Below, piece after piece: positions 1-64,000 of a stretch of DNA of 64,000 nt; within the stretch, counting starts at the first letter, position 1; the number at the start of each line of letters is the position of its first letter. Source of the stretch: Desulfovibrio sp. A2 (GTDB taxonomy: Bacteria > Desulfobacterota > Desulfovibrionia > Desulfovibrionales > Desulfovibrionaceae); contig NZ_AGFG01000035.1 of assembly GCF_000226255.1 (NCBI RefSeq), forward strand, positions 17,736 to 81,735, read 5' to 3'. The position numbers and the translations under genes are program-made. Below the pieces are notes generated by a model that was given only the letters and a program-made list of their open reading frames with translations, was not told the DNA's origin and did no database searches.

Positions 1-297
1 GCTGCACAAGATGAAGCCCAGCACGGAGGCGGGATACGGCTCGAGATAGATGCCGATGTTGGGCAGGCCGAAATAGAGGATGAACAGCTGCACCAGCAAC
101 GGCACGCCCCGGAAGGTGGCGGTGTAGGCGTTGGCGGCGCGCTGCATCCACGGCTTGCCGAACACCCGCACCACCCCGATGATCACCCCGAACAGCAGGC
201 CGAACACGGCCGAGGGCACGATGAGCTTCACGCTCATCCACAGCCCGGCGTTCAGCGAGGGGAACACCCGGTCGACGAGGAAATCGACGTCGAACAC
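1..297 (-). CDS. Polar amino-acid ABC transporter permease (partial, C-terminus outside window)
   Basis: Reading the minus strand from a GTG at 297 gives about 99 residues of a HisM/GlnP-type permease that runs off the left edge. It has an N-terminal hydrophobic segment and the start of the conserved permease core (TFRGVPLLVQLFILYFGLP), which is typical of polar amino-acid importers. The GTG shares one base with the TAG stop of the upstream ATPase gene (TAGTG), and a GGAG lies about 9 bases before it, so the two are translationally coupled. It should form the membrane pore together with the second permease at 1090-1770. The substrate cannot be read from this fragment. Confidence 0.85.
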   Translation of the reverse strand, partial: MFDVDFLVDRVFPSLNAGLWMSVKLIVPSAVFGLLFGVIIGVVRVFGKPWMQRAANAYTATFRGVPLLVQLFILYFGLPNIGIYLEPYPASVLGFILCS

Positions 298-1079
298 TAG
301 CTGCACTCCTCACACAGGTCGGTCAGGCGGCTGCAGAAATCCGCCGTGCGGGTGCCGGAACCGGGGGCCAGCAGTTCGGCCGGGGAACCACGCTCGATGA
401 TGCTGCCCCGCTCCATGAACAGGATTTCATGGGCCAGGGCGCGGGCGAAGTCCATCTGGTGGGTGGCCATGACCATGGTCATGCCGCCGCGCGCCAGATC
501 GCGGATGACCGCCAGCACCTCGCCCACCAGTTCCGGGTCGAGGGCCGAGGTGGGCTCGTCCAGCAGCATGACCTTGGGGTCCATGGCCAGGGCGCGGGCA
601 ATGGCCACGCGCTGTTTCTGGCCGCCGGAAAGCTGGGCCGGATACAGGGTGGCGCGGTTGGCCAGGCCCACCCGCTCCAGTTCGGCCATGGCGCGTTCGG
701 CGGCGGCCTTGCGGTTCATGCCGCGCACCTTGCGCAGGGCGATGGACACGTTATTCAGCGCGTCCAGATGGTCGAACAGGTTGAAATCCTGAAAAATCAT
801 CCCCACCTGCTGGCGAAAGGCATACAGCTCGGACCGGCGCGCGGCGTCCACCACCCGGCCTTCGAGGTAGATGTGCCCCTCGTCCGGCGGGATGAGGTGG
901 TTGATGCACTGCAGCAGCGTGCTCTTGCCCGCGCCGGAAGGGCCGATGAGCACCTTCAGCTGGCCCTTGTCCACCTCCATGGTGACGGAGGACAGGATGC
1001 GCTTGCCGCCAAGGGTCTTGCCGATGTTCTCAAGGCGCAGGATGGGCGCGGGTGCGGAAACGTTTTCGGGCATGGCCAT
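297..1079 (-). CDS. Polar amino-acid ABC transporter ATP-binding protein (GlnQ/HisP type)
   Basis: A 260-residue ABC ATPase of normal length for this family. Walker A is GPSGAGKST (near residue 48), the signature is LSGGQKQR, Walker B is VMLLDEPTSALDPE, and the switch histidine lies in ATHQ. It powers uptake through the two flanking permeases at the cytoplasmic membrane face. It lies 10 bases downstream of the permease at 1090 and overlaps the partial permease by one base, so all three form one operon behind the binding-protein gene at 1937-2692. A start two codons downstream (MPEN) is also possible. Confidence 0.93.
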   Translation of the reverse strand: MAMPENVSAPAPILRLENIGKTLGGKRILSSVTMEVDKGQLKVLIGPSGAGKSTLLQCINHLIPPDEGHIYLEGRVVDAARRSELYAFRQQVGMIFQDFNLFDHLDALNNVSIALRKVRGMNRKAAAERAMAELERVGLANRATLYPAQLSGGQKQRVAIARALAMDPKVMLLDEPTSALDPELVGEVLAVIRDLARGGMTMVMATHQMDFARALAHEILFMERGSIIERGSPAELLAPGSGTRTADFCSRLTDLCEECS

Positions 1080-1089
1080 GGGAATGTCC

Positions 1090-1770
1090 TTATAACGGTC
1101 CGTGGCTGGCGTAGCCCGGAATGTGCAGCTTGTGTTCGAGACGGCGCAGCACCTTGAGCCCGATGAGGGTGATGACGAAATAGAGCGCGCCCGCCGTCAT
1201 GTACAGCGGCAGGTGCTCATAGGTGCGCGAGGCCACGAAGTGGGTGCGGGCCATGATCTCGGGCGTCCCGAGCACGAAGGCCAGCGCCGAATCCTTGAGC
1301 AGGATGGAATATTCGTTGGACCAGCCGGGTATGGACAGGCGCAGGGCCTGCGGCAGGATGATGGTGCGGATGGCCGTGCCGTCGCTCATGCCAAGGGCGC
1401 GCGCCGCGCGCAACTGGCCCTGCGGCAGGCCCTGAATGGCCCCCCGGAATATCTGCGACTGATAGGCGGCGCTGGTCATGCCCAGCACCAGGCACGAGGC
1501 GGTGAAGGCGGAAAGGTTCAGCCCGATGAGCTGGAACAGCCCGAAGTAGAACAGCAGCAACAACACCAGGATGGGCATGCCCCGGAAGAACCAGACGTAG
1601 AAACCCACGGCAAGCCGCACGGGCCACGCGCCGTAGGCCTGGGCCACTGACATGGGCACGCCGAGCACAAGCCCCAGGGCCATGGCCCCGAACACGGTGC
1701 CCACGGTGACGAGGGTGCCTTCCAGAATGTACGGCAGCGCCTCTATGATGGTGGTGATGCTTTCAAGCAT
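1090..1770 (-). CDS. Polar amino-acid ABC transporter permease
   Basis: Permease of the HisM/GlnP family, about 226 residues from the preferred ATG at 1770 (MLESITTIIEALPYIL). The conserved stretch FFRGMPILVLLLLFYFGL and the EAA-type loop (RAARALGMSDGTAIRTIILP) are visible and indicate contact with the ATPase. The frame extends to a TTG at 1839, but that extension is basic and low-complexity, has no convincing ribosome site, and starts right against the terminator at 1842-1885, so the shorter form is preferred. It pairs with the partial permease at 1-297. Confidence 0.88.
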   Translation of the reverse strand: MLESITTIIEALPYILEGTLVTVGTVFGAMALGLVLGVPMSVAQAYGAWPVRLAVGFYVWFFRGMPILVLLLLFYFGLFQLIGLNLSAFTASCLVLGMTSAAYQSQIFRGAIQGLPQGQLRAARALGMSDGTAIRTIILPQALRLSIPGWSNEYSILLKDSALAFVLGTPEIMARTHFVASRTYEHLPLYMTAGALYFVITLIGLKVLRRLEHKLHIPGYASHGPL

Positions 1771-1841
1771 GAACGCGGGCCGGGCGGCCCCCCCTTTTTT
1801 TGCTGTTGCGCGCCGGGGCGCAACGGGTTGCATACCCAAAA

Positions 1842-1885
1842 AAGGTCCGGAAGGCGACAGGAGATTTCCCGCGCCTTCCGGATGG
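1842..1885 (-). terminator. Intrinsic terminator/attenuator after the binding-protein gene
   Basis: On the minus strand an 11-bp stem (TCCGGAAGGCG pairing with CGCCTTCCGGA) is followed within two bases by a run of six T. It sits between the binding-protein gene and the permease gene of the same transporter. This is a common arrangement that leaves the binding protein more abundant than the membrane parts. Confidence 0.8.
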
Positions 1886-1936
1886 ATGGACTGCGCCGGG
1901 CCGGGCGCGCAAACGCCCGGCCCGGCCGCGAACGGA

Positions 1937-2692
1937 TTACTTCTTGGCCAGGTGCTTCTGCTTCAACTGTTCCCAGTAGGGGTCGGCCATGAGCAGCTTG
2001 TAGCCGTCGTTGATCAGCTTCAGCAGCTCGGCGTCTTCCTTGCGGGTGGCCACGCCGAAGTCTTCGGGGTCGCCGTACACGCCCACGACCTGGATGGCCT
2101 TGCCCTTGGCGGCGGCGTCGTCGGCGGGCAAGTTGTCCATGGTGGCGGCGTCGATGCGGCCGTTCAGCACGTCCTCGATGGCCAGCGGGGCGGAATCGTA
2201 GAAGCGCAGGTCATAGCCGTAGCCCTTGGCTTCCTTGTCCTTCTGCAGCGCTTCGGCCTCGGAGGTGCCGCGCTGCACGCCCAGCTTCAGCTTGCCCTTC
2301 AGGATCTGGTCGGCGGTGAGGGTGGAACCCTTCTTCGCGATGAAGACCTGCTTCACGTTCCAGTAGGGGTTCGAGAAATTGACCTTCTGCTTGCGTTCTT
2401 CGGTGATGGACATCCCGGAGCAGACCATGTCGATCTTCTTGGCCAGCAGGTTGGGGATGATGCCGTCCCAGTCCATGGGTTGGTGGGTGACCTTGAAGCC
2501 CATCTTCTTGGCGATCCAGTCCATGGAATCCACGTCGAAGCCGGCGGGCTTGCCGCTCTTGTCCACGTAGGCGAAGGGGGGATAGTTGGCGTCGATGCCG
2601 TTGATGTAGGCCTTCTCGGCAAAGGCCACGCCGCCAAGCGCCAGGACCAGGGCCAGGGCCAGGGCCGCCACAAGGGTGGTCATTCTGAACAT
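1937..2692 (-). CDS. Polar amino-acid ABC transporter periplasmic substrate-binding protein
   Basis: About 251 residues from ATG 2692, which is preceded by GAGGAAG about 10 bases upstream. The N-terminus (MFRMTTLVAALALALVLALG) is a Sec signal peptide with an AFA-type cleavage site. The mature part is an SBP family 3 protein: YPPFAYVD, GFDVDSMDWIAKKMG, DMVCSGMSITEERK and FSNPYW match the usual ligand-binding blocks. The longer frame to 2779 adds Arg-rich sequence before the signal peptide and is rejected. It is the first gene of the transporter operon and delivers an amino acid to the permeases; the specific substrate is not readable. Confidence 0.92.
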   Translation of the reverse strand: MFRMTTLVAALALALVLALGGVAFAEKAYINGIDANYPPFAYVDKSGKPAGFDVDSMDWIAKKMGFKVTHQPMDWDGIIPNLLAKKIDMVCSGMSITEERKQKVNFSNPYWNVKQVFIAKKGSTLTADQILKGKLKLGVQRGTSEAEALQKDKEAKGYGYDLRFYDSAPLAIEDVLNGRIDAATMDNLPADDAAAKGKAIQVVGVYGDPEDFGVATRKEDAELLKLINDGYKLLMADPYWEQLKQKHLAKK

Positions 2693-2998
2693 GCTTGTGC
2701 TTCCTCTCGTTCGTTGAACCGTTGCTTCACCACGCCCGCGCGCGGGGCCTGTCCCCGCCACGCATACCCGGCCACGCATACCGCCATGCGAACATGCCGG
2801 AAAAGCTAAATTTCTTCATTTCGCTACCAGAAACGAAGTACCCGCGCAAGCATCCCCGGCGTGATTTTGACAATTGCGTCGCCACTTGCCTTGCCGCGAA
2901 GGCCAAAGTTTGCCACACTCGCCCGCAGCGCCCTGCCCCCAGCGGACCTCGCCGTCCGGCTGCCGCGGCCGCGCCCATCACCCCAAACGAGGTCGGAC

Positions 2999-3571
2999 AT
3001 GAAGAAATCCCTGGGTGCGCGCACCCTTGCCTACCCTACCCCGCTCTTTCTCGTGGGCACTTACGACCGCGATTCGCGCCCCAACATCATGGCGGCGGCG
3101 TGGGCGGGCATCTGCTGCTCGCAGCCGCCGAGCATCGCCGTTTCACTGCGCAAGGCCACGTACACTTACCGTTCCATCACCGAGCGCGGGGCCTTCACCA
3201 TTTCCATCCCCTCGCGGGCCTACGTGCGCCATGCGGACTACGCGGGCATCTATTCCGGCGAGAACGAGGACAAGTTCGCCTCGCTGGGGCTCACCCCGGT
3301 GCCGGGGGAGCATGTGGACGCGCCCTATGTGGGCGAGTTTCCCATGGCCATCGAACTGAAGCTGATCCACCAGATCGAAATAGGACTGCATACGCAGTTC
3401 ATCGGCGAGATCATGGACGTGAAGGTGGACGAATCCTGCCTGCGCGACGACGGGCTGCCCGACATCAACAAGGTGGACCCGGTGATCTTTGCCCCGGTGT
3501 CGCGTGAATACTACGCCGTGGGCGAGTTCCTGGCCAAGGCGTTCTCGGCGGGCAAGGGACTGCGCGCCTAG
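2999..3571 (+). CDS. flr: Flavoredoxin / flavin reductase-like FMN-binding protein
   Basis: 190 residues from ATG 2999, with GAGGT 6 bases upstream; the frame extends further upstream but without protein-like sequence. The pattern [21 protein letters not shown], then [17 protein letters not shown], is that of the flavin-reductase-like split-barrel family. Length and sequence style match Desulfovibrio flavoredoxin, an FMN protein reported to act in sulfite or thiosulfate electron transfer. The CC pair near residue 40 lies in the flavin-binding block. Monocistronic: the neighbour upstream is divergent and the next gene is more than 120 bases away. The specific role as flavoredoxin is inferred from family resemblance. 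Confidence 0.85.
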
Positions 3572-3699
3572 GGACCGCGGCGCGAAGCGCCAGTGTGTGA
3601 CGCCGCACTGTTGCGGCGTCACGCGCCATCCCTTATACAGGCCGCCTGCCCCGGAACGCCGGGGCGGCAAACGACACCCGGACCATCAACGGAACACGC

Positions 3700-5112
3700 A
3701 TGAGCCTCTGCCCCGTCCAGATCGCCTCGTGGAGAGCAACCCTGCTGCTGGTGCTCGCGGATACGGCCATCATCGTCGGCCTCACCTTCGTGGCGGCGCT
3801 GCTGCGGGACATGGCGGGCCTGGGCATCCAGTGGTCCTTCTACCCGCGACTGCTGCCCTTCCTCCTGCTGCTGCCGCTGTTCAACGGGGTGCTCGGCCTG
3901 TACGCCGACATTTCGCTGCCCCCGCCTCAAGAGCTGAAAAAGCTCACCCTCGGCGTGGCCCTGACATTCTTGTGCGCCGGGTCGTTCATCTTCTTCGCCA
4001 AGGGGGGCGAGCGGTATTCGCGCGCGGCCTTCCTGCTGGCGTGGCTGGGCTGCTCGGTGGCCCTGCCGCTGTGCCGCCACTGGCTGCGCACCCGCTTCGC
4101 CGACCGCACATGGTGGGGCGCGCCCGCCGTCATCCTGGGCGATGGCGACGCCGCCGCCGAGGTGGCGCGCACCCTGCTAGCCAAGCCGTGGATCGGGCTG
4201 CGGCCCGTGGCCTGCGTGACGCCGGGCATGCCGCCGACCACTTCCGACTGCGGCTGCGGCCTCGCCTGCTGCGCCAGCGACGAGGAAGCCCTGCGGCTGT
4301 ACCCGCGCGCCTACGGCCTGCTGCTGCTGGACAGCTTCGAGGACGCCAGGGCCCGGCAACGCATCGTCGAGGCCACGGCGCGGTTCCGCAACGTGCTGAT
4401 CATGCCGCCCTTCTCCACGGGCGGCGCACGCCTGTGGGTCAACGCCATGGATATCGGCGGGCTGCTGGGCCTGCTGGTGCGCCAGAACCTGCTGGACGCC
4501 AACCGGGTGCGCCTGAAGCGGGCCATCGACCTGCTGTTCACGCTGGGCGGCGGGGTGGTGGCCCTGCCGCTGATCCTGGCCATCGCGGTGTGGATCCGCA
4601 TCGACAGTCCGGGGTCGCCCTTCTTCACCCAGCGCCGCATTGGCCAGAACGGCCGCGAACTGCGCATCCTGAAATTCCGCACCATGGTGCGTGACGCAGA
4701 ATGCGTGCTGCGCGACTGCCTGGAGGCCGACCCCGCGCTGCGCGCCGAATGGGAATGCGACCAGAAGCTGAAGAACGACCCGCGCGTGACCCGCGCCGGG
4801 GCCTTCCTGCGCAAGACCAGCCTGGACGAGTTACCCCAGTTGTGGAACGTGCTGAAGGGCGAGATGAGCCTGGTCGGCCCCCGCCCCATCGTGGACAACG
4901 AGGTGGTCAAATACGGCGAGGTGTTCGACCTGTACACCCGCGTCAAGCCCGGCATCACCGGGCTGTGGCAGGTTTCCGGCCGCAACGACGTAAGCTACCC
5001 GCAGCGCGTGGAGATGGACCGCTACTACATCTGCAACTGGTCCGTGTGGTTCGACATCTGGATTCTGGCCAAGACCGTGCCGGTGGTGCTGCAGCGCAAC
5101 GGGGCGTACTAG
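3700..5112 (+). CDS. Undecaprenyl-phosphate sugar-1-phosphate transferase (WbaP-like)
   Basis: 470 residues. The N-terminal half has about four hydrophobic membrane segments and a CoA-binding-like domain (AVILGDGDAAAEVARTLL). The C-terminal half is a complete bacterial sugar transferase domain: KRAIDLLF at the membrane entry, ILKFRTM, the DELPQLWNVLKGEMSLVGPRP block, and KPGITGLWQVSGRNDVSY. Such enzymes load the first hexose-1-phosphate onto undecaprenyl phosphate to start O-antigen, capsule or exopolysaccharide repeat units. The convergent glycosyltransferase downstream fits cell-surface glycan synthesis. The transferred sugar (galactose versus glucose) cannot be told. Confidence 0.9.
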   Translation: MSLCPVQIASWRATLLLVLADTAIIVGLTFVAALLRDMAGLGIQWSFYPRLLPFLLLLPLFNGVLGLYADISLPPPQELKKLTLGVALTFLCAGSFIFFAKGGERYSRAAFLLAWLGCSVALPLCRHWLRTRFADRTWWGAPAVILGDGDAAAEVARTLLAKPWIGLRPVACVTPGMPPTTSDCGCGLACCASDEEALRLYPRAYGLLLLDSFEDARARQRIVEATARFRNVLIMPPFSTGGARLWVNAMDIGGLLGLLVRQNLLDANRVRLKRAIDLLFTLGGGVVALPLILAIAVWIRIDSPGSPFFTQRRIGQNGRELRILKFRTMVRDAECVLRDCLEADPALRAEWECDQKLKNDPRVTRAGAFLRKTSLDELPQLWNVLKGEMSLVGPRPIVDNEVVKYGEVFDLYTRVKPGITGLWQVSGRNDVSYPQRVEMDRYYICNWSVWFDIWILAKTVPVVLQRNGAY

Positions 5113-5132
5113 GAAATTGCCGGGGTGCACCC

Positions 5133-5181
5133 CGCAAACGCATGAAGGCCGGGAGATGTTCCCGGCCTTCATGCGTTTGCG
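5133..5181. terminator. Perfect 22-bp palindrome between convergent genes
   Basis: The arms at 5133-5154 and 5160-5181 are perfect reverse complements (arm begins CGCAAACGCATGAAGG) around a 5-base loop GATGT. It lies between the 3' ends of two convergent genes and could serve both as a transcript end. There is no T-run on either side, so it may instead be a 3'-end stabiliser. Confidence 0.7.
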
Positions 5182-5236
5182 GATGCATGCCGCGCGCAAT
5201 GGCCTGACACGGCCACGCGGCGAAGGGACAGCGGCT

Positions 5237-6367
5237 TCAGCGCCCCATCACCTGTCCGGCCATGTCGCGCAACGCCTCGTCCACTACCGCGCCGAACTCG
5301 GCGCGGAACCGTTCCTCGCCAAAATTCCGGGCATGCGCCGCGATGTGGGCCGGGTCGAACTGGCGTTCCTCGCGTTCAAAGCGATCCAGCGCGGCAACCA
5401 GCGCATCCACGCTCTGCGTGTCGAAGAACAGCCCCGTCTCGCCGTCCACCACCGTCTCCAGCGCCCCGCCCCGCCCATAGGCGATGACCGGCCGCCCAGA
5501 GGCCATGGCCTCCACCGGCACCATGCCGAAATCCTCTTCGCCGGGGAACAGCAGCGCGCGGCTCTCCGCATAGACGGCGCGCATGGCCCCGTCGTCCAGC
5601 CGCCCCACGAAGCGCACCGTGTGCCCGGCCTGCGCCTCCAGCGCGCGGCGCATCTCGCCGTCGCCCGCCACCACCAGCGAACGGTTGGTAGCGGTGCAGG
5701 CGCGCACGGCAAGGTCGGCCCGCTTGTAGCCCACCAACTGGCCCAGGCACAGGTAGGGTGCGCCGTCCGCCGGGCGCGTGGGCACGCCGCCAGCCGGGGC
5801 CAGGGCATCCACGTCCACCGGAGGCGTCACCACGACCGCATCCCTGCGCCAGTGCTTGCGGATGCGCGCCGCCACCGTGCGTGAATTGGCCACGTAGCGG
5901 TCCACCCGCATGGCCGACACGGCATCCCACATGCGCAGGTAGTGGAACCACGGACGCATCATGCCCCGCACGAACCACCCGGCCTCCTCCAGGTAATCCT
6001 GGTAGAAATCCCACAGGTAGCGCATGGGGCTGTGGCAATAGCAGACGTGGGGCGTGTCCGCGCGGGTCAGCACCCCCTTGGCGGGGCCGGACTCGCTGGA
6101 AATGACCAGGTCGTAGCCGCGCAGGTCCAGCTGTTCGAGGGCCAGCGGCATGAACGGCAGGTATTTCTTGTAATGGCGCACCGCGCCGGGCAGGCGCTGG
6201 ATGAACGTGGTGCGGATGTCGTGCGCCAGCAGCGTGCGCGACAGGCGGCCGCGATCGACCACGTGGGTGAAGATGTCGGCCCGCGGGTACATGCGGCACA
6301 GCGCCTCGACAACCTTTTCGCCGCCGCGCATGCCCACGAACCAGTAATGTATGATGGCTACCTTCAT
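5237..6367 (-). CDS. Glycosyltransferase, GT4/group 1 type
   Basis: 376 residues from ATG 6367, which has GGAGG 5 bases upstream; the frame extends to 6559 but that part is Arg/Gly-rich filler. MKVAIIHYWFVGMRGGEKV gives the N-terminal donor or acceptor glycine loop. The C-terminal Rossmann half has the sugar-nucleotide motif FGMVPVEAMASGRPVIAYGRGG, with the conserved glutamate pair. HSPMRYLWDFYQDYL is typical of WbaZ-like mannosyl/rhamnosyl transferases. It probably adds a sugar to a lipid-linked glycan started by the convergent WbaP-like enzyme. Linkage and donor are unknown. Confidence 0.88.
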   Translation of the reverse strand: MKVAIIHYWFVGMRGGEKVVEALCRMYPRADIFTHVVDRGRLSRTLLAHDIRTTFIQRLPGAVRHYKKYLPFMPLALEQLDLRGYDLVISSESGPAKGVLTRADTPHVCYCHSPMRYLWDFYQDYLEEAGWFVRGMMRPWFHYLRMWDAVSAMRVDRYVANSRTVAARIRKHWRRDAVVVTPPVDVDALAPAGGVPTRPADGAPYLCLGQLVGYKRADLAVRACTATNRSLVVAGDGEMRRALEAQAGHTVRFVGRLDDGAMRAVYAESRALLFPGEEDFGMVPVEAMASGRPVIAYGRGGALETVVDGETGLFFDTQSVDALVAALDRFEREERQFDPAHIAAHARNFGEERFRAEFGAVVDEALRDMAGQVMGR

Positions 6368-6515
6368 CCCGCCTCCGGCCCGTGGCCGATCCTGCCAGAA
6401 CTTCCTGTTACCGCCGACTTGTAGCGCGCCCGGCCATGCCGCGTCCAGTGCGGGTTCCGCCGTGCCGTCCATGCCGCCCGCGCGCCCCCACCCGGCCCGT
6501 CCACCACCACGCGAA

Positions 6516-6545
6516 ACGCCCCGCCGGAGGTTCCCGGCGGGGCGT
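6516..6545 (-). terminator. Terminator hairpin downstream of the SulP gene
   Basis: A 12-bp GC-rich stem (ACGCCCCGCCGG pairing with CCGGCGGGGCGT) around a 6-base loop lies about 40 bases beyond the SulP stop codon. On the minus strand it is followed by TTTCGCG, a short T-run. Confidence 0.65.
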
Positions 6546-6587
6546 GGTCGCATCGTCACGGCACCGTGATGGCGCGGTATGCCGGCG

Positions 6588-8303
6588 CTACTTCTGGGCC
6601 GCCGGGGGCGTCACCCCGCGCTTGTCGGCCAGCAGGCGCACGGAATGTTCGATGGCCCGGTCCACGTTCTCGAACAGGTTCTCGCGGCCGATCAGGTCCA
6701 GGGTGCCGAAACGCTCCATCATGTTGCGCGCGGCGGGCCGCACGCCGGAAAGCAGCAGCGCGGTGCCCCGGCGGCGGCAGGTGCGGTAGAACGCCTCCAG
6801 CGCGTTGGCCCCGGTGGAGTCCACGGTGTTGGCCTTGCGCATGCGCAGGATGAACACCTCCGGCTGCTTCTGCAACGCCTGCGACACGCTCTGGAAGCGG
6901 TCGGCCACGCCGAAGAAGAACGGCCCGTCGATCTCGTACACCTGCACCCCTTCGGGCACGGTCAGTTCCGCCGTCTCGCGGCCCTGGATCACCGGCTTGT
7001 CGTCGATGGCGCAGGAGCAGATGGCCGTCACCTCGCTCATGCGGCGCATGAACAGCAGCGCGGCCAGCACCACGCCCACGTACACCGCCACGGTCAGGTC
7101 GATGACCACGGTAAGCACGAAGGTCAGGCACATCACCGTCACGTCGGACTTGGGCGCGCGCAGCAGGCGCAGGAACTTGTGCAGTTCGCTCATGTCCCAC
7201 GAAACCATGATCAGCACGGCGGCCAGGCTGGCCAGCGGAATGAACGAGGCCAGCGGCGCGAGAAACAGCACGAAGGCCACCAGCACCGCCGCGTGGATCA
7301 TGCCCGCCACCGGGGTCTGCCCGCCGGAGCGGATGTTGGTGACGGTGCGCGCGATGGCCCCGGTGGCCGGAATGCCGCCGAACAGCACAGAGGCGATGTT
7401 GGCCGCGCCCTGGGCGGTCAGTTCCACATTGGAGTTGTGCTTGTCGCCGGTCATGCCGTCGGCCACCACGCACGAGAGCAGCGATTCGATGCCCGCCAGC
7501 AGGGCGATGGTCATGGCGTCGGGCAACAGTTCGCGCACCCTGGCAAAGGTGAAGGTGGGCCAGGCGAAGCTGGGCAGTTCACGCGGGATGCCGCCGAACC
7601 GGCTGCCGATGGTCTCCACGTCCAGCCCCAGCGCCCACACCGCCAGCGAGGCCAGGCCCACGCCCACCACCGGGGCGGGTATGCGCGGTATGAACCGCCG
7701 CGTGGCCAGGATGCACGCCAGCGCGAACCCGGCCACGCACAGCGTGGTGGGGTTCAGGGTGTCCAGATGCTCGCCGTAGGCCAGCCACTTCTCGAAGAAC
7801 TCCGGCGGCACGGCGTCCATGGTCAGGCCGAAGAAGTCCTTCATCTGCGACGAGAAAATCAGCACGGCGATGCCCGCCGTGAACCCGGTGGTGACCGGAT
7901 AGGGAATGTACTTGATCAGCACGCCGATGCGGCACAGGCCGAAGAGGAGCAGCATGGCCCCGGCCAGCAGCGTGGTGATGACCAGCCCGTCGTACCCGTG
8001 GCGGTAGATAACGTTGTAGATGATGACCACGAACGCGCCGGTGGGCCCGCCGATCTGGTAGCGGCTGCCGCCCAGCAGCGAGATGAGGAACCCGGCCACG
8101 ATGGCGGTGAACAGCCCGCGTTCCGGCGTGGTGCCCGAGGCGATGGCGAAGGCCATGGCCAGCGGCAGGGCCACCACGCCCACGGTGAGCCCCGCCAGCA
8201 GGTCGCGGATGAATTTCTGCGCCGAATACCCGGCGCGCAGTTCCGTGATGGTGCGCGGCAGAAAGGATGTCGCGCCGTCTCCCATGTTGTCTGTAACAGC
8301 CAT
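6588..8303 (-). CDS. SulP family anion transporter with STAS domain
   Basis: 571 residues from ATG 8303, with GGGAG 7 bases upstream. The N-terminal part has about a dozen hydrophobic segments, including the SulP blocks LTVGVVALPLAMAFAIASG and GGSRYQIGGPTGAFVVI. ALLAGIESLLSCVVADGMTG, then HNSNVELTAQGAANIASVLF, marks the conserved central motif. The last 120 residues form a STAS domain (MRKANTVDSTGANALEAF). It should import an oxyanion or bicarbonate; sulfate is attractive in a sulfate reducer but SulP specificity cannot be read from sequence. The frame upstream of 8303 lacks protein character. Confidence 0.92.
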   Translation of the reverse strand: MAVTDNMGDGATSFLPRTITELRAGYSAQKFIRDLLAGLTVGVVALPLAMAFAIASGTTPERGLFTAIVAGFLISLLGGSRYQIGGPTGAFVVIIYNVIYRHGYDGLVITTLLAGAMLLLFGLCRIGVLIKYIPYPVTTGFTAGIAVLIFSSQMKDFFGLTMDAVPPEFFEKWLAYGEHLDTLNPTTLCVAGFALACILATRRFIPRIPAPVVGVGLASLAVWALGLDVETIGSRFGGIPRELPSFAWPTFTFARVRELLPDAMTIALLAGIESLLSCVVADGMTGDKHNSNVELTAQGAANIASVLFGGIPATGAIARTVTNIRSGGQTPVAGMIHAAVLVAFVLFLAPLASFIPLASLAAVLIMVSWDMSELHKFLRLLRAPKSDVTVMCLTFVLTVVIDLTVAVYVGVVLAALLFMRRMSEVTAICSCAIDDKPVIQGRETAELTVPEGVQVYEIDGPFFFGVADRFQSVSQALQKQPEVFILRMRKANTVDSTGANALEAFYRTCRRRGTALLLSGVRPAARNMMERFGTLDLIGRENLFENVDRAIEHSVRLLADKRGVTPPAAQK

Positions 8304-8931
8304 TGCCGCTCCCTTGCTTGGTCGCGCCGGGGTGCCGCGTATGGCGGCCAGGCACCGGTGGCGCTTGTCGTTGCCGGACCTTGCGCGGCAGCCCTCCGCG
8401 CCCTGTCCGCTCCTACAGGAGTGCGCCACGCCACGATTGACGCGCGTACTCACTCGCAAAAACCGCCTACGTTTCGCCGGACATGCCGCACGATGCATTG
8501 CCCCGACGGGACCGCAGGTCAGCCGGGGTGCGCCCCGCGCCGCAAACTGCGGTAGCGCTGCCGTTTTCAGCAGTAAGTAAGACACGCACCCCAAAGCCCG
8601 GTCCATTACGCCCGGTGCGCCGCATTGGCAAGTGGGCTGTTATAAATAATCATTCCGGCGTGTTATGATGTGTTATACAAGACTGCGGGTCTACGCTGCG
8701 CATGCCTTCACGCCGCTGGCGGCGCGGAGTCTGCGTGGAAGGCTCCTGGGAGGGGAGACAGACGGCCTGACAGCTCGGCATGAGGGACCGCGCGGGGACT
8801 CCAGAACGGCAACGGGCAATGGGGCGTTGCCAACGCGAAGAACCACGAAATGCAGGGGCGTGGCACGGCAGACCGCGCATGGACGGTGGTCGGCCGACGA
8901 GACCGCATCCGCACGCTCCACGGCTGGCAAG
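8304..8931. other. Long intergenic region, no gene recognised
   Basis: No convincing coding sequence is seen on either strand; open frames here are GC-driven and lack ribosome sites or protein-like composition. An AT-rich patch at about 8636-8690 (TTATAAATAATC and GTTATACAAG) is the most likely place for the promoter of the minus-strand SulP gene, but no clear -35/-10 pair stands out. Confidence 0.5.
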
Positions 8932-8932
8932 A

Positions 8933-8968
8933 AACATCGCCCGCAGGACGCAGCCCACGGGCGATGTT
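8933..8968 (-). terminator. Terminator hairpin after the AraC-family gene
   Basis: The arms AACATCGCCCG and CGGGCGATGTT (11 bp) enclose a 14-base loop and are followed on the minus strand by TCTT. It lies about 170 bases past the stop of the AraC-family gene. Confidence 0.6.
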
Positions 8969-9138
8969 GAAAACGGAGGCGGGCCCGGTCGCGCCGGGTA
9001 TCGGAAAGCCATCGGACGCCATCCGCCGGACGCCCGTCGCCGGGCAGGGGGGCCGGGCGGGAGCAGCGCGGACGGTACCGGACGGCACCGCACAGGACCG
9101 GGCGGGACCACACGACTGGCCGGTGCGCCCGGCACAAC

Positions 9139-10548
9139 CTACAGCGGCCGCACCGCCACGCAGATGCCCACGTCCCACGGCCCTTCGGGCGGGCAGCCCA
9201 GCATGTCGTGGTACAGTTCGTAGCCGGGGCGGTCGTCGCACTGCCAGCCGCTGGCGGGCAGCCACTGCGAGTACATGTCGTTCCACGCCTTGAAGAACCC
9301 GTCGCAGGGAATCATGCTGCGGTATTCGGCGTAGAGTCCGCCGGGCAGGGTCTGCACGCTGATGCCCGCGTCGGCCAGTTCCAGCGCGTCCACCTCCGGC
9401 CCGATCTCGATGCAGGCGTCGTAGCGGCAATGCTCCGGCGGGGTCACTTCCGGGTTGTCCCAGCTGATGCCGAAGCCGGGCACGCCGGGGCGCAGCAGGC
9501 CGCGCTGCCCGGCCAGGGCCATCAGGCGGCCCCACACCGGGCCGATGGTTTCGCTGGCGTAGGGCCCGATGTGCCGCAGGTAGGCCACGCGGTAGGCGGG
9601 CATTTCCTTCACGTCCACGTTCATGGCGTCGCTCCTTGCGCTGTCCGGGTCCAGCCGGACGTGCGGGGGGCAGTCCGGCAGCCACGGAATTTCATCCTGC
9701 TTGGGCGGGTTGCCCGGCAGGGGCCGCATGCATGACGGCTGCGGGTGCTGCGGCGGGGGACGGTCCGCCGCGCCGCGCATGGCCTGTTGGTACTCCACCC
9801 CGGAGGCGGGAACGTTTCCGGCATTGCCATTCGCCGCCCCGGCGCCCGCCGACACGATATCCGCCGCCCCGCTGGCCGAAGGATACGCGCGAAAGGGGTC
9901 GGCCAGCAGGCAGCACGCGCCTTCCCGGTCCGCGCCGGTGCGGTAGTGGCGGCGACGGCGGAACTCGCTGGGGGTCATGTCGAAGCGTTCGCGAAATGCG
10001 CGGGCGAAATTCTGCGACGAGGAAAACCCGCAGTACATGGCCACGTCGGTCACGCTCACGTCCGGCGCGAAGGCCAGCATGTTGGCCGCGCGGTCCATGC
10101 GCAGGCGGCGGATGAACGCCTGCACCGTCTCGCCCGTGAGGCCCGCGAAGATGCGGTGGAAGTGAAAGCGCGAAAACGGCGCGGCCCCGGCCAGTTCGTC
10201 CAGGGTGAATTCGCGCGCCGGGTCCGCCGCGATATGGTCGATGACCCGGTTGATGCGCGCCTCGTAGCGGCGCAGGGTGTCCTCTCGGACAGGTCGCATG
10301 GGGCGGCCGGGCCCGGCGGCCCGGTCCGGGAGGGGCTGGCCGAAGGCGGTGTCAGCGCCGGGCGGTGCGTAGCCCGTGAAGACGCCCGTGGACGGCAGCT
10401 CGGATGCGCCTTGACCAGTGATGCCCATGGGAGAGGCTCCGGCAGGGGACGCGGCTCCGGCAGTGACGCAGGGCGCAACGACTGGCAGGGCGGGAGCCGC
10501 GATGGGGGGCGTATTGCCAAGGGCTGTTTCGATCGGGTGGCGCGTCAT
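9139..10548 (-). CDS. AraC-family regulator with GyrI-like effector-binding domain
   Basis: 469 residues from ATG 10548, with GGAGAG upstream. A low-complexity Ala/Pro/Gly N-terminus of about 95 residues precedes an AraC DNA-binding domain: RINRVIDHIAADPAREFTLD, FHFHRIFAGLTGETVQAFI, then VAMYCGFSSSQNFARAF with DMTPSEFRR. After another disordered linker, the last 155 residues are a GyrI/Rob-type ligand domain (MPAYRVAYLRHIGPYASETI, CRYDACIEI, GLYAEYRSMIPCDGFFKAWN). This Rob-like order fits a drug- or small-molecule-responsive activator. No target is evident nearby. The long linkers are unusual. Confidence 0.88.
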   Translation of the reverse strand: MTRHPIETALGNTPPIAAPALPVVAPCVTAGAASPAGASPMGITGQGASELPSTGVFTGYAPPGADTAFGQPLPDRAAGPGRPMRPVREDTLRRYEARINRVIDHIAADPAREFTLDELAGAAPFSRFHFHRIFAGLTGETVQAFIRRLRMDRAANMLAFAPDVSVTDVAMYCGFSSSQNFARAFRERFDMTPSEFRRRRHYRTGADREGACCLLADPFRAYPSASGAADIVSAGAGAANGNAGNVPASGVEYQQAMRGAADRPPPQHPQPSCMRPLPGNPPKQDEIPWLPDCPPHVRLDPDSARSDAMNVDVKEMPAYRVAYLRHIGPYASETIGPVWGRLMALAGQRGLLRPGVPGFGISWDNPEVTPPEHCRYDACIEIGPEVDALELADAGISVQTLPGGLYAEYRSMIPCDGFFKAWNDMYSQWLPASGWQCDDRPGYELYHDMLGCPPEGPWDVGICVAVRPL

Positions 10549-10710
10549 GGAACTCTCCGGGGGCGGGGGAAGGAAGCCGGTAGAAAATCTGGCCGCGAAT
10601 ACTCTGGCAGGGACACGCAGCAGGCGCTTGCACATGTACCCACGCCAGGCCCACGGCTGGCCGCCGCGCGCCGGGCATGGCGCGCCGACATGCCAGGCAG
10701 GGCCGACAGG

Positions 10711-10947
10711 TCAGAGTCTGGTGTCCTTGGTGCCGGAATAGGTGAAGGCATTGGAGATCATGGCCCAGTGCCCGCCCTTGTCCACACCTACGGCCTGCCC
10801 GCAGGCGCACCAGATGCGTCCGTCGCGTTCCTCGGCATCATACACGCGGGTAATGCGTTCCTTGTGGCAACGCAGCACCTCACCCTTGCCGAGCTTCAGG
10901 TACTTCCAGAGTTTGCGGCGGCAGGCCGCGCAGCGCAGGGTGAGCAT
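10711..10947 (-). CDS. Small Cys-containing (zinc-ribbon-like) protein of unknown function
   Basis: 78 residues, MLTLRCAACRRKLWKYLKLG at the start. It has a CxxC pair at the N-terminus, a single Cys in RCHKER, and a CAC near residue 47, so a metal-binding ribbon is plausible. It is basic and has no signal peptide. It stands alone between the AraC-type gene and the radical SAM cluster, and may mark the last core gene before the island. Function unknown. Confidence 0.6.
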   Translation of the reverse strand: MLTLRCAACRRKLWKYLKLGKGEVLRCHKERITRVYDAEERDGRIWCACGQAVGVDKGGHWAMISNAFTYSGTKDTRL

Positions 10948-11034
10948 GGCCGGTCTGATAGCAGGTGTGAATCCTGATTAAAAAACACATGGATATAAAA
11001 CAAACCACACGGTCAGAGCCACGCGAAAAAACAC

Positions 11035-12447
11035 CTACCCTAAAATAGCATCCACGTTTTCACCAAACGTGCGAAAGACAGCATCGCTGCGAGACGAAAA
11101 GTCCTCTGGCGTGATTTGCCCGTTGCGAAACTCATGCGTCATATGAACGAATACCTCATCCATTGCCTCAAGGCGCAATGCATCAAATTTTTCCCATGCC
11201 TCCGCGATTTCAGGGTTATCGAATTCCCATCCGTAATCCTCCCAAGGAGCAACGCCCCGCCCGTCGCTATCTTGCTTCTGTCCTGCATCGCGCGAACCTT
11301 TGTACTTCTTGAGGCGAAACAGCATTTGCGTCTTTTCGTATCCAAAATTACGCAACATGGCATGATCCTGACGCAACTGGGCAAGAGTGCTTTGGGGATG
11401 AAACATTATCATGCCCAGAATAGGACGAACTCCAAACTTTTCCAGCACCTCAATTGCCCGAATATTCACGTGGCCACTGGTTTTCTTGCCAAACATCTTC
11501 AGGGTAGCATCGTCAAAAGATTCCACACCGACAAAACATCGCTGCAAACCTGCCCTGCACAGTGCTTCGATGACCTGTTCATCAACTGCATCCGCTCTGG
11601 CATCAATCTCCAGACTAACGTCCACGCCTAATTCTGCAATCCTGCGCGCTATTTCCAAGACCCTGCTCTTCTCGGAGGGCTGCCCCAGAAAGTCCGCGTC
11701 CATAAACCAGAAATCCCGTAAGCCATATGCCTCGACTACATGGCGCACCTCGTCCGCCACTGCTGTCGGAGATCTCAACCGCCGCACCGCAGCGCAACCG
11801 GCCATCCGCTGGCTAGCTGCAATACTGCAAAAACTGCACGAATGCGCGCAACCGCGGGATGACTCTATGGCAACCCTGTAGCATAGCCTTGGAAAACGCG
11901 TGAGATGTGACAACTGCTCATAACTGCGTCTCCCAAGCGCGGCAAACTCCAGACCAGGCTTGGGGTTTGTGTTCCGAATACCGTCACTTGTCCGCACTGC
12001 CACACCAGGAATGTCGCACCACATGGCACAATCAGCTCCCGCATTCGCCATGTACAAGAACGGAATTTCCCCCTCGCCAAGAACAACACCGTGAAATGGT
12101 GTGTCCGCGCTTAAGAGATCATCGCAATGAAATGTAGCGTAGCTTCCGCCAGCAACAACCGCCGCATGAGGATACAGCCGCCGCAGTTCGCGTGCAGATG
12201 CGAACACATCGTCAACGTTGCTGTAATTCACGGAATATCCGACAATATCAGGACGTTCCGCGGCGGCTCGACTTGCCAGACCCTCATCCGGCACGTCATG
12301 CAACAACGTATCCAGAATGCTGACATCATGCCCCCCTTCCGCCAACACGCCGGCCAGCGAAGCAAGCCCAAGATGATCTACCGCAGGAGAAGCAGGCGTT
12401 CCATCAACACCCTTCGCAATATGCGCCAATACGCACCTCACGACCAC
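11035..12447 (-). CDS. B12-binding-domain radical SAM enzyme (RiPP cluster, last gene)
   Basis: 470 residues. Residues 1-130 look like a cobalamin-binding Rossmann domain (PAVDHLGLASLAGVLAEGGH, PDIVGYSVNYS, AVVAGGSYATFHCDD) but without the DxHxxG base-off motif. The radical SAM cluster motif is CAHSCSFC (Cys 200, 204, 207), followed by an elongator-type core with FWFMDADFLGQPSEKSR and VGVESFDDATLKMFGK. It overlaps the dipeptidase-like gene by 10 bases and ends the ten-kilobase minus-strand operon. Methylation or another carbon-centred modification of the peptide is the family expectation; the true reaction is unknown. Base composition is less GC-rich than the chromosome around it. Confidence 0.85.
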   Translation of the reverse strand: MVVRCVLAHIAKGVDGTPASPAVDHLGLASLAGVLAEGGHDVSILDTLLHDVPDEGLASRAAAERPDIVGYSVNYSNVDDVFASARELRRLYPHAAVVAGGSYATFHCDDLLSADTPFHGVVLGEGEIPFLYMANAGADCAMWCDIPGVAVRTSDGIRNTNPKPGLEFAALGRRSYEQLSHLTRFPRLCYRVAIESSRGCAHSCSFCSIAASQRMAGCAAVRRLRSPTAVADEVRHVVEAYGLRDFWFMDADFLGQPSEKSRVLEIARRIAELGVDVSLEIDARADAVDEQVIEALCRAGLQRCFVGVESFDDATLKMFGKKTSGHVNIRAIEVLEKFGVRPILGMIMFHPQSTLAQLRQDHAMLRNFGYEKTQMLFRLKKYKGSRDAGQKQDSDGRGVAPWEDYGWEFDNPEIAEAWEKFDALRLEAMDEVFVHMTHEFRNGQITPEDFSSRSDAVFRTFGENVDAILG

Positions 12448-13334
12448 CTCCCCTCAAAAAGCGCGTGCCAAACGTTTACCCAGAACACTCCCTCAACTTC
12501 ATCTGTCGACATTCCGCGCAGACGCAAAATTTCAAAAAGAGCCTTCAGGCCAGACGCTTCCGCCATTCCTTCGACAATGCCGACGCCCAATCCCGCCATA
12601 CTTGATTCCGCAAAATAATCTGGCCCCAGGCAGACACGCTCAACACCTACAACATCCGCAAGGTGCAGGATATGCATTGCCACATCATCCACACGCACGC
12701 CTGCCGCCGCGCCGCCTCCTCCATCCGCAAAGCCAACCAGGTCGTCGACAAAAGGCACGCCGAACAATTCTGCTCCACACGACACCAGTTCGGCATCACT
12801 CATCGCATTTGCCCGCCGGGCGATGTTCTTTTGCAGCAAAGCTTCGCAAACAATATGAGAAGCTATCTTCCTGCACGGGGATTCGCCTAACACATGTTGC
12901 AAGAGTGCTCCGTGCAAATGACTGATATCAAGAAAAATATCTGCTTCGGCCATGGCCCGCAACAAAACACGCCCATCACCGCTTACGCCAGAAAATGCTG
13001 ATATGTAACGACACTCTGCCATCTGATGATACAACTGAACAGCCTGTAACCCCGCGTTTCTCAAGTCTACCAAACGCCCCGGATCACCGAAATCAGGCAC
13101 GCCTTCTGCAGAAAAAAGCATCGGGAGGCCTTGCATATCGGCGGGCCGCAACGCTTCAGAATGCTCCAGATAAAACATCAAACCGGAGAAAGGATCATTT
13201 GCATCGCACGGCACTCCAAACATCTTCTCCAAAACCTGTGGTCGCCACTCGGCAGAAAGCACCATTCCCTTCAGGGGGGTGCGCCATATTGCATCCGGGA
13301 TACAATGCAAATGCACAGGCAACCACCCTCTCAT
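12438..13334 (-). CDS. Diverged M19 (membrane/renal dipeptidase-like) hydrolase in RiPP cluster
   Basis: 298 residues from ATG 13334, which overlaps the stop of the upstream gene (ATGA). Blocks line up with peptidase M19: a metal histidine pair H8xH10 where the family has HxD, the bridging glutamate E77 in FSAEG, then a helix AGLQAVQLYHQM, H139 in LDISHL, H160 in IASH (exactly 21 residues apart, as in renal dipeptidase), and D239 in LGPDY. The C-terminus ends in a family-like NVWHALF. It probably cleaves a peptide or amide bond, for example trimming the leader or product, but the Asp-to-His change leaves the metal site and activity uncertain. I recognised this from motif order only. Confidence 0.7.
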   Translation of the reverse strand: MRGWLPVHLHCIPDAIWRTPLKGMVLSAEWRPQVLEKMFGVPCDANDPFSGLMFYLEHSEALRPADMQGLPMLFSAEGVPDFGDPGRLVDLRNAGLQAVQLYHQMAECRYISAFSGVSGDGRVLLRAMAEADIFLDISHLHGALLQHVLGESPCRKIASHIVCEALLQKNIARRANAMSDAELVSCGAELFGVPFVDDLVGFADGGGGAAAGVRVDDVAMHILHLADVVGVERVCLGPDYFAESSMAGLGVGIVEGMAEASGLKALFEILRLRGMSTDEVEGVFWVNVWHALFEGRWS

Positions 13335-14710
13335 GCTCCCATCTCTCCTGACCGCTCCAGGCCTTGAAGAACGCACTCCATATGCCGCAAATCCGCCTCA
13401 CACCCCCCGCTTGAGCTGACTCCCAACGAACACAGTACTTTCAACGCTTCAATGCACCATTCTGTACGCACCTGCACATCGTCGTTCCCCCGCCCTGTAT
13501 GCCATAGCCGCCACGGTGCCACCTCTGGATACACTATGCCCAATTCCGCACGCCTGGCCCACAGCAAACTACCCTGGGGAATGCACAGGGGGTTTACCGC
13601 CACACAGGAAATCCGCCTACCCAATCTTGCAATAGCTTCAAGATCACTCTGAAACTGTTCTCTCGCTTGCAGCGGCGGCCCGGCGACGATAAGGCCCATG
13701 GAAACGCGCACCCCGACATCACTCAAACACTCAACAGCGTCCCGGGCTTTTCCGGCGACAGATGTCTTGCCGAGCACCTTCAAGAATTCCGCATTGAAGG
13801 ATTCCACTCCCAGAAACACATCAGAGCATCCTGAAGCCTTCAGTTGCGCTGCGATCTCCTTATCTATCCCCTTGCACTGCAACATCCCGTCCCATGTAAC
13901 ATCACACGTCTTCAAAGCATCAACAATCTGAAGCATCCTTTGCGGCGTAGGATTCAATACTGAATCACTGAATGTTACATGCCTCGCACTCCCACTGCAT
14001 GCCGAGACATCCTGCGCAACACGCCATGCAGACTTCATCCGGTAATGCCCCCACATCTGGGCATCATCACAAAATGCGCATCTGTTCACGCAGCCTCGTG
14101 ACGTTTCCTGGGGAACCACCCCGCGGCGCGCGTACAACCCCGCAGGAAATCCCGCATAATCCGGACTTGGCGCATCATCCAGCATGATCAGACGATGTTC
14201 ATATACCTTGGAAGGAAGCCCCTTATTCCGCAGTACGTCGGAAACCCATTCACATATGGCCACATCGCCTTCACCACGGCAAATGCTTACCCCTTCGCGC
14301 AGCGGAAACGCTGCGACCTCTTCCTCGTAAAAGAAGCCTGCCCCCCCGATGAGTATCGGCAACACGGGAAACCTTGCCCGCACAGCATCAATCACTGCAC
14401 TGGCAAACGCCCTTCCCGCACTGGCAGCGGACAGCGCCACCCCATCCGGAGACAGCGCAGCTATGGCGTCGCAAACATGCAATGCAACCTGCGACACCCA
14501 GCCCGCATACGAATCCACCGCCCCCCAGGATGACCACCCCGCACCGCTCCAACGCCATTTTTCAGTTTTGCACTGGGCATACAGCTCGACGTTGCAGTCT
14601 TTTATCACACATTCATGCCCGGCTCCACGCAATGCGCCAGCAAGCACTGCCGCCCCCAAGGGGGGACAATCCGGGGCGACAGGCGGCAATACTGCAAGCA
14701 GCACTTTCAT
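13331..14710 (-). CDS. B12-binding-domain radical SAM enzyme (RiPP cluster)
   Basis: 459 residues from ATG 14710, one base after the UvrA-like stop codon. Residues 1-150 resemble a B12-binding domain (PPLGAAVLAGALRGAGHE, PILIGGAGFFYEEE, RGEGDVAICEWV). The radical SAM motif is CVNRCAFC (Cys 207, 211, 214), preceded by PQETSRG. The rest, with FSDSVLNPTPQRMLQIVDAL and FLGVESFNAEFLKVLGK, is a standard SAM barrel. Ten or more cysteines are scattered through it, which could include auxiliary ligands. It is coupled both up- and downstream by overlap. Likely a maturase acting on the Cys-rich precursor; reaction unknown. Confidence 0.85.
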   Translation of the reverse strand: MKVLLAVLPPVAPDCPPLGAAVLAGALRGAGHECVIKDCNVELYAQCKTEKWRWSGAGWSSWGAVDSYAGWVSQVALHVCDAIAALSPDGVALSAASAGRAFASAVIDAVRARFPVLPILIGGAGFFYEEEVAAFPLREGVSICRGEGDVAICEWVSDVLRNKGLPSKVYEHRLIMLDDAPSPDYAGFPAGLYARRGVVPQETSRGCVNRCAFCDDAQMWGHYRMKSAWRVAQDVSACSGSARHVTFSDSVLNPTPQRMLQIVDALKTCDVTWDGMLQCKGIDKEIAAQLKASGCSDVFLGVESFNAEFLKVLGKTSVAGKARDAVECLSDVGVRVSMGLIVAGPPLQAREQFQSDLEAIARLGRRISCVAVNPLCIPQGSLLWARRAELGIVYPEVAPWRLWHTGRGNDDVQVRTEWCIEALKVLCSLGVSSSGGCEADLRHMECVLQGLERSGEMGA

Positions 14711-14711
14711 C

Positions 14712-16847
14712 TCAACACGCAAAAACCTCTGCCCAAAGCGTTTTTGGACAGGCAGACGGCGGCCCAGCATACTTGATCGCAACGGCACGAGAACCGCTGC
14801 CATGCTCGACGGGAGCCCCCAAAACAATCAACCAATCCGCCATTTGCGCCAGCGCCGGGTCGTTTTCTGCCACCAGCACGGTGTGTTTTTCGGCAAGACC
14901 CCAGAGCGTTTGCGACAGTAGCCCGGTCGCCCCTGCGCCGATCCCCCTGCACGGATTATCCAGCACATACAGCGACCGATCCCCCAACCGCTTGGACAGC
15001 ACGTCAACAATCTTGACGCGCAGATTCTCTCCACCGCTCAAACTGTTGGAGGGCTGCCCCAAAACAAGATATTCCAGGGCAACCCCCATAAAATGCTCAA
15101 ACCTGTCTCCAAATGCTGCATCACCGTGAAAGTGGCGGGCGGCCTGACGCATGGTCAGGCAGTTCACATCGGCGACAGACAGCCCCTTGTGCTTCGGGGC
15201 AAGAACCGCATCCTTGAAGCGTGTTCCGTGGCAACGGGGGCATTCTTCATAATGCACGTCATCCCGCGTCAGGTATCCGCGTCCGTGGCACTGCGGGCAT
15301 TGCCCTGCCTTTCCGTTGAAACTGAAGTGTGACTTGCTGAACTTCCGTCGCCGGGATTCCGGCAACGTCGCGTAAAAATCCCTTACCTTGTCCCATAGTC
15401 CTGTATACGTGGCTGGCGTGCTGCCAGCATGCACCCCTATGGGGTCGGGACTAACCTTGTGCGGACGGCGAACGGCGTCATGCCCCTTGCGCTCATCCAG
15501 GCTGGTTCTTCCCTGCCAGGCAATCGGCGTCTTGTCGCAGGCGGCGTATGCGGCCTCGATATAGGCCGTTTTGCCAGAGCCGCTGGGGCCGCACACGCAT
15601 GTTAAACGCTGTAGCGGCACAGCCACCGCAAAACCCGCAAACCCGTACCAGTCCGAAAACTGCGCGTGCAGTACATACTGTGCGTCCCCCTTGCGCCTTG
15701 CAGGGCGGGACTTGCCGGAAAGCGCCGCCGCAGAGGGCCGGGCAGGCGGCCCCTGCCCCACGATACGCCCGCCCTCGGCCCCGGCGCCGGGGCCAAATTC
15801 CGTCACCACATCTGCGGCCTCGATCAATTCGCGCCGATGCTCAACGGCGATGACCGTATGCCCCTTTTGCTGCACCGCGCGCAGCACCTTTGCCATCTGC
15901 CGGGCTTCACAACCTGTCATCCCTGCCGCAGGTTCATCAAAGATGACCAGCGCATCGGCTGGAATTTCTCGCAGCACCGCGAAAAAACGCAACTTCCTTG
16001 CCATGGCAGAGCTTTGCTGAAACATCGGCGCACGCACTGGCACATCGCCAAGACCAAGCAGCGAAAGCCATTCTCCATCCAGAGAAGAAGGCCACGTCAC
16101 CTGCTTCAGTGCCAGCCCTGCGGCCAGCATTTCCGGCGTTGCGGCAAACCCCCAGCCATCGCATTTCTTGCAACGCGGATACGATGTATAATACGGCAAT
16201 TCCTGCGCCAAATCCCCGGCGGCAGTTCCTTTGAGCAAGCTCCGAAGACTGGGAACAACGGGCCTGACCGGGGGAACACCTGCAAACAACAGTCTTTCTT
16301 GCATGCCAGGCGGCAGCCGCTTCCAGGCCAAATCGTGCTGAACGCCCGCCTCTGCACAAATCTTTCTCCAGCGGGCAGCATCCAACCCAACGCATTTCTT
16401 CACTGCGGGGCTGAATGCGCCTGCCGTGACGGACCCTTCCGCATTACGGACAACCCGGGCAGGATCGATATCCCGCAGGTACCCCTTGCCCGCGCAAGCA
16501 GGGCAAGACGGCACCGCCCTGCCCTGCGACCTGAAAATCTGCGGCACCCCCACATGGACACCGACGCTCTCTATAAGGGACCTGTGCGTAAGCTGCTGCT
16601 CTATGCCCACCACAAAGTGCGGCAACCCCTCTACCCTGTACTGGGGCCGCGACTTGCGGAACACCTTGGAAAGGCCACGCGCGCAGCCTTTGGCGTCTGC
16701 CGCAGCGTACAACACATCAAAGGCCAACGACGACTTGCCGCTTCCGCTGGGCCCGCTGAACACGTGCAACTTGCCCTGCTCGAACGAAACCTGCTCTATC
16801 CGCAAGTTATTCACAGTGACATCGTACAACTGGATCAACTGCGTCAC
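14712..16847 (-). CDS. Shortened UvrA-like ABC ATPase in RiPP cluster
   Basis: 711 residues, against about 940 for UvrA. Two ABC halves are present. Half 1 has Walker A GPSGSGKS (32-39), CxxC pairs at 115/118 and 226/229, a degraded signature (QSSAMARKL near 278), and Walker B IFDEP (302-306). Half 2 has Walker A GPSGSGKT (420-427), a UvrA-type zinc module CPQC...CPRC (517/520, 536/539), an intact LSGGE (603-607), and Walker B VLDNP with Asn in place of the catalytic Glu. The order matches UvrA without the UvrB-binding insert. Paralogues of this kind (DrrC type) protect producers against DNA-binding drugs, so a self-resistance role is plausible. It lies inside the operon, one base before the next gene. 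Confidence 0.85.
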   Translation of the reverse strand: MTQLIQLYDVTVNNLRIEQVSFEQGKLHVFSGPSGSGKSSLAFDVLYAAADAKGCARGLSKVFRKSRPQYRVEGLPHFVVGIEQQLTHRSLIESVGVHVGVPQIFRSQGRAVPSCPACAGKGYLRDIDPARVVRNAEGSVTAGAFSPAVKKCVGLDAARWRKICAEAGVQHDLAWKRLPPGMQERLLFAGVPPVRPVVPSLRSLLKGTAAGDLAQELPYYTSYPRCKKCDGWGFAATPEMLAAGLALKQVTWPSSLDGEWLSLLGLGDVPVRAPMFQQSSAMARKLRFFAVLREIPADALVIFDEPAAGMTGCEARQMAKVLRAVQQKGHTVIAVEHRRELIEAADVVTEFGPGAGAEGGRIVGQGPPARPSAAALSGKSRPARRKGDAQYVLHAQFSDWYGFAGFAVAVPLQRLTCVCGPSGSGKTAYIEAAYAACDKTPIAWQGRTSLDERKGHDAVRRPHKVSPDPIGVHAGSTPATYTGLWDKVRDFYATLPESRRRKFSKSHFSFNGKAGQCPQCHGRGYLTRDDVHYEECPRCHGTRFKDAVLAPKHKGLSVADVNCLTMRQAARHFHGDAAFGDRFEHFMGVALEYLVLGQPSNSLSGGENLRVKIVDVLSKRLGDRSLYVLDNPCRGIGAGATGLLSQTLWGLAEKHTVLVAENDPALAQMADWLIVLGAPVEHGSGSRAVAIKYAGPPSACPKTLWAEVFAC

Positions 16848-16859
16848 GACAGCACCCCT

Positions 16860-18488
16860 TCAATCCGCAAATGACAGGCTGTATCGTTCGGAAAGCAATA
16901 TGCTGTCCGCCATGGTCGGAAAGCACTTTATCTGCTTTTTCCGGGTATAGAACCGCTCTTCGATATCCTTGTCATCCACACCACCCTCACCGCGCTGCCG
17001 GTACTCCGGGTGAGACCAGAAATCCGGGGCAGCGGTTCTGGCAATGTCATCAGGGTCTGCTGCACGCGCAATCGGCGATTCTTCATACAGCGCAAATTCC
17101 GAAAAATTGAACCCGTCTATATTGCGCAGGTTTTCAAACAGAAAATCGACGGTTTGGCGCACGTCTGCGACCTGCTCGCCGGGAAAGCCGTGCATGAGGT
17201 ACACATGAACCCCCATGCCCGCTTCCGCAACACTTCGCAGCACGCGACCGGCCATTTCTGCGGTCGTCCCCTTGCACATTCCCCGCAACACCGCATCAGA
17301 GGCGCTTTCCAGCCCAAACCGCAAGAACCTGCACCCCCCGGAATACAACTGGCTTGCCACGGTTGGATCTGCCAACCTTCTGGAAATCCTGCTGTTCCCT
17401 CCCCAGCGCAGGTTGGCCTGCCTGCTTTGCAGCGCGCCTGCCAGGCCCACCATGAACGCCGCGGGCAGTTCAGCATCCAGAAAATACACGCCGTCAGCCC
17501 CGTAGGTAACGGCAAGCGCGTGCAGGTCTTCGGCAACAAGTTCAGGATTGCCGTCCAGCCTGTCTGCATGAAAATGGTAGCGTGCATCGGCGCAAAAGGC
17601 ACATTTGCGCCACTGACAGCGTGAAAAGACCCGGTACGGAAGCACCCTGCCCGCAGCCCGGTAATCGCCTAGCGGAAAGGCATCAAAATTCGGACGCCGC
17701 GCCTGTTCCTGCGCAACGCCGGATGCAATCCAGCAACCGTTGGACAGCACGCGCGCGCCGGGAAGGGACACGCGCCCGCGCACCTTTTCAAGCGATGTGA
17801 CCAGGGATTCGCCCGCCCCCAGCATGGCGCCGTCGGCACTGTGCCAGATGGGGGTCTGTTCCGTAAGCTGCTGCGCGAACGCATTCAGCAGCCCCCCACC
17901 CCAGATCACCGTAACGCCTTCTTCGCGCAGCCGTTGGCCCAACACCAACGCGGCGGGCAACTGCCCGTCAAAGTTGACGGACAACCCCACCCAATCCGGC
18001 TGATGCCGCAATATGCCCTGCACCACGGAACCCGCAGCCACCCACTGCCGCCAGACGCCGTCCGGTTCCAGCGCCGTGGCGGCCACCCTGCGCAAATCAG
18101 GCCATTCCCCGTGATACGTCACCTGGTACGGGGCAAACCCATACCGGGGAAACGCCTTGCCAAGCAGGCGCAGCATTTGCTGCTGCTGCCGGTATCCTGT
18201 CAGATATTGCGAGGCATTGTGGGCATGAGCGGGCAGAAATGGCGCAAACGAACCGCTGTGGCCCCAGCGCCCGCTTTCGATGAAACGCAGAAAATCCAGA
18301 TTCGCGTCCACAACAGCATGCGGCGCGCCCTGCTCGGCAAGGGCCGCCGAAAGCAGGCCCACGCCCAGCATCGGAACGGATGGATCCTGAAAAGGCAGGG
18401 AAACGAGAACGCACCGCAACGCCGCGTGGGTGCGCTGCCGTAATGTCACCCCGGCAGCATTGATGGGGTGGGGGGGGCGCCTGATCAT
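16860..18488 (-). CDS. Radical SAM enzyme with B12-binding-like N-domain and CX4CX2C motif (RiPP cluster)
   Basis: 542 residues from ATG 18488. The frame extends to a GTG at 18581 that would overlap the PqqD-like gene by 22 bases; neither start has a strong ribosome site. Residues 25-230 look like an extended B12-type Rossmann domain (SVPMLGVGLLSAALAEQGA, WVGLSVNFDGQLPAAL, VTVIWGGGLLNAF). The cluster motif is CQWRKCAFC at 291, 296 and 299, so four residues separate the first two cysteines instead of the usual three. The core continues with YGADGVYFLDAELPAAF, RFGLESASDAVLRGM and YLMHGFPGEQ, typical of B12-radical SAM proteins. Likely a peptide maturase. Confidence 0.83.
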   Translation of the reverse strand: MIRRPPHPINAAGVTLRQRTHAALRCVLVSLPFQDPSVPMLGVGLLSAALAEQGAPHAVVDANLDFLRFIESGRWGHSGSFAPFLPAHAHNASQYLTGYRQQQQMLRLLGKAFPRYGFAPYQVTYHGEWPDLRRVAATALEPDGVWRQWVAAGSVVQGILRHQPDWVGLSVNFDGQLPAALVLGQRLREEGVTVIWGGGLLNAFAQQLTEQTPIWHSADGAMLGAGESLVTSLEKVRGRVSLPGARVLSNGCWIASGVAQEQARRPNFDAFPLGDYRAAGRVLPYRVFSRCQWRKCAFCADARYHFHADRLDGNPELVAEDLHALAVTYGADGVYFLDAELPAAFMVGLAGALQSRQANLRWGGNSRISRRLADPTVASQLYSGGCRFLRFGLESASDAVLRGMCKGTTAEMAGRVLRSVAEAGMGVHVYLMHGFPGEQVADVRQTVDFLFENLRNIDGFNFSEFALYEESPIARAADPDDIARTAAPDFWSHPEYRQRGEGGVDDKDIEERFYTRKKQIKCFPTMADSILLSERYSLSFAD

Positions 18489-18559
18489 GCGACTGGATAG
18501 CAGCGCATACAGGCAGAGGCAAGGGGAGCCTGCCGGACGGGAATACGCAGGACAGGCAC

Positions 18560-18838
18560 CTAGCGTGCCACGGTGACGCACCCCGCCTTCAGGCAGAAAC
18601 GCACGAATTCGGGCAACATCTGCCGGACAGCGTCGTCCTCGTATTCTTCAAGCAGCAAGGCTTCGATTTCGCGCACCGTACGCTTGCCGTCGAACAATTC
18701 CCATACGGCTGCCGCGTCCTCGTTCAGGTTGAGGATCGGCATGTTGCCGCCCGCCAGCATCACGCCGAACGCCTCGCGGCGCATCATGGTCCCCGGTGCG
18801 GGCACGGGAACGGCTTCGTACAGTTCGTTGTCGTCCAT
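18560..18838 (-). CDS. PqqD-like peptide chaperone (RRE domain)
   Basis: 92 residues from ATG 18838, with AAAGGA upstream. The core NLNEDAAAVWELFDGKRTVR followed by EIEALLLEEYEDD and LPEFVRFCLKAGCV is the PqqD/RRE pattern: a three-strand, three-helix fold that binds the leader of a ribosomal peptide and presents it to a radical SAM/SPASM enzyme. The stop codon is 10 bases before the SPASM gene stop region ends upstream, so spacing is tight. Its presence is strong context for a ribosomally made, post-translationally modified peptide. Confidence 0.87.
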   Translation of the reverse strand: MDDNELYEAVPVPAPGTMMRREAFGVMLAGGNMPILNLNEDAAAVWELFDGKRTVREIEALLLEEYEDDAVRQMLPEFVRFCLKAGCVTVAR

Positions 18839-18848
18839 AAGGCATCCT

Positions 18849-19838
18849 TTACCCGAGGAGCACGTCCTCTGCATCGATTTCGTTGGCCCTGGCAAACGCG
18901 GCCGCACGGCACCCGCCGCCGCAGTCTTCCAGCATCGGGCACGCACGGCATTTTTCCGGCAGATGGGCCAGCGTCCGGTACCGGGCGTACAGATCGGCCC
19001 CGTGCAGCACGTCGCACAGCGGGGTTTCCAGCAGATTGCCCAGCACGTGCCGCCCCATGCCGCACACCATCACCTGCCCCTGCACGTCGATGTAGAACTT
19101 GTCATGCCCGAAAGAACACCTGTTGCACAGGTGCTGCAAATCTTGCGGCAACTGGCAGGCAGGGGCCGAATTGGCCAGCAGCAACGCAATGCCGCGGCTG
19201 TCCGTCGCCTCCACCAGCACCCGCAAGGCGCTGATGAACGCATCCGCCCCCAGTTGCAACGGCTTGTCCTTGCCAAGGCCCGTGGGGATAAACCGGGTGA
19301 TGGTCATTTCTTCGCAACCGGTGGCGGCCAGGATGTCCACCGTTTCACGCAGCACGTCTGGCCGGGCGTTGCGGCTGTTCAGCACCAGATTGCTGGCCGC
19401 GCGAATACCGGCGCGCACGGCATGTTCCAGGGCAGCGCGGGTTTCGGCAAACGAGCCGGGCCTTCCGACCAGGGCGTCATGCACGGCTTCTGGCCCATGC
19501 AGCGAAAAATTCACGCAGAACACCGCATTCTGGCGCAGCACATCAAGTGCCTGGGCAGTTGCGAACAGGGTGCCGTTGCTTTGCACCATGACCCTGGCGA
19601 ACAGGCTGCCTGCAAGCTTCAGCAAAGCCGGAAACCGCGAATGCAGCGCGGGTTCCCCCCCGGTAAAGATCAGCTCCATCACCCCGGCATCGGCAAGGCG
19701 ATGCAGAATGCCTTCCGGGTCTCTGCTTTCACGCGGGGCGCAGGAATTGTAACAGAACGCGCAACGCAAGTTGCACGCTTCCGTCAGTTCCACCTCCACA
19801 CGGGTGACGGGCAGGGGAAAGAACGCAGGCGCGGGCAT
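18849..19838 (-). CDS. Radical SAM/SPASM peptide maturase B
   Basis: 329 residues from ATG 19838, which shares one base with the stop of the preceding gene (TAATG). The radical SAM motif is CNLRCAFC (Cys 22, 26, 29), followed by the GGEP motif in ELIFTGGEPALH. The C-terminus is Cys-rich and SPASM-like: CNRCSFGHDKFYIDVQGQVM, CGMGRHVLGNLLE, then CRACPMLEDCGGGC, enough for auxiliary iron-sulfur clusters. Enzymes of this type make thioether, carbon-carbon or other cross-links in ribosomal peptides. It lies directly next to the PqqD-like gene and the second SPASM protein. Confidence 0.9.
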   Translation of the reverse strand: MPAPAFFPLPVTRVEVELTEACNLRCAFCYNSCAPRESRDPEGILHRLADAGVMELIFTGGEPALHSRFPALLKLAGSLFARVMVQSNGTLFATAQALDVLRQNAVFCVNFSLHGPEAVHDALVGRPGSFAETRAALEHAVRAGIRAASNLVLNSRNARPDVLRETVDILAATGCEEMTITRFIPTGLGKDKPLQLGADAFISALRVLVEATDSRGIALLLANSAPACQLPQDLQHLCNRCSFGHDKFYIDVQGQVMVCGMGRHVLGNLLETPLCDVLHGADLYARYRTLAHLPEKCRACPMLEDCGGGCRAAAFARANEIDAEDVLLG

Positions 19839-20848
19839 TACGCCCCCCACTTGAACGTGCCGGGGGTATGCCCGCAGGCATGCAGGCAATCGTCGTAAAA
19901 AACGCAGCCGCCCCGGCAGCTTTCCAGTTCTTCGCACTCGCGGCAGTTGGCGGGCAGGTGCTGCACCTGTTCATACCGCTTCCAGGCCGTGTTGCCCCAC
20001 AGGGCGGCAAAGGGGGTATCCAGCACGTTGCCTATCACGTTGTCGGAAAGGGGGCAGGGGGTCATCAGCCCTTGCGGCGATATGCGGCACAGGCCGTACC
20101 CCACCTGGCACGGCGTATTCCACTGGCGCAGCCGGTCGCGGTATTCGTCCGGCAATTCGCAATACGGCACGGGGCCGGGCAGCTTTACTTCTGCATACGT
20201 TGGCAGATCGCGCTTGATGCGGTCCAGCGAGTCAAGCACCGATATGGTTTCGGGGACGCCAAGCACGTGTTCGCTGCCTGCGCTGCTGACCATGATGTAC
20301 CGGGTAACGCAAAACACATGCACGCCCGGCTCGGCCATTACCCGCGCAATATCGTAGAGTTCTGCGTAATTGCCCTTGAAGGTGCAGACGTTTATCTCCA
20401 CCTTCATGCCGCGCTCAAGCACCCGCCGCACGCCCTGGCGCATTCTGCCGAACGCGCCGAAGCTGCCCACAAGTTCATCATGGCGCTGCTCGGCAGCAGC
20501 AAGCACAGAGGTACACAGGCTGGGAAAGCACTGCGCCAACTGGTCGGCAACCTGATCGCTGATGAGCGTGCCGTTGGTGTTCAGATGAATATCGAACCCC
20601 AGGGCCTTGGCATGCCGCGCGATATCAAAGAAATCCGGGCGGGTAAGGGGTTCGCCGCCATTGAAATTGATGGAAAACACCCCCGCTTCACGCATCTGGT
20701 CCAGCAGGTGCTTGCACTGGTCCGTGGACAACTGCCCGCCGTCGGCGCGCATGGCGTCATTATAACAAAAGAAGCACCGATGGTTGCACGCATCGGTGAG
20801 TTCAAACTGCACGTAGAAGGGAGCACTGGGCCGTGTGATTGCTGGCAT
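19838..20848 (-). CDS. Radical SAM/SPASM peptide maturase A
   Basis: 336 residues. The cluster motif is CNHRCFFC (Cys 21, 25, 28), followed by the glycine motif in INFNGGEPLTRPDF and the TNGTLI strand. The SPASM-like end has CQVGYGLCRISPQGLMTPC, a partial bridging region, then CRECEELESCRGGC and extra cysteines (YDDCLHACG). It is the first maturation gene after the precursor peptide and its terminator. No Shine-Dalgarno-like sequence precedes the ATG (C-rich leader), so translation may be weak. It is related to maturase B, and the pair may work in sequence or as a complex on the Cys-rich core. Confidence 0.9.
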   Translation of the reverse strand: MPAITRPSAPFYVQFELTDACNHRCFFCYNDAMRADGGQLSTDQCKHLLDQMREAGVFSINFNGGEPLTRPDFFDIARHAKALGFDIHLNTNGTLISDQVADQLAQCFPSLCTSVLAAAEQRHDELVGSFGAFGRMRQGVRRVLERGMKVEINVCTFKGNYAELYDIARVMAEPGVHVFCVTRYIMVSSAGSEHVLGVPETISVLDSLDRIKRDLPTYAEVKLPGPVPYCELPDEYRDRLRQWNTPCQVGYGLCRISPQGLMTPCPLSDNVIGNVLDTPFAALWGNTAWKRYEQVQHLPANCRECEELESCRGGCVFYDDCLHACGHTPGTFKWGA

Positions 20849-20878
20849 TGAGGCGGGGGGATTGATAGAAAATGCTAT

Positions 20879-20916
20879 AAAAAAAGCAAGGGCAGGCCAA
20901 GCCTACCCCCACTTGC
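20879..20916 (-). terminator. Intrinsic terminator between precursor and maturation genes
   Basis: On the minus strand, GCAAG then GGGTAGG pair with CCTGCCC then TTGC around a short loop, followed by seven T. It begins about 10 bases after the precursor stop codon. Partial read-through would give much more precursor mRNA than enzyme mRNA. Confidence 0.75.
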
Positions 20917-20925
20917 CGTGCCAGC

Positions 20926-21087
20926 CTAGCGGCAGGCGGTGCATGCGGTACATGCGCAGCAGGCGACTGCCTTTTCCGCGTCCGTGCTCACGACAGTCCG
21001 ACTCGGGGTGCTGAAGGGCTGCTTGAACGCGCTGAACACTTCCACGCGGGGAGCAAACGGCTTCTTACGCTTGGCACCGGTAGCCAT
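20926..21087 (-). CDS. Cys-rich RiPP precursor peptide (53 residues)
   Basis: A short gene: ATG at 21087, TAG at 20926-20928, with AAGGGG about 8 bases before the start. The leader begins MATGAKRKKPFAPRVEVFSA and is basic, followed by an aromatic, Ser/Thr-rich stretch ending STDAEKAVA. The C-terminus is CCACTACTACR, five cysteines at 43, 44, 46, 49 and 52 spaced with Ala and Thr, then a terminal Arg. There is no Cys outside this region. Position (first in a minus-strand operon with two SPASM maturases and a PqqD-like protein), terminator and composition all fit a RiPP precursor. I do not recognise the peptide family. The modified core is probably within residues 42-53. Confidence 0.85.
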   Translation of the reverse strand: MATGAKRKKPFAPRVEVFSAFKQPFSTPSRTVVSTDAEKAVACCACTACTACR

Positions 21088-21166
21088 ATCGAAAACCCCT
21101 TGAAATACATGGCGTTTATCTTTTCTGCCCGCAGGTGCCGGGCATTCCTCAACCTATTACCGTTCG

Positions 21167-21195
21167 CTCATACCTGCCGTGCGCTGAAAAGTAAA
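21167..21195 (-). promoter_or_regulatory. Candidate sigma-70-like promoter of the RiPP operon
   Basis: TTTACT (21190-21195) and TATGAG (21167-21172) are separated by exactly 17 bases and lie about 80 bases before the precursor start codon on the minus strand. Each box matches four of six consensus bases. Confidence 0.4.
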
Positions 21196-21264
21196 CCCCG
21201 ACCCGGCCCGCGCCTGGGGGGCGCTGCCGCGCGACCAGCTTACGCAATCTGAACCTGCACACCG

Positions 21265-21303
21265 GATATCGTGATATTGCCAAAATATCCATCTGCATAT
21301 AAC
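21265..21303 (+). promoter_or_regulatory. Candidate promoter/operator region of the RADAR operon
   Basis: An AT-rich patch holds GGATAT...ATATCC as an inverted repeat, TTGCCA at 21277-21282 and TATAAC at 21298-21303, 15 bases apart. It lies about 60 bases before rdrA. Spacing is suboptimal, so this is tentative. Confidence 0.3.
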
Positions 21304-21359
21304 CATTGCGCACACCCAGGAACGCACCAACCACGCGCCGTTCGGGCGCAGGTGACACC

Positions 21360-23963
21360 ATGAGCACTGACAAAGAAAATAATGCGCAAGCCGAGTCCAA
21401 CAGCTGGATCATCATTGCCCCCAAGGCAAGCCGCACCGCTGCCGCCTACGAAGACAAGAACCTCATCCAGCAATCTGCGCTCAGGGATGTCGTCGAATTC
21501 GTCAGAGATACGCGATCCCATATTCAAAAATTCAAGAATGAACTGCAATCTTGCAATTCACATACGTTTCGGTCGCGCTTTCACGACACTATACTTATTG
21601 ATGGCGAGCGCGGCACGGGAAAAACATCGTTTCTCCTCAGTGCAGTAAACCATTTATGCAGCACTGGTGACCCATCTTCTCCTCCCGAACGGAACAAAAA
21701 CGCTCCCATCAGCCTGGGCATCATTGACCCCACACTTATTTCCACCAAGGAAAACATCTTCATCCTGGTTATTTCCAGAATCAAACAATATGTAGATGAT
21801 AATCATGACAAAAACATTTCTCACGAATGCGACGGCAAATACCAGGACTGGAACGAGCAACTAACCAAGCTGTCACGCGGACTGTGCATGCAGGACGGCA
21901 TAGGAACCGATGCCCTCTTGCACGAGAAGTGGGAAGATGCCAACTACATCATGCAGGAAGGCCTGAATAACGCGCAAAGCGGACTCGACCTCGAACGCAA
22001 TTTCCATAAATTCATATACAAGTCCCTCGATATACTTAGTAAAGACTGTTTCATTCTCTGCTTTGACGATACGGATACAGATTTCAGCAAAGGATGGCCT
22101 GTTCTCGAACTTCTCCGCAAGTATTTTACAACTCCCCAACTGATCACCTTACTCTCCGGCGACTATGCCTTGTACGCAAAGCTTGTGCGCATCAACCAAT
22201 GGAAACTTTTCAAAGATCACCAGCATGCCATATACCACTATGGCACGAAGAACATCAAAGAAACTATAGAATCCTTAGAATCCCAGTATCTCACAAAAAT
22301 ACTCCCTCCAAACCGCCGCATACTACTCAAAAATGCCTGGGAACTTCTTGATCACCTGCGCGTAAAAGACCCTACGCGACCGGATGCAGAGCCAATACGC
22401 ATTGACAACCTTTTTGAATCCTTTACGGCTCTATGGTATCGCTACCCCACTTCTGTGTGCAGAAAAATCGGCGACCTCTTCACACACCTTCCCATGCGCA
22501 ACATTATACATATACTGCACGTTATAAGCAGCGCTAAAACAAAAACCAAGACTACATATAACGCTCAAGCAAAAGACGAGACTACAGATGGTGCTCAGCA
22601 GATCATAGAAAAGCAAACATATGAATATGCCCGCAGCATCCAAGACCACAGGAAAAAACTAGAGCATGGAGAACCATCAACTCAGCCCAGCATCCCACCG
22701 CTAAACAATGAAGATGCCATCCTTGCTGTGCATTCAAACATGATTCTTATTTACTACAACAACCTCATCAACCTCGGCTTTGCCCAATATGAATTGAATG
22801 CCATTCAATGGACAGGGTCGTTTTATAGACTATCTGAAATACTCAACGAAAAAAGACTCATAAAAAATGGGGCAAGCCTGCTACCGGCAAACGTCATGCC
22901 GCAAGACGGCTTGGACATCCTCCTGCTCTCCGGCATATACACATCGGCGATTCTTGGCGACATTCGCCTTATATTCGACTACTATATTCGGGTACTTCTG
23001 GTACGAGACATCCTGGCCCCAACCAACGGCAAAGACTCCCCAACCGAGGACGACTTTCAATACAAACAACTTTTTTCATCTGAAAAATCGTTACTCGACA
23101 TCACAACAACAATAACAAATATCTGCATCACAGAAGGCGGTAAACATGCCACTTTAAAAAATATGCTAGTAGATATCACCACTGCCACAAACGAACAGCC
23201 CTCCAGCCAAGGCCGTGTATATATCAAAAAACTACTACACAATTACACAACACATGTACATTACGATGCAAACGGGAAACGCATTGTTTACTTTTCCCCA
23301 TTCAACGCCATAGCACTCCTTGCGCTCTGTGTTGGATCCACAGGCGACTTCAGATTTGAACTTGAAAGATACACAAAACCACATACAACTCATCCAACAT
23401 ACCCCGTAGACACCAAAGACAGCTCTCCGGTCGGCACGCCGGAAGGCGCTCCGGAAGGCGCTCCGGAAGGCGCTCCGGAAGGCGCTCCGGAAGGCGCCGG
23501 AACCACCATCCGGAATGACACCTCAGTGTGTAGCAGCGATGAATCTGATTTCTTCAACAAACTTTCTGATAAGATACATGAATCAGCTTTAAAATACCAT
23601 AATGGCACACTCAAAAAGATACCGTTACTACTTCCTCTTTACGTCCACCATGATATATGGACAGATTTCATTCAAAATTTAAATATACAATGCGGCTCTG
23701 AAATCGACACCACCGAACTATTAAAGAAGACATACAAAGCCTTCACAGATTCCATAGAAAAAATCGAAAATAGATATAGCAGCCAAAGAACAGCAGAGAC
23801 ACTTCTTGCAGGTTTCATCAAGGAGAACACACCGACAGCACACATCGACGCCCTAGACGAGCCATCCACCTTGCAGGCGTCGCAAGCCGACCAAGGTAAC
23901 CAAGGCGAACAGAATGGCCAGGACGTGCAAGCAAATACAGAGAACAACACCACCCCTAGCTAA
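21360..23963 (+). CDS. rdrA: RdrA-type ATPase of RADAR anti-phage system
   Basis: 867 residues from ATG 21360, with AGGTGA 6 bases upstream. Walker A is GERGTGKT (82-89) in TILIDGERGTGKTSFLL; a Walker B-like ILCFDDTDTDFSKG follows near residue 232. The rest is a long helical region without recognised motifs, as in RdrA. It lies 2 bases before a large adenosine-deaminase-like gene, the defining pair of RADAR. RdrA is known to form a ring that works with RdrB during phage infection. Composition is clearly AT-richer than the flanks, indicating transfer. A run of PEGA repeats interrupts residues 694-713. Confidence 0.87.
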   Translation: MSTDKENNAQAESNSWIIIAPKASRTAAAYEDKNLIQQSALRDVVEFVRDTRSHIQKFKNELQSCNSHTFRSRFHDTILIDGERGTGKTSFLLSAVNHLCSTGDPSSPPERNKNAPISLGIIDPTLISTKENIFILVISRIKQYVDDNHDKNISHECDGKYQDWNEQLTKLSRGLCMQDGIGTDALLHEKWEDANYIMQEGLNNAQSGLDLERNFHKFIYKSLDILSKDCFILCFDDTDTDFSKGWPVLELLRKYFTTPQLITLLSGDYALYAKLVRINQWKLFKDHQHAIYHYGTKNIKETIESLESQYLTKILPPNRRILLKNAWELLDHLRVKDPTRPDAEPIRIDNLFESFTALWYRYPTSVCRKIGDLFTHLPMRNIIHILHVISSAKTKTKTTYNAQAKDETTDGAQQIIEKQTYEYARSIQDHRKKLEHGEPSTQPSIPPLNNEDAILAVHSNMILIYYNNLINLGFAQYELNAIQWTGSFYRLSEILNEKRLIKNGASLLPANVMPQDGLDILLLSGIYTSAILGDIRLIFDYYIRVLLVRDILAPTNGKDSPTEDDFQYKQLFSSEKSLLDITTTITNICITEGGKHATLKNMLVDITTATNEQPSSQGRVYIKKLLHNYTTHVHYDANGKRIVYFSPFNAIALLALCVGSTGDFRFELERYTKPHTTHPTYPVDTKDSSPVGTPEGAPEGAPEGAPEGAPEGAGTTIRNDTSVCSSDESDFFNKLSDKIHESALKYHNGTLKKIPLLLPLYVHHDIWTDFIQNLNIQCGSEIDTTELLKKTYKAFTDSIEKIENRYSSQRTAETLLAGFIKENTPTAHIDALDEPSTLQASQADQGNQGEQNGQDVQANTENNTTPS
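23439..23498 (+). repeat. Five tandem 12-bp units inside rdrA
   Basis: The unit CCGGAAGGCGCT occurs five times in a row (the last ends in GCC) and encodes repeated Pro-Glu-Gly-Ala. It is in frame, so gain or loss of a unit changes the protein by four residues. It is a GC-rich patch inside an AT-rich gene. Confidence 0.9.
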
Positions 23964-23965
23964 CC

Positions 23966-26680
23966 ATGCTCACAACCTCATTATTCAACAACCACCTCTT
24001 GCTCCACAGGCTCTCAAGGGGGGATAATACACCTAATTTTCGGGAGATTATCGAGAACATCCATTTCACCACTGCCCGCAACGGCCACAGCAAACTCCCC
24101 GACCATCTGATCAAGAACTGGATGGCCAGAGCCAACGCCGAGGGCAAAACCGACCTTGCCCAATTGATTGCGAATCACCTTGATCATCTGGTGGAACACA
24201 CGCTGGCCATGGACGGAGAGGATATCTTTGTCCAGAGCAGACACTTCGAGCTATGGCAAGAAATCATAGGCGAAACGTCTCCCCTGCTGCTGCTTGCGTG
24301 GAAGATCAGCAAGGACACACCGCACATCCGGTCACGCGATGCACATGTCGAGCAATTGATACACCGGAACATTCAGCCGCATGTGTTCCCCGGCCTGCAC
24401 GCCCCCCTGCTTGAAGAACGGTTGCGTCGCATGGGTCTGTGCGACCTGCACATACACCTGAACGGCAGCACACCCAGTGATGTCGTATGGCTGGACGCCC
24501 TGGCATCTCCCCGCAAGTTTCGGGCACGCATGGCGCATGAGCACCGCCACAGCCGCAAGGAAATAGAAGAACTTCTCCTGCAAACCTGCCCGCTTTTCGA
24601 CTGGCGGGACCTGTGCTCGCTTATCGATATCGCAGCAGGCCTGCGCGACTGGCTGGTACGCAGACTGTTTGCTTCCACCATCTCACCCGTCTGGATTCCC
24701 TCTGGCGAACAAGAGCCCGCCTGCCTCCCCCACTGCCACCTCCACACCCCGGACGCTTGTGGAAAACGCGAACATCAGCTGCACTGCTCGCGCTACCGCT
24801 GGTGGGGCAGGCTGCACCACGACATGCACCTTTCTCGCTACACCTTTACCGGCGTCTCCAGACAACAACTGCGCATCCACCCCCTGCAAAAGTACTTTCC
24901 CTCACGCGCGTCCCGCTTCCCCAGAAACCTGCTCCATCAGGAAGCCTGCTTCCTTGTTCATGCGCTCACCGAACTCCGCACAAGACGCGATGACAGGGTG
25001 GCAACATTCCTGTTCTACTACCTGTCCATACAGAGCCTGTTTACGCGGCTGCTCGTACAGCAGGCCGACCAATACGGGTTTGACCAATTCCAGAAGATAA
25101 CCCTTACAGGGCTGCGCGAAGAGGTAGAGAGCTCCTATCCTGCCAGGATGATCCAGTTTGCAGCCTCATCCACCGGTCACGAAATACATGTGGAAGGGCG
25201 GTTTGCGCCAAAATCAAATTTTATAGCCTTGCATACATTGCTGCGAAAAATAAACAGGGGCGATATTGCCCCCGTCGCCTTCCGTGCGCCCGGCAGACAC
25301 CCATCGCCCCGGCATCCTGCTTCCGCAACCCCACCCAACGTCACGCTATCCCTGGTGGCACACCTGATCAAACAGAAAGACGAAAAGACGCACAGAGGAG
25401 CCCAACACTACAGGCTCAGACGTGCCCTGCAAAAGCAGGTGCGCCACCTGCTCAACTACATCAACCACCCCCAGAACCAAAAACATCTCGCCCAGATCGT
25501 GGGCTTTGACGCTGCCTCGAATGAACTGCACACCCCGCCGGAAGTCTTTGCCCCGGCCTTCCGCCAATTACGCCGCGGGGGCCAACGCAATTTCACCTTT
25601 CATGTCGGCGAAGACTTTCAGCACCTTGCCAGCGGCATTCGGGCCGTGCATGAGGCCATCACCTTTCTTGACCTGGGCGCCGGCAACCGCATTGGTCACG
25701 GCACTGCTGTCGGCATCGCCCCCAAACTCTGGAGGCAGCGCGTAGGGCCTTCCATCTGCCTGTTGCGCGCAGAATGGCTGGACACGCTGGTATATGCCCA
25801 CCAGACCCTTTCGGGCAGCGCGTGCTATTCCGACATACGCAGTGTCGTGGAAGGAGACATCCACCAGCACTCGCGCGCCGTATACGGCAGGCCGCTGACG
25901 CCGGAAACGCTGTGGCAAGCATGGCTGCTGCGCAAGCTGGACCCCATTCGCTGCTTTATCGACAAGGACAAGACCCAGTGCCTGTCCCTGAAGGAACGGG
26001 AAGAGGAATGGGGCATGATCGAACGCCACAGACCAGCGCCCCGCAGCACAACACCGAATGACGCCCACAGCTCTTACGACGACCCGTACCAGGTATTTGC
26101 GGAGTACCACCAGAAGCACGTTTTTGCGGCATACAACCCCCAAGCGGGCACTTCTGCCCGCGACAAAAAGAACGGGGCAAAGCCGAACGGGCGATATGTC
26201 GACGTGGCGACCGACTACTTCACGGATGAAGCCCTTGCGTACATGCAGATCCGGGTCCTGAAAGAGATTGTCGACCGCAAGATCGCCATTGAATCGATGA
26301 TCACAAGCAACGTGCGCATCAGCTTCTATCAAGGGTACGACGAGCACCACATACTCCGCTGGCTTGGGCTGGACCCCAACTTTACCGACGAACCCCACCC
26401 CACCGTCTGTCTGGGCACGGACGACCCCGGCATTTTCGCCACCACAATGAAGAACGAATGCCTGCACCTGCTCGGCATGCTGACCCGGCGCGGCAAATCA
26501 GAGGCGAAAGCCGTGGACATCATCGCCCGGCTTGTAGAAAACTCGCACGCGTACAGCTTCAAAATCGCCCCCCCAGCAGGGCATGACCGATCCTGCAACG
26601 GCGCGGGGCAATCCCCTTCGACAGACGGGACGCGAATGACCGCCAACCGCGCATGCCGGACAAGAAACCGGGACTGGTAG
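23966..26680 (+). CDS. rdrB: RdrB-type adenosine deaminase of RADAR anti-phage system
   Basis: 904 residues, starting 2 bases after the rdrA stop codon. The metal motif is DLHIHLNGS with H162 and H164; later come FHVGED (near 546-551), RIGHGTAVG (near 575-583) and LGTDDPGIF (near 815-823). Together they give the His, Glu and Asp residues of the adenosine/AMP deaminase fold. The length, with large inserts between these motifs, is that of RdrB rather than of housekeeping deaminases. RdrB converts adenosine (nucleosides/nucleotides, and reported RNA) to inosine during infection. The first ~150 residues and the C-terminal tail are unassigned. No rdrC or rdrD is present. Confidence 0.88.
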   Translation: MLTTSLFNNHLLLHRLSRGDNTPNFREIIENIHFTTARNGHSKLPDHLIKNWMARANAEGKTDLAQLIANHLDHLVEHTLAMDGEDIFVQSRHFELWQEIIGETSPLLLLAWKISKDTPHIRSRDAHVEQLIHRNIQPHVFPGLHAPLLEERLRRMGLCDLHIHLNGSTPSDVVWLDALASPRKFRARMAHEHRHSRKEIEELLLQTCPLFDWRDLCSLIDIAAGLRDWLVRRLFASTISPVWIPSGEQEPACLPHCHLHTPDACGKREHQLHCSRYRWWGRLHHDMHLSRYTFTGVSRQQLRIHPLQKYFPSRASRFPRNLLHQEACFLVHALTELRTRRDDRVATFLFYYLSIQSLFTRLLVQQADQYGFDQFQKITLTGLREEVESSYPARMIQFAASSTGHEIHVEGRFAPKSNFIALHTLLRKINRGDIAPVAFRAPGRHPSPRHPASATPPNVTLSLVAHLIKQKDEKTHRGAQHYRLRRALQKQVRHLLNYINHPQNQKHLAQIVGFDAASNELHTPPEVFAPAFRQLRRGGQRNFTFHVGEDFQHLASGIRAVHEAITFLDLGAGNRIGHGTAVGIAPKLWRQRVGPSICLLRAEWLDTLVYAHQTLSGSACYSDIRSVVEGDIHQHSRAVYGRPLTPETLWQAWLLRKLDPIRCFIDKDKTQCLSLKEREEEWGMIERHRPAPRSTTPNDAHSSYDDPYQVFAEYHQKHVFAAYNPQAGTSARDKKNGAKPNGRYVDVATDYFTDEALAYMQIRVLKEIVDRKIAIESMITSNVRISFYQGYDEHHILRWLGLDPNFTDEPHPTVCLGTDDPGIFATTMKNECLHLLGMLTRRGKSEAKAVDIIARLVENSHAYSFKIAPPAGHDRSCNGAGQSPSTDGTRMTANRACRTRNRDW

Positions 26681-26716
26681 CAAAGCCAGGCACGGACGGG
26701 CAAGACACATTCCCAG

Positions 26717-26786
26717 CAACGCAAAAAAGGGCGAGGCATTGTTACCTCGCCCTTCGTGCATTCGATGGCGGAGCGGAAGGAACTCT
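26717..26786. repeat. Degenerate copy of tRNA-Asp 3' end plus its terminator (att-like)
   Basis: This stretch aligns with 28294-28360: the same hairpin, the same GTGCATTCG spacer, then GGCGGAGCGGAAGG, which is the acceptor/T-arm end of the tRNA-Asp at 28340-28416. Only about 20 bases of the tRNA are present, with a few differences. The pattern is that of a site duplicated by integration at a tRNA 3' end. Confidence 0.7.
26723..26752 (-). terminator. Intrinsic terminator between rdrB and the oxidoreductase gene
   Basis: GGGCGAGG and CCTCGCCC form an 8-bp stem with an 8-base loop. On the minus strand it is followed by six T, giving a good terminator for the oxidoreductase gene; on the plus strand it could also end rdrB transcripts. 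Confidence 0.8.
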
Positions 26787-26834
26787 CATTATGGAGAGGC
26801 GACCACCCCGGCCTCAGGGGCTTCCGAAAAAGCG

Positions 26835-27692
<858 letters not shown>

Positions 27693-27750
27693 GGTCGAAC
27701 TCCTTTACGTTTGGGGTTGGAGTTGCCAATATATGGCCGACACGCACTTT

Positions 27751-27777
27751 GCGTAAGTACGCACACGAAGGTAAGTA
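27751..27777. promoter_or_regulatory. Candidate HxlR operator between divergent genes
   Basis: An inverted repeat GCGTA-AG-TACGC (27751-27762) and two copies of GTAAGTA (27753-27759 and 27771-27777), 18 bases apart, lie just before the regulator start codon, between the two divergent genes. GTAAGTAC-like sites are usual for HxlR-family autoregulation. Confidence 0.5.
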
Positions 27778-28247
27778 TGAAGAAAGATGCCCCCCATCCC
27801 GTCCCCCCTACCGCCCTCGGTGACGCCACCGTGCCCGGGAATCCCCAGGATTCCACAGCGCTTCGGACGTCTGCGGCCCCATCCGTTCCCACCGCGCTGC
27901 TCCTGCGGGGCAACCTGTTCGCGGAAAAGTGCCCGTCGCGCCAGATTCTTACCCACGTCACCAGCCGCTGGGGCGTGCTGATCCTGGTGGCCCTGCTGGA
28001 CGGCACGCACCGCTTCAGCGAACTGCGCCGCCGCATCGGCGGGGTGAGTGAGCGGATGCTGTCCCAGACCCTGCAATGGCTGGAGGCAGACGGCTTTGTC
28101 CTGCGCATCGCCTACCCCGTGGTGCCGCCCCACGTGGAATACAGCCTGACCCCGCTGGGCCGGGAGATCAGCGAGCAGGTGCGCCAACTGACGGATTGGA
28201 TAGAAGAGAATCTGGGCAGGATTCGAGGCGAGCAGGCCGCAGGGTAG
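27777..28247 (+). CDS. HxlR-family transcriptional regulator
   Basis: 156 residues from ATG 27777, preceded by AAGG. After a variable Pro/Thr-rich N-terminus of about 45 residues comes the HxlR winged-helix domain: CPSRQILTHVTSRWGVLILV, RFSELRRRIGGVSERMLSQT, LEADGFVLRIAYPVVPPHVE, YSLTPLGREI. The Cys at the domain start is the position used for redox or electrophile sensing in YodB/QorR-like members. It probably represses the divergent oxidoreductase and itself. The N-terminal extension is longer than usual. Confidence 0.9.
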   Translation: MKKDAPHPVPPTALGDATVPGNPQDSTALRTSAAPSVPTALLLRGNLFAEKCPSRQILTHVTSRWGVLILVALLDGTHRFSELRRRIGGVSERMLSQTLQWLEADGFVLRIAYPVVPPHVEYSLTPLGREISEQVRQLTDWIEENLGRIRGEQAAG

Positions 28248-28293
28248 ACCGAGAGGCAGATCAGGTTCCGTCCCCCTCCCCGGATGCCGCCCA

Positions 28294-28339
28294 CAACGCA
28301 GAAGGGGCGAGGTATTGCTACCTCGCCCCCGTGCATTCG

Positions 28340-28360
<21 letters not shown>
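28294..28360. repeat. Partner copy of the tRNA-Asp-linked direct repeat
   Basis: Same orientation and order as 26717-26786: hairpin, GTGCATTCG, then the tRNA 3' end. The two copies bracket about 1.5 kb holding the oxidoreductase and HxlR genes. Confidence 0.7.
28301..28330 (-). terminator. Terminator of the tRNA-Asp gene
   Basis: GGGGCGAGG and CCTCGCCCC form a 9-bp stem with an 8-base loop, starting about 10 bases past the tRNA-Asp 3' end on the minus strand and followed by TTC. Confidence 0.75.
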
Positions 28361-28416
<56 letters not shown>

Positions 28417-28480
28417 GCGGAAACCCGACACGGATACCGACCGCAAAGCGGTCTTCCGCACCGGGAAATACTGGCTTTAG

Positions 28481-28505
28481 AAAAAGGGGGAGCTTGCGCT
28501 CCCCC
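28481..28505 (-). terminator. Terminator between the two tRNA-Asp genes
   Basis: GGGGGAGC and GCTCCCCC pair around TTGC; five T follow on the minus strand. It separates copy 2 (with tRNA-Val) from copy 1. Confidence 0.75.
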
Positions 28506-28516
28506 CTCTGGGATCC

Positions 28517-28593
<77 letters not shown>

Positions 28594-28599
28594 GCGTGG

Positions 28600-28675
28600 T
28601 GGTGGGCAGTGCAGGGCTTGAACCTGCGACCCCCGCCGTGTGAAGGCGGTGCTCTCCCAGCTGAGCTAACTGCCC
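28600..28675 (-). tRNA. tRNA-Val (anticodon CAC)
   Basis: 76 bases with encoded CCA. Acceptor stem GGGCAGT/ACTGCCC, D-arm GCTC...GAGC, anticodon loop TTCACAC with CAC at positions 34-36, T-loop TTCAAGC. First of the minus-strand tRNA set. Confidence 0.93.
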
Positions 28676-28688
28676 GCGCAGGAAGGAA

Positions 28689-28718
28689 TGTCTATCCTCA
28701 CCCCCCCGAAGTTGTCAA
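28689..28718 (-). promoter_or_regulatory. Promoter of the tRNA-Val/tRNA-Asp unit
   Basis: A perfect -35 TTGACA (28713-28718) and TAGACA (28689-28694), 18 bases apart, end 13 bases before the tRNA-Val 5' end. The GC-rich base run after the -10 resembles stringent promoters. Confidence 0.6.
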
Positions 28719-29030
28719 CGGAATTTTTCCGAGGCCGCGCATTTTTTTGATTCGCCAAGGCAATGCCCTAAAATACTGGCGCATTACTGTGCGGCACGCG
28801 CGCCAGCGCCCGACACGGCGGGCTGTGTCCGGTCGCCCCGCCCCCGTCCCCGCCCCCCATGCGCGGCCCGGCCGTCACCCGCCACAAACCGTAAGCATGC
28901 GCAGACAATCCTTGCATGCCGTAACGTCTCTCTATACAAAGGTACTCGCATACCGTCGTCGTGCGTGGCGTCTCCGTGCAGCGCCCGGCGTCGGAAGCGG
29001 ATATCCCTTTCAGGAGTGCGAAACACGCAC

Positions 29031-29231
29031 ATGTTCGACCCCACGGAAACGGACGCCGCAGAGGCCCAACCCTGCCGCTCCTGCATACAACCGGCCATCG
29101 ACCACAGCATGCAGCTTACCCTGCTGCTGCGCGACGCAACCGCCTACGCCGCCAGGTTGCGCTCCCGCTTCGCGGATGAACGCCCCCACGCGCCGCCCCC
29201 GACGCCCGACACGTCGGCCCGCAGCAACTGA
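29031..29231 (+). CDS. Possible small protein of unknown function
   Basis: 66 residues, MFDPTETDAAEAQPCRSCIQ at the start, then a helical LTLLLRDATAYAARLRSRFA and a Pro-rich tail. It has one CxxC. A GGAG lies too far upstream (about 15 bases) to be a convincing ribosome site. It precedes the deacetylase gene by 38 bases. Real coding is uncertain. Confidence 0.35.
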   Translation: MFDPTETDAAEAQPCRSCIQPAIDHSMQLTLLLRDATAYAARLRSRFADERPHAPPPTPDTSARSN

Positions 29232-29268
29232 CGCGATTTCACGCCGCACCCCCACAGCGGGAGCCCCC

Positions 29269-30057
29269 ATGCTCGCCCACACCACCGCGCATCCCCTGCA
29301 TGCACCGCGCCCCCGGCGCAGTCGCCCGGTCCTCCCCGTGCGCCGTTCCGCCGCCCGTGCTCCGTTCCTCCTGCTTGCCCTGCTGCTTGCCGCGCTTGCC
29401 CTGCGCCCCGCCCCGGCCGCAGCCCGCGACCCCTCGGTGCTCGACGGCCTGGCCCTGGCCCAGCGCGGCGCAAGCGCCAACCTGTGCGCCCTCACCTTTG
29501 ACGACGGCCCCGGCCAGACCACCGAAGCGCTGCTGAACATCCTGCGCGACAAGGGCGTGCGCGGTACTTTCTTCGTGGTGGGCGCGCGCGTGCACCTGTA
29601 CCCGGAAACCCTGAAGCGCCTGGTGGCAGAGGGCAACGAGGTGGGCAACCACACCTTCTCGCACATCAGCATGCGCCAGCGCGCGCCCGTGGAGCAGCTG
29701 AGCGAGATCGCCCGCACCAACGAGGAACTGGCCAAGCTCGGCATCGTGCCGCGCTACCTGCGCCCCCCCTACGGCCGCTACGACAACGCCACCATCGACG
29801 CCGCCGCCGCCCAGAGCATGACTATCGCCCTGTGGTCCGTGGACAGCCGCGACTGGCGCAAGCACGACCTGGCCGCCATCTTGCCGCGCAAGTCCTACGG
29901 CGTGCTCGGGGTACGCGGGGTGTTCCTGTTCCACGACAACCACCGCGAAACCGTGGAGGCCCTGCCCAGCCTCATCGACCGCCTTACCGAGGCGGGCTGC
30001 ACCTTCGTCACCATGTCGGAATACGTGGAGACCTCCGGCCCCCTCTGCCTGCACTGA
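29269..30057 (+). CDS. Polysaccharide deacetylase (NodB/CE4 family)
   Basis: 262 residues from ATG 29269, with GGGAG upstream; the open frame begins far earlier but runs through three tRNA genes, so that start is impossible. An Arg-rich N-region followed by PFLLLALLLAALALRPAPAA is a signal peptide or anchor. The NodB domain has TFDDGPG (motif 1, metal Asp), NHTFSH (motif 2, two metal His), RPPYGRYDN (motif 3), and a degenerate end with LFHDNHRETV giving the motif 5 histidine. It acts in the periplasm on N-acetylated or O-acetylated glycan. Substrate unknown. Confidence 0.9.
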   Translation: MLAHTTAHPLHAPRPRRSRPVLPVRRSAARAPFLLLALLLAALALRPAPAAARDPSVLDGLALAQRGASANLCALTFDDGPGQTTEALLNILRDKGVRGTFFVVGARVHLYPETLKRLVAEGNEVGNHTFSHISMRQRAPVEQLSEIARTNEELAKLGIVPRYLRPPYGRYDNATIDAAAAQSMTIALWSVDSRDWRKHDLAAILPRKSYGVLGVRGVFLFHDNHRETVEALPSLIDRLTEAGCTFVTMSEYVETSGPLCLH

Positions 30058-30097
30058 TCCGCCCGCGTTGGCGGCTCCCCTTCCCCCTCGCCACACG

Positions 30098-30136
30098 CAG
30101 CCCCGGCCGCCGGCACCCACCGGCCCACCGGGGCTG
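30098..30136 (+). terminator. Likely terminator of the deacetylase gene
   Basis: CAGCCCCGG and CCGGGGCTG (9 bp) enclose a GC-rich loop that could also pair; followed by TTCCGTTT. About 40 bases past the stop codon. Confidence 0.55.
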
Positions 30137-30667
30137 TTCCGTTTGCACCCACGTCCCTCTCGCCCCCTCCCTCCCCATCGCACCCCATTGCGCCCCATTG
30201 CGCCCCATTGCGCCATTGCACGGGAAGGATGACGACAATTCCGTCGCTTTTCCACCCCGGCTTTACCTGGTTCGCCCCCTTCTCCGGCTACGAAAACGGA
30301 CTGTGCGCGCATCCAATAGGTTGAACAACCAACCGTATTGATTGTAAAATTTTTTAAAAATGAGTGATGTCCAGCCAAACCGGAGTATTACCACTCACCA
30401 ACAACACCGCCGCCACTGTTCGCCATGTTTACATTCTCGTCTAAACGCGGGTATTGGAACGCCATTACAATGTTCCGGCTCGCGAGAAGGAGCCCGCCGC
30501 ACTTCGCGGCCCGAAGCGACAGGGCGTACCGCCCCGGCGCGCCGCCCCCTGGCGGCTGCCGACGCCCCGCCCGTTTCGTGCCGCACGCCTCGTGAGCGCA
30601 TGCGCGCCGTTCCGGCCTTGTGGCCGGGCGGCGTCCGTTTCCTTCACACTGTCGCGGAGGTCGAACC
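30137..30667. other. Intergenic region with short tandem repeats
   Basis: No gene is seen. 30181-30218 carries about four imperfect 10-bp units (CGCCCCATTG). An AT-rich patch at 30335-30362 (GTAAAATTTTTTAAAAATGAG) is the likeliest promoter area for the downstream liv operon, but no clean -35/-10 pair is visible. Confidence 0.5.
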
Positions 30668-31852
30668 ATGCGCAATATCCTGCTGGCCCTGTGTCTTTCC
30701 CTGTGCCTCGTCCTGCCCGCCACGGCTTCGGCGGCGGACACCGCCTTCAGCGTGCCGCTGCCGCTTACCGGCGGGCAGGCCAAGTTCGGCGAGATCATCA
30801 AGAAATCCATGGAAATCGCCGCAGAGGAAATCAACGCCAAGGGCGGCGTGAAGGGCGGCAAGCTGGTGCTGCGCTTCGAGGATTCGCAGGGCAAGCCCGA
30901 GATCGCGCGGTCCATCGCCGAAAAGATCATCGACGTGCAGAAGCAGCCGCTGCTGTTCGGCGAATACACCTCGGCCTGCGCCAAGGCCGTGGCCGCCGTG
31001 GCCGAGGAACGCAAGACTCCCTACGTGGTGGTCGCCTCCGCCGCCGACGAGATAACCCAGCAGAACTACAAGTACGTCTACCGCATCAACCCCACCAACG
31101 CCTATTACGCTTCGGGCCTGTTGTCCTTCATGGACAAGGTGGTGAAGCCCAAGACCATGGTCATCCTGTACGAATCGTCCGACTTCGGCACCTCGGGCGC
31201 GGAAGAGATGGCCAAGTCCGCCGAAAAGGCGGGCATCAAGGTGCTGATGAAGGAGAAGTACGAAAAGGGCGCGGTGGACTTCAAGCCCATCCTCTCGCAG
31301 GTCAAGGCCCAGAACCCCGACGTCATCTACATGGTCTCCTACGTCATGGACGCCGCCCTGCTGATGCGCCAGATCAAGGAACTGCGCATCGACGCGCGCC
31401 TGTTCGCGGGCGGGGCCGCCGGGTTCGCCATCCCCGAGTTCATCGACAACGCCAAGGACGCCGCCGAGTTCGTGGTTACCGCCACCCTGTGGAGCCCGCA
31501 GGTAAGCTACCCCGGCGCGCGCGAATTCGCCGAAAAGTACAAGGCCGCCCATGGCGACTACCCCTCGTACCACGGCGCGCTGGCCTACTCTGCCGTCTAC
31601 GTGGTCAAGGACGCCGTGGAACGGGCCAAGGCCCTGACCAACGAGGACATCAACACCGCCATGAAGGGCGTGGACATGATGACCGCCTTTGGCCAGGTGA
31701 AGTTCGAGAGCCGCGACGGCTACCAGAACCAGAACTTCATCGACACCCTGGCCTTGCAGGTGTTGCACGGCAAGCACGAGACCATCTGGCCCGAACGCTA
31801 CGCCAGCGCCAAGCCGGTGTTCCCCATCCCCAAGTGGCGCGAACGCAAGTAG
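30668..31852 (+). CDS. livJ: Branched-chain amino-acid ABC transporter substrate-binding protein
   Basis: 394 residues from ATG 30668, with GGAGGT 7 bases upstream. MRNILLALCLSLCLVLPATA is a signal peptide ending in ASA. The mature protein is a periplasmic-binding type 1 (LivJ) fold: FSVPLPLTGGQAKFGEIIKK, AAEEINAKGGVKG, KQPLLFGEYTSACAKAV, and YVYRINPTNAYYASG. It captures Leu/Ile/Val or a related acid for the LivHMGF machinery encoded downstream. The exact ligand is uncertain, since this family also binds amides, urea and aromatics. Confidence 0.92.
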   Translation: MRNILLALCLSLCLVLPATASAADTAFSVPLPLTGGQAKFGEIIKKSMEIAAEEINAKGGVKGGKLVLRFEDSQGKPEIARSIAEKIIDVQKQPLLFGEYTSACAKAVAAVAEERKTPYVVVASAADEITQQNYKYVYRINPTNAYYASGLLSFMDKVVKPKTMVILYESSDFGTSGAEEMAKSAEKAGIKVLMKEKYEKGAVDFKPILSQVKAQNPDVIYMVSYVMDAALLMRQIKELRIDARLFAGGAAGFAIPEFIDNAKDAAEFVVTATLWSPQVSYPGAREFAEKYKAAHGDYPSYHGALAYSAVYVVKDAVERAKALTNEDINTAMKGVDMMTAFGQVKFESRDGYQNQNFIDTLALQVLHGKHETIWPERYASAKPVFPIPKWRERK

Positions 31853-32245
31853 CCCCGGCAGCATGACAACGACGCCGGACGCGCGCGGGGCCGCCTACCC
31901 CGGGCACGCGTCCGGCGCCGCACACCACGCGCGCATCCGGCGTCACGCGGTGCGCGCGCACCACGGACAAGGGGCGGCCATTTGGTCACCCCGCCCGGCC
32001 AGCCGACCGGCCGACCGTCGAAAGGACAGCCCAGCAGGACCGTCCGCCCGTCCCCCCGTCCGCCCCTCCAGGCGGGTCGGGCCGGGTTCGCAAGAACCCG
32101 GCCCGACAGGACGAAGGCGCATGAAATTCCGGCCGCGACGGCCGCCATCGTCGCGCATGCCCGTTCCGCCGCCGCGCGGAAAACCCGCCGCCAGCCAACA
32201 CAGGCCAGTCAACTCAGGCCAACCAACCCAGGGAGGTCCCGCCCC
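31853..32245. other. Long gap between livJ and livH
   Basis: 393 bases with no coding sequence recognised. It is GC-rich and holds the tetraloop hairpin at 32076-32107. Confidence 0.5.
32076..32107 (+). promoter_or_regulatory. Perfect hairpin with GCAA tetraloop between livJ and livH
   Basis: A 14-bp uninterrupted stem (GTCGGGCCGGGTTC and its complement) closed by GCAA, a GNRA tetraloop. There is no T-run. It probably blocks 3' decay of the livJ transcript or partially terminates it, raising binding-protein levels over permease. Confidence 0.6.
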
Positions 32246-33172
32246 ATGTGGGTGCAAGCCGAAGTGTTCCTGCAAACCCTTGTCGCCGGCATCCTGCTCG
32301 GCGGCCTGTACGCGCTCATCGGCATCGGCATGACGCTGATCCTCGGCGTCATGAAGATCATCAACCTCACGCACGGCCAGCTGATGATGGTGGCCATGTA
32401 CATCGCCTTCTGGCTGTTCACCCTGTTCGGCATCGACCCCTACGTGTCGCTGCTCATCGCGCCGCCGCTGATGTTCGCCTTCGGCATGCTCATCCAGAAG
32501 GCGCTGGTGAACCCGGTGCTGCGGGTGGAATCCATCCTGCCGCACAACCAGGTCATCCTTACCGTGGGCATCGGCCTGGTGCTGCAGAACGCGGCCACCA
32601 TCCTGTTCACGTCCGACTATCGGTCCACCCCGGTGGACTACGCCTCCACCGCCTTCTACCTGTCCGACCTGTGGCAGGGCACGCCGGTTGAAATCTCGCT
32701 GTCGCTGCCGTGGACGGTGTCGTTCCTGCTCTCGGTGGTCATCACCGTGCTGCTGTGGTTCTTCCTGGCGCACACCGACACGGGCAAGTCCATCCGCGCC
32801 ACCGCGCAGGACAAGGACGCCGCCATGATCATGGGCGTGAACGTGGGGCTGATGCGGGTCATCACCTTCGGCCTCGGCTCGGCGCTGGTGGCCTGCGCGG
32901 GGTGCCTGTTCATCCCCATCTACTACCTGTTCCCCGCGCTGGGCTCGCAATTCACGCTCATCGCCTTCGTCATCACCATCCTCGGGGGGCTCGGCTCCAC
33001 GCTGGGGGCCATCCTCGGCGGGCTGATCCTGGGGGTGTTCGAATCCATGACCGCCACCTACGTGGGCATGGGCTGGGCCCCGGTGGGGCGCTTTGTCATC
33101 TTCGTGGCCGCGCTGGTGTTCCTGCCGGGCGGCGTCGCCTCGCTCCTCAAGACCAGGAAGCTCTCGAAATGA
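32246..33172 (+). CDS. livH: Branched-chain amino-acid ABC transporter permease LivH
   Basis: 308 residues from ATG 32246, with GGGAGGT upstream. It has about eight membrane segments with the LivH blocks GGLYALIGIGMTLILGVMKI, INLTHGQLMM, and the ATPase-contact region GKSIRATAQDKDAAMIMGVN. The C-terminal TILGGLGSTLGAILGGLILG is conserved. It forms the heterodimeric pore with LivM, whose ATG overlaps its stop codon (ATGA). Confidence 0.95.
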   Translation: MWVQAEVFLQTLVAGILLGGLYALIGIGMTLILGVMKIINLTHGQLMMVAMYIAFWLFTLFGIDPYVSLLIAPPLMFAFGMLIQKALVNPVLRVESILPHNQVILTVGIGLVLQNAATILFTSDYRSTPVDYASTAFYLSDLWQGTPVEISLSLPWTVSFLLSVVITVLLWFFLAHTDTGKSIRATAQDKDAAMIMGVNVGLMRVITFGLGSALVACAGCLFIPIYYLFPALGSQFTLIAFVITILGGLGSTLGAILGGLILGVFESMTATYVGMGWAPVGRFVIFVAALVFLPGGVASLLKTRKLSK

Positions 33173-34110
33173 AGAACAACCTCGCTCCGCTCATCGTGCT
33201 GGCGGTGCTGGCGGCCCTGCCGTTGCTGGGCCTGAACAGCTACGTCATGCACATCCTCATCCTGTCCATCATGTGGACCCTGGCGGGCATGGCCTGGAAC
33301 CTGCTTGGCGGCTACTGCGGGCAGGTATCGTTCGGGCATGCCGCGTTCTTCGGCATGGGCGCGTACAGCGCCGGGCTCATCCACCTGCATCTGGGCGCAT
33401 CCCCGTGGTGGGGCTTTCTGGCCAGCCTGCCGGTGGTGGCGCTGGTGGCCCTTGGCATGGGCTCGGTGGTGCTGCGGCTGCGCGGCCCCTACTTCGTGCT
33501 GGCCACCCTGGCCATCGGCGAGGTGCTGCGCATCACCTGCGAGAACCTTACCGATTTCACCAAGGGCACGCTCGGCATCATGATCACCCGCACCTGGGTG
33601 GAAAAGACGCAATACTACTACATCATCCTGGGGTTGGCCGCGCTGGCGTTCATCGTCTGCCGGGTCATCGTGCATTCGCGCTGGGGCTACTACTTCGTGG
33701 CTATCCGCGAGGACCAGGACGCGGCGGAATCGCTGGGCATAGACACCACGCGCTACAAGACCATCGCGCTCACGGTCAGCGCCATGCTCACGGGCCTGGC
33801 CGGGGCGTTCTACACCAACTACATGGGGTACATCGATCCGGGGGTGGTGTTCTCGCTGGGCGAGATTTCCATCCTGATCATCATGGTGGTCATGGTGGGC
33901 GGGGTGGCAACGGAATGGGGCCCGGCGCTGGGCGCGGGCATCATGGTCATCCTGGCCGAATACATCCGTTCGCTGCCGCTCATCGGGGTGGCCTACCAGA
34001 CCATGTTCGGGGTGCTGCTGATCGTGATCATCATCTACCTGCCCAACGGGCTGGTGGGCGACTGGCCGGTGCTCAAGCGCAAGCTGCTGCGCAGGGGGGC
34101 TCCGGCATGA
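33169..34110 (+). CDS. livM: Branched-chain amino-acid ABC transporter permease LivM
   Basis: 313 residues, starting in the livH stop codon with AGGAAG upstream. Typical LivM blocks are WNLLGGYCGQVSFGHAAFFG, LRLRGPYFVLATLAIGEVLR, and the cytoplasmic loop YYFVAIREDQDAAESLGID. About ten membrane segments. It partners LivH, and its own stop overlaps the livG start (ATGA), so subunits are made in balance. Confidence 0.95.
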   Translation: MKNNLAPLIVLAVLAALPLLGLNSYVMHILILSIMWTLAGMAWNLLGGYCGQVSFGHAAFFGMGAYSAGLIHLHLGASPWWGFLASLPVVALVALGMGSVVLRLRGPYFVLATLAIGEVLRITCENLTDFTKGTLGIMITRTWVEKTQYYYIILGLAALAFIVCRVIVHSRWGYYFVAIREDQDAAESLGIDTTRYKTIALTVSAMLTGLAGAFYTNYMGYIDPGVVFSLGEISILIIMVVMVGGVATEWGPALGAGIMVILAEYIRSLPLIGVAYQTMFGVLLIVIIIYLPNGLVGDWPVLKRKLLRRGAPA

Positions 34111-34821
34111 GCATGCTCGAAATCCGCAAGCTGTCCATGTTCTTCGGCGGGCTGGCCGCCCTGCACGACGTGAACTTCGACGTGCGCCAGGGCGAGATAC
34201 TGGCCCTCATCGGCCCCAACGGCGCGGGCAAGACCACGCTGTTCAACTGCGTGAACGGCTTCTACAACCCCTCCGAGGGGCAGGTGCTGTTCAAGGGCAA
34301 ACCCATTACCGGGCTCAAGCCGCACAAGGTCTGCAACCTGGGCATCGCCCGCACCTTCCAGGTGGTGAAGCCGCTGTCGCGCATGAGCGTGTTCGACAAC
34401 GTGCTGGCCTCGGCCTTCCTGCGCAACCCCACCCGCAAGGGCGCGGAGGACGTGGCCGACGAGGTGCTGCACTTCACCGGACTGTGGGACGACCGTGACC
34501 AGCTTTCCAAGGGGCTGCCCCTCGGCAAGCGCAAGCGGCTGGAAATAGCCCGCGCGCTGGCCACCCAGCCGGAATTCCTGCTGCTGGACGAATCGTTCGC
34601 GGGGCTGAACCCGGCGGAACTGGACGTGTCCATCGACATCATCCGGGGCATCAAACAGCAGGGCATCACCGTGATGATCATCGAGCACCACATGAAGGTG
34701 ATCATGGCCATCTCGGACCGCATCGTGGTGCTGAACTTCGGCCAGAAGATCGCCGAGGGAACCCCGGCGGAAATCAGCGCCAACAGGCAGGTCGTGGAAG
34801 CGTACCTGGGGGAGGAGCACG

Positions 34822-34829
<8 letters not shown>
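34107..34829 (+). CDS. livG: Branched-chain amino-acid ABC transporter ATP-binding protein LivG
   Basis: 240 residues. Walker A is GPNGAGKTT; RTFQVVKPLSRMSVFDNVL is the LivG Q-loop region; the signature is the LivG-type LPLGKRKRLEIARALA in place of LSGGQ; Walker B is FLLLDESFAGLNPAE with switch His in IEHHMKVIM. Cytoplasmic ATPase pairing with LivF. It overlaps livM by 4 and livF by 8 bases. Confidence 0.95.
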
Positions 34830-35526
<697 letters not shown>

Positions 35527-35570
35527 CGCTGACAACGGCCGCCACAGCCATCCACCCAACGGAGGTTCCC

Positions 35571-36224
35571 ATGCTGGTCAAGGACTGGATGACCACCCAC
35601 GTCTACACGGTGACGCCGGACGATTCCATCTCGTGCGCGGCGGGCATGATGCGCGAGCGCAACGTGAAGCACCTGCCCGTGACCGAGGGGGGCATCGTCG
35701 TCGGCATGCTGTCCGACCGCGACATCAAGGCGTACCTGCCCTCCAAGGGCACGTCGCTGGACATCTACGAGATCAACTACCTGCTGGCCCGCACCAAGGT
35801 CAGCCAGGCCATGACCCGGCCGGTGGTCACCATACCGGCCGAAACCCCCATCGAGGACGCGGCCATGATCATGCACGACCGCGACTTCGGCTGCCTGCCG
35901 GTGACGGAATCCGCGCCGGGCGGGCCGCGCCTGGTGGGCATCATCTCCGACAACGACCTGTTCCGGGTCATGGTGGACATCACCGGCGTGCGCGGCGGCG
36001 GGCACCGGCTGGCCCTGGTGCTGCCCGACCGGCCCGGTTCCATCAAGGAGGCAGGCGACGTGGTGCGGGCGCGCGGCTTCCGCTTGCAGAGCATCATGTC
36101 CACCAACGAGAAGGCCGCGCCCGGCACCCGCTACGTGGTGCTGCGCACCCGTGGCGAGGGCGACTGGGACGGCCTGCTGGAGGACATCGGCAAGAGCCCG
36201 TTCCACCTCGTGCACGCGCTGTAG
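35571..36224 (+). CDS. CBS-domain pair with C-terminal ACT domain
   Basis: 217 residues from ATG 35571, with GGAGGT 7 bases upstream; the longer frame overlapping livF is rejected. Two CBS domains: residues 1-60 (VKDWMTTHVYTVTPDDSISC, RNVKHLPVTEGGIVVGMLSD) and 77-140 (VSQAMTRPVVTIPAETPIED, GCLPVTE, LVGIISDNDLF). Residues 147-215 form an ACT-like domain (LALVLPDRPGSIKEAGDVVR). CBS domains bind adenosine ligands and ACT domains bind amino acids, so a cytoplasmic sensor tied to branched-chain amino-acid import is a fair inference. Confidence 0.88.
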   Translation: MLVKDWMTTHVYTVTPDDSISCAAGMMRERNVKHLPVTEGGIVVGMLSDRDIKAYLPSKGTSLDIYEINYLLARTKVSQAMTRPVVTIPAETPIEDAAMIMHDRDFGCLPVTESAPGGPRLVGIISDNDLFRVMVDITGVRGGGHRLALVLPDRPGSIKEAGDVVRARGFRLQSIMSTNEKAAPGTRYVVLRTRGEGDWDGLLEDIGKSPFHLVHAL

Positions 36225-36247
36225 CTGGCGCGCCGACCAGACATGCC

Positions 36248-36280
36248 GAAGGGCCGGGAGACGATCCCGGCCCTCTTTCG
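36248..36280 (+). terminator. Intrinsic terminator of the liv operon
   Basis: GGGCCGGGA and TCCCGGCCC form a 9-bp stem around GACGA, followed by TCTTTCGTT, 27 bases after the CBS-ACT stop codon. Confidence 0.8.
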
Positions 36281-36795
36281 TTGCGCCGCCCTCCATCAAC
36301 ATATATGCACCGGGCGGGCGCACCCCTGGCCCGGCGCATCCGCCGCCGATCGGGCCTCTCGCCCCCTCTCGCATGCCCGCCGCGCGAGACAGCCGAGCTC
36401 GCCTCCCCCCGCGCCGGGCGCGCTGCCCCCGCGTTTCCCGCTTGCCTCCAAAACCGGCTGCTGTTACAAGTTTGCAAAAATGAATCGGGCTCAACCCTTC
36501 ATGTTTTGCACGAATTTGTAAATTTTACTGCTTTTTCTCCGGCCCCGTGCGCAGGCCGAATTGCCAACCGCACGGAACACCGGCCTTTTTTTTAGTGGAC
36601 CGCTTCTTGCTTTTGTTTTTGGCGTCGCACCGCGCCGACACCCGCCACGTGGCACGCGGCGGCTCCGGCACGCCGCCGCACCCCGGCAGGGCGACCACGT
36701 GAACAGGGACACCGGCGCGAGCAGGTTGCGCCGGACAAAATGCGACAAATTTGTAAGCATCGCGATTACCGCAACCACCTTTCAGGAGAACGTCC
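36281..36795 (+). promoter_or_regulatory. glnN upstream regulatory region
   Basis: No gene is seen. Three AT-rich elements stand out in a GC-rich context: TTACAAGTTTGCAAAAA (36464-36480), GAATTTGTAAATTTTAC (36512-36528) and the palindrome ACAAATTTGT (36746-36755). All share a TTTGTAA/TTACAA-like core and may be sites for one regulator. A run of eight T at 36586-36593 follows a weak GGCCG/CGGCC stem, possibly a leader terminator. CAGGAG precedes the glnN start. Confidence 0.4.
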
Positions 36796-38976
36796 ATGAG
36801 CGGAATCCAGGCCCGTCTGAACGCGATCTCGGCCATCACCAACTACACGCCGAGCGCGGCCCCCATGAACTTCGCCGAAACCAAGCCCACCGAGCTGTTC
36901 GGCTGCAACGTCTTCAACGACAAGGTCATGAAGGACCGCCTGCCCAAGGCCGTCTACAAGTCGCTGAAGAAGACCATCGAGCTCGGCGAAAAGCTTGATC
37001 CGTCCATCGCCGACGTGGTCGCCAACGCCATGAAGGACTGGGCCATCGAAAAGGGCGCCACCCACTTCACCCACGTCTTCTACCCGCTCACCGGCCTGAC
37101 CGCCGAAAAGCACGACGCCTTCCTGGTGCCCGACGGCAAGGGCGGAGCGCTGGCCGAATTCAGCGGCAAGCTGCTGATCCAGGGCGAACCCGACGCCTCC
37201 AGCTTCCCCTCGGGCGGCCTGCGCGCCACCTTCGAAGCGCGCGGCTACACCGCGTGGGACGTGACCAGCCCCGCCTACCTCCTTGAAAATCCCAACGGCA
37301 CCTTCCTGTGCATCCCCACCGCGTTCGTTTCGTGGACCGGCGAGGCCCTGGACAAGAAGACCCCGCTGCTGCGCGCCAACCAGGCCCTGAACAAGCAGGC
37401 CCAGCGCGTGCTGAAGCTGTTCGGCACCGAAACCAGGCTGCCCGTGGGCTCGTTCGCCGGGGCCGAGCAGGAATACTTCCTCATCGACCGCAACTTCGCC
37501 TTCGCCCGGCCCGACCTGCACATCTGCGGCCGCAGCCTGTTCGGCGCCAAGCCCGCCAAGGGCCAGGAATTCGAAGACCAGTACTTCGGCGTCATTCCCC
37601 GCCGCGTGCTGTCCTTCATGATGGAAGTGGAGCGCGAACTGTTCAAGCTCGGCGTGCCGGTGAAGACCCGCCACAACGAAGTGGCCCCCAGCCAGTACGA
37701 AATCGCCCCCATCTTCGAAACCAGCAACCTGGCCACCGACCACAACCAGATGGTCATGACCGTGCTGCGCAGCGTGGCCAAGCGCTACGGCATGGTCTGC
37801 CTGCTGCACGAAAAGCCCTTCGCGGGCATCAACGGCTCGGGCAAGCACCTCAACTACTCCATCGGCAACGCCGAACTGGGCAGCCTGTTCGATCCCGGCG
37901 AAAGCCCGCACGAGAACGCCCAGTTCCTGGTGTTCTGCGCCGCCGCCATTCGCGCCGTGCACAAGTACGGCGCCCTGCTGCGCGCCACCGTGGCTTCCGC
38001 CTCCAACGACCACCGTCTGGGCGCCAACGAGGCCCCGCCGGCCATCATGTCCGTGTACCTCGGCGCACAGCTGGCCGACGTGTTCGAGCAGTTCAAGACC
38101 GGCAAGGTCAACGGCTGCAAGAAGGCCTGCGTCATGAACATCGGCGTCGACGTGCTGCCGCCGCTGCCCATGGATCCGGGCGACCGCAACCGCACGAGCC
38201 CCTTTGCCTTCACCGGCAACCGCTTTGAATTCCGCGCCGTGGGCTCGTCCATGTCCATCGCCGGTCCCCAGGTTGCCCTGAACACCATGATGGCCGAATC
38301 GCTGGACTACATCGCCACCGAGCTGGAAAAGGCCACCAAGGGCGATCCCGCGAAGCTCAACGACGCCGTGCAGAAGCTGCTCCAGAAGATCATGAAGGAG
38401 CACGACAAGGTCATCTTCAACGGCGACGGCTACTCCGAGGAATGGCACAAGGAAGCCGAAAAGCGCGGCTTGCCCAACCTGAAGACCACGCCCGACGCCC
38501 TGCCCGTGCTGAGCAGCCCTGAAGTGGTGAAGCTGTTCACCTCCTACGGCGTGTTCAGCGAAGCGGAAGTGAAGTCGCGCGAGGAAATCTACCTCGAGCA
38601 GTACTGCAAGACCGTGAAGACCGAAGCCAACCTGGTCATCCGCATGGCCCGCACCATCATCTTCCCCGCCGCCATGCGCTACCAAGGCGAACTGGCCGCC
38701 ACCTGCGCCAACCTGAAGGCCGCCGGGCACGACTACAAGGTGGTCACCCTTGAAGACGTGACCGCCAAGCTGCGCGCCATGCAGGGCGCCGTGGGCGAAC
38801 TGGAGAAGAAGCTGGAGCACGAGGCCGCCAGCACCCACGCCGAAGCCAAGCACATGTGCGACGTGATCCTGCCCGCCATGCTCAAGGTGCGCGAATACGC
38901 CGACGCGCTGGAAGCCGTGGTGGCCGACGACCTGTGGGCCCTGCCCAGCTACCAGGAAATGCTGTTCATCAAGTAG
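36796..38976 (+). CDS. glnN: Glutamine synthetase type III (GlnN)
   Basis: 726 residues, the normal length of GSIII and far longer than type I. The N-terminal GSIII extension is followed by [40 protein letters not shown], the catalytic [27 protein letters not shown], and [19 protein letters not shown]. The latter parts carry the metal-binding and glutamate-binding residues. The C-terminal helical domain ends in SYQEMLFIK. It makes glutamine from glutamate, ammonia and ATP as a homo-dodecamer. Monocistronic, with its own leader and terminator. The leader suggests dedicated regulation. Confidence 0.97.
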
Positions 38977-39019
38977 GGCCCGCGCCCTGCCGCACGGCAG
39001 CAGCAAGCATGAACGATAC

Positions 39020-39046
39020 GGGGCCGCCTTAGGGCGGCCCCTTTCG
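39020..39046 (+). terminator. Terminator of glnN
   Basis: GGGGCCGCC and GGCGGCCCC (9 bp) with a TTAG-type loop, followed by TTTCGCG, 44 bases past the stop codon. Confidence 0.75.
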
Positions 39047-39208
39047 CGTGGGGCGGCGGCCCCGGCGGTCTTGACGCGGCGTCCGGCCCCGTCTAGGGCA
39101 TGGACACCACGCGCCGAGTCCGGGCTCCGCCCGGGCATGCGCCCTTCGCCCCCGGTATGCGCAGGCGGAGGGCGGCAACAGGCGCGCATACGCAACCATG
39201 AGGATGCC

Positions 39209-39583
39209 ATGGCCAATCAGGAAGAAGACGACGGCTACGACTACCTGTTCGAGGCGGCCTACGAGGCGCTGGAAGAAAGCGGGTTCACCGGCCTGCTGGT
39301 GAGCGGCTACGAGGACATGCCCGAGCCCGCCCCGGTGGAGGGCCACATGCCCGACCTCACCGCCACCAACGCCAAGGGCGTGCCCTGCATTTTCGAGATC
39401 TGCCCGCGCGAGGCATTCGCCACGCAGGAACTGGCGGAACGGCTGCAGGCCTTCGCCCGCCACGCGGAAGCCAGCAAGGGCCATCTGGTGCTCATCGTAC
39501 CCGAGGGCGAAGAGGACGTGGCCTGGGCCTTCCTGTCCGAACACGCCATACCCGAAGACCGCCTGGACGTCTGGGAAGCGTAG
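39209..39583 (+). CDS. Conserved-looking small acidic protein, function unknown
   Basis: 124 residues from ATG 39209, with GAGG 6 bases upstream; the frame extends to 39071 but that part is not protein-like. It is very acidic (MANQEEDDGYDYLFEAAYEA). The middle, MPDLTATNAKGVPCIFEICP, followed by a helix and a VLIVPEGEEDVAWAFLSE strand-helix, resembles the layout of PD-(D/E)xK-like folds but lacks the catalytic Lys. I do not recognise the family. Monocistronic. Confidence 0.65.
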   Translation: MANQEEDDGYDYLFEAAYEALEESGFTGLLVSGYEDMPEPAPVEGHMPDLTATNAKGVPCIFEICPREAFATQELAERLQAFARHAEASKGHLVLIVPEGEEDVAWAFLSEHAIPEDRLDVWEA

Positions 39584-39649
39584 CGCCGCCGCCCGCACCG
39601 GGACGCAGCAGAGGCGCAGCAGGGACGCAACAGGGGCGACGCCCAGCCC

Positions 39650-39937
39650 TCACCCCCGGTCGCGCACGTCGCCCCGCCACGAGCACAGCGGCGCGCAGCA
39701 GCCAAGGCCCTGGCGCAGTTCGGTCAGGTCAGGTTCGGAATTGTCCGGCGACGGGCCGGAGGCAGTGCGGCAAGACGCCGCGCGGGTCGGGGCCATCAGC
39801 TGGCACAGGTAGCGGCCCAGCGCGCCATCCCAGACAAGTTCCGGGCAGCGCGCCACGTAGCCGTGCAGATGGTGCGACACCAGACACTGGTCGGAAAGGC
39901 AGCACCAGCCGCAGCCCACGCAGGGCGTATGGGACAT
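39650..39937 (-). CDS. Small Cys-rich protein (YkgJ-like zinc/iron-binding)
   Basis: 95 residues from ATG 39937. MSHTPCVGCGWCCLSDQCLV, a later RCPELVW, YLCQLM, then CCAPLCSW give about ten cysteines; the CxxCxxCC start resembles YkgJ/CxxCxxCC-family metal-binding proteins. No signal peptide. The longer frame to 40045 is Pro-rich and unlikely. The ribosome site is weak. Role unknown. Confidence 0.6.
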   Translation of the reverse strand: MSHTPCVGCGWCCLSDQCLVSHHLHGYVARCPELVWDGALGRYLCQLMAPTRAASCRTASGPSPDNSEPDLTELRQGLGCCAPLCSWRGDVRDRG

Positions 39938-40392
39938 GAAGGCACCGTGAACAGCTTCGCGGGCAAGCCGTCCCCCTGTTGACGGACATGTTGCGGGGGG
40001 TGGCTCCGGGCCGCGCGGGCTCCATGCTCCTTCCGGGGCGGGCACGGTCTTGGGAGGGAATTGGGCCGCACCCTACACCCCGGCCACGGGCATGGCAAAT
40101 GGACGGTCAGCGCCGCATCGCATGCCGTCCGGGCCTGCCTTGGGATTGACCCGGACTGGCCCGGACTGGCCCGGGCGGACATCAGGCATCATTCAAGGAG
40201 GGCCGGGCATCCCATCAAAATCCACGCCCTTCTTTCCGCCATCCCCCCCGGCAACGGGTTACACACCGTTACCATTTGCCGCTTGCCTTCCACCCGGCGT
40301 GGCCCTAGAAGGCATGCAACCGGTTCCCCACGCCGCGCACCGGATTCACACCGCGCGCACGCCACGCCGCAAGCCCACCGCAGGTCCCTGCC

Positions 40393-41283
40393 ATGTCCCG
40401 CCGCACCAGCCTGTTCCGCATCTGCGCCCTGCCGGCCCTGCTGGCCCTGGGGGCGCTGCTGCACGCCCCCCTGCGCGAAGGGATGGTGGGGCTGGCCCGC
40501 TACACCAAGGCCCGGCTGTACGACTACAGCCTGTTCGACGATTCCGACCTGGTCACCGACGTTTCCAACCGCACGCCGGTGCCGCTGGAGCGGCTGGCCG
40601 ACGGCAACACCCTGTACGTGCTGGTCATGGGGCAGTCCAACGCCGCCAACGAGGTGGACACCCCCCTGCCCTCCGACGACCTGGAAAACGTGTTCATCGA
40701 ATACGACGGCACCCTGTACCCCGCCGAAGACCCCATGCTGGGCGGCACGGGCGAACGGGGGTCGGTGTGGTCGCGCTTCGCGCGGCAGGCCCTGGCCACC
40801 GGGCGCTGGCGGTACGTGGTGCTTTCGGTCATCGCCGAGGGCGGATCGCCGCTGTCCTACTGGCTGCCCGGCGGCCCGGTGCGCCCCAAGCTGGAGGACC
40901 GGCTGCGCGCCATCCAGCAGCTGCCCATCCGCCCCGACTACGTGTTCTGGTTCCACGGCGAATCGGACGCGCTCAATTCCCTGCCGCGCCTGCTGTACAA
41001 GCACGACTTTCTCGATCTCGTGGGCACGCTGCGCACCTTCGGCATCGACAACCCGGTGCTGGTCTCGCAAACCTCGCTATGCCGCCGCCTGGGCACGGAA
41101 TCGGTGCGCCAGGCCCAGCAGGAACTGGCCCGCCAGGTGCCCAACGTGACCCTGGGGCCGGACACCGACGAGGTGGGCCTGCCCTTCCGGCGCGACGGCT
41201 GCCACTTCACCGACGAGGGCGGCGACATCGTGGCCGGCCTGTGGATGGACGCCATGCTCGACGCGGAGCAGGCAGCCCGATAG
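40393..41283 (+). CDS. SASA-type (sialate O-acetylesterase-like) SGNH hydrolase
   Basis: 296 residues. FRICALPALLALGALLHAPL is an N-terminal membrane anchor or uncleaved signal. Then LYVLVMGQSNAANEVDTPL gives the GQSN serine-nucleophile motif, FWFHGESDALNSL the block III glycine/His region, and RDGCHFTDEGGDIVAGLW the catalytic Asp-x-x-His. This is an esterase of the SASA/DUF303 type, probably periplasmic and acting on acetylated glycans. It stands alone, with long gaps on both sides. Substrate unknown. Confidence 0.83.
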   Translation: MSRRTSLFRICALPALLALGALLHAPLREGMVGLARYTKARLYDYSLFDDSDLVTDVSNRTPVPLERLADGNTLYVLVMGQSNAANEVDTPLPSDDLENVFIEYDGTLYPAEDPMLGGTGERGSVWSRFARQALATGRWRYVVLSVIAEGGSPLSYWLPGGPVRPKLEDRLRAIQQLPIRPDYVFWFHGESDALNSLPRLLYKHDFLDLVGTLRTFGIDNPVLVSQTSLCRRLGTESVRQAQQELARQVPNVTLGPDTDEVGLPFRRDGCHFTDEGGDIVAGLWMDAMLDAEQAAR

Positions 41284-42221
41284 ACGTCGGCTCGCCCGGC
41301 CCTCCCACCCCGCCGCATCCCACGGGATGCCCCGCCGCGCACGTCCGCCATGGAGCGCCATGCCGCACCCTGGCACGCATGCCGCGCCCCGTCGCGCCAG
41401 CCGCGCTCGCCAGCCTTCCGCCCTTTCCACCTCCCTCCGCCGCCGTTCCCGGCGGTCCTGCCCACGCGCTGCAACCGGGTTATCCATATAGGAAGCCACG
41501 GCAAGAGCGACATGCTCCCGCAAAATAATCTTCTTTCGCCGTTCAACCAAAGCGGTTGTCCGACCAGACAATTTTTCGCGTTCCGCCGCGCAGCACCCGG
41601 CATCCGGCCTGTTCCCCCGTTTCTTCCCTGCCGGGGCGGGGGGTTGCGCGCGGCGCAAGGCCAATCCCACGTGAATTTCCAAACATGGTAGCGGTTACTG
41701 ACATTGCGTGTTATACGGATGATAGACCTTTAGTCCGTTCGGTACGCGAACCAGCCGCCGCCCCTCGCCGGGCGGGCCTTTTCGCGTACCCGGCGATGCC
41801 GCGGCATCGTGAATCGGACAATCGAGGCGGCATCGCGCCCGGCGGGCAGCAGTCCCGCGCGTCCGTGACCCCGATCATTTCCGGCAGGCGCCGGATGGGG
41901 CAACGGTACTGGCAAAAGGCGCGCCGCAAAGCGGACGCCCCCGCTGCGGACCGACGCCGGGTGAACAGGCAACATGCACGGCGCAACAGCGCGCAATAGT
42001 CAGTAGCACTAATTTGACAAACGTAGCACCGCGAGGTAACCCACCAGCACTCCACCATCCTCCGCGTTCCGCCCACCATCGACGGGCAAACGCCAACCCG
42101 GCGGACACGGTCGCCGCCGGCGCGCACCGCATGTCAGGCGCTCCTGACATGGCATGCGCACGCAACGGGCAATCCAATGCCGCGGCCGCGCCGTGGTTTC
42201 ACTGGTTTCCGGAGGTGACCG
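41284..42221. other. 938-base region upstream of the nuo operon
   Basis: No gene is supported. It holds an inverted repeat GGTACGCGAA/TTCGCGTACC (41741-41750 and 41781-41790) with a GC-rich, self-pairing interior, and a TTGACA at 42014-42019 with TAACCC 17 bases on (weak -10) that could start the nuo transcript. Confidence 0.45.
42014..42042 (+). promoter_or_regulatory. Candidate nuo promoter
   Basis: A perfect TTGACA, 17 bases, then TAACCC. It lies 180 bases before nuoA. The -10 match is poor. Confidence 0.3.
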
Positions 42222-42602
42222 ATGGTCTTCGACATCCTGCATCTTGCTATCATTCTCTTCCTCATCGCGGGGCTCGCGTTCGCGGGCGGCCCGCTCATCC
42301 TCGCCATGCTCGTGGCCCCACGGGCGCGCGGCGGCGACCTGGGCATGTCCTACGAATGCGGCATGCGCCCCCACGGCAACGCCTGGTCCCGCTTCGGCAT
42401 CAACTACTACGTCTACGCCCTGCTGTTCATCGCCTTCGACGTGGACGTGCTCTACCTGTTCCCCGCCGCGGCCCACTACCACCTCACCGTGGGCTGGTCC
42501 GCCTTTGTCGAAATCTGCCTTTTCCTGTTCTTTCTCGTGCTTGCCCTGATCTATTTCCGCGCCAAGGGGGTGTTCACATGGCCGCGCAAGATTGCCCTGT
42601 AA
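42222..42602 (+). CDS. nuoA: NADH-quinone oxidoreductase subunit A
   Basis: 126 residues with three membrane helices and the NuoA blocks [20 protein letters not shown] and [13 protein letters not shown], whose acidic residues lie near the quinone channel. GGAGG precedes it by 6 bases. First gene of a 12-kb complex I-type operon; nuoB starts inside its last codons. Confidence 0.93.
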
Positions 42603-43141
42603 GGCCGCCGGTCATCGCACCGGCCACGGGCGGGGTCGATGCGCCCATCGTCAACGTGGCGCCGGTGCAGAAGATCCTGGACGTGTGCCGGGCCATGTCG
42701 CTGTGGCCCATGACCTTCGGCCTGGCCTGCTGCGCCATCGAGATGATGGCCGTGGGCATGGCCCGGTTCGACATCTCGCGCTTCGGGGCCGAAGTGTTCC
42801 GCCCCTCGCCGCGCCAGTCGGACCTGATGATCGTGGCGGGCACCGTCACCCGCAAGATGGCCCCGGCGCTGGTGCGCCTGTATGAACAGATGCCCGCGCC
42901 GCGCTACGTCATGGCGCTGGGCAACTGCGCCATCTCGGGCGGGCCGTTCAACTTCGAGGGGCAGTACGCCATCGTCGAGGGCGTGGACAACCTGGTGCCC
43001 GTGGACGTCTACGTGCCCGGCTGCCCGCCCCGGCCAGAGGCGCTGCTGGAAGGGCTATTCCAGATCCAGCACAAGATCACCGGCCGCCGCTGGTGGCCGG
43101 TGCCCGCCGAAATCTCCGGCTCGATGGGGGGTGGCGCATGA
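42578..43141 (+). CDS. nuoB: NADH-quinone oxidoreductase subunit B (N2 cluster)
   Basis: 187 residues from ATG 42578, overlapping nuoA by 25 bases; GGGGG lies 8 bases upstream. [16 protein letters not shown], then GNCAISGG and [13 protein letters not shown] supply the four cysteines of the N2 [4Fe-4S] cluster, the last centre before quinone. Longer frames extend upstream through nuoA and are rejected. Its stop overlaps nuoC (ATGA). Confidence 0.95.
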
Positions 43142-43743
43142 CGCCCGAAACGGCTTCCGTGACCCCCGACGTGTTGCTGGCCCCGCTGGACCCCGCCTAC
43201 CTGGCCGATGAAAACCCGGCCCGCACCGGCCTTCGCTGGTCGGCCTTCCTGGCGGCCGACGCCCTTCCCCGCGCCGCCGCCCTGCTGCTGGAGGCTGGCT
43301 GGCACCTGGAGGACATCTGCGGCCTGGACGTGCGTGAAGGGCTGGCGGCGGTATACCACTTCGACCGCATGGCCGCGCCCGGCCGCCTGGCCATCCGGGT
43401 GATGGTGGACCGCGACGCCCCCATGCTGCCCTCCATCGCCGACATCCACCAGGGCGCGGAATGGCACGAGCGCGAAACCGCCGACTTCTACGGCATCGCC
43501 TTCACCGGCAACCCCAACCCCGCGCCGCTGCTGCTGCCCGAAGGCATGGAGGGCTACCCCCTGCTGAAGGACGCGGCCGCCCGCGCGCCGCTGGCCGCCC
43601 TGCTGGCCGTACCCGGACGTGAGGACACGGTGTTGCGCAAGGCCGAGGGGTTCACCCTGCTGGAACCGGCCGAGGACGCCAAACCCGCCAAGGCCGCCAA
43701 GGCCAAGCCCGCCGCTGGCGAGGAGGGTTCCGACAATGCATAG
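43138..43743 (+). CDS. nuoC: NADH-quinone oxidoreductase subunit C
   Basis: 201 residues. The NuoC/30-kDa core is seen in [40 protein letters not shown] and [11 protein letters not shown]. It ends in a Lys/Ala-rich tail. It sits in the peripheral arm next to NuoB/NuoD. Overlaps nuoB by 4 bases and nuoD by 8. Confidence 0.9.
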
Positions 43744-44956
43744 CGCCGACACCCTCCGGTCGCGCCCCACGTCCTGTCCCGCCGCTTCGGCGGACGGAGG
43801 CTGCGCCGACGACCAGATCGCGGGCGACGGCTACACCTGCCGCTTCGAGCGGGGAGCCCGCCCGGAATCGCTCATCCTGAACATGGGGCCGCAGCACCCC
43901 TCCACCCACGGCGTGCTGCGCGTGCTGCTGGAACTGGACGGCGAATACATCGTCCGGGCGGAACCGGTGCTGGGCTACCTGCACCGCATGCACGAGAAGA
44001 TGGCCGAGGTGAAGAACCCCGCCCAGTTCATGCCCAACATGGGCCGGGTGGACTACCTGCACGCCCTGGCCTGGAACTGGGCCTACGTGGGCGCGGTGGA
44101 AAAGCTGGCGGGCATCGAGATTCCCGAACGGGCCGAGTACCTGCGGGTGATCACCTGCGAGCTCAACCGCATCTCGTCGCACCTTCTGTGGTGGGGCGCG
44201 TACCTGCTGGACCTGGGGGCCTTCACCCCCATCATGTACGCCTTCGACGACCGCGAAATGCTGCTGGACCTGTTGCAGCTCATGACCGGCTCGCGCCTGA
44301 CGTACAGTTCGTTCCGCTTCGGCGGGGTGTACACCGACGCAAGCCCCGCCTTCGTGCAGGGCGTGCGCCAGTTCGTTCCGCACCTGCGTTCGCGCCTGCC
44401 CATGTACACCGCGCTGGTGACGGAAAACATCATCCTGCGCCGCCGCATCGAAGAGGTGGGCGTCATCCCGCCCGACATGGTCACCCGCTACGGGGCCAGC
44501 GGCCCGGTGGCGCGCGGCAGCGGCATCGCCTACGACGTGCGCCGGGCGGAACCGTACTCGGTGTACGACCGCTTCGACTACGAAATCCCCACCCGAGCCG
44601 AGCAGTGCTCCATGGCCCGCTACATGGTGCGCATGGCCGAGATCGAGCAGAGCCTGCGCATCATCGAGCAGGCCATCGACAGCCTGCCCGAGGGGGAGCA
44701 CATGCACCCCAAGGCCCCCAAGCCCAGCTTCAAGCTGCCCGCCGGGGAATCCTACTTCGCGGTGGAAGGGGCGCGCGGCAAGATCGGCGTGTGGATCGCC
44801 AGCGACGGCGGCAAGACGCCCTACCGCGTCAAGCTGCGCGCGCCGGGCTTCTCCAACCTGGCCCTGTTCGCCGAATGCGCGCGCGGCACCCTGCTGGCCG
44901 ACGCCGTTGCCATTCTTGGCAGTCTCGACATGGTCATCCCCGAAATCGACAGGTAG
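43736..44956 (+). CDS. nuoD: NADH-quinone oxidoreductase subunit D
   Basis: 406 residues from ATG 43736, with AGGAGG 8 bases upstream. After a ~30-residue variable N-terminus come NMGPQHPSTHGVLRVLLELD, LGYLHRMHEKMAE, and EIPTRAEQCSMARYMVRMAE. The 49-kDa-type quinone-site His and Tyr regions are present. It is separate from nuoC, not fused. With NuoB it forms the quinone pocket. Confidence 0.95.
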   Translation: MHSADTLRSRPTSCPAASADGGCADDQIAGDGYTCRFERGARPESLILNMGPQHPSTHGVLRVLLELDGEYIVRAEPVLGYLHRMHEKMAEVKNPAQFMPNMGRVDYLHALAWNWAYVGAVEKLAGIEIPERAEYLRVITCELNRISSHLLWWGAYLLDLGAFTPIMYAFDDREMLLDLLQLMTGSRLTYSSFRFGGVYTDASPAFVQGVRQFVPHLRSRLPMYTALVTENIILRRRIEEVGVIPPDMVTRYGASGPVARGSGIAYDVRRAEPYSVYDRFDYEIPTRAEQCSMARYMVRMAEIEQSLRIIEQAIDSLPEGEHMHPKAPKPSFKLPAGESYFAVEGARGKIGVWIASDGGKTPYRVKLRAPGFSNLALFAECARGTLLADAVAILGSLDMVIPEIDR

Positions 44957-44962
44957 GCCGCC

Positions 44963-45937
44963 ATGAATGCAACCATCTCCTTCGATTCCGTGCTGCACGT
45001 GGTGCTCGCGCTGGTGGGCGTGGCCGTCTTCGTGGGGCTGAACGGGCTGCTGCTCGTCTACGCCGAACGCAAGGTGGCGGGTTTCATCCAGCGCCGCCCC
45101 GGCCCGTATGAAGTGGGACCGCAGGGCATCCTGCAGGCCGTGGCCGACGCGCTGAAGCTCATCGGCAAGCAACTGGTGCGCCCGGACCGGGCAGACCCGC
45201 TGCTGTTCTGGATGGCCCCGGTGCTGGCCTTCTTCCCGGTGCTGCTACTGTTTCTGCCCCTTCCCTTCAGCCCGCTGCTCACCGGGTGGGACGTGAACCT
45301 CGGCCTGCTGCTCATCCTCGCCTTTGCCGGGTTCAACGTGCTGGCCCTGCTGCTTGCCGGGTGGGGGTCCAACAACAAGTACGGCCTGCTCGGCGCGGCC
45401 CGCGCCGTGGCCCAGTCCGTGGCCTATGAAATCCCCCTGCTGCTGGCCGTGCTGGCCATCGCCTTCCAGGAAGGCACGCTGAGCCTCTCGTCCATCGTGG
45501 CGACGCAGGGCAGCATGCCGTGGCAGTGGAACATCGCGGTGCAACCGCTGGCGTTCCTCATCTTCCTCATCAGCGCGCTGGGCGAGACCAACCGCGCCCC
45601 CTTCGACCTTCCCGAGGCCGAATCGGAACTGACCGCCGGGTTCCATACCGAATATTCGGGCATGGGCTTCGGCATGTTCTTCCTGGCCGAGTACGCCAAC
45701 ATGATCGTGGCGTGCAGCGTGTGCACCGTGCTGTTCCTGGGCGGCTGGAAAGGCCCGTTCCTGGACGGCGCATGGTGGTTCCTGGCCAAGGTGTACGCAC
45801 TGCTGCTGGCCATGATGTGGTTCCGCTGGACGTTCCCGCGCGTGCGCTTCGACCAGCTGCTGAACCTGAACTGGCGGTGGCTGCTGCCCCTCGGCGTGCT
45901 GAACCTGCTGGCGACCGCGTTCGTCATGAAGCTGTAG
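44963..45937 (+). CDS. nuoH: NADH-quinone oxidoreductase subunit H
   Basis: 324 residues, eight to nine membrane helices. Blocks include YAERKVAGFIQRRPGPYEVG, YGLLGAARAVAQSVAYEIPL, ALGETNRAPFDLPEAESELT and YSGMGFGMFFLAEYANMI. These hold the quinone-entry and E-channel residues. It anchors the peripheral arm to the membrane. Starts 6 bases after nuoD. Confidence 0.96.
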   Translation: MNATISFDSVLHVVLALVGVAVFVGLNGLLLVYAERKVAGFIQRRPGPYEVGPQGILQAVADALKLIGKQLVRPDRADPLLFWMAPVLAFFPVLLLFLPLPFSPLLTGWDVNLGLLLILAFAGFNVLALLLAGWGSNNKYGLLGAARAVAQSVAYEIPLLLAVLAIAFQEGTLSLSSIVATQGSMPWQWNIAVQPLAFLIFLISALGETNRAPFDLPEAESELTAGFHTEYSGMGFGMFFLAEYANMIVACSVCTVLFLGGWKGPFLDGAWWFLAKVYALLLAMMWFRWTFPRVRFDQLLNLNWRWLLPLGVLNLLATAFVMKL

Positions 45938-45955
45938 GAAAGGGGGAATCGCGCA

Positions 45956-46591
45956 ATGGCATCGATCTTCCGCACCATCGCCGACCTGTGGAGCCTTGTG
46001 GTGGGCCTTGCCATCACCGGCAAGGAATTCTGCAGGCCCGGCGTCACCGTGCACTATCCCCGGGCAGAGGTAACGCCCGAGTCGGCCGCCTCGTTCCGGG
46101 GCCCCATAGAGCTCATCGGCCTGGACAAGGAACCGGCGAAGCCCCGGTGCATCGCCTGCATGCTCTGCGTGTCGGCCTGCCCCAGCGGGTGCATCGCCGT
46201 CACCCGCGCCCCCGCGCCCAAACCCACGCCAGAGGAACTGAAGGCCATCGCAGAGGCCGAGGCGCGCGGCGAAAAGCCCAAGCGGCCCGCGCCGCCCAAG
46301 GCCCCCGGCACCTGGACCTACGATTTCTCGCTGTGCAGCCTGTGCGGCAGCTGCGTGGAGGTCTGCCCGGTGGACTCCATAGGCTTCTCCAACGACATCT
46401 ACATGGTGGGGACCAAGCGCGAGGACTTCGTGTTCGACCAACTGGCGCGCCTGGCCCGCAAGGCGGCGGCACGCAAGGCGGAACCGAAGCCCGCCGCGAA
46501 ACCCGCGCCCTCGGCAGCGCCGGAGGCCGCCCCGGCCCCGGCGGCCAGCCCCTCCGAAACCGGCGCGGCAACCCCCGCAAGCGAGGCATGA
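45956..46591 (+). CDS. nuoI: NADH-quinone oxidoreductase subunit I
   Basis: 211 residues. Two [4Fe-4S] motifs, CIACMLCVSACPSGC and CSLCGSCVEVCP, match NuoI clusters N6a/N6b. Between them lies an unusually long Pro/Lys/Glu-rich spacer (about 45 residues), and the last 45 residues are an Ala/Pro-rich tail not seen in most NuoI. AAGGGGG precedes the start. It would take electrons from whatever donor replaces NuoEFG, possibly ferredoxin. Confidence 0.93.
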   Translation: MASIFRTIADLWSLVVGLAITGKEFCRPGVTVHYPRAEVTPESAASFRGPIELIGLDKEPAKPRCIACMLCVSACPSGCIAVTRAPAPKPTPEELKAIAEAEARGEKPKRPAPPKAPGTWTYDFSLCSLCGSCVEVCPVDSIGFSNDIYMVGTKREDFVFDQLARLARKAAARKAEPKPAAKPAPSAAPEAAPAPAASPSETGAATPASEA

Positions 46592-46592
46592 C

Positions 46593-47099
46593 ATGGAAAC
46601 ACCGGCAATCCTCGCCTTCGGCTTCTACTTCCTGGTCATTGTGGTCGGCTGTTTCATGGCCGTGGGCAGCGCCAGCCTGGTGCGCGCCCTCGTCGGCCTT
46701 GTCGCCACGCTGCTGGGCGTGGCGGGCATGTACCTTCTGCTCAACGCGCCGTTCATGGCCTTCATGCAGATTCTCATCTACGTGGGCGCCATCTGCGTGC
46801 TGATCTTCTTCGCGCTCATGCTGGCCCGGGCCGACGCGGACGGCGACGAGGCGGACCCCGCCCCGGCCCCGCGCGTGTTCAAGGGCGTGCTGGCGGCCAT
46901 GCTGCCCGGCGCGCTGCTGGCCCCCATCCTGCTGCTGCACCCCACGGCGTCGCACCTGCTGCCGCCGGACGTGCCCCTGGCCGACCTTGGACGCAGGCTG
47001 ATGGAGGACTACGTGCTGCCCTTCGAACTCATCTCCGTGGTCCTGCTCATCTCCATGGCCGGGGCCGTGCTGCTCGTCTGGGAAAGGAGGGACAAGTGA
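46593..47099 (+). CDS. nuoJ: NADH-quinone oxidoreductase subunit J
   Basis: 168 residues, five membrane helices. LVRALVGLVATLLGVAGMYL and FMAFMQILIYVGAICVLIFF are the NuoJ core with the pi-bulge helix. It starts almost at the nuoI stop, and its stop lies within the nuoK start (GTGA). Confidence 0.92.
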   Translation: METPAILAFGFYFLVIVVGCFMAVGSASLVRALVGLVATLLGVAGMYLLLNAPFMAFMQILIYVGAICVLIFFALMLARADADGDEADPAPAPRVFKGVLAAMLPGALLAPILLLHPTASHLLPPDVPLADLGRRLMEDYVLPFELISVVLLISMAGAVLLVWERRDK

Positions 47100-47410
47100 A
47101 ACCGCTCGTGCTCTATCAACTGGCCTCCCTCGTGCTGCTTGGCGCGGGCCTGGCGGGGCTGGTGAAGCGGCGCACGCTGGTGGGCATGCTCATCGCCGTG
47201 GAGCTGATGCTCAACGGCGCGGGGCTGTCCATCGTGGCCGCCACCCAGCTCACCGGGGCGGACCCCGCCCTCGGACAACTGGCCACGCTGCTGGTCATGG
47301 GCCTTGCGGCGGCTGAAGCCACCGTGGCGCTGGCCGCCATCGTGGTGGTGTTCCGCCGCTTCGGCCATACCCGCACCGACGCCCTGACCACCCTGAGGGA
47401 GCAGCAGTGA
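47096..47410 (+). CDS. nuoK: NADH-quinone oxidoreductase subunit K
   Basis: 104 residues from a GTG overlapping the nuoJ stop; AAAGGAGGG upstream. Three membrane helices with GMLIAVELMLNGAGLSIVAA (first buried Glu) and GLAAAEATVALAAIVVVFRR (second Glu): the E-channel residues are in place. Confidence 0.94.
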   Translation: MKPLVLYQLASLVLLGAGLAGLVKRRTLVGMLIAVELMLNGAGLSIVAATQLTGADPALGQLATLLVMGLAAAEATVALAAIVVVFRRFGHTRTDALTTLREQQ

Positions 47411-48909
47411 TGACAGCGCCCAACACCATCGAAACCGCGAGCCTGCTCGTTCCGCTCATCATCACCCTTGTGGCCCCCTTCGCCATCATGCTGGCGCGGG
47501 GCAACGCCAACCGGCGCGAGGCCATGTCGTTCATCGCCGCCGCGCTGACCTTCCTTTCGGTGCTGCAACTGGCGCCGGGGGTCATCGGCGGGGCCATCTA
47601 CACCTACACCGTGACCACCATCCTGCCCGGCGTCAGCCTTACCCTGTGCGCCGACGGGCTGGGCATGATCTTCGCGCTCATCGCCACCTTTCTGTGGGGC
47701 TTCGCCACCAGCTACAACATCGGGTACATGCGCGGGCTGAACGAACACGCCCAGACGCGCTACTACACCTGTTTCGCCGTGGCCATCTTCGGCGCGGTGG
47801 GCGTGGCCTTTTCGGCCACGGTGTTCACCCTGTACCTGTTCTACGAGGTGATCACCGTCTTCACCTACCCGCTCGTCGCGCACCACCAGGACGCGGAGGG
47901 CTTTTCCGGGGCGCGCAAGTACCTGGTGTACCTCATGGGCACCTCCAAGCTGTTCCTGCTGCCCGCCATGGTGCTGACCTACGTGCTCACCGGCACCCTG
48001 GACATGCGACTTGGCGACGTGCTGAACGGCATGTTCCCGCCCGACGTCATCGCCGCCCACCCCAACCTGGTGCGGCTAACCTACGTGCTGTACATCGCGG
48101 GCCTGGCCAAAGCGGCCCTGGCCCCGTTCCACAACTGGCTGCCCTCGGCCATGGTGGCCCCCACCCCGGTCTCGGCCCTGCTGCACGCGGTGGCCGTGGT
48201 CAAGGCGGGGGTGTTCTCCGTGAGCCGGATCATCCTGTCCGGCTTCGGGGTGCAGACCATGGACGTGCTGGGCCTGGGCATTCCCACGGCATGGCTGGCG
48301 GCGTTCACCATCGTGGGGGCCTCGCTCATCGCCCTGACCAAGGACGACATCAAGGCCCGGCTGGCCTATTCCACGGTCAGCCAGCTGTCCTACGTGATCA
48401 TCGGGGTGGCCCTGCTGACGCCATCCGCCGTGCAGGGCGGGCTGATGCACATCCCCCACCACGCCTTCTCCAAGATCACCCTGTTCTTCGGCGCGGGGGC
48501 CATCTACGTGGCCACGCACATCAAGAAGATCAGCCAGATGAACGGCCTTGGACGCCGCATGCCGTGGACCTTCGGGGCCTTCGGCCTGGCGTCCCTTTCC
48601 ATGATCGGCATGCCGCCGGTGTGCGGCTTCGTCTCCAAGTGGTACATCGTCAACGGCTCGCTCCAGGCCGGGCAGACCGCCCTGCTGGTGGCCCTGCTGC
48701 TGTCCACCCTGCTCAACGCGGGCTACTTCGTGCCCATCTTCTACCGGGCGTTCATGCTGCCGCCCGCCCCGGACGCCAACATCGAGCAGTACACAGAGGC
48801 CCCCGCCTCCATGGTGGTGCCGCTGTGCCTGACCGGGGCCATATCGCTGCTGCTGGGCCTGTATCCGCAGGTGTTCCTGAACTTCATCCAGGCGTTCGGC
48901 CACTTCTAG
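47407..48909 (+). CDS. Extra antiporter-like (MrpD/NuoL-family) membrane subunit
   Basis: 500 residues, about fourteen membrane helices. It has the proton_antipo_M blocks LYLFYEVITVFTYPLVAHHQ (conserved Glu), AGLAKAALAPFHNWLPSAMV (conserved Lys) and VKAGVFSVSRIILSG, then KARLAYSTVSQLSYVIIGVA. It lacks the long C-terminal lateral helix of NuoL. It is a fourth antiporter-type subunit in this operon, in addition to L, M and N. It starts at GTG or ATG overlapping the nuoK stop (TGATG). Probably adds an ion-translocating module. Confidence 0.85.
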   Translation: MMTAPNTIETASLLVPLIITLVAPFAIMLARGNANRREAMSFIAAALTFLSVLQLAPGVIGGAIYTYTVTTILPGVSLTLCADGLGMIFALIATFLWGFATSYNIGYMRGLNEHAQTRYYTCFAVAIFGAVGVAFSATVFTLYLFYEVITVFTYPLVAHHQDAEGFSGARKYLVYLMGTSKLFLLPAMVLTYVLTGTLDMRLGDVLNGMFPPDVIAAHPNLVRLTYVLYIAGLAKAALAPFHNWLPSAMVAPTPVSALLHAVAVVKAGVFSVSRIILSGFGVQTMDVLGLGIPTAWLAAFTIVGASLIALTKDDIKARLAYSTVSQLSYVIIGVALLTPSAVQGGLMHIPHHAFSKITLFFGAGAIYVATHIKKISQMNGLGRRMPWTFGAFGLASLSMIGMPPVCGFVSKWYIVNGSLQAGQTALLVALLLSTLLNAGYFVPIFYRAFMLPPAPDANIEQYTEAPASMVVPLCLTGAISLLLGLYPQVFLNFIQAFGHF

Positions 48910-48919
48910 GAGCAAGCTC

Positions 48920-49177
48920 ATGAACGGACTTGGAGCATTCCTTGAACGCCAGCGCGAACTGCGCGGCGCATGGCTGAAGGCCCTGTATGGGGCGCTGGCC
49001 GCCCTCGTGCTGCTGAACCTGTTCGTCGGCCCGCACGAACCGCACTTCGGCCTCGATGCCTACCCCGGCTTCTGGGCGCTGTTCGGCCTGGTGGTGGGCG
49101 TGCTGATGGTGGTGATCATGAAGCGCATGGTGCAGCCCGTCATCGTGCGCAGGGAGGACCACTATGGAGACGTCTAG
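48920..49177 (+). CDS. Small two-helix membrane protein of the nuo operon
   Basis: 85 residues with two membrane segments (LYGALAALVLLNLFVG and FWALFGLVVGVLMVVIMKRM). AGGAGC lies 6 bases upstream, and its end overlaps the next gene by 14 bases. It lies between two antiporter-like subunits. I do not recognise a family; an accessory subunit linking the extra antiporter module is plausible. Confidence 0.7.
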   Translation: MNGLGAFLERQRELRGAWLKALYGALAALVLLNLFVGPHEPHFGLDAYPGFWALFGLVVGVLMVVIMKRMVQPVIVRREDHYGDV

Positions 49178-50948
49178 CTTCATCCACCCCGCCATAGGGT
49201 TCCTGGCCCTGGCGGCGGTGCTGCCCTTCCTGCGCGGCAAATGGTGGAACTGGCTGCTGCCCGCCCCGGCGGTGCTGGCCGTGTTTGCCGTGTTCACCAT
49301 GACCACCGGCGACCACCTGACCCTGCACTGGCTGGGGCAAACCCTGTTGCTGGGCCGCGTGGACAAGCTGTCGCTGGTCTTCGCCCAGGTATTCGCCGTC
49401 ATGTCGCTGGCGGGCATGCTGTACGCCATGCACGTGGAGGACAGGGGGCAGCACATCGCCGCGGCCCTGTACGTGTCGGGCGGGTTCGGCTGCGTGTTCG
49501 CGGGCGACTACCTGACCCTGTTCGTGTTCTGGGAACTGATGTCCATCGGCTCCACCTTCCTCGTGCTGCTGAACCGCACGCGCGAGTCGGTGCTGGCGGG
49601 CTTCCGCTACTTTCTCTACCACACCGCCGGGGGCCTTCTGCTGCTGGCGGGGCTGCTGCTGCGCTACAAGGCCCTGGGCACGTGGGAATTCACGGCCATG
49701 GCCCCGGCGGCAAACGCCCCCCTGTACGAATGGCTGATCCTGGCCGGGTTCTGCGTCAACGCCGCCGTGGTGCCGCTGCACGCCTGGCTGCCCGACGCCT
49801 ACCCGCGCGGGACGGTGACCGGCTCGGTGTTCATGTGCGCCTACACCACCAAGACAGCGGTGTACGTGCTGGCGCGCGGCTTCGCCGGGTGGGAGATCCT
49901 GGCGGCGGCCGGCACGGTGATGGCCGTGTACGGCGTGCTGTACGCGTGCATCGAGAACAACGCCCGGCGCATCCTGTCGTACCACATCGTCTCGCAGGTG
50001 GGGTACATGGTGGCGGGCATCGGCGTGGGCACGGCCATGACGCTGAACGGCGCGGTGGCCCATGCCTACGCGCACATCCTGTACAAGGGCCTGCTGTTCA
50101 TGGGCGCGGGCTGCCTGCTGTACGCGGCGGGCACGGCCAAGCTGGACAAGCTGGGCGGCTTGGCCGCGCGGCTGCCGTGGGTCATGGTGCTGTACATGGT
50201 GGCGGCCCTGTCCATCTCGGGCATGCCGGTGTTCAACGGGTTCATCTCCAAGACCATGACCATCAACGGCGCGGCCGAGGCGCACCAGACCCTGGTGGCC
50301 CTGGGCCTGGAAATCGCGGCGGTGGGCACGTTCATCTCGGTGGGCATCAAGCTGCCCTACTTCGCCTTTTGGGGCGGCAAGCCCACGGACCACGACCGTC
50401 CGCTGGCCCCCATCCCGTGGAACATGTACGCGGGCATGACCGTGCTGGCCGTGCTGTGCATCCTGCAGGGCGTGGCCCCGTCCATCCTCTACGCCTACCT
50501 GCCCTTCGAGGTGGAACACCCCTACGTGCCGTGGACCGTGTGGCACGTGCTGCAATCGCTGCTGCTGCTGGGCTTCTCGGGCCTGGCCTTCTACCTGCTG
50601 CGCAAGGTGATCACCCCGCACGAGGGGCTGAACCTGGACGTGGACATCGCCTACCGCGCGGTGGGCACCGGGGCCTTGCGCTTCGTGTGCCGCCCGCTGG
50701 CCTTCCTGGACGACCGCTGGACCGAGGCCTACCGGGTGGGCGGCCTGCGCGGGCTGATGGGCATTGCCCTTGGCTCCGTGTGGTTCGACCGCAAGGCCAT
50801 CGACGGCGTGGTGGACGGCAGCGCACGCACGGTGCGGGGCATCGGCGGGCTGGGCGCGCGCACGCAAAACGGCAGTCTTCAGGATTATCTGGGACTGGCC
50901 GCCTTCTTCGCGCTGTGCGTGTTCGGACTCGTCTGGTACCTGGGCTAG
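49164..50948 (+). CDS. nuoL: NADH-quinone oxidoreductase subunit L-like antiporter subunit
   Basis: 594 residues. The antiporter core has FVFWELMSIGSTFLVLLNRT (Glu), NAAVVPLHAWLPDAYPRGTV, and ARRILSYHIVSQVGYMVAGI with AHAYAHILYKGLLFMGAGCL (Lys/His). Beyond residue 480 comes a charged stretch then an amphipathic segment and a final helix (NGSLQDYLGLAAFFALCVFG), the C-terminal layout that defines NuoL and its lateral helix. That makes this, and not the 47407 gene, the NuoL equivalent. Confidence 0.82.
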   Translation: METSSFIHPAIGFLALAAVLPFLRGKWWNWLLPAPAVLAVFAVFTMTTGDHLTLHWLGQTLLLGRVDKLSLVFAQVFAVMSLAGMLYAMHVEDRGQHIAAALYVSGGFGCVFAGDYLTLFVFWELMSIGSTFLVLLNRTRESVLAGFRYFLYHTAGGLLLLAGLLLRYKALGTWEFTAMAPAANAPLYEWLILAGFCVNAAVVPLHAWLPDAYPRGTVTGSVFMCAYTTKTAVYVLARGFAGWEILAAAGTVMAVYGVLYACIENNARRILSYHIVSQVGYMVAGIGVGTAMTLNGAVAHAYAHILYKGLLFMGAGCLLYAAGTAKLDKLGGLAARLPWVMVLYMVAALSISGMPVFNGFISKTMTINGAAEAHQTLVALGLEIAAVGTFISVGIKLPYFAFWGGKPTDHDRPLAPIPWNMYAGMTVLAVLCILQGVAPSILYAYLPFEVEHPYVPWTVWHVLQSLLLLGFSGLAFYLLRKVITPHEGLNLDVDIAYRAVGTGALRFVCRPLAFLDDRWTEAYRVGGLRGLMGIALGSVWFDRKAIDGVVDGSARTVRGIGGLGARTQNGSLQDYLGLAAFFALCVFGLVWYLG

Positions 50949-50975
50949 CCGCAACGGGACCCACAAAAAACGGAG

Positions 50976-52537
<1,562 letters not shown>

Positions 52538-52541
<4 letters not shown>

Positions 52542-53965
52542 ACCTCGACCTTGCCCTGCTTGTTCCCGAATGCGCCATGCTGCTGCTGGTGGCCGTGCTG
52601 TTCGTGCAGGCGCTGTCCGCCGGGCCCGTCTCGGTGGCGGCCCACCGCTGGCTGCCCCTGGGCGCGCTGGCGGTGACGGCCGCAGCCGTGGCAGGACTCT
52701 CTGCTGACGGCATGCTGCTGTGGGACGCCTACAAGGTGGACGCCCTGTCGCAGTTCTTCAAGCTGTGCGTGGCGGGCGGCTTCTGCATCGCCGTGCTCAA
52801 CGCCACCCGTCAGCCCACGCTGGAGGAAGGCAAGCGCGCCGACTACTTCCTGTTCCTGGGGGTGTCGGCGTGGGGCCTGATGCTGCTGGCCTCGTCCGCC
52901 GAACTGGTGACCCTGTACCTTGCGCTGGAGCTGTCGTCCTACAGCCTGTACGTGCTCATTCCCCTGCGCGGGCGCACCCGCGAGGGGGCGGAGGCAGGCG
53001 TCAAGTACATCCTGTTCGGCGCGGCGGCCACGGCCATCTCGCTGTACGGGCTGTCGTACATCATGGCCGCCCAGCAGACCACGTACATCGCGGCGCTGGC
53101 CGCGCGCGACTGGTCGTGGGCGGCAAGCCCCATGGCCGTGGTGGGCCTGTCCCTGTTCCTGTGCGGCATGTTCTACAAGCTGGCCCTGTTCCCGTTCCAC
53201 TTCTGGTGCCCCGACGTGTACCAGGGGGCCAGCAACGAGACGGCGGCCTACGTGGCCACCCTGCCCAAGCTGGGCGCGGTGGTGGTGTTGGTGCGCCTGG
53301 CCGCCGTGCTGCACCCCGGCCTGGAAATAACCACGGCCATCGCCTGGCTGGGGGTCATCTCCATGACCTTCGGCAACCTGTGCGCGCTGGCGCAAAAGGA
53401 CGTGAAGCGCATGCTGGGCTTCTCGTCCGTGGCGCACGCGGGTTACGTGACCGTGGGCCTTGTGTCCGGCACGGCGGAGGGGCTGGCCGCCGCCGCGTTC
53501 TACGCGCTGGTGTACGTGGTCATGAACCTGCTGTGTTTCTGGGTGGTGGCCCGGGTGGCCGTGGACGGGCGCAACCTGGTCCTGTCCGACCTCAACGGGC
53601 TGCACCGCCGCTCGCCGGTGCTGGCCTTCGCCCTGGGGGTAGGGGCCTTCGCCCTGGTGGGCCTGCCGCCCACGGCGGGCTTCATGGGCAAGCTGTTCCT
53701 GATCACGGCGGCGTGGAACCACGGGTACAACTGGCTGGTCATCGCCCTGGCCCTGAACAGCGCCATCGCCATCTACTACTACCTGTCGCTGGTGCGCCAC
53801 GCCTACACCGAGCCTGACGAAAACGCCTCGCTGCCCGCGCCCGACCAGAGCGCGTTCAGCCTGGGTGGCGCGGTGGCGCTGGCCGCCGCCACGCTGGTGC
53901 TGGGCATCGTGCCCGCGCCCCTGTTCGAGAAGGCAGTCAAGGCGGGCATGGCCCTCTTCGGCTAG
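52538..53965 (+). CDS. nuoN: NADH-quinone oxidoreductase subunit N
   Basis: 475 residues from GTG 52538, with AAGGAGG upstream. LLWDAYKVDALSQFFKLCVA, TLYLALELSSYSLYVLIPLR (Glu), KLALFPFHFWCPDVYQGASN (Lys), KRMLGFSSVAHAGYVTVGLV, and PPTAGFMGKLFLI are all NuoN blocks. Last gene of the operon, followed by a structured repeat and a strong terminator. Confidence 0.95.
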
Positions 53966-54218
53966 GGGCTGTTTCCAACTTGTCTTTTCGCCCGTTGGCG
54001 TCGTCAAACTTCGCCTGCCATTGCTTTGCTGCCCTTATCCGTAAGACTCGCGGTGCGCGCTCGCCTAACGGCTAAGGCTCGGTCAAATACGAAAAGAGCG
54101 CTCTGCGGTCCTCATCCGTAAGGCTCGCAGGCTCGCCTAACGGCTGAGGCATACTCCCTCATGCCAGGCTAGTTTTCCTCGCCAACGAACAAAAATCCTT
54201 CGTTGGAAACAAGCCCCT
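53966..54218. repeat. Structured repeat element with terminal inverted repeats (MITE-like)
   Basis: The ends GGGGCTGTTTCCAAC (53966-53980) and GTTGGAAACAAGCCCC (54203-54218) are inverted copies with one gap. Inside are two related modules, CCGTAAG...CTAACGG at 54039-54071 and 54116-54143, and an inner hairpin CCAACGAA/TTCGTTGG (54182-54206). No open frame. The layout resembles a small non-autonomous or extragenic repeat. Confidence 0.6.
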
Positions 54219-54234
54219 GAAAACCACCGACACC

Positions 54235-54270
54235 CCCCCGGTTCCGCACGACGGAACCGGGGGATTTTTT
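54235..54270 (+). terminator. Strong intrinsic terminator after nuo operon
   Basis: A 12-bp stem CCCCCGGTTCCG/CGGAACCGGGGG with loop CACGA, then A and six T. Confidence 0.9.
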
Positions 54271-54394
54271 ACACGTTCAAAGGCGGTGCGCGCTCGACAT
54301 GCCCCGCAACCTTCCCCTAGCATGGGTGCATCCGCGCGGGGCGCACCTCTCCTTCTTTCCCGTTCCCCGCGCCATAGCCCTCTGGAGACCCGCC

Positions 54395-55606
54395 ATGCCC
54401 GCACCCACGCAGCCCGCCACACTCGCGTCAGGCATCCGCATCGACCCGGCCTCCGGTCCCGTGCTGGTGGCGCACCTGGGCGGCCCCAAGACCGGCAGCA
54501 GCGCCATCCAGGCCTTCTGCGACCATAACCGCACCCCCCTGTTCCGCAAGCACGGCATCCTCTACCCCACCCTGAACCCGGACCGCCTGCCCGACGACGA
54601 CCGCCCGGCCATCCCCGGCGACCCGAACTTCGAGCTGCCCCATCACGGGGCCGTCATCATGGGCATGGAACCGGACGCGCAGGACGACTACCTCGCCCGC
54701 GCCGTGGCCACCTGCCGCGCCGCCAACACCCCCATCCTGCTGCTGAGCCTGGAGGCCCCCAGTCTGCCGGGCTACGCGGACATGGTGCGGCGCAACGCCA
54801 CGCGCCTGAACCTGCGCGCCGTGGCCGTATGCTACGTGCGGCGGCAGGACACCTGGATGGAGGACGCCTGGAAGCAGTGGGGCTTGAAGTACGACCAGTA
54901 CCCCACGCCGGACGACTTCGCCCGCGCCCTCATGGGCCGCGAACTGGACGACGTGTTCTTCCGCGCCGCCGTCTCGGTGCTGGAGCATGCCTGGCTGGAT
55001 ACGGTGTGGGGCTTCATGAACCCCGGCGACGTGGTGGTGCGCCCCTACGAACGCTCCGCCCTGCAATGCGGCGACGTGGTGGCCGACCTGCTGGGCCTGC
55101 TGGGGGTGGGGTCCATCGCGCACCTGCCTTCCCCGCCCGCCACCAACTTCAACACCAACCACGGCTTCACGCCGGAGGCCATCAGGCTGCTGCGCATGGT
55201 GCGGCCCATGTTCGACGGGGTGTTCGACAACGGTCCATACGAAATGCTGTACGATGCGCTGCCCCGCGCCGCCGCCGCCCCGTTCGGGCATGTGGGGTTG
55301 CTGTCTCCGGGCATGCGCGGACGGGTGCTGGATCACTACGCGCCCTGCAACCAGCGCCTGGCCCGGCGGGTTCCCGGCCATGAAGACGGCGTGCTGTTCC
55401 GCGAAACGCCGGACCCGCACGCGCCGTGGTGGCCTGACCGCGAACTGACGACGCAGGAGGTGACCACCATGCTCATGCAGTGCATCCAGCGCCAGCACGT
55501 GCGCCTTGGCGAGTTGCAGGGCCGCATCGAACGGCTGGAACGGCTGGAAAGAATGGCCCGCCGCAGGCTGGCCGCGCTGGACGGGGGATTAGACGCGCCG
55601 GAGTGA
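54395..55606 (+). CDS. Sulfotransferase-like protein
   Basis: 403 residues from ATG 54395, with GGAG 8 bases upstream; the earlier in-frame start overlaps no feature but lacks a ribosome site. VLVAHLGGPKTGSSAIQAFC is a PAPS 5'-phosphosulfate loop (KTGSS) as in bacterial sulfotransferases, with the second half less conserved. The last 60 residues (QCIQRQHVRLGELQGRIERL) form a coiled coil. It may sulfate or otherwise recognise a surface polymer. Soluble. Acceptor unknown. Confidence 0.72.
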   Translation: MPAPTQPATLASGIRIDPASGPVLVAHLGGPKTGSSAIQAFCDHNRTPLFRKHGILYPTLNPDRLPDDDRPAIPGDPNFELPHHGAVIMGMEPDAQDDYLARAVATCRAANTPILLLSLEAPSLPGYADMVRRNATRLNLRAVAVCYVRRQDTWMEDAWKQWGLKYDQYPTPDDFARALMGRELDDVFFRAAVSVLEHAWLDTVWGFMNPGDVVVRPYERSALQCGDVVADLLGLLGVGSIAHLPSPPATNFNTNHGFTPEAIRLLRMVRPMFDGVFDNGPYEMLYDALPRAAAAPFGHVGLLSPGMRGRVLDHYAPCNQRLARRVPGHEDGVLFRETPDPHAPWWPDRELTTQEVTTMLMQCIQRQHVRLGELQGRIERLERLERMARRRLAALDGGLDAPE

Positions 55607-55697
55607 ACCGCCGGAGTTACGCGTGACTGGGGAAGGGGCAAAGAGGTGGCGGGACGACTGCGGGACGGGGCGACCGGGTGGCAAGACGCCGGGCTGC

Positions 55698-56399
55698 CTA
55701 CATGGACAGCCCGTGCCGCATGGCGAAGCGCAGCAGTTCCGCCTGGTTGGTGATGTTCAGCTTGCGCATGGCGCGGGTCTTGTAAGTGCTTACGGTCTTG
55801 CCGCTCAGGTTCATGACCCGGGCGATCTCGGCCACGGTGGCCCCCTGCGCCAGCCGGGCGATGACCTCGTATTCCCGCGTCGAAAGCAGGGCCGCCAGCC
55901 CGCCCAAGCCGTTCAGGCCGTCCAATCCGCCCGGCCCCGTGCCCCCGCCCGCGCCGGGCATGGCCCGGTGCCGCCCCGTGGCCGCGTCGGCCAGCGCCGC
56001 CGCCACCGTGGGGCTGATGTACACGTCGCCCTCCAGGATGCGGGTTACCGCCTCGCGCAGTTCCTCCGGCGCGGAGCTCTTGGTGATGTAGCCGTCGGCA
56101 CCGTTGCGGAAGGCGTGCACCACGTACTCGTCCTCGCGGTGCACGCTCAGGATCAGCACCGGGCGTTCCGGGTCTTCCTCCTTCAGCCGGGCCAGGGTGG
56201 CCAGCCCGCTGTCGTCGGGCAGCGAGATGTCCAGCAGGATCAGGTCGTGCCGCTGGCGCGCGGCCAGGCGCAGTGCCTCGGCAGCCGTGGTGGCCTCGTC
56301 GAAGGCCAGGTCCGGGGCCAGGTCGGGCACGAAGTCGTGCACGATCTCGATGATGCCCTTGCGGACCACGGCGTGGTCGTCCACGATCAGGAACCGCAT
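55698..56399 (-). CDS. NarL/FixJ-family response regulator
   Basis: 233 residues. Receiver: FLIVDDHAVVRKG (acidic pocket), LILLDISLPDDSG with the phospho-accepting Asp near residue 54, and GYITKSSAPEEL with the conserved Lys. A Gly-rich linker precedes a LuxR-type HTH: STREYEVIARLAQGATVAEI, ARVMNLSGKTVSTYKTRAM. It overlaps the kinase gene by 13 bases and ends the dms operon, so it probably controls dms transcription. Confidence 0.93.
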   Translation of the reverse strand: MRFLIVDDHAVVRKGIIEIVHDFVPDLAPDLAFDEATTAAEALRLAARQRHDLILLDISLPDDSGLATLARLKEEDPERPVLILSVHREDEYVVHAFRNGADGYITKSSAPEELREAVTRILEGDVYISPTVAAALADAATGRHRAMPGAGGGTGPGGLDGLNGLGGLAALLSTREYEVIARLAQGATVAEIARVMNLSGKTVSTYKTRAMRKLNITNQAELLRFAMRHGLSM

Positions 56400-58027
56400 G
56401 CTTCGCCCCCTTGCGCGTCCGGCGGGCCGAGTGGAACGGTGACCCGCACGGTGGTGCCGTCCGCACCGCTGTGGATGTGGAATTCCCCGCCAAAGGCGGC
56501 CACCCGTTCACGCATGTTGCTGATGCCCAGATAGCCCACGCCGCCCTGCCGCCCGCCGTCCACGTCGAAGCCGTGGCCGTCGTCGGCCACCGTCAGGCGC
56601 AGGCAGTCGCCCTCGCGCAGCAGCGCGACCTCTATGCGCCGCGCCCCGGCGTGGCGGGCCACGTTGGTCAGCGCCTCCTGCAGCACCCGGTATACGGCCA
56701 CGGCCCGGTCGGGGTCCATGGGCCCCAGCGGGTCGCGCCCTTCGGCGTCGCGCGGTCCGGGGGCGTCGAAATGCACGGGGATGCCGGTATTGGCCGAAAA
56801 ATCCTGCACCAGCCACTGCGACGCCGCCAGCAGGCCGATGTCGTCCAGGTGGCCGGGCCGCAGTTCGCGCGAGATGCGCCGCACCGCCTCTATGGTGTCC
56901 TCGGTCAGGCGGGTCATGGAAGCAAGGCGCTCGCGCGACGCATCGTCCCCCGCCAGCGGCCCCCGGCCCAGCCGGTGCAGGCCGAACTTCAGTGCCGTAA
57001 GGTTCTGGCCCAGTTCGTCGTGCACCTCGCGCGAGATGCGCCGCCGGATGTCTTCGGCGGCCTGCTGCTGGTGGGCCAGCAGGGTGCGTATCTGGTCGCG
57101 CGAATCGGCAAGTTCCTCGTTGGCGGCGCGCAGCTGCTCGGTCTGGCGGCGCACCTGCCTGCGCAGGGCCTTGTTCACGGCCGCCAGGAACAACAGCAGC
57201 ACGGCCGCCGCGCCAAGGGCATAGGGCAGCCACGCGGGCAGCACCGGCTCGTCGGTGCGTATCCAGCGATTGAGGCTGCGGTGGTACACCGAATCCTTGT
57301 CCGCCTTGTATTCGGCCATGCGGCGGTCCAGGGCGTTCATGACGTCGTCGGCCCGGCCGCGCATGGCGGCGTAGCGCATCTCGAACGGGCTGAACACGAT
57401 GGACGCGGGCTCGGCGGCGCCCCTCCGCTCGTGATGGGTGCCGATGAACCGGGGAATGACGGCGGCATCCACCTCGCCCCGGTTCAGGGCGTCCAGCAGG
57501 GCCGAATAGTCGGGGTAGTCGCGCCGCTGGTAGTGCACGCCGAAACGTCTGGCGAAGGTCTCGAACCCGGCGGGAAAGATGCTCATGGACACCCCGCCCA
57601 CCTGCTTGTCCTCCAGGTCGAACAGCATGTCCACGCGGGTGCCGCGCCGCACCCATATCTGCCCCCAGTCGATGACCAGGTAGTCGCGGTTGTAGCGGTA
57701 GGCGGTGCGCGTCTCGGAAAAGGCGATGGGGGCCAGCACGTCGATGCGGCCATCTTCCAGCATGGGCAGCAGCCGGTCCCAGTCATCGTACACGTAGCGC
57801 ACGGTCCAGCCTTCGTCGCGGGCCACGGCGTCCATGACGTCCACCACGATGCCCTGCAACCGGCCGTCGGGGCCGCGCATGGACAGCGGCTCCATGTCGT
57901 AGACGCCCACCACCACCTCGCGGGCCTGGGCCGGGGAGCAAAAGCAAAGGACGGCAAGAAGCGCCAGCAGGAACGGGAGCCGTGAAGGCGTCAGGAACGC
58001 CGACAGGCCCGACCGCACGGACGGCAC
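56387..58027 (-). CDS. Sensor histidine kinase with periplasmic solute-binding (SBP3) domain
   Basis: About 546 residues from a GTG at 58027 (start uncertain; GTG 58018 or upstream starts overlapping torD are alternatives). RLPFLLALLAVLCFCSPAQA is a signal or first membrane segment. A family 3 solute-binding domain follows (VVGVYDMEPLSMRGPDGRLQ, DVLAPIAFSETRTAYRYNRD), then a membrane helix (WLPYALGAAAVLLLFLAAVN), a short coiled coil, a HisKA_3 domain with REVHDELGQNLTALKFGL (phospho-His), and an HATPase with NVARHAG and DDGHGFDV. It should sense a periplasmic ligand, perhaps the oxidase substrate, and phosphorylate the adjacent NarL-type regulator. Confidence 0.87.
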   Translation of the reverse strand: MPSVRSGLSAFLTPSRLPFLLALLAVLCFCSPAQAREVVVGVYDMEPLSMRGPDGRLQGIVVDVMDAVARDEGWTVRYVYDDWDRLLPMLEDGRIDVLAPIAFSETRTAYRYNRDYLVIDWGQIWVRRGTRVDMLFDLEDKQVGGVSMSIFPAGFETFARRFGVHYQRRDYPDYSALLDALNRGEVDAAVIPRFIGTHHERRGAAEPASIVFSPFEMRYAAMRGRADDVMNALDRRMAEYKADKDSVYHRSLNRWIRTDEPVLPAWLPYALGAAAVLLLFLAAVNKALRRQVRRQTEQLRAANEELADSRDQIRTLLAHQQQAAEDIRRRISREVHDELGQNLTALKFGLHRLGRGPLAGDDASRERLASMTRLTEDTIEAVRRISRELRPGHLDDIGLLAASQWLVQDFSANTGIPVHFDAPGPRDAEGRDPLGPMDPDRAVAVYRVLQEALTNVARHAGARRIEVALLREGDCLRLTVADDGHGFDVDGGRQGGVGYLGISNMRERVAAFGGEFHIHSGADGTTVRVTVPLGPPDAQGGEACGS

Positions 58028-58091
58028 GGACGGCGCGCCATGGGGGCGGCGCGGCTGGCGCAAACGTGCGCGGGCAGGGTCCGGGCGTCGA

Positions 58092-58880
58092 TCAGGCCCC
58101 GGACGGACGGGTGATGGCGGCGGGGGACAAGGGTTCCCCGGCGCGCAGGGCGTCGATATCCGCATGCAGGTCCCTTGCCGCGCCCTCGGCCAGCAGGCCC
58201 AGCGCGGCATAATGGGGGGTGCGGGCGGCGCGTTGCATGGCTTCGCGCACCATCGGCACCCACATCAGGAGATGATCGTCCAGAAAAGCGCGGGCCGCGT
58301 CAAGCGGCCGTGGCGGGAATGCGCCGGACTCCGGGCCAGCCGACGCCGACAGGCCCGCAAGGTGCCCCAGAAAACCCAGTTCGCGGCCCAGATGGTCATC
58401 CGGCTCGTTGCCGGGGCGGTCGGCCCCAAGGCCGAAACGGGCGTAGGCGGCGCGCACGGCGAAGGTGGATTCGCCGAACAGCAGGCGGTCCTTGTCGCGC
58501 CATACCGATTCCCACGGCGGCACGGCGATCTCCGGGCCGATGAACAGTTGCGCGTGGTCGCGCTCCAGGTCACGGGCCAGCGCGTTCCAGCGGACGTCGT
58601 CCCCGCCGGGGTACACGGCCTCCCCGGCGGGCGCGGCAAGCCCGCGCAGCGCTTCCAGCGCCTGGCGGGTGGCCGTGCCGGTGCGTTCCACGGGCCATTC
58701 CGCGAACAGCCCGTCACGCAGGGCGCGCACCAGCCCGCCGTCCAGCGGGCCGTTCAGGAACACCTGGCCCAGAAAGCGCAGCGCCACGGCATGGGCCAGA
58801 AACGGCGCGGGCGCGGAAAGGGCGTCCGGGACTGCGGACATGACGGGCGGAGCCTGGGGTTCCGGCTTGCACTGGGGCAT
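58092..58880 (-). CDS. TorD/DmsD-family redox enzyme maturation chaperone
   Basis: About 262 residues starting MPQCKPEPQ, with GGAG 8 bases upstream. All-helical, with the family motif PPWESVWRDKDRLLFGESTF and EPDDHLGRELGFLGHLA. Such chaperones bind the twin-arginine signal of molybdoenzymes until cofactor insertion is complete. Its position right after dmsC and the Tat signal on DmsA make DmsA the obvious client. Confidence 0.88.
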   Translation of the reverse strand: MPQCKPEPQAPPVMSAVPDALSAPAPFLAHAVALRFLGQVFLNGPLDGGLVRALRDGLFAEWPVERTGTATRQALEALRGLAAPAGEAVYPGGDDVRWNALARDLERDHAQLFIGPEIAVPPWESVWRDKDRLLFGESTFAVRAAYARFGLGADRPGNEPDDHLGRELGFLGHLAGLSASAGPESGAFPPRPLDAARAFLDDHLLMWVPMVREAMQRAARTPHYAALGLLAEGAARDLHADIDALRAGEPLSPAAITRPSGA

Positions 58881-58969
58881 GGCGTCTCCTTGCACGGTAC
58901 GGGCGATATGGTCATGCCGGGGGGGCGTCCGCGCCCCCCGGTTCGCCATCGGTCCACAGGGTTCCGAAT

Positions 58970-59848
58970 CTACAGGCCGATCCGGGCATACAGCCCGAAG
59001 AACAGCACCCGCCCGGCCAGTTCACCGGCCAGGGCAAGCGCCAGGGCAAGGCCCGCCAGGCGCAGCGCGCCGGGGATGTCCGCCGCGCGGGCGCGCAGCG
59101 TGGCGGCCAGCAGCACGCCCGCGCTCAGGGCCAGCAGGACCAGGTGCGCCGTGGCCAACCCCATGCCGCCCGGCACCACGGGGCCGGGCATGGCCGCCAG
59201 CAGCGCCAGGGCGTGCACCACCAGCGCAGCCAGGGTAACCAGCGCCGCCAGGGCCAGGGCCGTCGCGCCAGGGCGCGCAGCCTCGCCCCCGTCGGCGTCG
59301 GTATCCGCATGCGGCCACAAGGCCGCCACGGCCACCACCCCCGCGCCCAGCAGCAGCGCCGCCGCCACGAAGGCCAGCGGGGTGAGCGGGCCGTTCCACG
59401 CGGGCACGGTGCGCAACATGTACACGTTGGTCATGGACAGCAGGCACGCTGCGGCGGCCAGCGCCCCTGCCCCGCGCAGCACCGGGGATGCCCCCTTGCC
59501 GCGCCCTTCGGCCACGGCCAGCACCACGGCGCACAGCGCCAGCAGCCCGGTGAACAGGATTTCGCGGCTCAGCCACGAGGTGCCGAGGTGCAGCAGCGTC
59601 TTGGGCGCGTTGAGCGGCGTGCCCAGATGCAGCAGCGAGATGAGCAGCGAGGCCGCCATCACCGGGGCGGCGACCAGGGCCACCCCGCGCGAGACGCGCC
59701 GGGCGCGCGAACATCCGGCCAGACCTGCGGGAACACCCGAACCGGCCCCGGCAAGACCGGCCAGCGACGCCACGGGGGCCAGCAGCATGGCCCCGGCGGC
59801 CATCTGCACCAGCACGGTAAACAGAACCAGCGACCATTCGTGGAACAT
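58970..59848 (-). CDS. dmsC: DMSO-reductase membrane anchor subunit (DmsC)
   Basis: 292 residues, eight hydrophobic segments. MFHEWSLVLFTVLVQMAAGA and SLLHLGTPLNAPKTLLHLGT, then SWLSREILFTGLLALCAVVL, are DmsC/NrfD-like blocks that bind menaquinol and pass electrons to DmsB. Starts 4 bases after dmsB. The Ala/Leu-rich composition is normal for the family in GC-rich genomes. Confidence 0.9.
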   Translation of the reverse strand: MFHEWSLVLFTVLVQMAAGAMLLAPVASLAGLAGAGSGVPAGLAGCSRARRVSRGVALVAAPVMAASLLISLLHLGTPLNAPKTLLHLGTSWLSREILFTGLLALCAVVLAVAEGRGKGASPVLRGAGALAAAACLLSMTNVYMLRTVPAWNGPLTPLAFVAAALLLGAGVVAVAALWPHADTDADGGEAARPGATALALAALVTLAALVVHALALLAAMPGPVVPGGMGLATAHLVLLALSAGVLLAATLRARAADIPGALRLAGLALALALAGELAGRVLFFGLYARIGL

Positions 59849-59852
59849 GGTG

Positions 59853-60476
59853 CTAGACCTCCTCTGGGTTGGCCTTGAGGCCTGCGGTGGAGCCCACGGG
59901 CCGCGCGTCGCGGTGCGGCGTCACGAACAGGGCGGGACGGGTGGCCGAAACGGGCGGCAGCGGGGCCACGGCCATGGGCTGGCCCAGCTTGCCGCGCAGG
60001 GCTTCAAGGTCGCCCCATTGCAGCGCCCGCGAGGGGCACGCGGCCACGCACACCGGCGGGCGGCCCGCCTCGATCTCGTCGCGGCAGAAGTCGCACTTGG
60101 TCATGCGGCCCAGCCGTTCGGAATACTGCGGCGCACCGTAGGGGCAACTCCATGAGCAGTACTTGCAGCCCACGCATTTCTTCGGGTCCACGCTGACGAT
60201 GCCGTTCCCGTCCTGATGCATGGCCGTGGTGGGGCAGGACTGAACGCAGATGGGGTCCTCGCAATGGTTGCAGGACACCGACAGGTAGTAGCTGAACACG
60301 TTCTGGCGATAACCTTCGGCCGTGCGGGTCCATTCGCCGCCGGTGCATTCCGTCACCCGCCGCCAGCGCACGCCGGGGTCCAGGTCGTTCTTGTCCTTGC
60401 AGGCGATCATGCACGCCTTGCAGCCGGTGCACAGCCGCGAGTCGAAGAGAAACGCCGGTCTAGCTGGCATTGGCAT
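59853..60476 (-). CDS. dmsB: DMSO-reductase iron-sulfur subunit (DmsB)
   Basis: 207 residues with four ferredoxin-type motifs: CTGCKACMIACKDKND, CNHCEDPICVQSCP, CVGCKYCSWSCPYGAP, and CDFCRDEIEAGRPPVCVAACP in two pieces. That is the sixteen-Cys DmsB pattern for four [4Fe-4S] clusters. It overlaps dmsA by 17 bases. It links the anchor to the catalytic subunit. Confidence 0.95.
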   Translation of the reverse strand: MPMPARPAFLFDSRLCTGCKACMIACKDKNDLDPGVRWRRVTECTGGEWTRTAEGYRQNVFSYYLSVSCNHCEDPICVQSCPTTAMHQDGNGIVSVDPKKCVGCKYCSWSCPYGAPQYSERLGRMTKCDFCRDEIEAGRPPVCVAACPSRALQWGDLEALRGKLGQPMAVAPLPPVSATRPALFVTPHRDARPVGSTAGLKANPEEV

Positions 60477-62985
60477 GGCTGCCTCCCGAATGTCTGGTCA
60501 GTTCCACCAGGGTGGTGTGTTGCGGGTTGCCCTTGGCCAGCGGCGAAGGCCGCAGCGAGGTGAGGATGTTGGCGCTGCCGCCGAAGTCGGTGCCGCCCGC
60601 GCCCGGCGCGTACCAGGCCCCCTGCGGGATGGAGATGGTGCCGGGCATGATGCGCGGCGTCACCTTTACCGGCAGCACCGTGGCCCCCCGGTCGTTGAAC
60701 ACGCGCACCATGTCGCCGTGGGCCAGCCCCCGGTCCGCGGCGTCCAGCGGGTTCACCCACACGTTCTGCGGGGCCGCTTCCTTCAGCCACGGCACGTTGC
60801 CGTAGGTGGAGTGGGTGCGCTGCTTGTAGTGGTGGGTGACCAGTTGCAGCGGATACTTCTTGCGCAGCGGATCGCCCTGGCCTTCCGTGGCCTCGTCGTA
60901 TTCCGGCAGCGCGGTGATGCGCTCGCCTTCGGGCAGTTCCCACTTGTGGCCGATGTCCCACAGCCGCTTCGAGAATATCTCGATGCGGCCGGACGGCGTG
61001 GCCAGCGGGTTGGCCACCGGGTCGTCGCGGAAGGCCTTGTACGCCACGAAGGGCTTGCCGGGATTCCTGACCTTGTACACGCCGAGCTTCCACGCCTCTT
61101 CCAGGGTGGCGGGCAGGTCGGGCAGCTTCTGGCGGGCGGCGGCCAGGATCTTCTGGAGCCATTCGTCGCGGGTGCGGCCCTCGGTGTACTGGTCGCGGAT
61201 GCCGAGACGGCCGGCGATGTCGGCGCACATGTCGTACACGCTGCGCGACTCGAACAGCGGCTCGATGGCCTTCTGGGCAAAGACCACGTAGCCCATCTCG
61301 GCCGTGCTGCCCTGGTGGGCGAAGTCGTTCTCCTCCAGGTTGGTCACGGCGGGCAGCAGCACGTCGGCGAAGCGCGCGCTGGGGGTCATGAAGTTTTCCA
61401 CCACCACGATCATCTCGCACATGGTGTCGTCCGACAGAATCCGCGCGGTGCGGTTGATGTCCGAGTGCTGGTTGATCAGCGCGTTGCCCGCGTAGTTCCA
61501 GATGAACTTGACCGGCACGTTCAGCCTGGGCACGCCGCGCACGCCGTCGCGCTCGGCCGTCATTTCCGGGCCGCGCACGATGGCGTCGGTCCACAGGAAG
61601 AACGAGATGCTGGCGGCCACCGGGTTCTTCAGCGTGGGAAAGCCGGGGAAGGGAAGGGAATAGCCGCCCTCGCGCGCGCCGGTGTTGCCGCCGGGAATGC
61701 CCACGTTGCCGGTCAGTGCGGCCAGCACGGCAATGGCCCGGCAGTTGTTCTCGCCGTTGTGGTGGCGCTGCGGTCCCCAGCCCTGGCTGATGCAGCAGGG
61801 CTTGGCGGTGCCGATCTCGCGCGCCAGGCGCACGATGGTATCGACGGGCACGCCGCAGATGGCCGAGGCCCAGCCCGGCGTCTTGGCCACGCCGTCCGGC
61901 CCCTTGCCCATGATGTACGCCTCGTACGAGCTGCCCGCGGGCACGCCCTCGGGCAGGTGCGCCTCGTCGTGGCCCACGCAGTAGGTGTCCATGAAGGCGC
62001 GGTCGGCCAAGCCCTCCGCGAACAGCACGTGGGCGATGCCCGCCGCCAGGGCGGCGTCGGTGGCCGGGCGGATGGGAATCCACTCGTCGGCCACGGCCAC
62101 GGCGGTGTCGGTGTAGCGCGGGTCGATGACGATGACCCGCACGTTGCTTTCGCGCTTGGCGCGCTGGATGTCGTAGACCACCCCGCCGCCGCTCATACGC
62201 GTTTCGGCCGGGTTGTTGCCGAACAGGACCACCAGCTTGCTGTTGACGATGTCCGACAGCGCGTTGCCAAGCCCGCCGCCGTAAAGGTAGGGCATGCTGG
62301 TGGCGATCTGGGCGGTGCTGTAGGTGTTGTAGTGGTTCAGGTAGCCGCCGAAACAGTTCATCAGCCGGGTGATGGGCGTCTGGTCCGTGGGCCACGACTT
62401 GGACATGACCGAGCCGAGGTTGCCGGTGCCGTAGTTGAGGTAGAACGCCTCGTTGCCGTAGCGCTCCCTGACGTCCTTCATCTTGGCGGCGATGACGTCC
62501 AGCGCCTCGTCCCACGAGGCGCGGCGGAAGGCGGCTTCTCCACGCTTGCCGGTGCGCAGCATGGGGTACTTCAGCCGTTCGGGCGCGTACACCCGCTGGC
62601 GCATGGCCCGGCCGCGCAGGCAGGCGCGAATCTGGTGGGTGCCGTAGTCGTCGGCCCCCAGGTTGTCGGTGTCCATGCGCACCATGGCGCCGTCGCGCAC
62701 CATGGCGCGCAGCACGCAGCGGCTGCCGCAGTTGACGTTGCACGAGCTCCAGACGAAGTCCTGCCGGTCGCCGCCGCTGGCGGCTTCGGCCACGGCGGGA
62801 CACAGCCCGGCAAGGCCGCCGGGCAGCATGGCCGCGCCGCCCAGCAGCGCGCACCACTTGAGAAAGGCGCGACGGTTCAGGCTCCGTGCCGCGCAGTCTT
62901 CCGGACCCGTTCCGGCGGCGTAGGCCGGGGCCGAGCGGGAGGGACGGGACGCGCCCGGTTGCGGATGTGTGGTCTTCATGAACAT
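60460..62985 (-). CDS. dmsA: Molybdopterin DMSO-reductase catalytic subunit (DmsA)
   Basis: About 841 residues from ATG 62985, or MKTT two codons on; AGGAGAGGA precedes. The twin-arginine signal is SLNRRAFLKWCALLGGAAML. The [4Fe-4S] motif CNVNCGSRC follows, then YGTHQIRACLRGRAMRQRVY, the Ser-ligand region GTGNLGSVMSKSW, and a C-terminal molybdopterin-guanine dinucleotide domain (HYKQRTHSTYGNVPWLKE). Close to the DmsA/YnfE group. It reduces DMSO or a related S/N-oxide, or possibly another substrate, in the periplasm. First gene of the six-gene minus-strand operon. Confidence 0.93.
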   Translation of the reverse strand: MFMKTTHPQPGASRPSRSAPAYAAGTGPEDCAARSLNRRAFLKWCALLGGAAMLPGGLAGLCPAVAEAASGGDRQDFVWSSCNVNCGSRCVLRAMVRDGAMVRMDTDNLGADDYGTHQIRACLRGRAMRQRVYAPERLKYPMLRTGKRGEAAFRRASWDEALDVIAAKMKDVRERYGNEAFYLNYGTGNLGSVMSKSWPTDQTPITRLMNCFGGYLNHYNTYSTAQIATSMPYLYGGGLGNALSDIVNSKLVVLFGNNPAETRMSGGGVVYDIQRAKRESNVRVIVIDPRYTDTAVAVADEWIPIRPATDAALAAGIAHVLFAEGLADRAFMDTYCVGHDEAHLPEGVPAGSSYEAYIMGKGPDGVAKTPGWASAICGVPVDTIVRLAREIGTAKPCCISQGWGPQRHHNGENNCRAIAVLAALTGNVGIPGGNTGAREGGYSLPFPGFPTLKNPVAASISFFLWTDAIVRGPEMTAERDGVRGVPRLNVPVKFIWNYAGNALINQHSDINRTARILSDDTMCEMIVVVENFMTPSARFADVLLPAVTNLEENDFAHQGSTAEMGYVVFAQKAIEPLFESRSVYDMCADIAGRLGIRDQYTEGRTRDEWLQKILAAARQKLPDLPATLEEAWKLGVYKVRNPGKPFVAYKAFRDDPVANPLATPSGRIEIFSKRLWDIGHKWELPEGERITALPEYDEATEGQGDPLRKKYPLQLVTHHYKQRTHSTYGNVPWLKEAAPQNVWVNPLDAADRGLAHGDMVRVFNDRGATVLPVKVTPRIMPGTISIPQGAWYAPGAGGTDFGGSANILTSLRPSPLAKGNPQHTTLVELTRHSGGSHANAS

Positions 62986-63438
62986 TCCTCTCCTGTTGCG
63001 ATCAGGGCGCGTGGCGTGGCGCGCGCAAGGCGCGCTGGCGATGTTCCGCGTGTCGGCTACCGGGGGCGGCGCTGGCCGCCTCCCCATGCGGCCCGCCTAT
63101 CCGGCGTGGCGGCGTGGGGCAAGAACGTAGGAAAACGGAGACGGGCGTAGGACGCATCCTACACGCTTCCCAGACAATGCGTGACCGTGGCAAGGACAAC
63201 CATGGCCGACAGCCACGGCGCCTCACGGCTCTTTGGAGTTTCCCATGGTGACCCGTGGTGTCCCGTGATGACCTAGGGGTTTCAATGTCACGCCACATGG
63301 CCGTTCCGTGACTCCCACGCCAAAAGCTGCTAGTGTCCGGCCCAAGGCGGCAATGCCACGGCAACACCCCGGCATTGCCGGACAAGCCGGGCACATCGGC
63401 CAGCCTCCACGCAACCTCTGCCTTCAGGAAACCACCAC
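62986..63438. other. Divergent intergenic region between dmsA and the FmdE gene
   Basis: 453 bases without a gene. Short direct GGTGACC/GTGATGACC-like repeats are seen at about 63240-63275. No confident promoter pair. Confidence 0.4.
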
Positions 63439-64000
63439 ATGCTCATCGGTCCGCACACCCACGACGAATTCATGGAAGTGGCGCGCAATTTCCACGGCTA
63501 TCCGGCCCCCGGCCTGATCATCGGCGGCTACATGGTCGAGCTGGCCCGCCAGGGCCTGCCGGAGGGCGTGCTGTTCGACGCCATTTCCGAGACCGAACAG
63601 TGTCTGCCCGACGCGGTGCAACTGCTCACCCCCTGCACGGTGGGCAACGGCTGGCTGCGCATCATGAACTTCGGCATCTATGCCGTTTCGCTGTTCGACA
63701 AGCGCACCGGCGAAGGGGTGCGCGTGCACCTGGACGTGGACAAGATGGGCCCGTGGGGCGAAATCCGCACCTGGTTCCTGAAGCTGAAGCCCAAGAAGGA
63801 ACAGGATACGCCGCTGTTGCAGGCGCAGATCAAGGAGGCGGGACCGGACATCCTGACCGCCCGGCCCATCACCGTGCGGCCCGACCGGCTGGGCCACAAG
63901 GGCAAGGGCCTGGTGGGCCGCTGCCCGCTGTGCGGCGAATACTATCCGGTGTCCTCGGGCGGCATCTGCCGTTCGTGCCAGGGCGAATCGCCCTATCATG
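63439..64000 (+). CDS. FmdE-family protein (partial, runs off right edge)
   Basis: 187 residues visible from ATG 63439. HTHDEFMEVARNFHGYPAPG and GLIIGGYMVELARQGLPEG, then TEQCLPDAVQLLTPCTVGNG, are the FmdE domain, with the metal-binding Cys/His set. The visible end has a zinc ribbon, CPLCGEYYPVSSGGICRSC. These proteins accompany or supply molybdenum/tungsten enzymes and are common in sulfate reducers. The 3' end is outside the window. Confidence 0.85.
   Translation, partial: MLIGPHTHDEFMEVARNFHGYPAPGLIIGGYMVELARQGLPEGVLFDAISETEQCLPDAVQLLTPCTVGNGWLRIMNFGIYAVSLFDKRTGEGVRVHLDVDKMGPWGEIRTWFLKLKPKKEQDTPLLQAQIKEAGPDILTARPITVRPDRLGHKGKGLVGRCPLCGEYYPVSSGGICRSCQGESPYH

Follow-up and report, generated by a model that had tools for sequence, protein, structure and literature searches.

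Nine adjacent open reading frames, all on the minus strand, occupy positions 11035-21087 of a 64,000-nucleotide stretch of the Desulfovibrio sp. A2 genome (hereafter, the window) and raise the question of whether they constitute a single pathway and, if so, what this pathway makes. A sequence-only reading had proposed an uncharacterised RiPP cluster; the proposal is supported by the recurrence of the gene order and of the precursor in distant genomes, and the case for a radical-SAM RiPP cluster is strong. That reading knew of no described pathway with the full gene set; our searches of open-access papers likewise found none, and the precursor peptide strings had no match in such papers. The genes encode, in order, a peptide, two SPASM radical SAM proteins, a PqqD-like protein, a B12-type radical SAM protein, a UvrA-like ATPase, a second B12-type protein, an M19-like hydrolase, and a third B12-type protein:

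20926..21087, minus strand: precursor peptide, 53 aa, with leader FAPRVEVFSAFKQPF and C-terminal core ACCACTACTACR; 21 homologues at E<=1
19838..20848, minus strand: SPASM radical SAM maturase 1 (SPASM1), 336 aa, with CX3CX2C and SPASM cysteines; PF04055 and PF13186 above cut-off
18849..19838, minus strand: SPASM radical SAM maturase 2 (SPASM2), 329 aa, starting at ATG 19838; PF04055 and PF13186 above cut-off
18560..18838, minus strand: PqqD-like RiPP recognition element, 92 aa, starting at ATG 18838; PF05402 at 38.9 bits, cut-off 23.4
16860..18581, minus strand: B12-type radical SAM protein A, with CX4CX2C; PF04055 above and PF02310 below cut-off
14712..16847, minus strand: UvrA-like ATPase, 711 aa, without the UvrB-binding domain and with a degenerate distal ATP site
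13331..14827, minus strand: B12-type radical SAM protein B, with CX3CX2C; PF02310 and PF04055
12438..13334, minus strand: M19-like dipeptidase-type hydrolase with an HxH motif, aligned with the L001 copy (see below); PF01244 at 65.7 bits
11035..12447, minus strand: B12-type radical SAM protein C, with CX3CX2C; PF02310 and PF04055
10968..26828: 15.9-kb insert holding the cluster and RADAR genes, with no counterpart at this site in any of the three congener loci that were informative

All nine genes lie where they had originally been placed, and the junctions described for them were found again: (i) TAATG between SPASM1 and SPASM2 (ATG 19838), (ii) ATGA between protein B and the M19-like gene (ATG 13334), and (iii) a 10-base overlap of the M19-like gene, ending at 12438, with the last gene (GTG 12447). 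The claimed tight spacing holds in general, except at the 77-base gap between the peptide and SPASM1 and ahead of protein A. Comparison with the copies on L001, a 44.45-kb circular contig, places the probable start of protein A at ATG 18488 or TTG 18419, which leaves a gap of 71 or 140 bases; by the same comparison, protein B probably starts at ATG 14710 and the M19-like gene at 13334, not 13376.

The features of a RiPP system begin with the first gene, a short precursor gene adjoining modifying enzymes, with a conserved leader and a distinct core. The three genomic peptides, from the window, the circle, and G591 (a second genome of the circle's phylum), share the leader pattern FxPxxEVFxxFxxPF and the C-terminal tail ACCAC([TS]AC)2-3-[RK]. 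The peptide is Cys-rich, as had been suggested, but this description is too loose: the tail is a near-invariant ACCAC([TS]AC)n motif with the cysteine spacing CC-x-C-xx-C-xx-C, in which the number of TAC repeats is 2 or 3. Expectation values fell below 1e-10 for 17 of the 21 homologues. In the alignment of 22 precursors, 18, including that of the window, end in ACCACTACTACR, three end in ACCACTACTACTACG, and one has an altered end; the G591 precursor contributes a further tail, ACCACTACSACSACK. Entropy was 0 bits in the core columns and 1.8 bits in the preceding spacer (19 of the 22 aligned rows), and the window and L001 cores differ in 8 of 12 codons and in no residue. The precursor matched no NCBIfam family. 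For 7 of the 21 precursors, the longest contig was exactly equal in bases to that of one of the 120 SPASM1 relatives listed; with jittered lengths, chance produced a mean of 0.14 and a maximum of 2 such matches (2000 draws).

The domain content of the modifying enzymes is as anticipated from the sequence alone. Both SPASM maturases contain the Radical_SAM and SPASM Pfam domains, the PqqD-like protein scores above the PF05402 cut-off and thus represents the encoded recognition element of a RiPP system, and each of the three additional radical SAM proteins has the Radical_SAM domain. The B12-binding domain is above the cut-off in two of these three and below it in protein A (23.9 versus 32.1 bits), whose CX4CX2C motif is present in both the window and L001. 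The dipeptidase-like hydrolase was identified by the Peptidase_M19 domain (cut-off 26), the two M19-like proteins scoring 65.7 and 87.2 bits. M19 dipeptidases usually carry an N-terminal HxD metal motif, whereas the window and L001 copies have HxH at this position. Identity to the L001 copies is 72% for SPASM1, 57% for SPASM2, 52% for PqqD (32% to the L030 copy), 38% for protein B, and 50% for protein C. Among the best 25 NCBIfam families per protein, none was matched above its cut-off by any cluster protein, nor was any curated sactipeptide or ranthipeptide maturase or precursor model; the closest family of protein A was TIGR03975 (74.9 bits, cut-off 281.85). The radical SAM proteins thus have no assigned chemistry, and the modifications discussed below are predictions. 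Predicted structures of the M19-like protein (mean pLDDT 41.3, two-row alignment) and the UvrA-like protein (pLDDT 68.4) were left out of the analysis.

The circular, plasmid-like contig, assigned to a Spirochaetia MAG by binning, reproduces the full gene order of the window with one extra gene, at 38-80% identity to the window for each of the nine. The reading of the locus as nine unrelated or degenerate genes with a spurious small ORF, to which the scores below the listed NCBIfam cut-offs could point, is refuted by this shared order and identity and by the 21 precursor homologues, and we give it almost no weight. G591 has the first five genes before its contig ends. This contig is chromosomal, as it also bears IMP dehydrogenase and adenylosuccinate lyase genes; with the cluster cut by the contig end, a search of G591 for the UvrA-like gene found only one housekeeping-type match. 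G591 carries an AbiEii-type gene some 0.7 kb upstream of its peptide.

Orthologues of SPASM1, defined as matches to profile A3 at E<=1e-60, were found in three genomes: that of the window, G591, and G453; more distant SPASM1 relatives, at 43-50% identity, lie outside this definition. They occur in 1 of 247 genomes of the window's order (its own genome), 1 of 394 genomes of the G591 class (G591 itself), and 2 of 241 genomes of the order of G453 and G591, the last two samples overlapping. For the precursor, removal of a chance hit leaves a single genome among the 395 of the window's phylum, and the G453 phylum has two among 296. A precursor match in G146 was rejected as an antisense frame inside another gene, which we take to be histidine-kinase-like. 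The RiPP reading was to fail if related genomes kept the radical SAM genes and never the Cys-rich peptide gene; the peptide lies directly upstream of the SPASM1 orthologue in all three genomes with such an orthologue. The neighborhood search suggested for Desulfovibrionales and other anaerobes thus confirmed co-conservation of precursor and enzymes, but revealed a rare mobile set and no trait of the window's order.

The GC content of the insert is 0.565, versus 0.675 and 0.679 in its flanks, and the circle carries mobilisation genes; the nine genes were likely gained by gene transfer in the window genome. Spread by viruses was rejected: the SPASM1 profile yielded nine pattern stretches in viral contigs, none of them confirmed. 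A degenerate core pattern matched 107 viral contigs, and we attribute these matches to chance or codon repeats, as none has the leader motif and the bare core is encoded, in one frame or another, by only two. At the thresholds applied, neither SPASM1 nor the precursor had a match in collections of plasmid and phage records. The RADAR defence pair RdrA/RdrB shares the 15.9-kb insert with the cluster and is oriented divergently from it, across at least 218 bases. This common insert, together with the AbiEii-type gene near the G591 peptide, could suggest an anti-phage or interbacterial weapon functionally tied to the accompanying defence genes, an explanation that we consider improbable. No RdrA/RdrB-sized gene is present on the circle, where the open frames above 800 aa are a relaxase, a molybdenum hydroxylase, and the reverse strand of the latter. 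In a PADLOC scan of three cluster proteins, the UvrA-like protein matched mad3 (96.9 bits), which is weak evidence since UvrA-type proteins match many ATPase models; the M19-like protein had no match and protein C matched only PDC-M51A (20.6 bits).

Both NCBIfam and PDB sequence comparisons agree that the ATPase is of the UvrA type; its branch is long, and in the PDB search it scores 258.9 bits to UvrA 3pih versus 213.7 to Ecm16 7sh1. We compared six cluster-type proteins, three of them assigned to this type by similarity alone, with 11 others. The UvrB-binding region is reduced to 14-18 residues in the six, versus 174-190 in five full UvrAs, so that the UvrB-binding domain characteristic of repair UvrA is absent. 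The insertion segment (106-113 residues) and all eight cysteines of the two zinc sites are retained. Replacement of the Walker B2 Glu by Asn and of the H-loop-2 His by Asn occurs in 6/6 cluster-type and 0/11 comparison proteins, and signature I is also degenerate in all six. Among 59 genomes of relatives, 54 match the UvrA-like query at E<=1e-40, and the only full-length cluster-type match is in the own genome; the remaining matches are confined to residues 243-659, like the second UvrA of the own genome. A protein search with residues 45-330 returned at least four proteins, scoring being confined to the 7995 candidates with the most words in common.

Ecm16 is reported to lack the UvrB-binding domain as well and to require its insertion domain for DNA binding (PMC10192343). 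The cluster protein resembles Ecm16 and DrrC in domain loss, in keeping the insertion segment and zinc modules 2 and 3, and in being encoded inside a biosynthetic cluster; it differs in that both ATP sites are canonical in Ecm16/DrrC, whereas the distal one is degenerate in 6/6 cluster proteins, and in that the cluster is of the RiPP type, in contrast to the Streptomyces clusters for echinomycin and daunorubicin. This architecture makes it likely that the product binds to DNA or works in its vicinity.

On balance, we lean towards a new class of radical-SAM RiPP, in which a mobile pathway produces a ribosomal peptide whose ACCAC(TAC)n tail is heavily modified by five radical SAM enzymes. In this pathway, the conserved leader would be bound by the PqqD-like recognition protein; the SPASM pair would likely cross-link cysteines, forming thioethers to neighboring Thr, Ser, or Ala; the B12-type trio would likely methylate carbons within that short core or alter them in another way; trimming of the leader or terminal residues would likely fall to the M19-like hydrolase; and the UvrA-related ATPase would likely shield the producer's own DNA. 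The core chemistry and the DNA role are what we infer from these similarities. An alternative, possible though doubtful, is that the product serves inside the cell as a cofactor derived from the peptide or as a thiol ligand for metals, with the UvrA-like ATPase and the M19-like hydrolase performing maturation or loading steps; PQQ and mycofactocin are such peptide-derived cofactors. Pfam revealed no exporter in the nine-gene set and the core is invariant despite the codon changes, and in these respects a cofactor or metal ligand fits as well or better. The cysteine spacing, the distal ATP site conserved in a degenerate form, as may befit a repurposed ATPase, and the molybdenum hydroxylase elsewhere on the circle point the same way. 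Against it, the precursor is very rare and resides on an insert or circle, the core repeat number varies, and an unsystematic look recognised no further enzyme common to both full loci.

Returning to the modified-peptide pathway, we tentatively suggest that the new mobile class of RiPPs, ACCAC(TAC)n peptides, would be repeat-built, cysteine-stapled, C-methylated, and DNA-targeting, that a dedicated UvrA-derived guardian would operate with one live ATP site in each protomer, and that the genes would move from phylum to phylum by plasmid and reside in defence islands. The compact co-conserved gene set would direct up to five radical SAM reactions at a core of 11-14 residues, and the strict invariance of this core together with its variable TAC repeat number makes the chemistry directly accessible to mass spectrometry. 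Should the UvrA-like protein prove to be a guardian, UvrA-type self-protection would also operate in a pathway for radical-SAM peptides, and a naturally occurring relative of UvrA with just one live ATP site would be informative on the role of each site.

Several known peptide systems resemble parts of this cluster. Sactipeptides and ranthipeptides (SkfB, AlbA, and SCIFF maturases) likewise combine a Cys-rich core peptide with an adjoining SPASM radical SAM maturase, and among PDB sequences the SPASM1 profile scored highest against SkfB (91.5 bits, radical SAM core only, residues 11-185); the present cluster differs by its two SPASM and three B12-type radical SAM proteins, a separate PqqD, and the short-period (TAC)n core. 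The ACGX system (TIGR04340), which presumably has a repeat peptide, shares short Ala-Cys-containing repeats adjoining a SPASM enzyme, but SPASM1 and SPASM2 score 60.9 and 62.5 bits against a cut-off of 400, and the three-residue TAC repeat and extra enzymes are specific to the cluster. B12-radical SAM C-methyltransferases of RiPPs (TIGR03975) are nearest to protein A, which remains below their cut-off and has the CX4CX2C motif. Finally, PQQ and mycofactocin pathways also pair a PqqD-type recognition protein with a SPASM enzyme, and PqqE can be aligned with the SPASM1 profile along almost its entire length (70.2 bits). However, the cluster proteins are below the PqqD (TIGR03859, 25.3 bits, cut-off 46), PqqE, and mycofactocin maturase cut-offs, and the PQQ and mycofactocin cores contain Tyr, whereas the core of the present cluster is built on Cys.

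The minus strand from 21087 down to 11035 is filled by nine genes. Pfam assigns Radical_SAM and SPASM domains to two of the encoded proteins (SPASM1 and SPASM2), a PqqD domain to one, Radical_SAM and B12-binding domains to three further ones (A, B, and C; the B12-binding domain of protein A lies below the curated cut-off), and Peptidase_M19 to one; the ATPase is of the UvrA type by NCBIfam and PDB sequences. The gene content proposed by the sequence-only reading (two SPASM, PqqD-like, three more radical SAM, UvrA-like, and dipeptidase-like proteins) is borne out by these matches; none of the cluster proteins scores above an NCBIfam cut-off among the matches listed (for four proteins, the best 25 of 28-85). 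Its description of nine tightly spaced minus-strand genes stands for strand, number, and most junctions (gaps or overlaps of at most 12 bases) and fails at two: 77 bases separate the peptide gene from SPASM1, and the gap before protein A is 71 or 140 bases, for a start at 18488 or 18419, respectively. It knew of no described pathway with the full set; in agreement, no description of the nine-gene set was found in open-access titles and abstract openings (UvrA/RiPP, Cys-rich SPASM precursor, and ACGX topics), and the peptide strings were not found in open-access literature.

Searching residues 2-53 of the peptide against 5.8 billion proteins (E<=1) yielded 21 homologues, 17 of them below 1e-10. 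Across the 22 rows aligned with the window peptide, 11 core and 8 leader columns are invariant, and the C-terminal end is ACCACTACTACR in 18 rows, ACCACTACTACTACG in three, and altered and longer in one, the metagenomic protein P0141. Entropy, computed on the 19 rows of alignment A2, which excludes P0129, P0133, and P0141, rises from 0.0 bits in the core to 0.58 in the leader motif, 1.8 in the spacer, and 2.28 at the N-terminus. Between the window and the Spirochaetia copy of the cluster (L001), 8 of 12 core codons are changed and no residue is. Silent codon change together with these column entropies is expected from selection on the peptide itself. The invariance of the core also favours a product that would serve as an internal metal or redox ligand, as does the lack of a recognised exporter in the gene set.

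The co-conservation of precursor and enzymes holds in two other genomes: all nine genes occur in order in L001 and the first five in G591, a second genome of that phylum. Bacterial and archaeal genome contigs scanned with SPASM1 yielded a single locus, L001 on a Spirochaetia MAG contig, at 72% identity. Its order, i.e. peptide, SPASM1, SPASM2, PqqD, an extra gene, B12-type, UvrA-like, B12-type, M19-like, and B12-type, is that of the window, with identities of 80% (peptide), 72% (SPASM1), 57% (SPASM2), 52% (PqqD), 43%, 38%, and 50% (A, B, and C), 45% (UvrA-like), and 42% (M19-like). The extra gene (L026:2568-4154, on the same contig), absent from the window cluster, encodes a protein of ~528 aa with no match in Pfam. 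The G591 locus comprises a peptide, MKKDFSPKIEVFDPFKEPFSGKSSVVFDEHDLDACCACTACSACSACK, SPASM1, SPASM2, PqqD (32% identical to that of the window), and the first part of a B12-type protein, cut by the contig end. Among metagenomic proteins, 7 of the 21 precursors match one of 120 listed SPASM1 relatives in the exact length of the longest contig, the mean under jittered lengths being 0.14; this links precursor and SPASM1 indirectly. The UvrA-like P0144 and the SPASM1 relative P0004 likewise have a 19415-base contig figure in common. Equal longest-contig figures were also seen for P0040 (51% identical to SPASM1) and a TAC-extended precursor. A large group of SPASM1 relatives, P0041-P0108, may act on peptides of a related kind; most are 43-50% identical, and one is named Syntrophomonadaceae.

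The cluster is rare and spans distant hosts. For the window's host, the placement in Desulfovibrionales made by the sequence-only reading is adopted. The precursor profile matched 2 of 395 genomes in the window's phylum, namely its own and a chance frame that was rejected, and 2 of 296 in the phylum of G453, which is also that of G591. In overlapping samples, SPASM1 profile matches came from 1 of 247 genomes in the window's order, 1 of 394 in G591's class, and 2 of 241 in G591's order. The housekeeping-type UvrA of the window genome shares 46-48% identity with its G591 and G453 counterparts and 57-72% with those of the three same-order genomes compared, values that fit hosts in different phyla. 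The G591 contig also encodes adenylosuccinate lyase and IMP dehydrogenase; hence at least that cluster copy is chromosomal. An AbiEii-type nucleotidyltransferase gene (L030:13662-14561, 121.7 bits) lies ~0.7 kb upstream of the G591 peptide gene, from which a third and weaker reading, that the gene set is a weapon tied to defence genes, gains slightly.

The two ends of the L001 contig are identical over 141 bases, in line with the k141 of its title, and the contig is therefore a 44,450-base circle, assigned to its host by MAG binning. Its genes for a MobA/MobL-type relaxase, a TraD-type protein, a ParA-type ATPase, an IS110 transposase, and a resolvase make a mobilisable plasmid the most likely identity of the circle. 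The circle also carries a HicA-type gene (L026:17998-18363) and a molybdenum hydroxylase (L027:5644-8373, minus strand) that combines 2Fe-2S and molybdopterin domains in a single chain. Three congener loci (L046, L047, and L049) are homologous to the window up to 10965-10967 and again from 26829 (L046), 26845 (L047), or only 28290 (L049), with 137 and 164 bases between the breakpoints in L046 and L047; a fourth congener's contig stops too soon to be informative. The insert has a GC content of 0.565, and its flanks 0.675 and 0.679. Features at the site are:

10711-10947, Cys-rich 78-aa small ORF with no match in Pfam, immediately left of the insert, inside the region homologous to congeners
11035-21087, minus strand, peptide cluster
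21306-26680, divergent from the cluster and on the same insert, RADAR defence pair, RdrA of 885 aa matching its PADLOC model at 107 bits and RdrB of 904 aa at 101 bits
26835-27692, NmrA-like gene, with no homology at this site in the congener genome G004
28340-28675, right of the insert, two tRNA-Asp genes and one tRNA-Val gene

The logic of a radical-SAM RiPP pathway is defined by the leader motif, the PqqD-type protein, the two SPASM enzymes, and the core. The core packs five cysteines into ten residues, next to Thr/Ser and Ala, which makes thioether stapling of these cysteines the most likely first step; the review PMC8326336 describes such enzymes linking Cys to alpha, beta, and gamma carbons. 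The top PDB match of the SPASM1 profile is the thioether-forming SkfB, over the radical SAM core only; PqqE covers almost all of the profile at a lower bit score. By family resemblance, the B12-type proteins may methylate the core; protein A has an unusual CX4CX2C cluster motif in both the window and L001 copies. The M19-like protein has HxH instead of HxD and retains a Glu, two His, and an Asp at what we take to be the M19 metal-ligand positions.

The UvrA-like protein was compared in a cluster-type set of six (window, L001, and P0142-P0145, of which P0144 is linked to a cluster through its contig's size and P0142, P0143, and P0145 are placed by similarity alone) with 11 other proteins: the genome's own UvrA, a further two taken from relatives, and eight UvrA or UvrA-like proteins of plasmids, 2 of the 11 being N-terminally incomplete. 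At the position of the UvrB-binding domain, all six have 14-18 residues, versus 174-190 in five full UvrAs; six comparison proteins are also short there (35-61 residues). The insertion domain site, between the zinc-2 cysteine pairs, holds 106-113 residues in the cluster-type six, and all eight zinc cysteines are invariant. Their proximal ATP site is canonical (Walker A1, Asp-Glu of Walker B1, His of H-loop 1, and LSGGE of signature II). At the distal site, S[ST]xxxR replaces SGGE in signature I, Walker B2 reads DN, and H-loop 2 has N in 6/6, versus DE and His in 11/11 comparison proteins and LSGGE in 10 (LSPGE in one). The six form one group (support 1.0) on a long branch of a FastTree tree, adjoining four UvrB-less actinobacterial proteins (0.94).

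This architecture favours a DNA-directed agent as the product, a reading that we put somewhat ahead of the internal ligand. PMC10413001 describes UvrA-like genes as markers of DNA-intercalator clusters and lists RiPPs among the actinobacterial cluster classes found. According to PMC10192343, Ecm16 is without the same domain and zinc module, requires its insertion domain for DNA binding, and provides ATP-dependent self-protection. Ecm16 was not the closest match of the window protein in the PDB sequence search, so the claim concerns Ecm16 architecture rather than membership: as far as sequence can tell, the window protein shares with Ecm16 both the missing UvrB-binding domain and the retained insertion domain.
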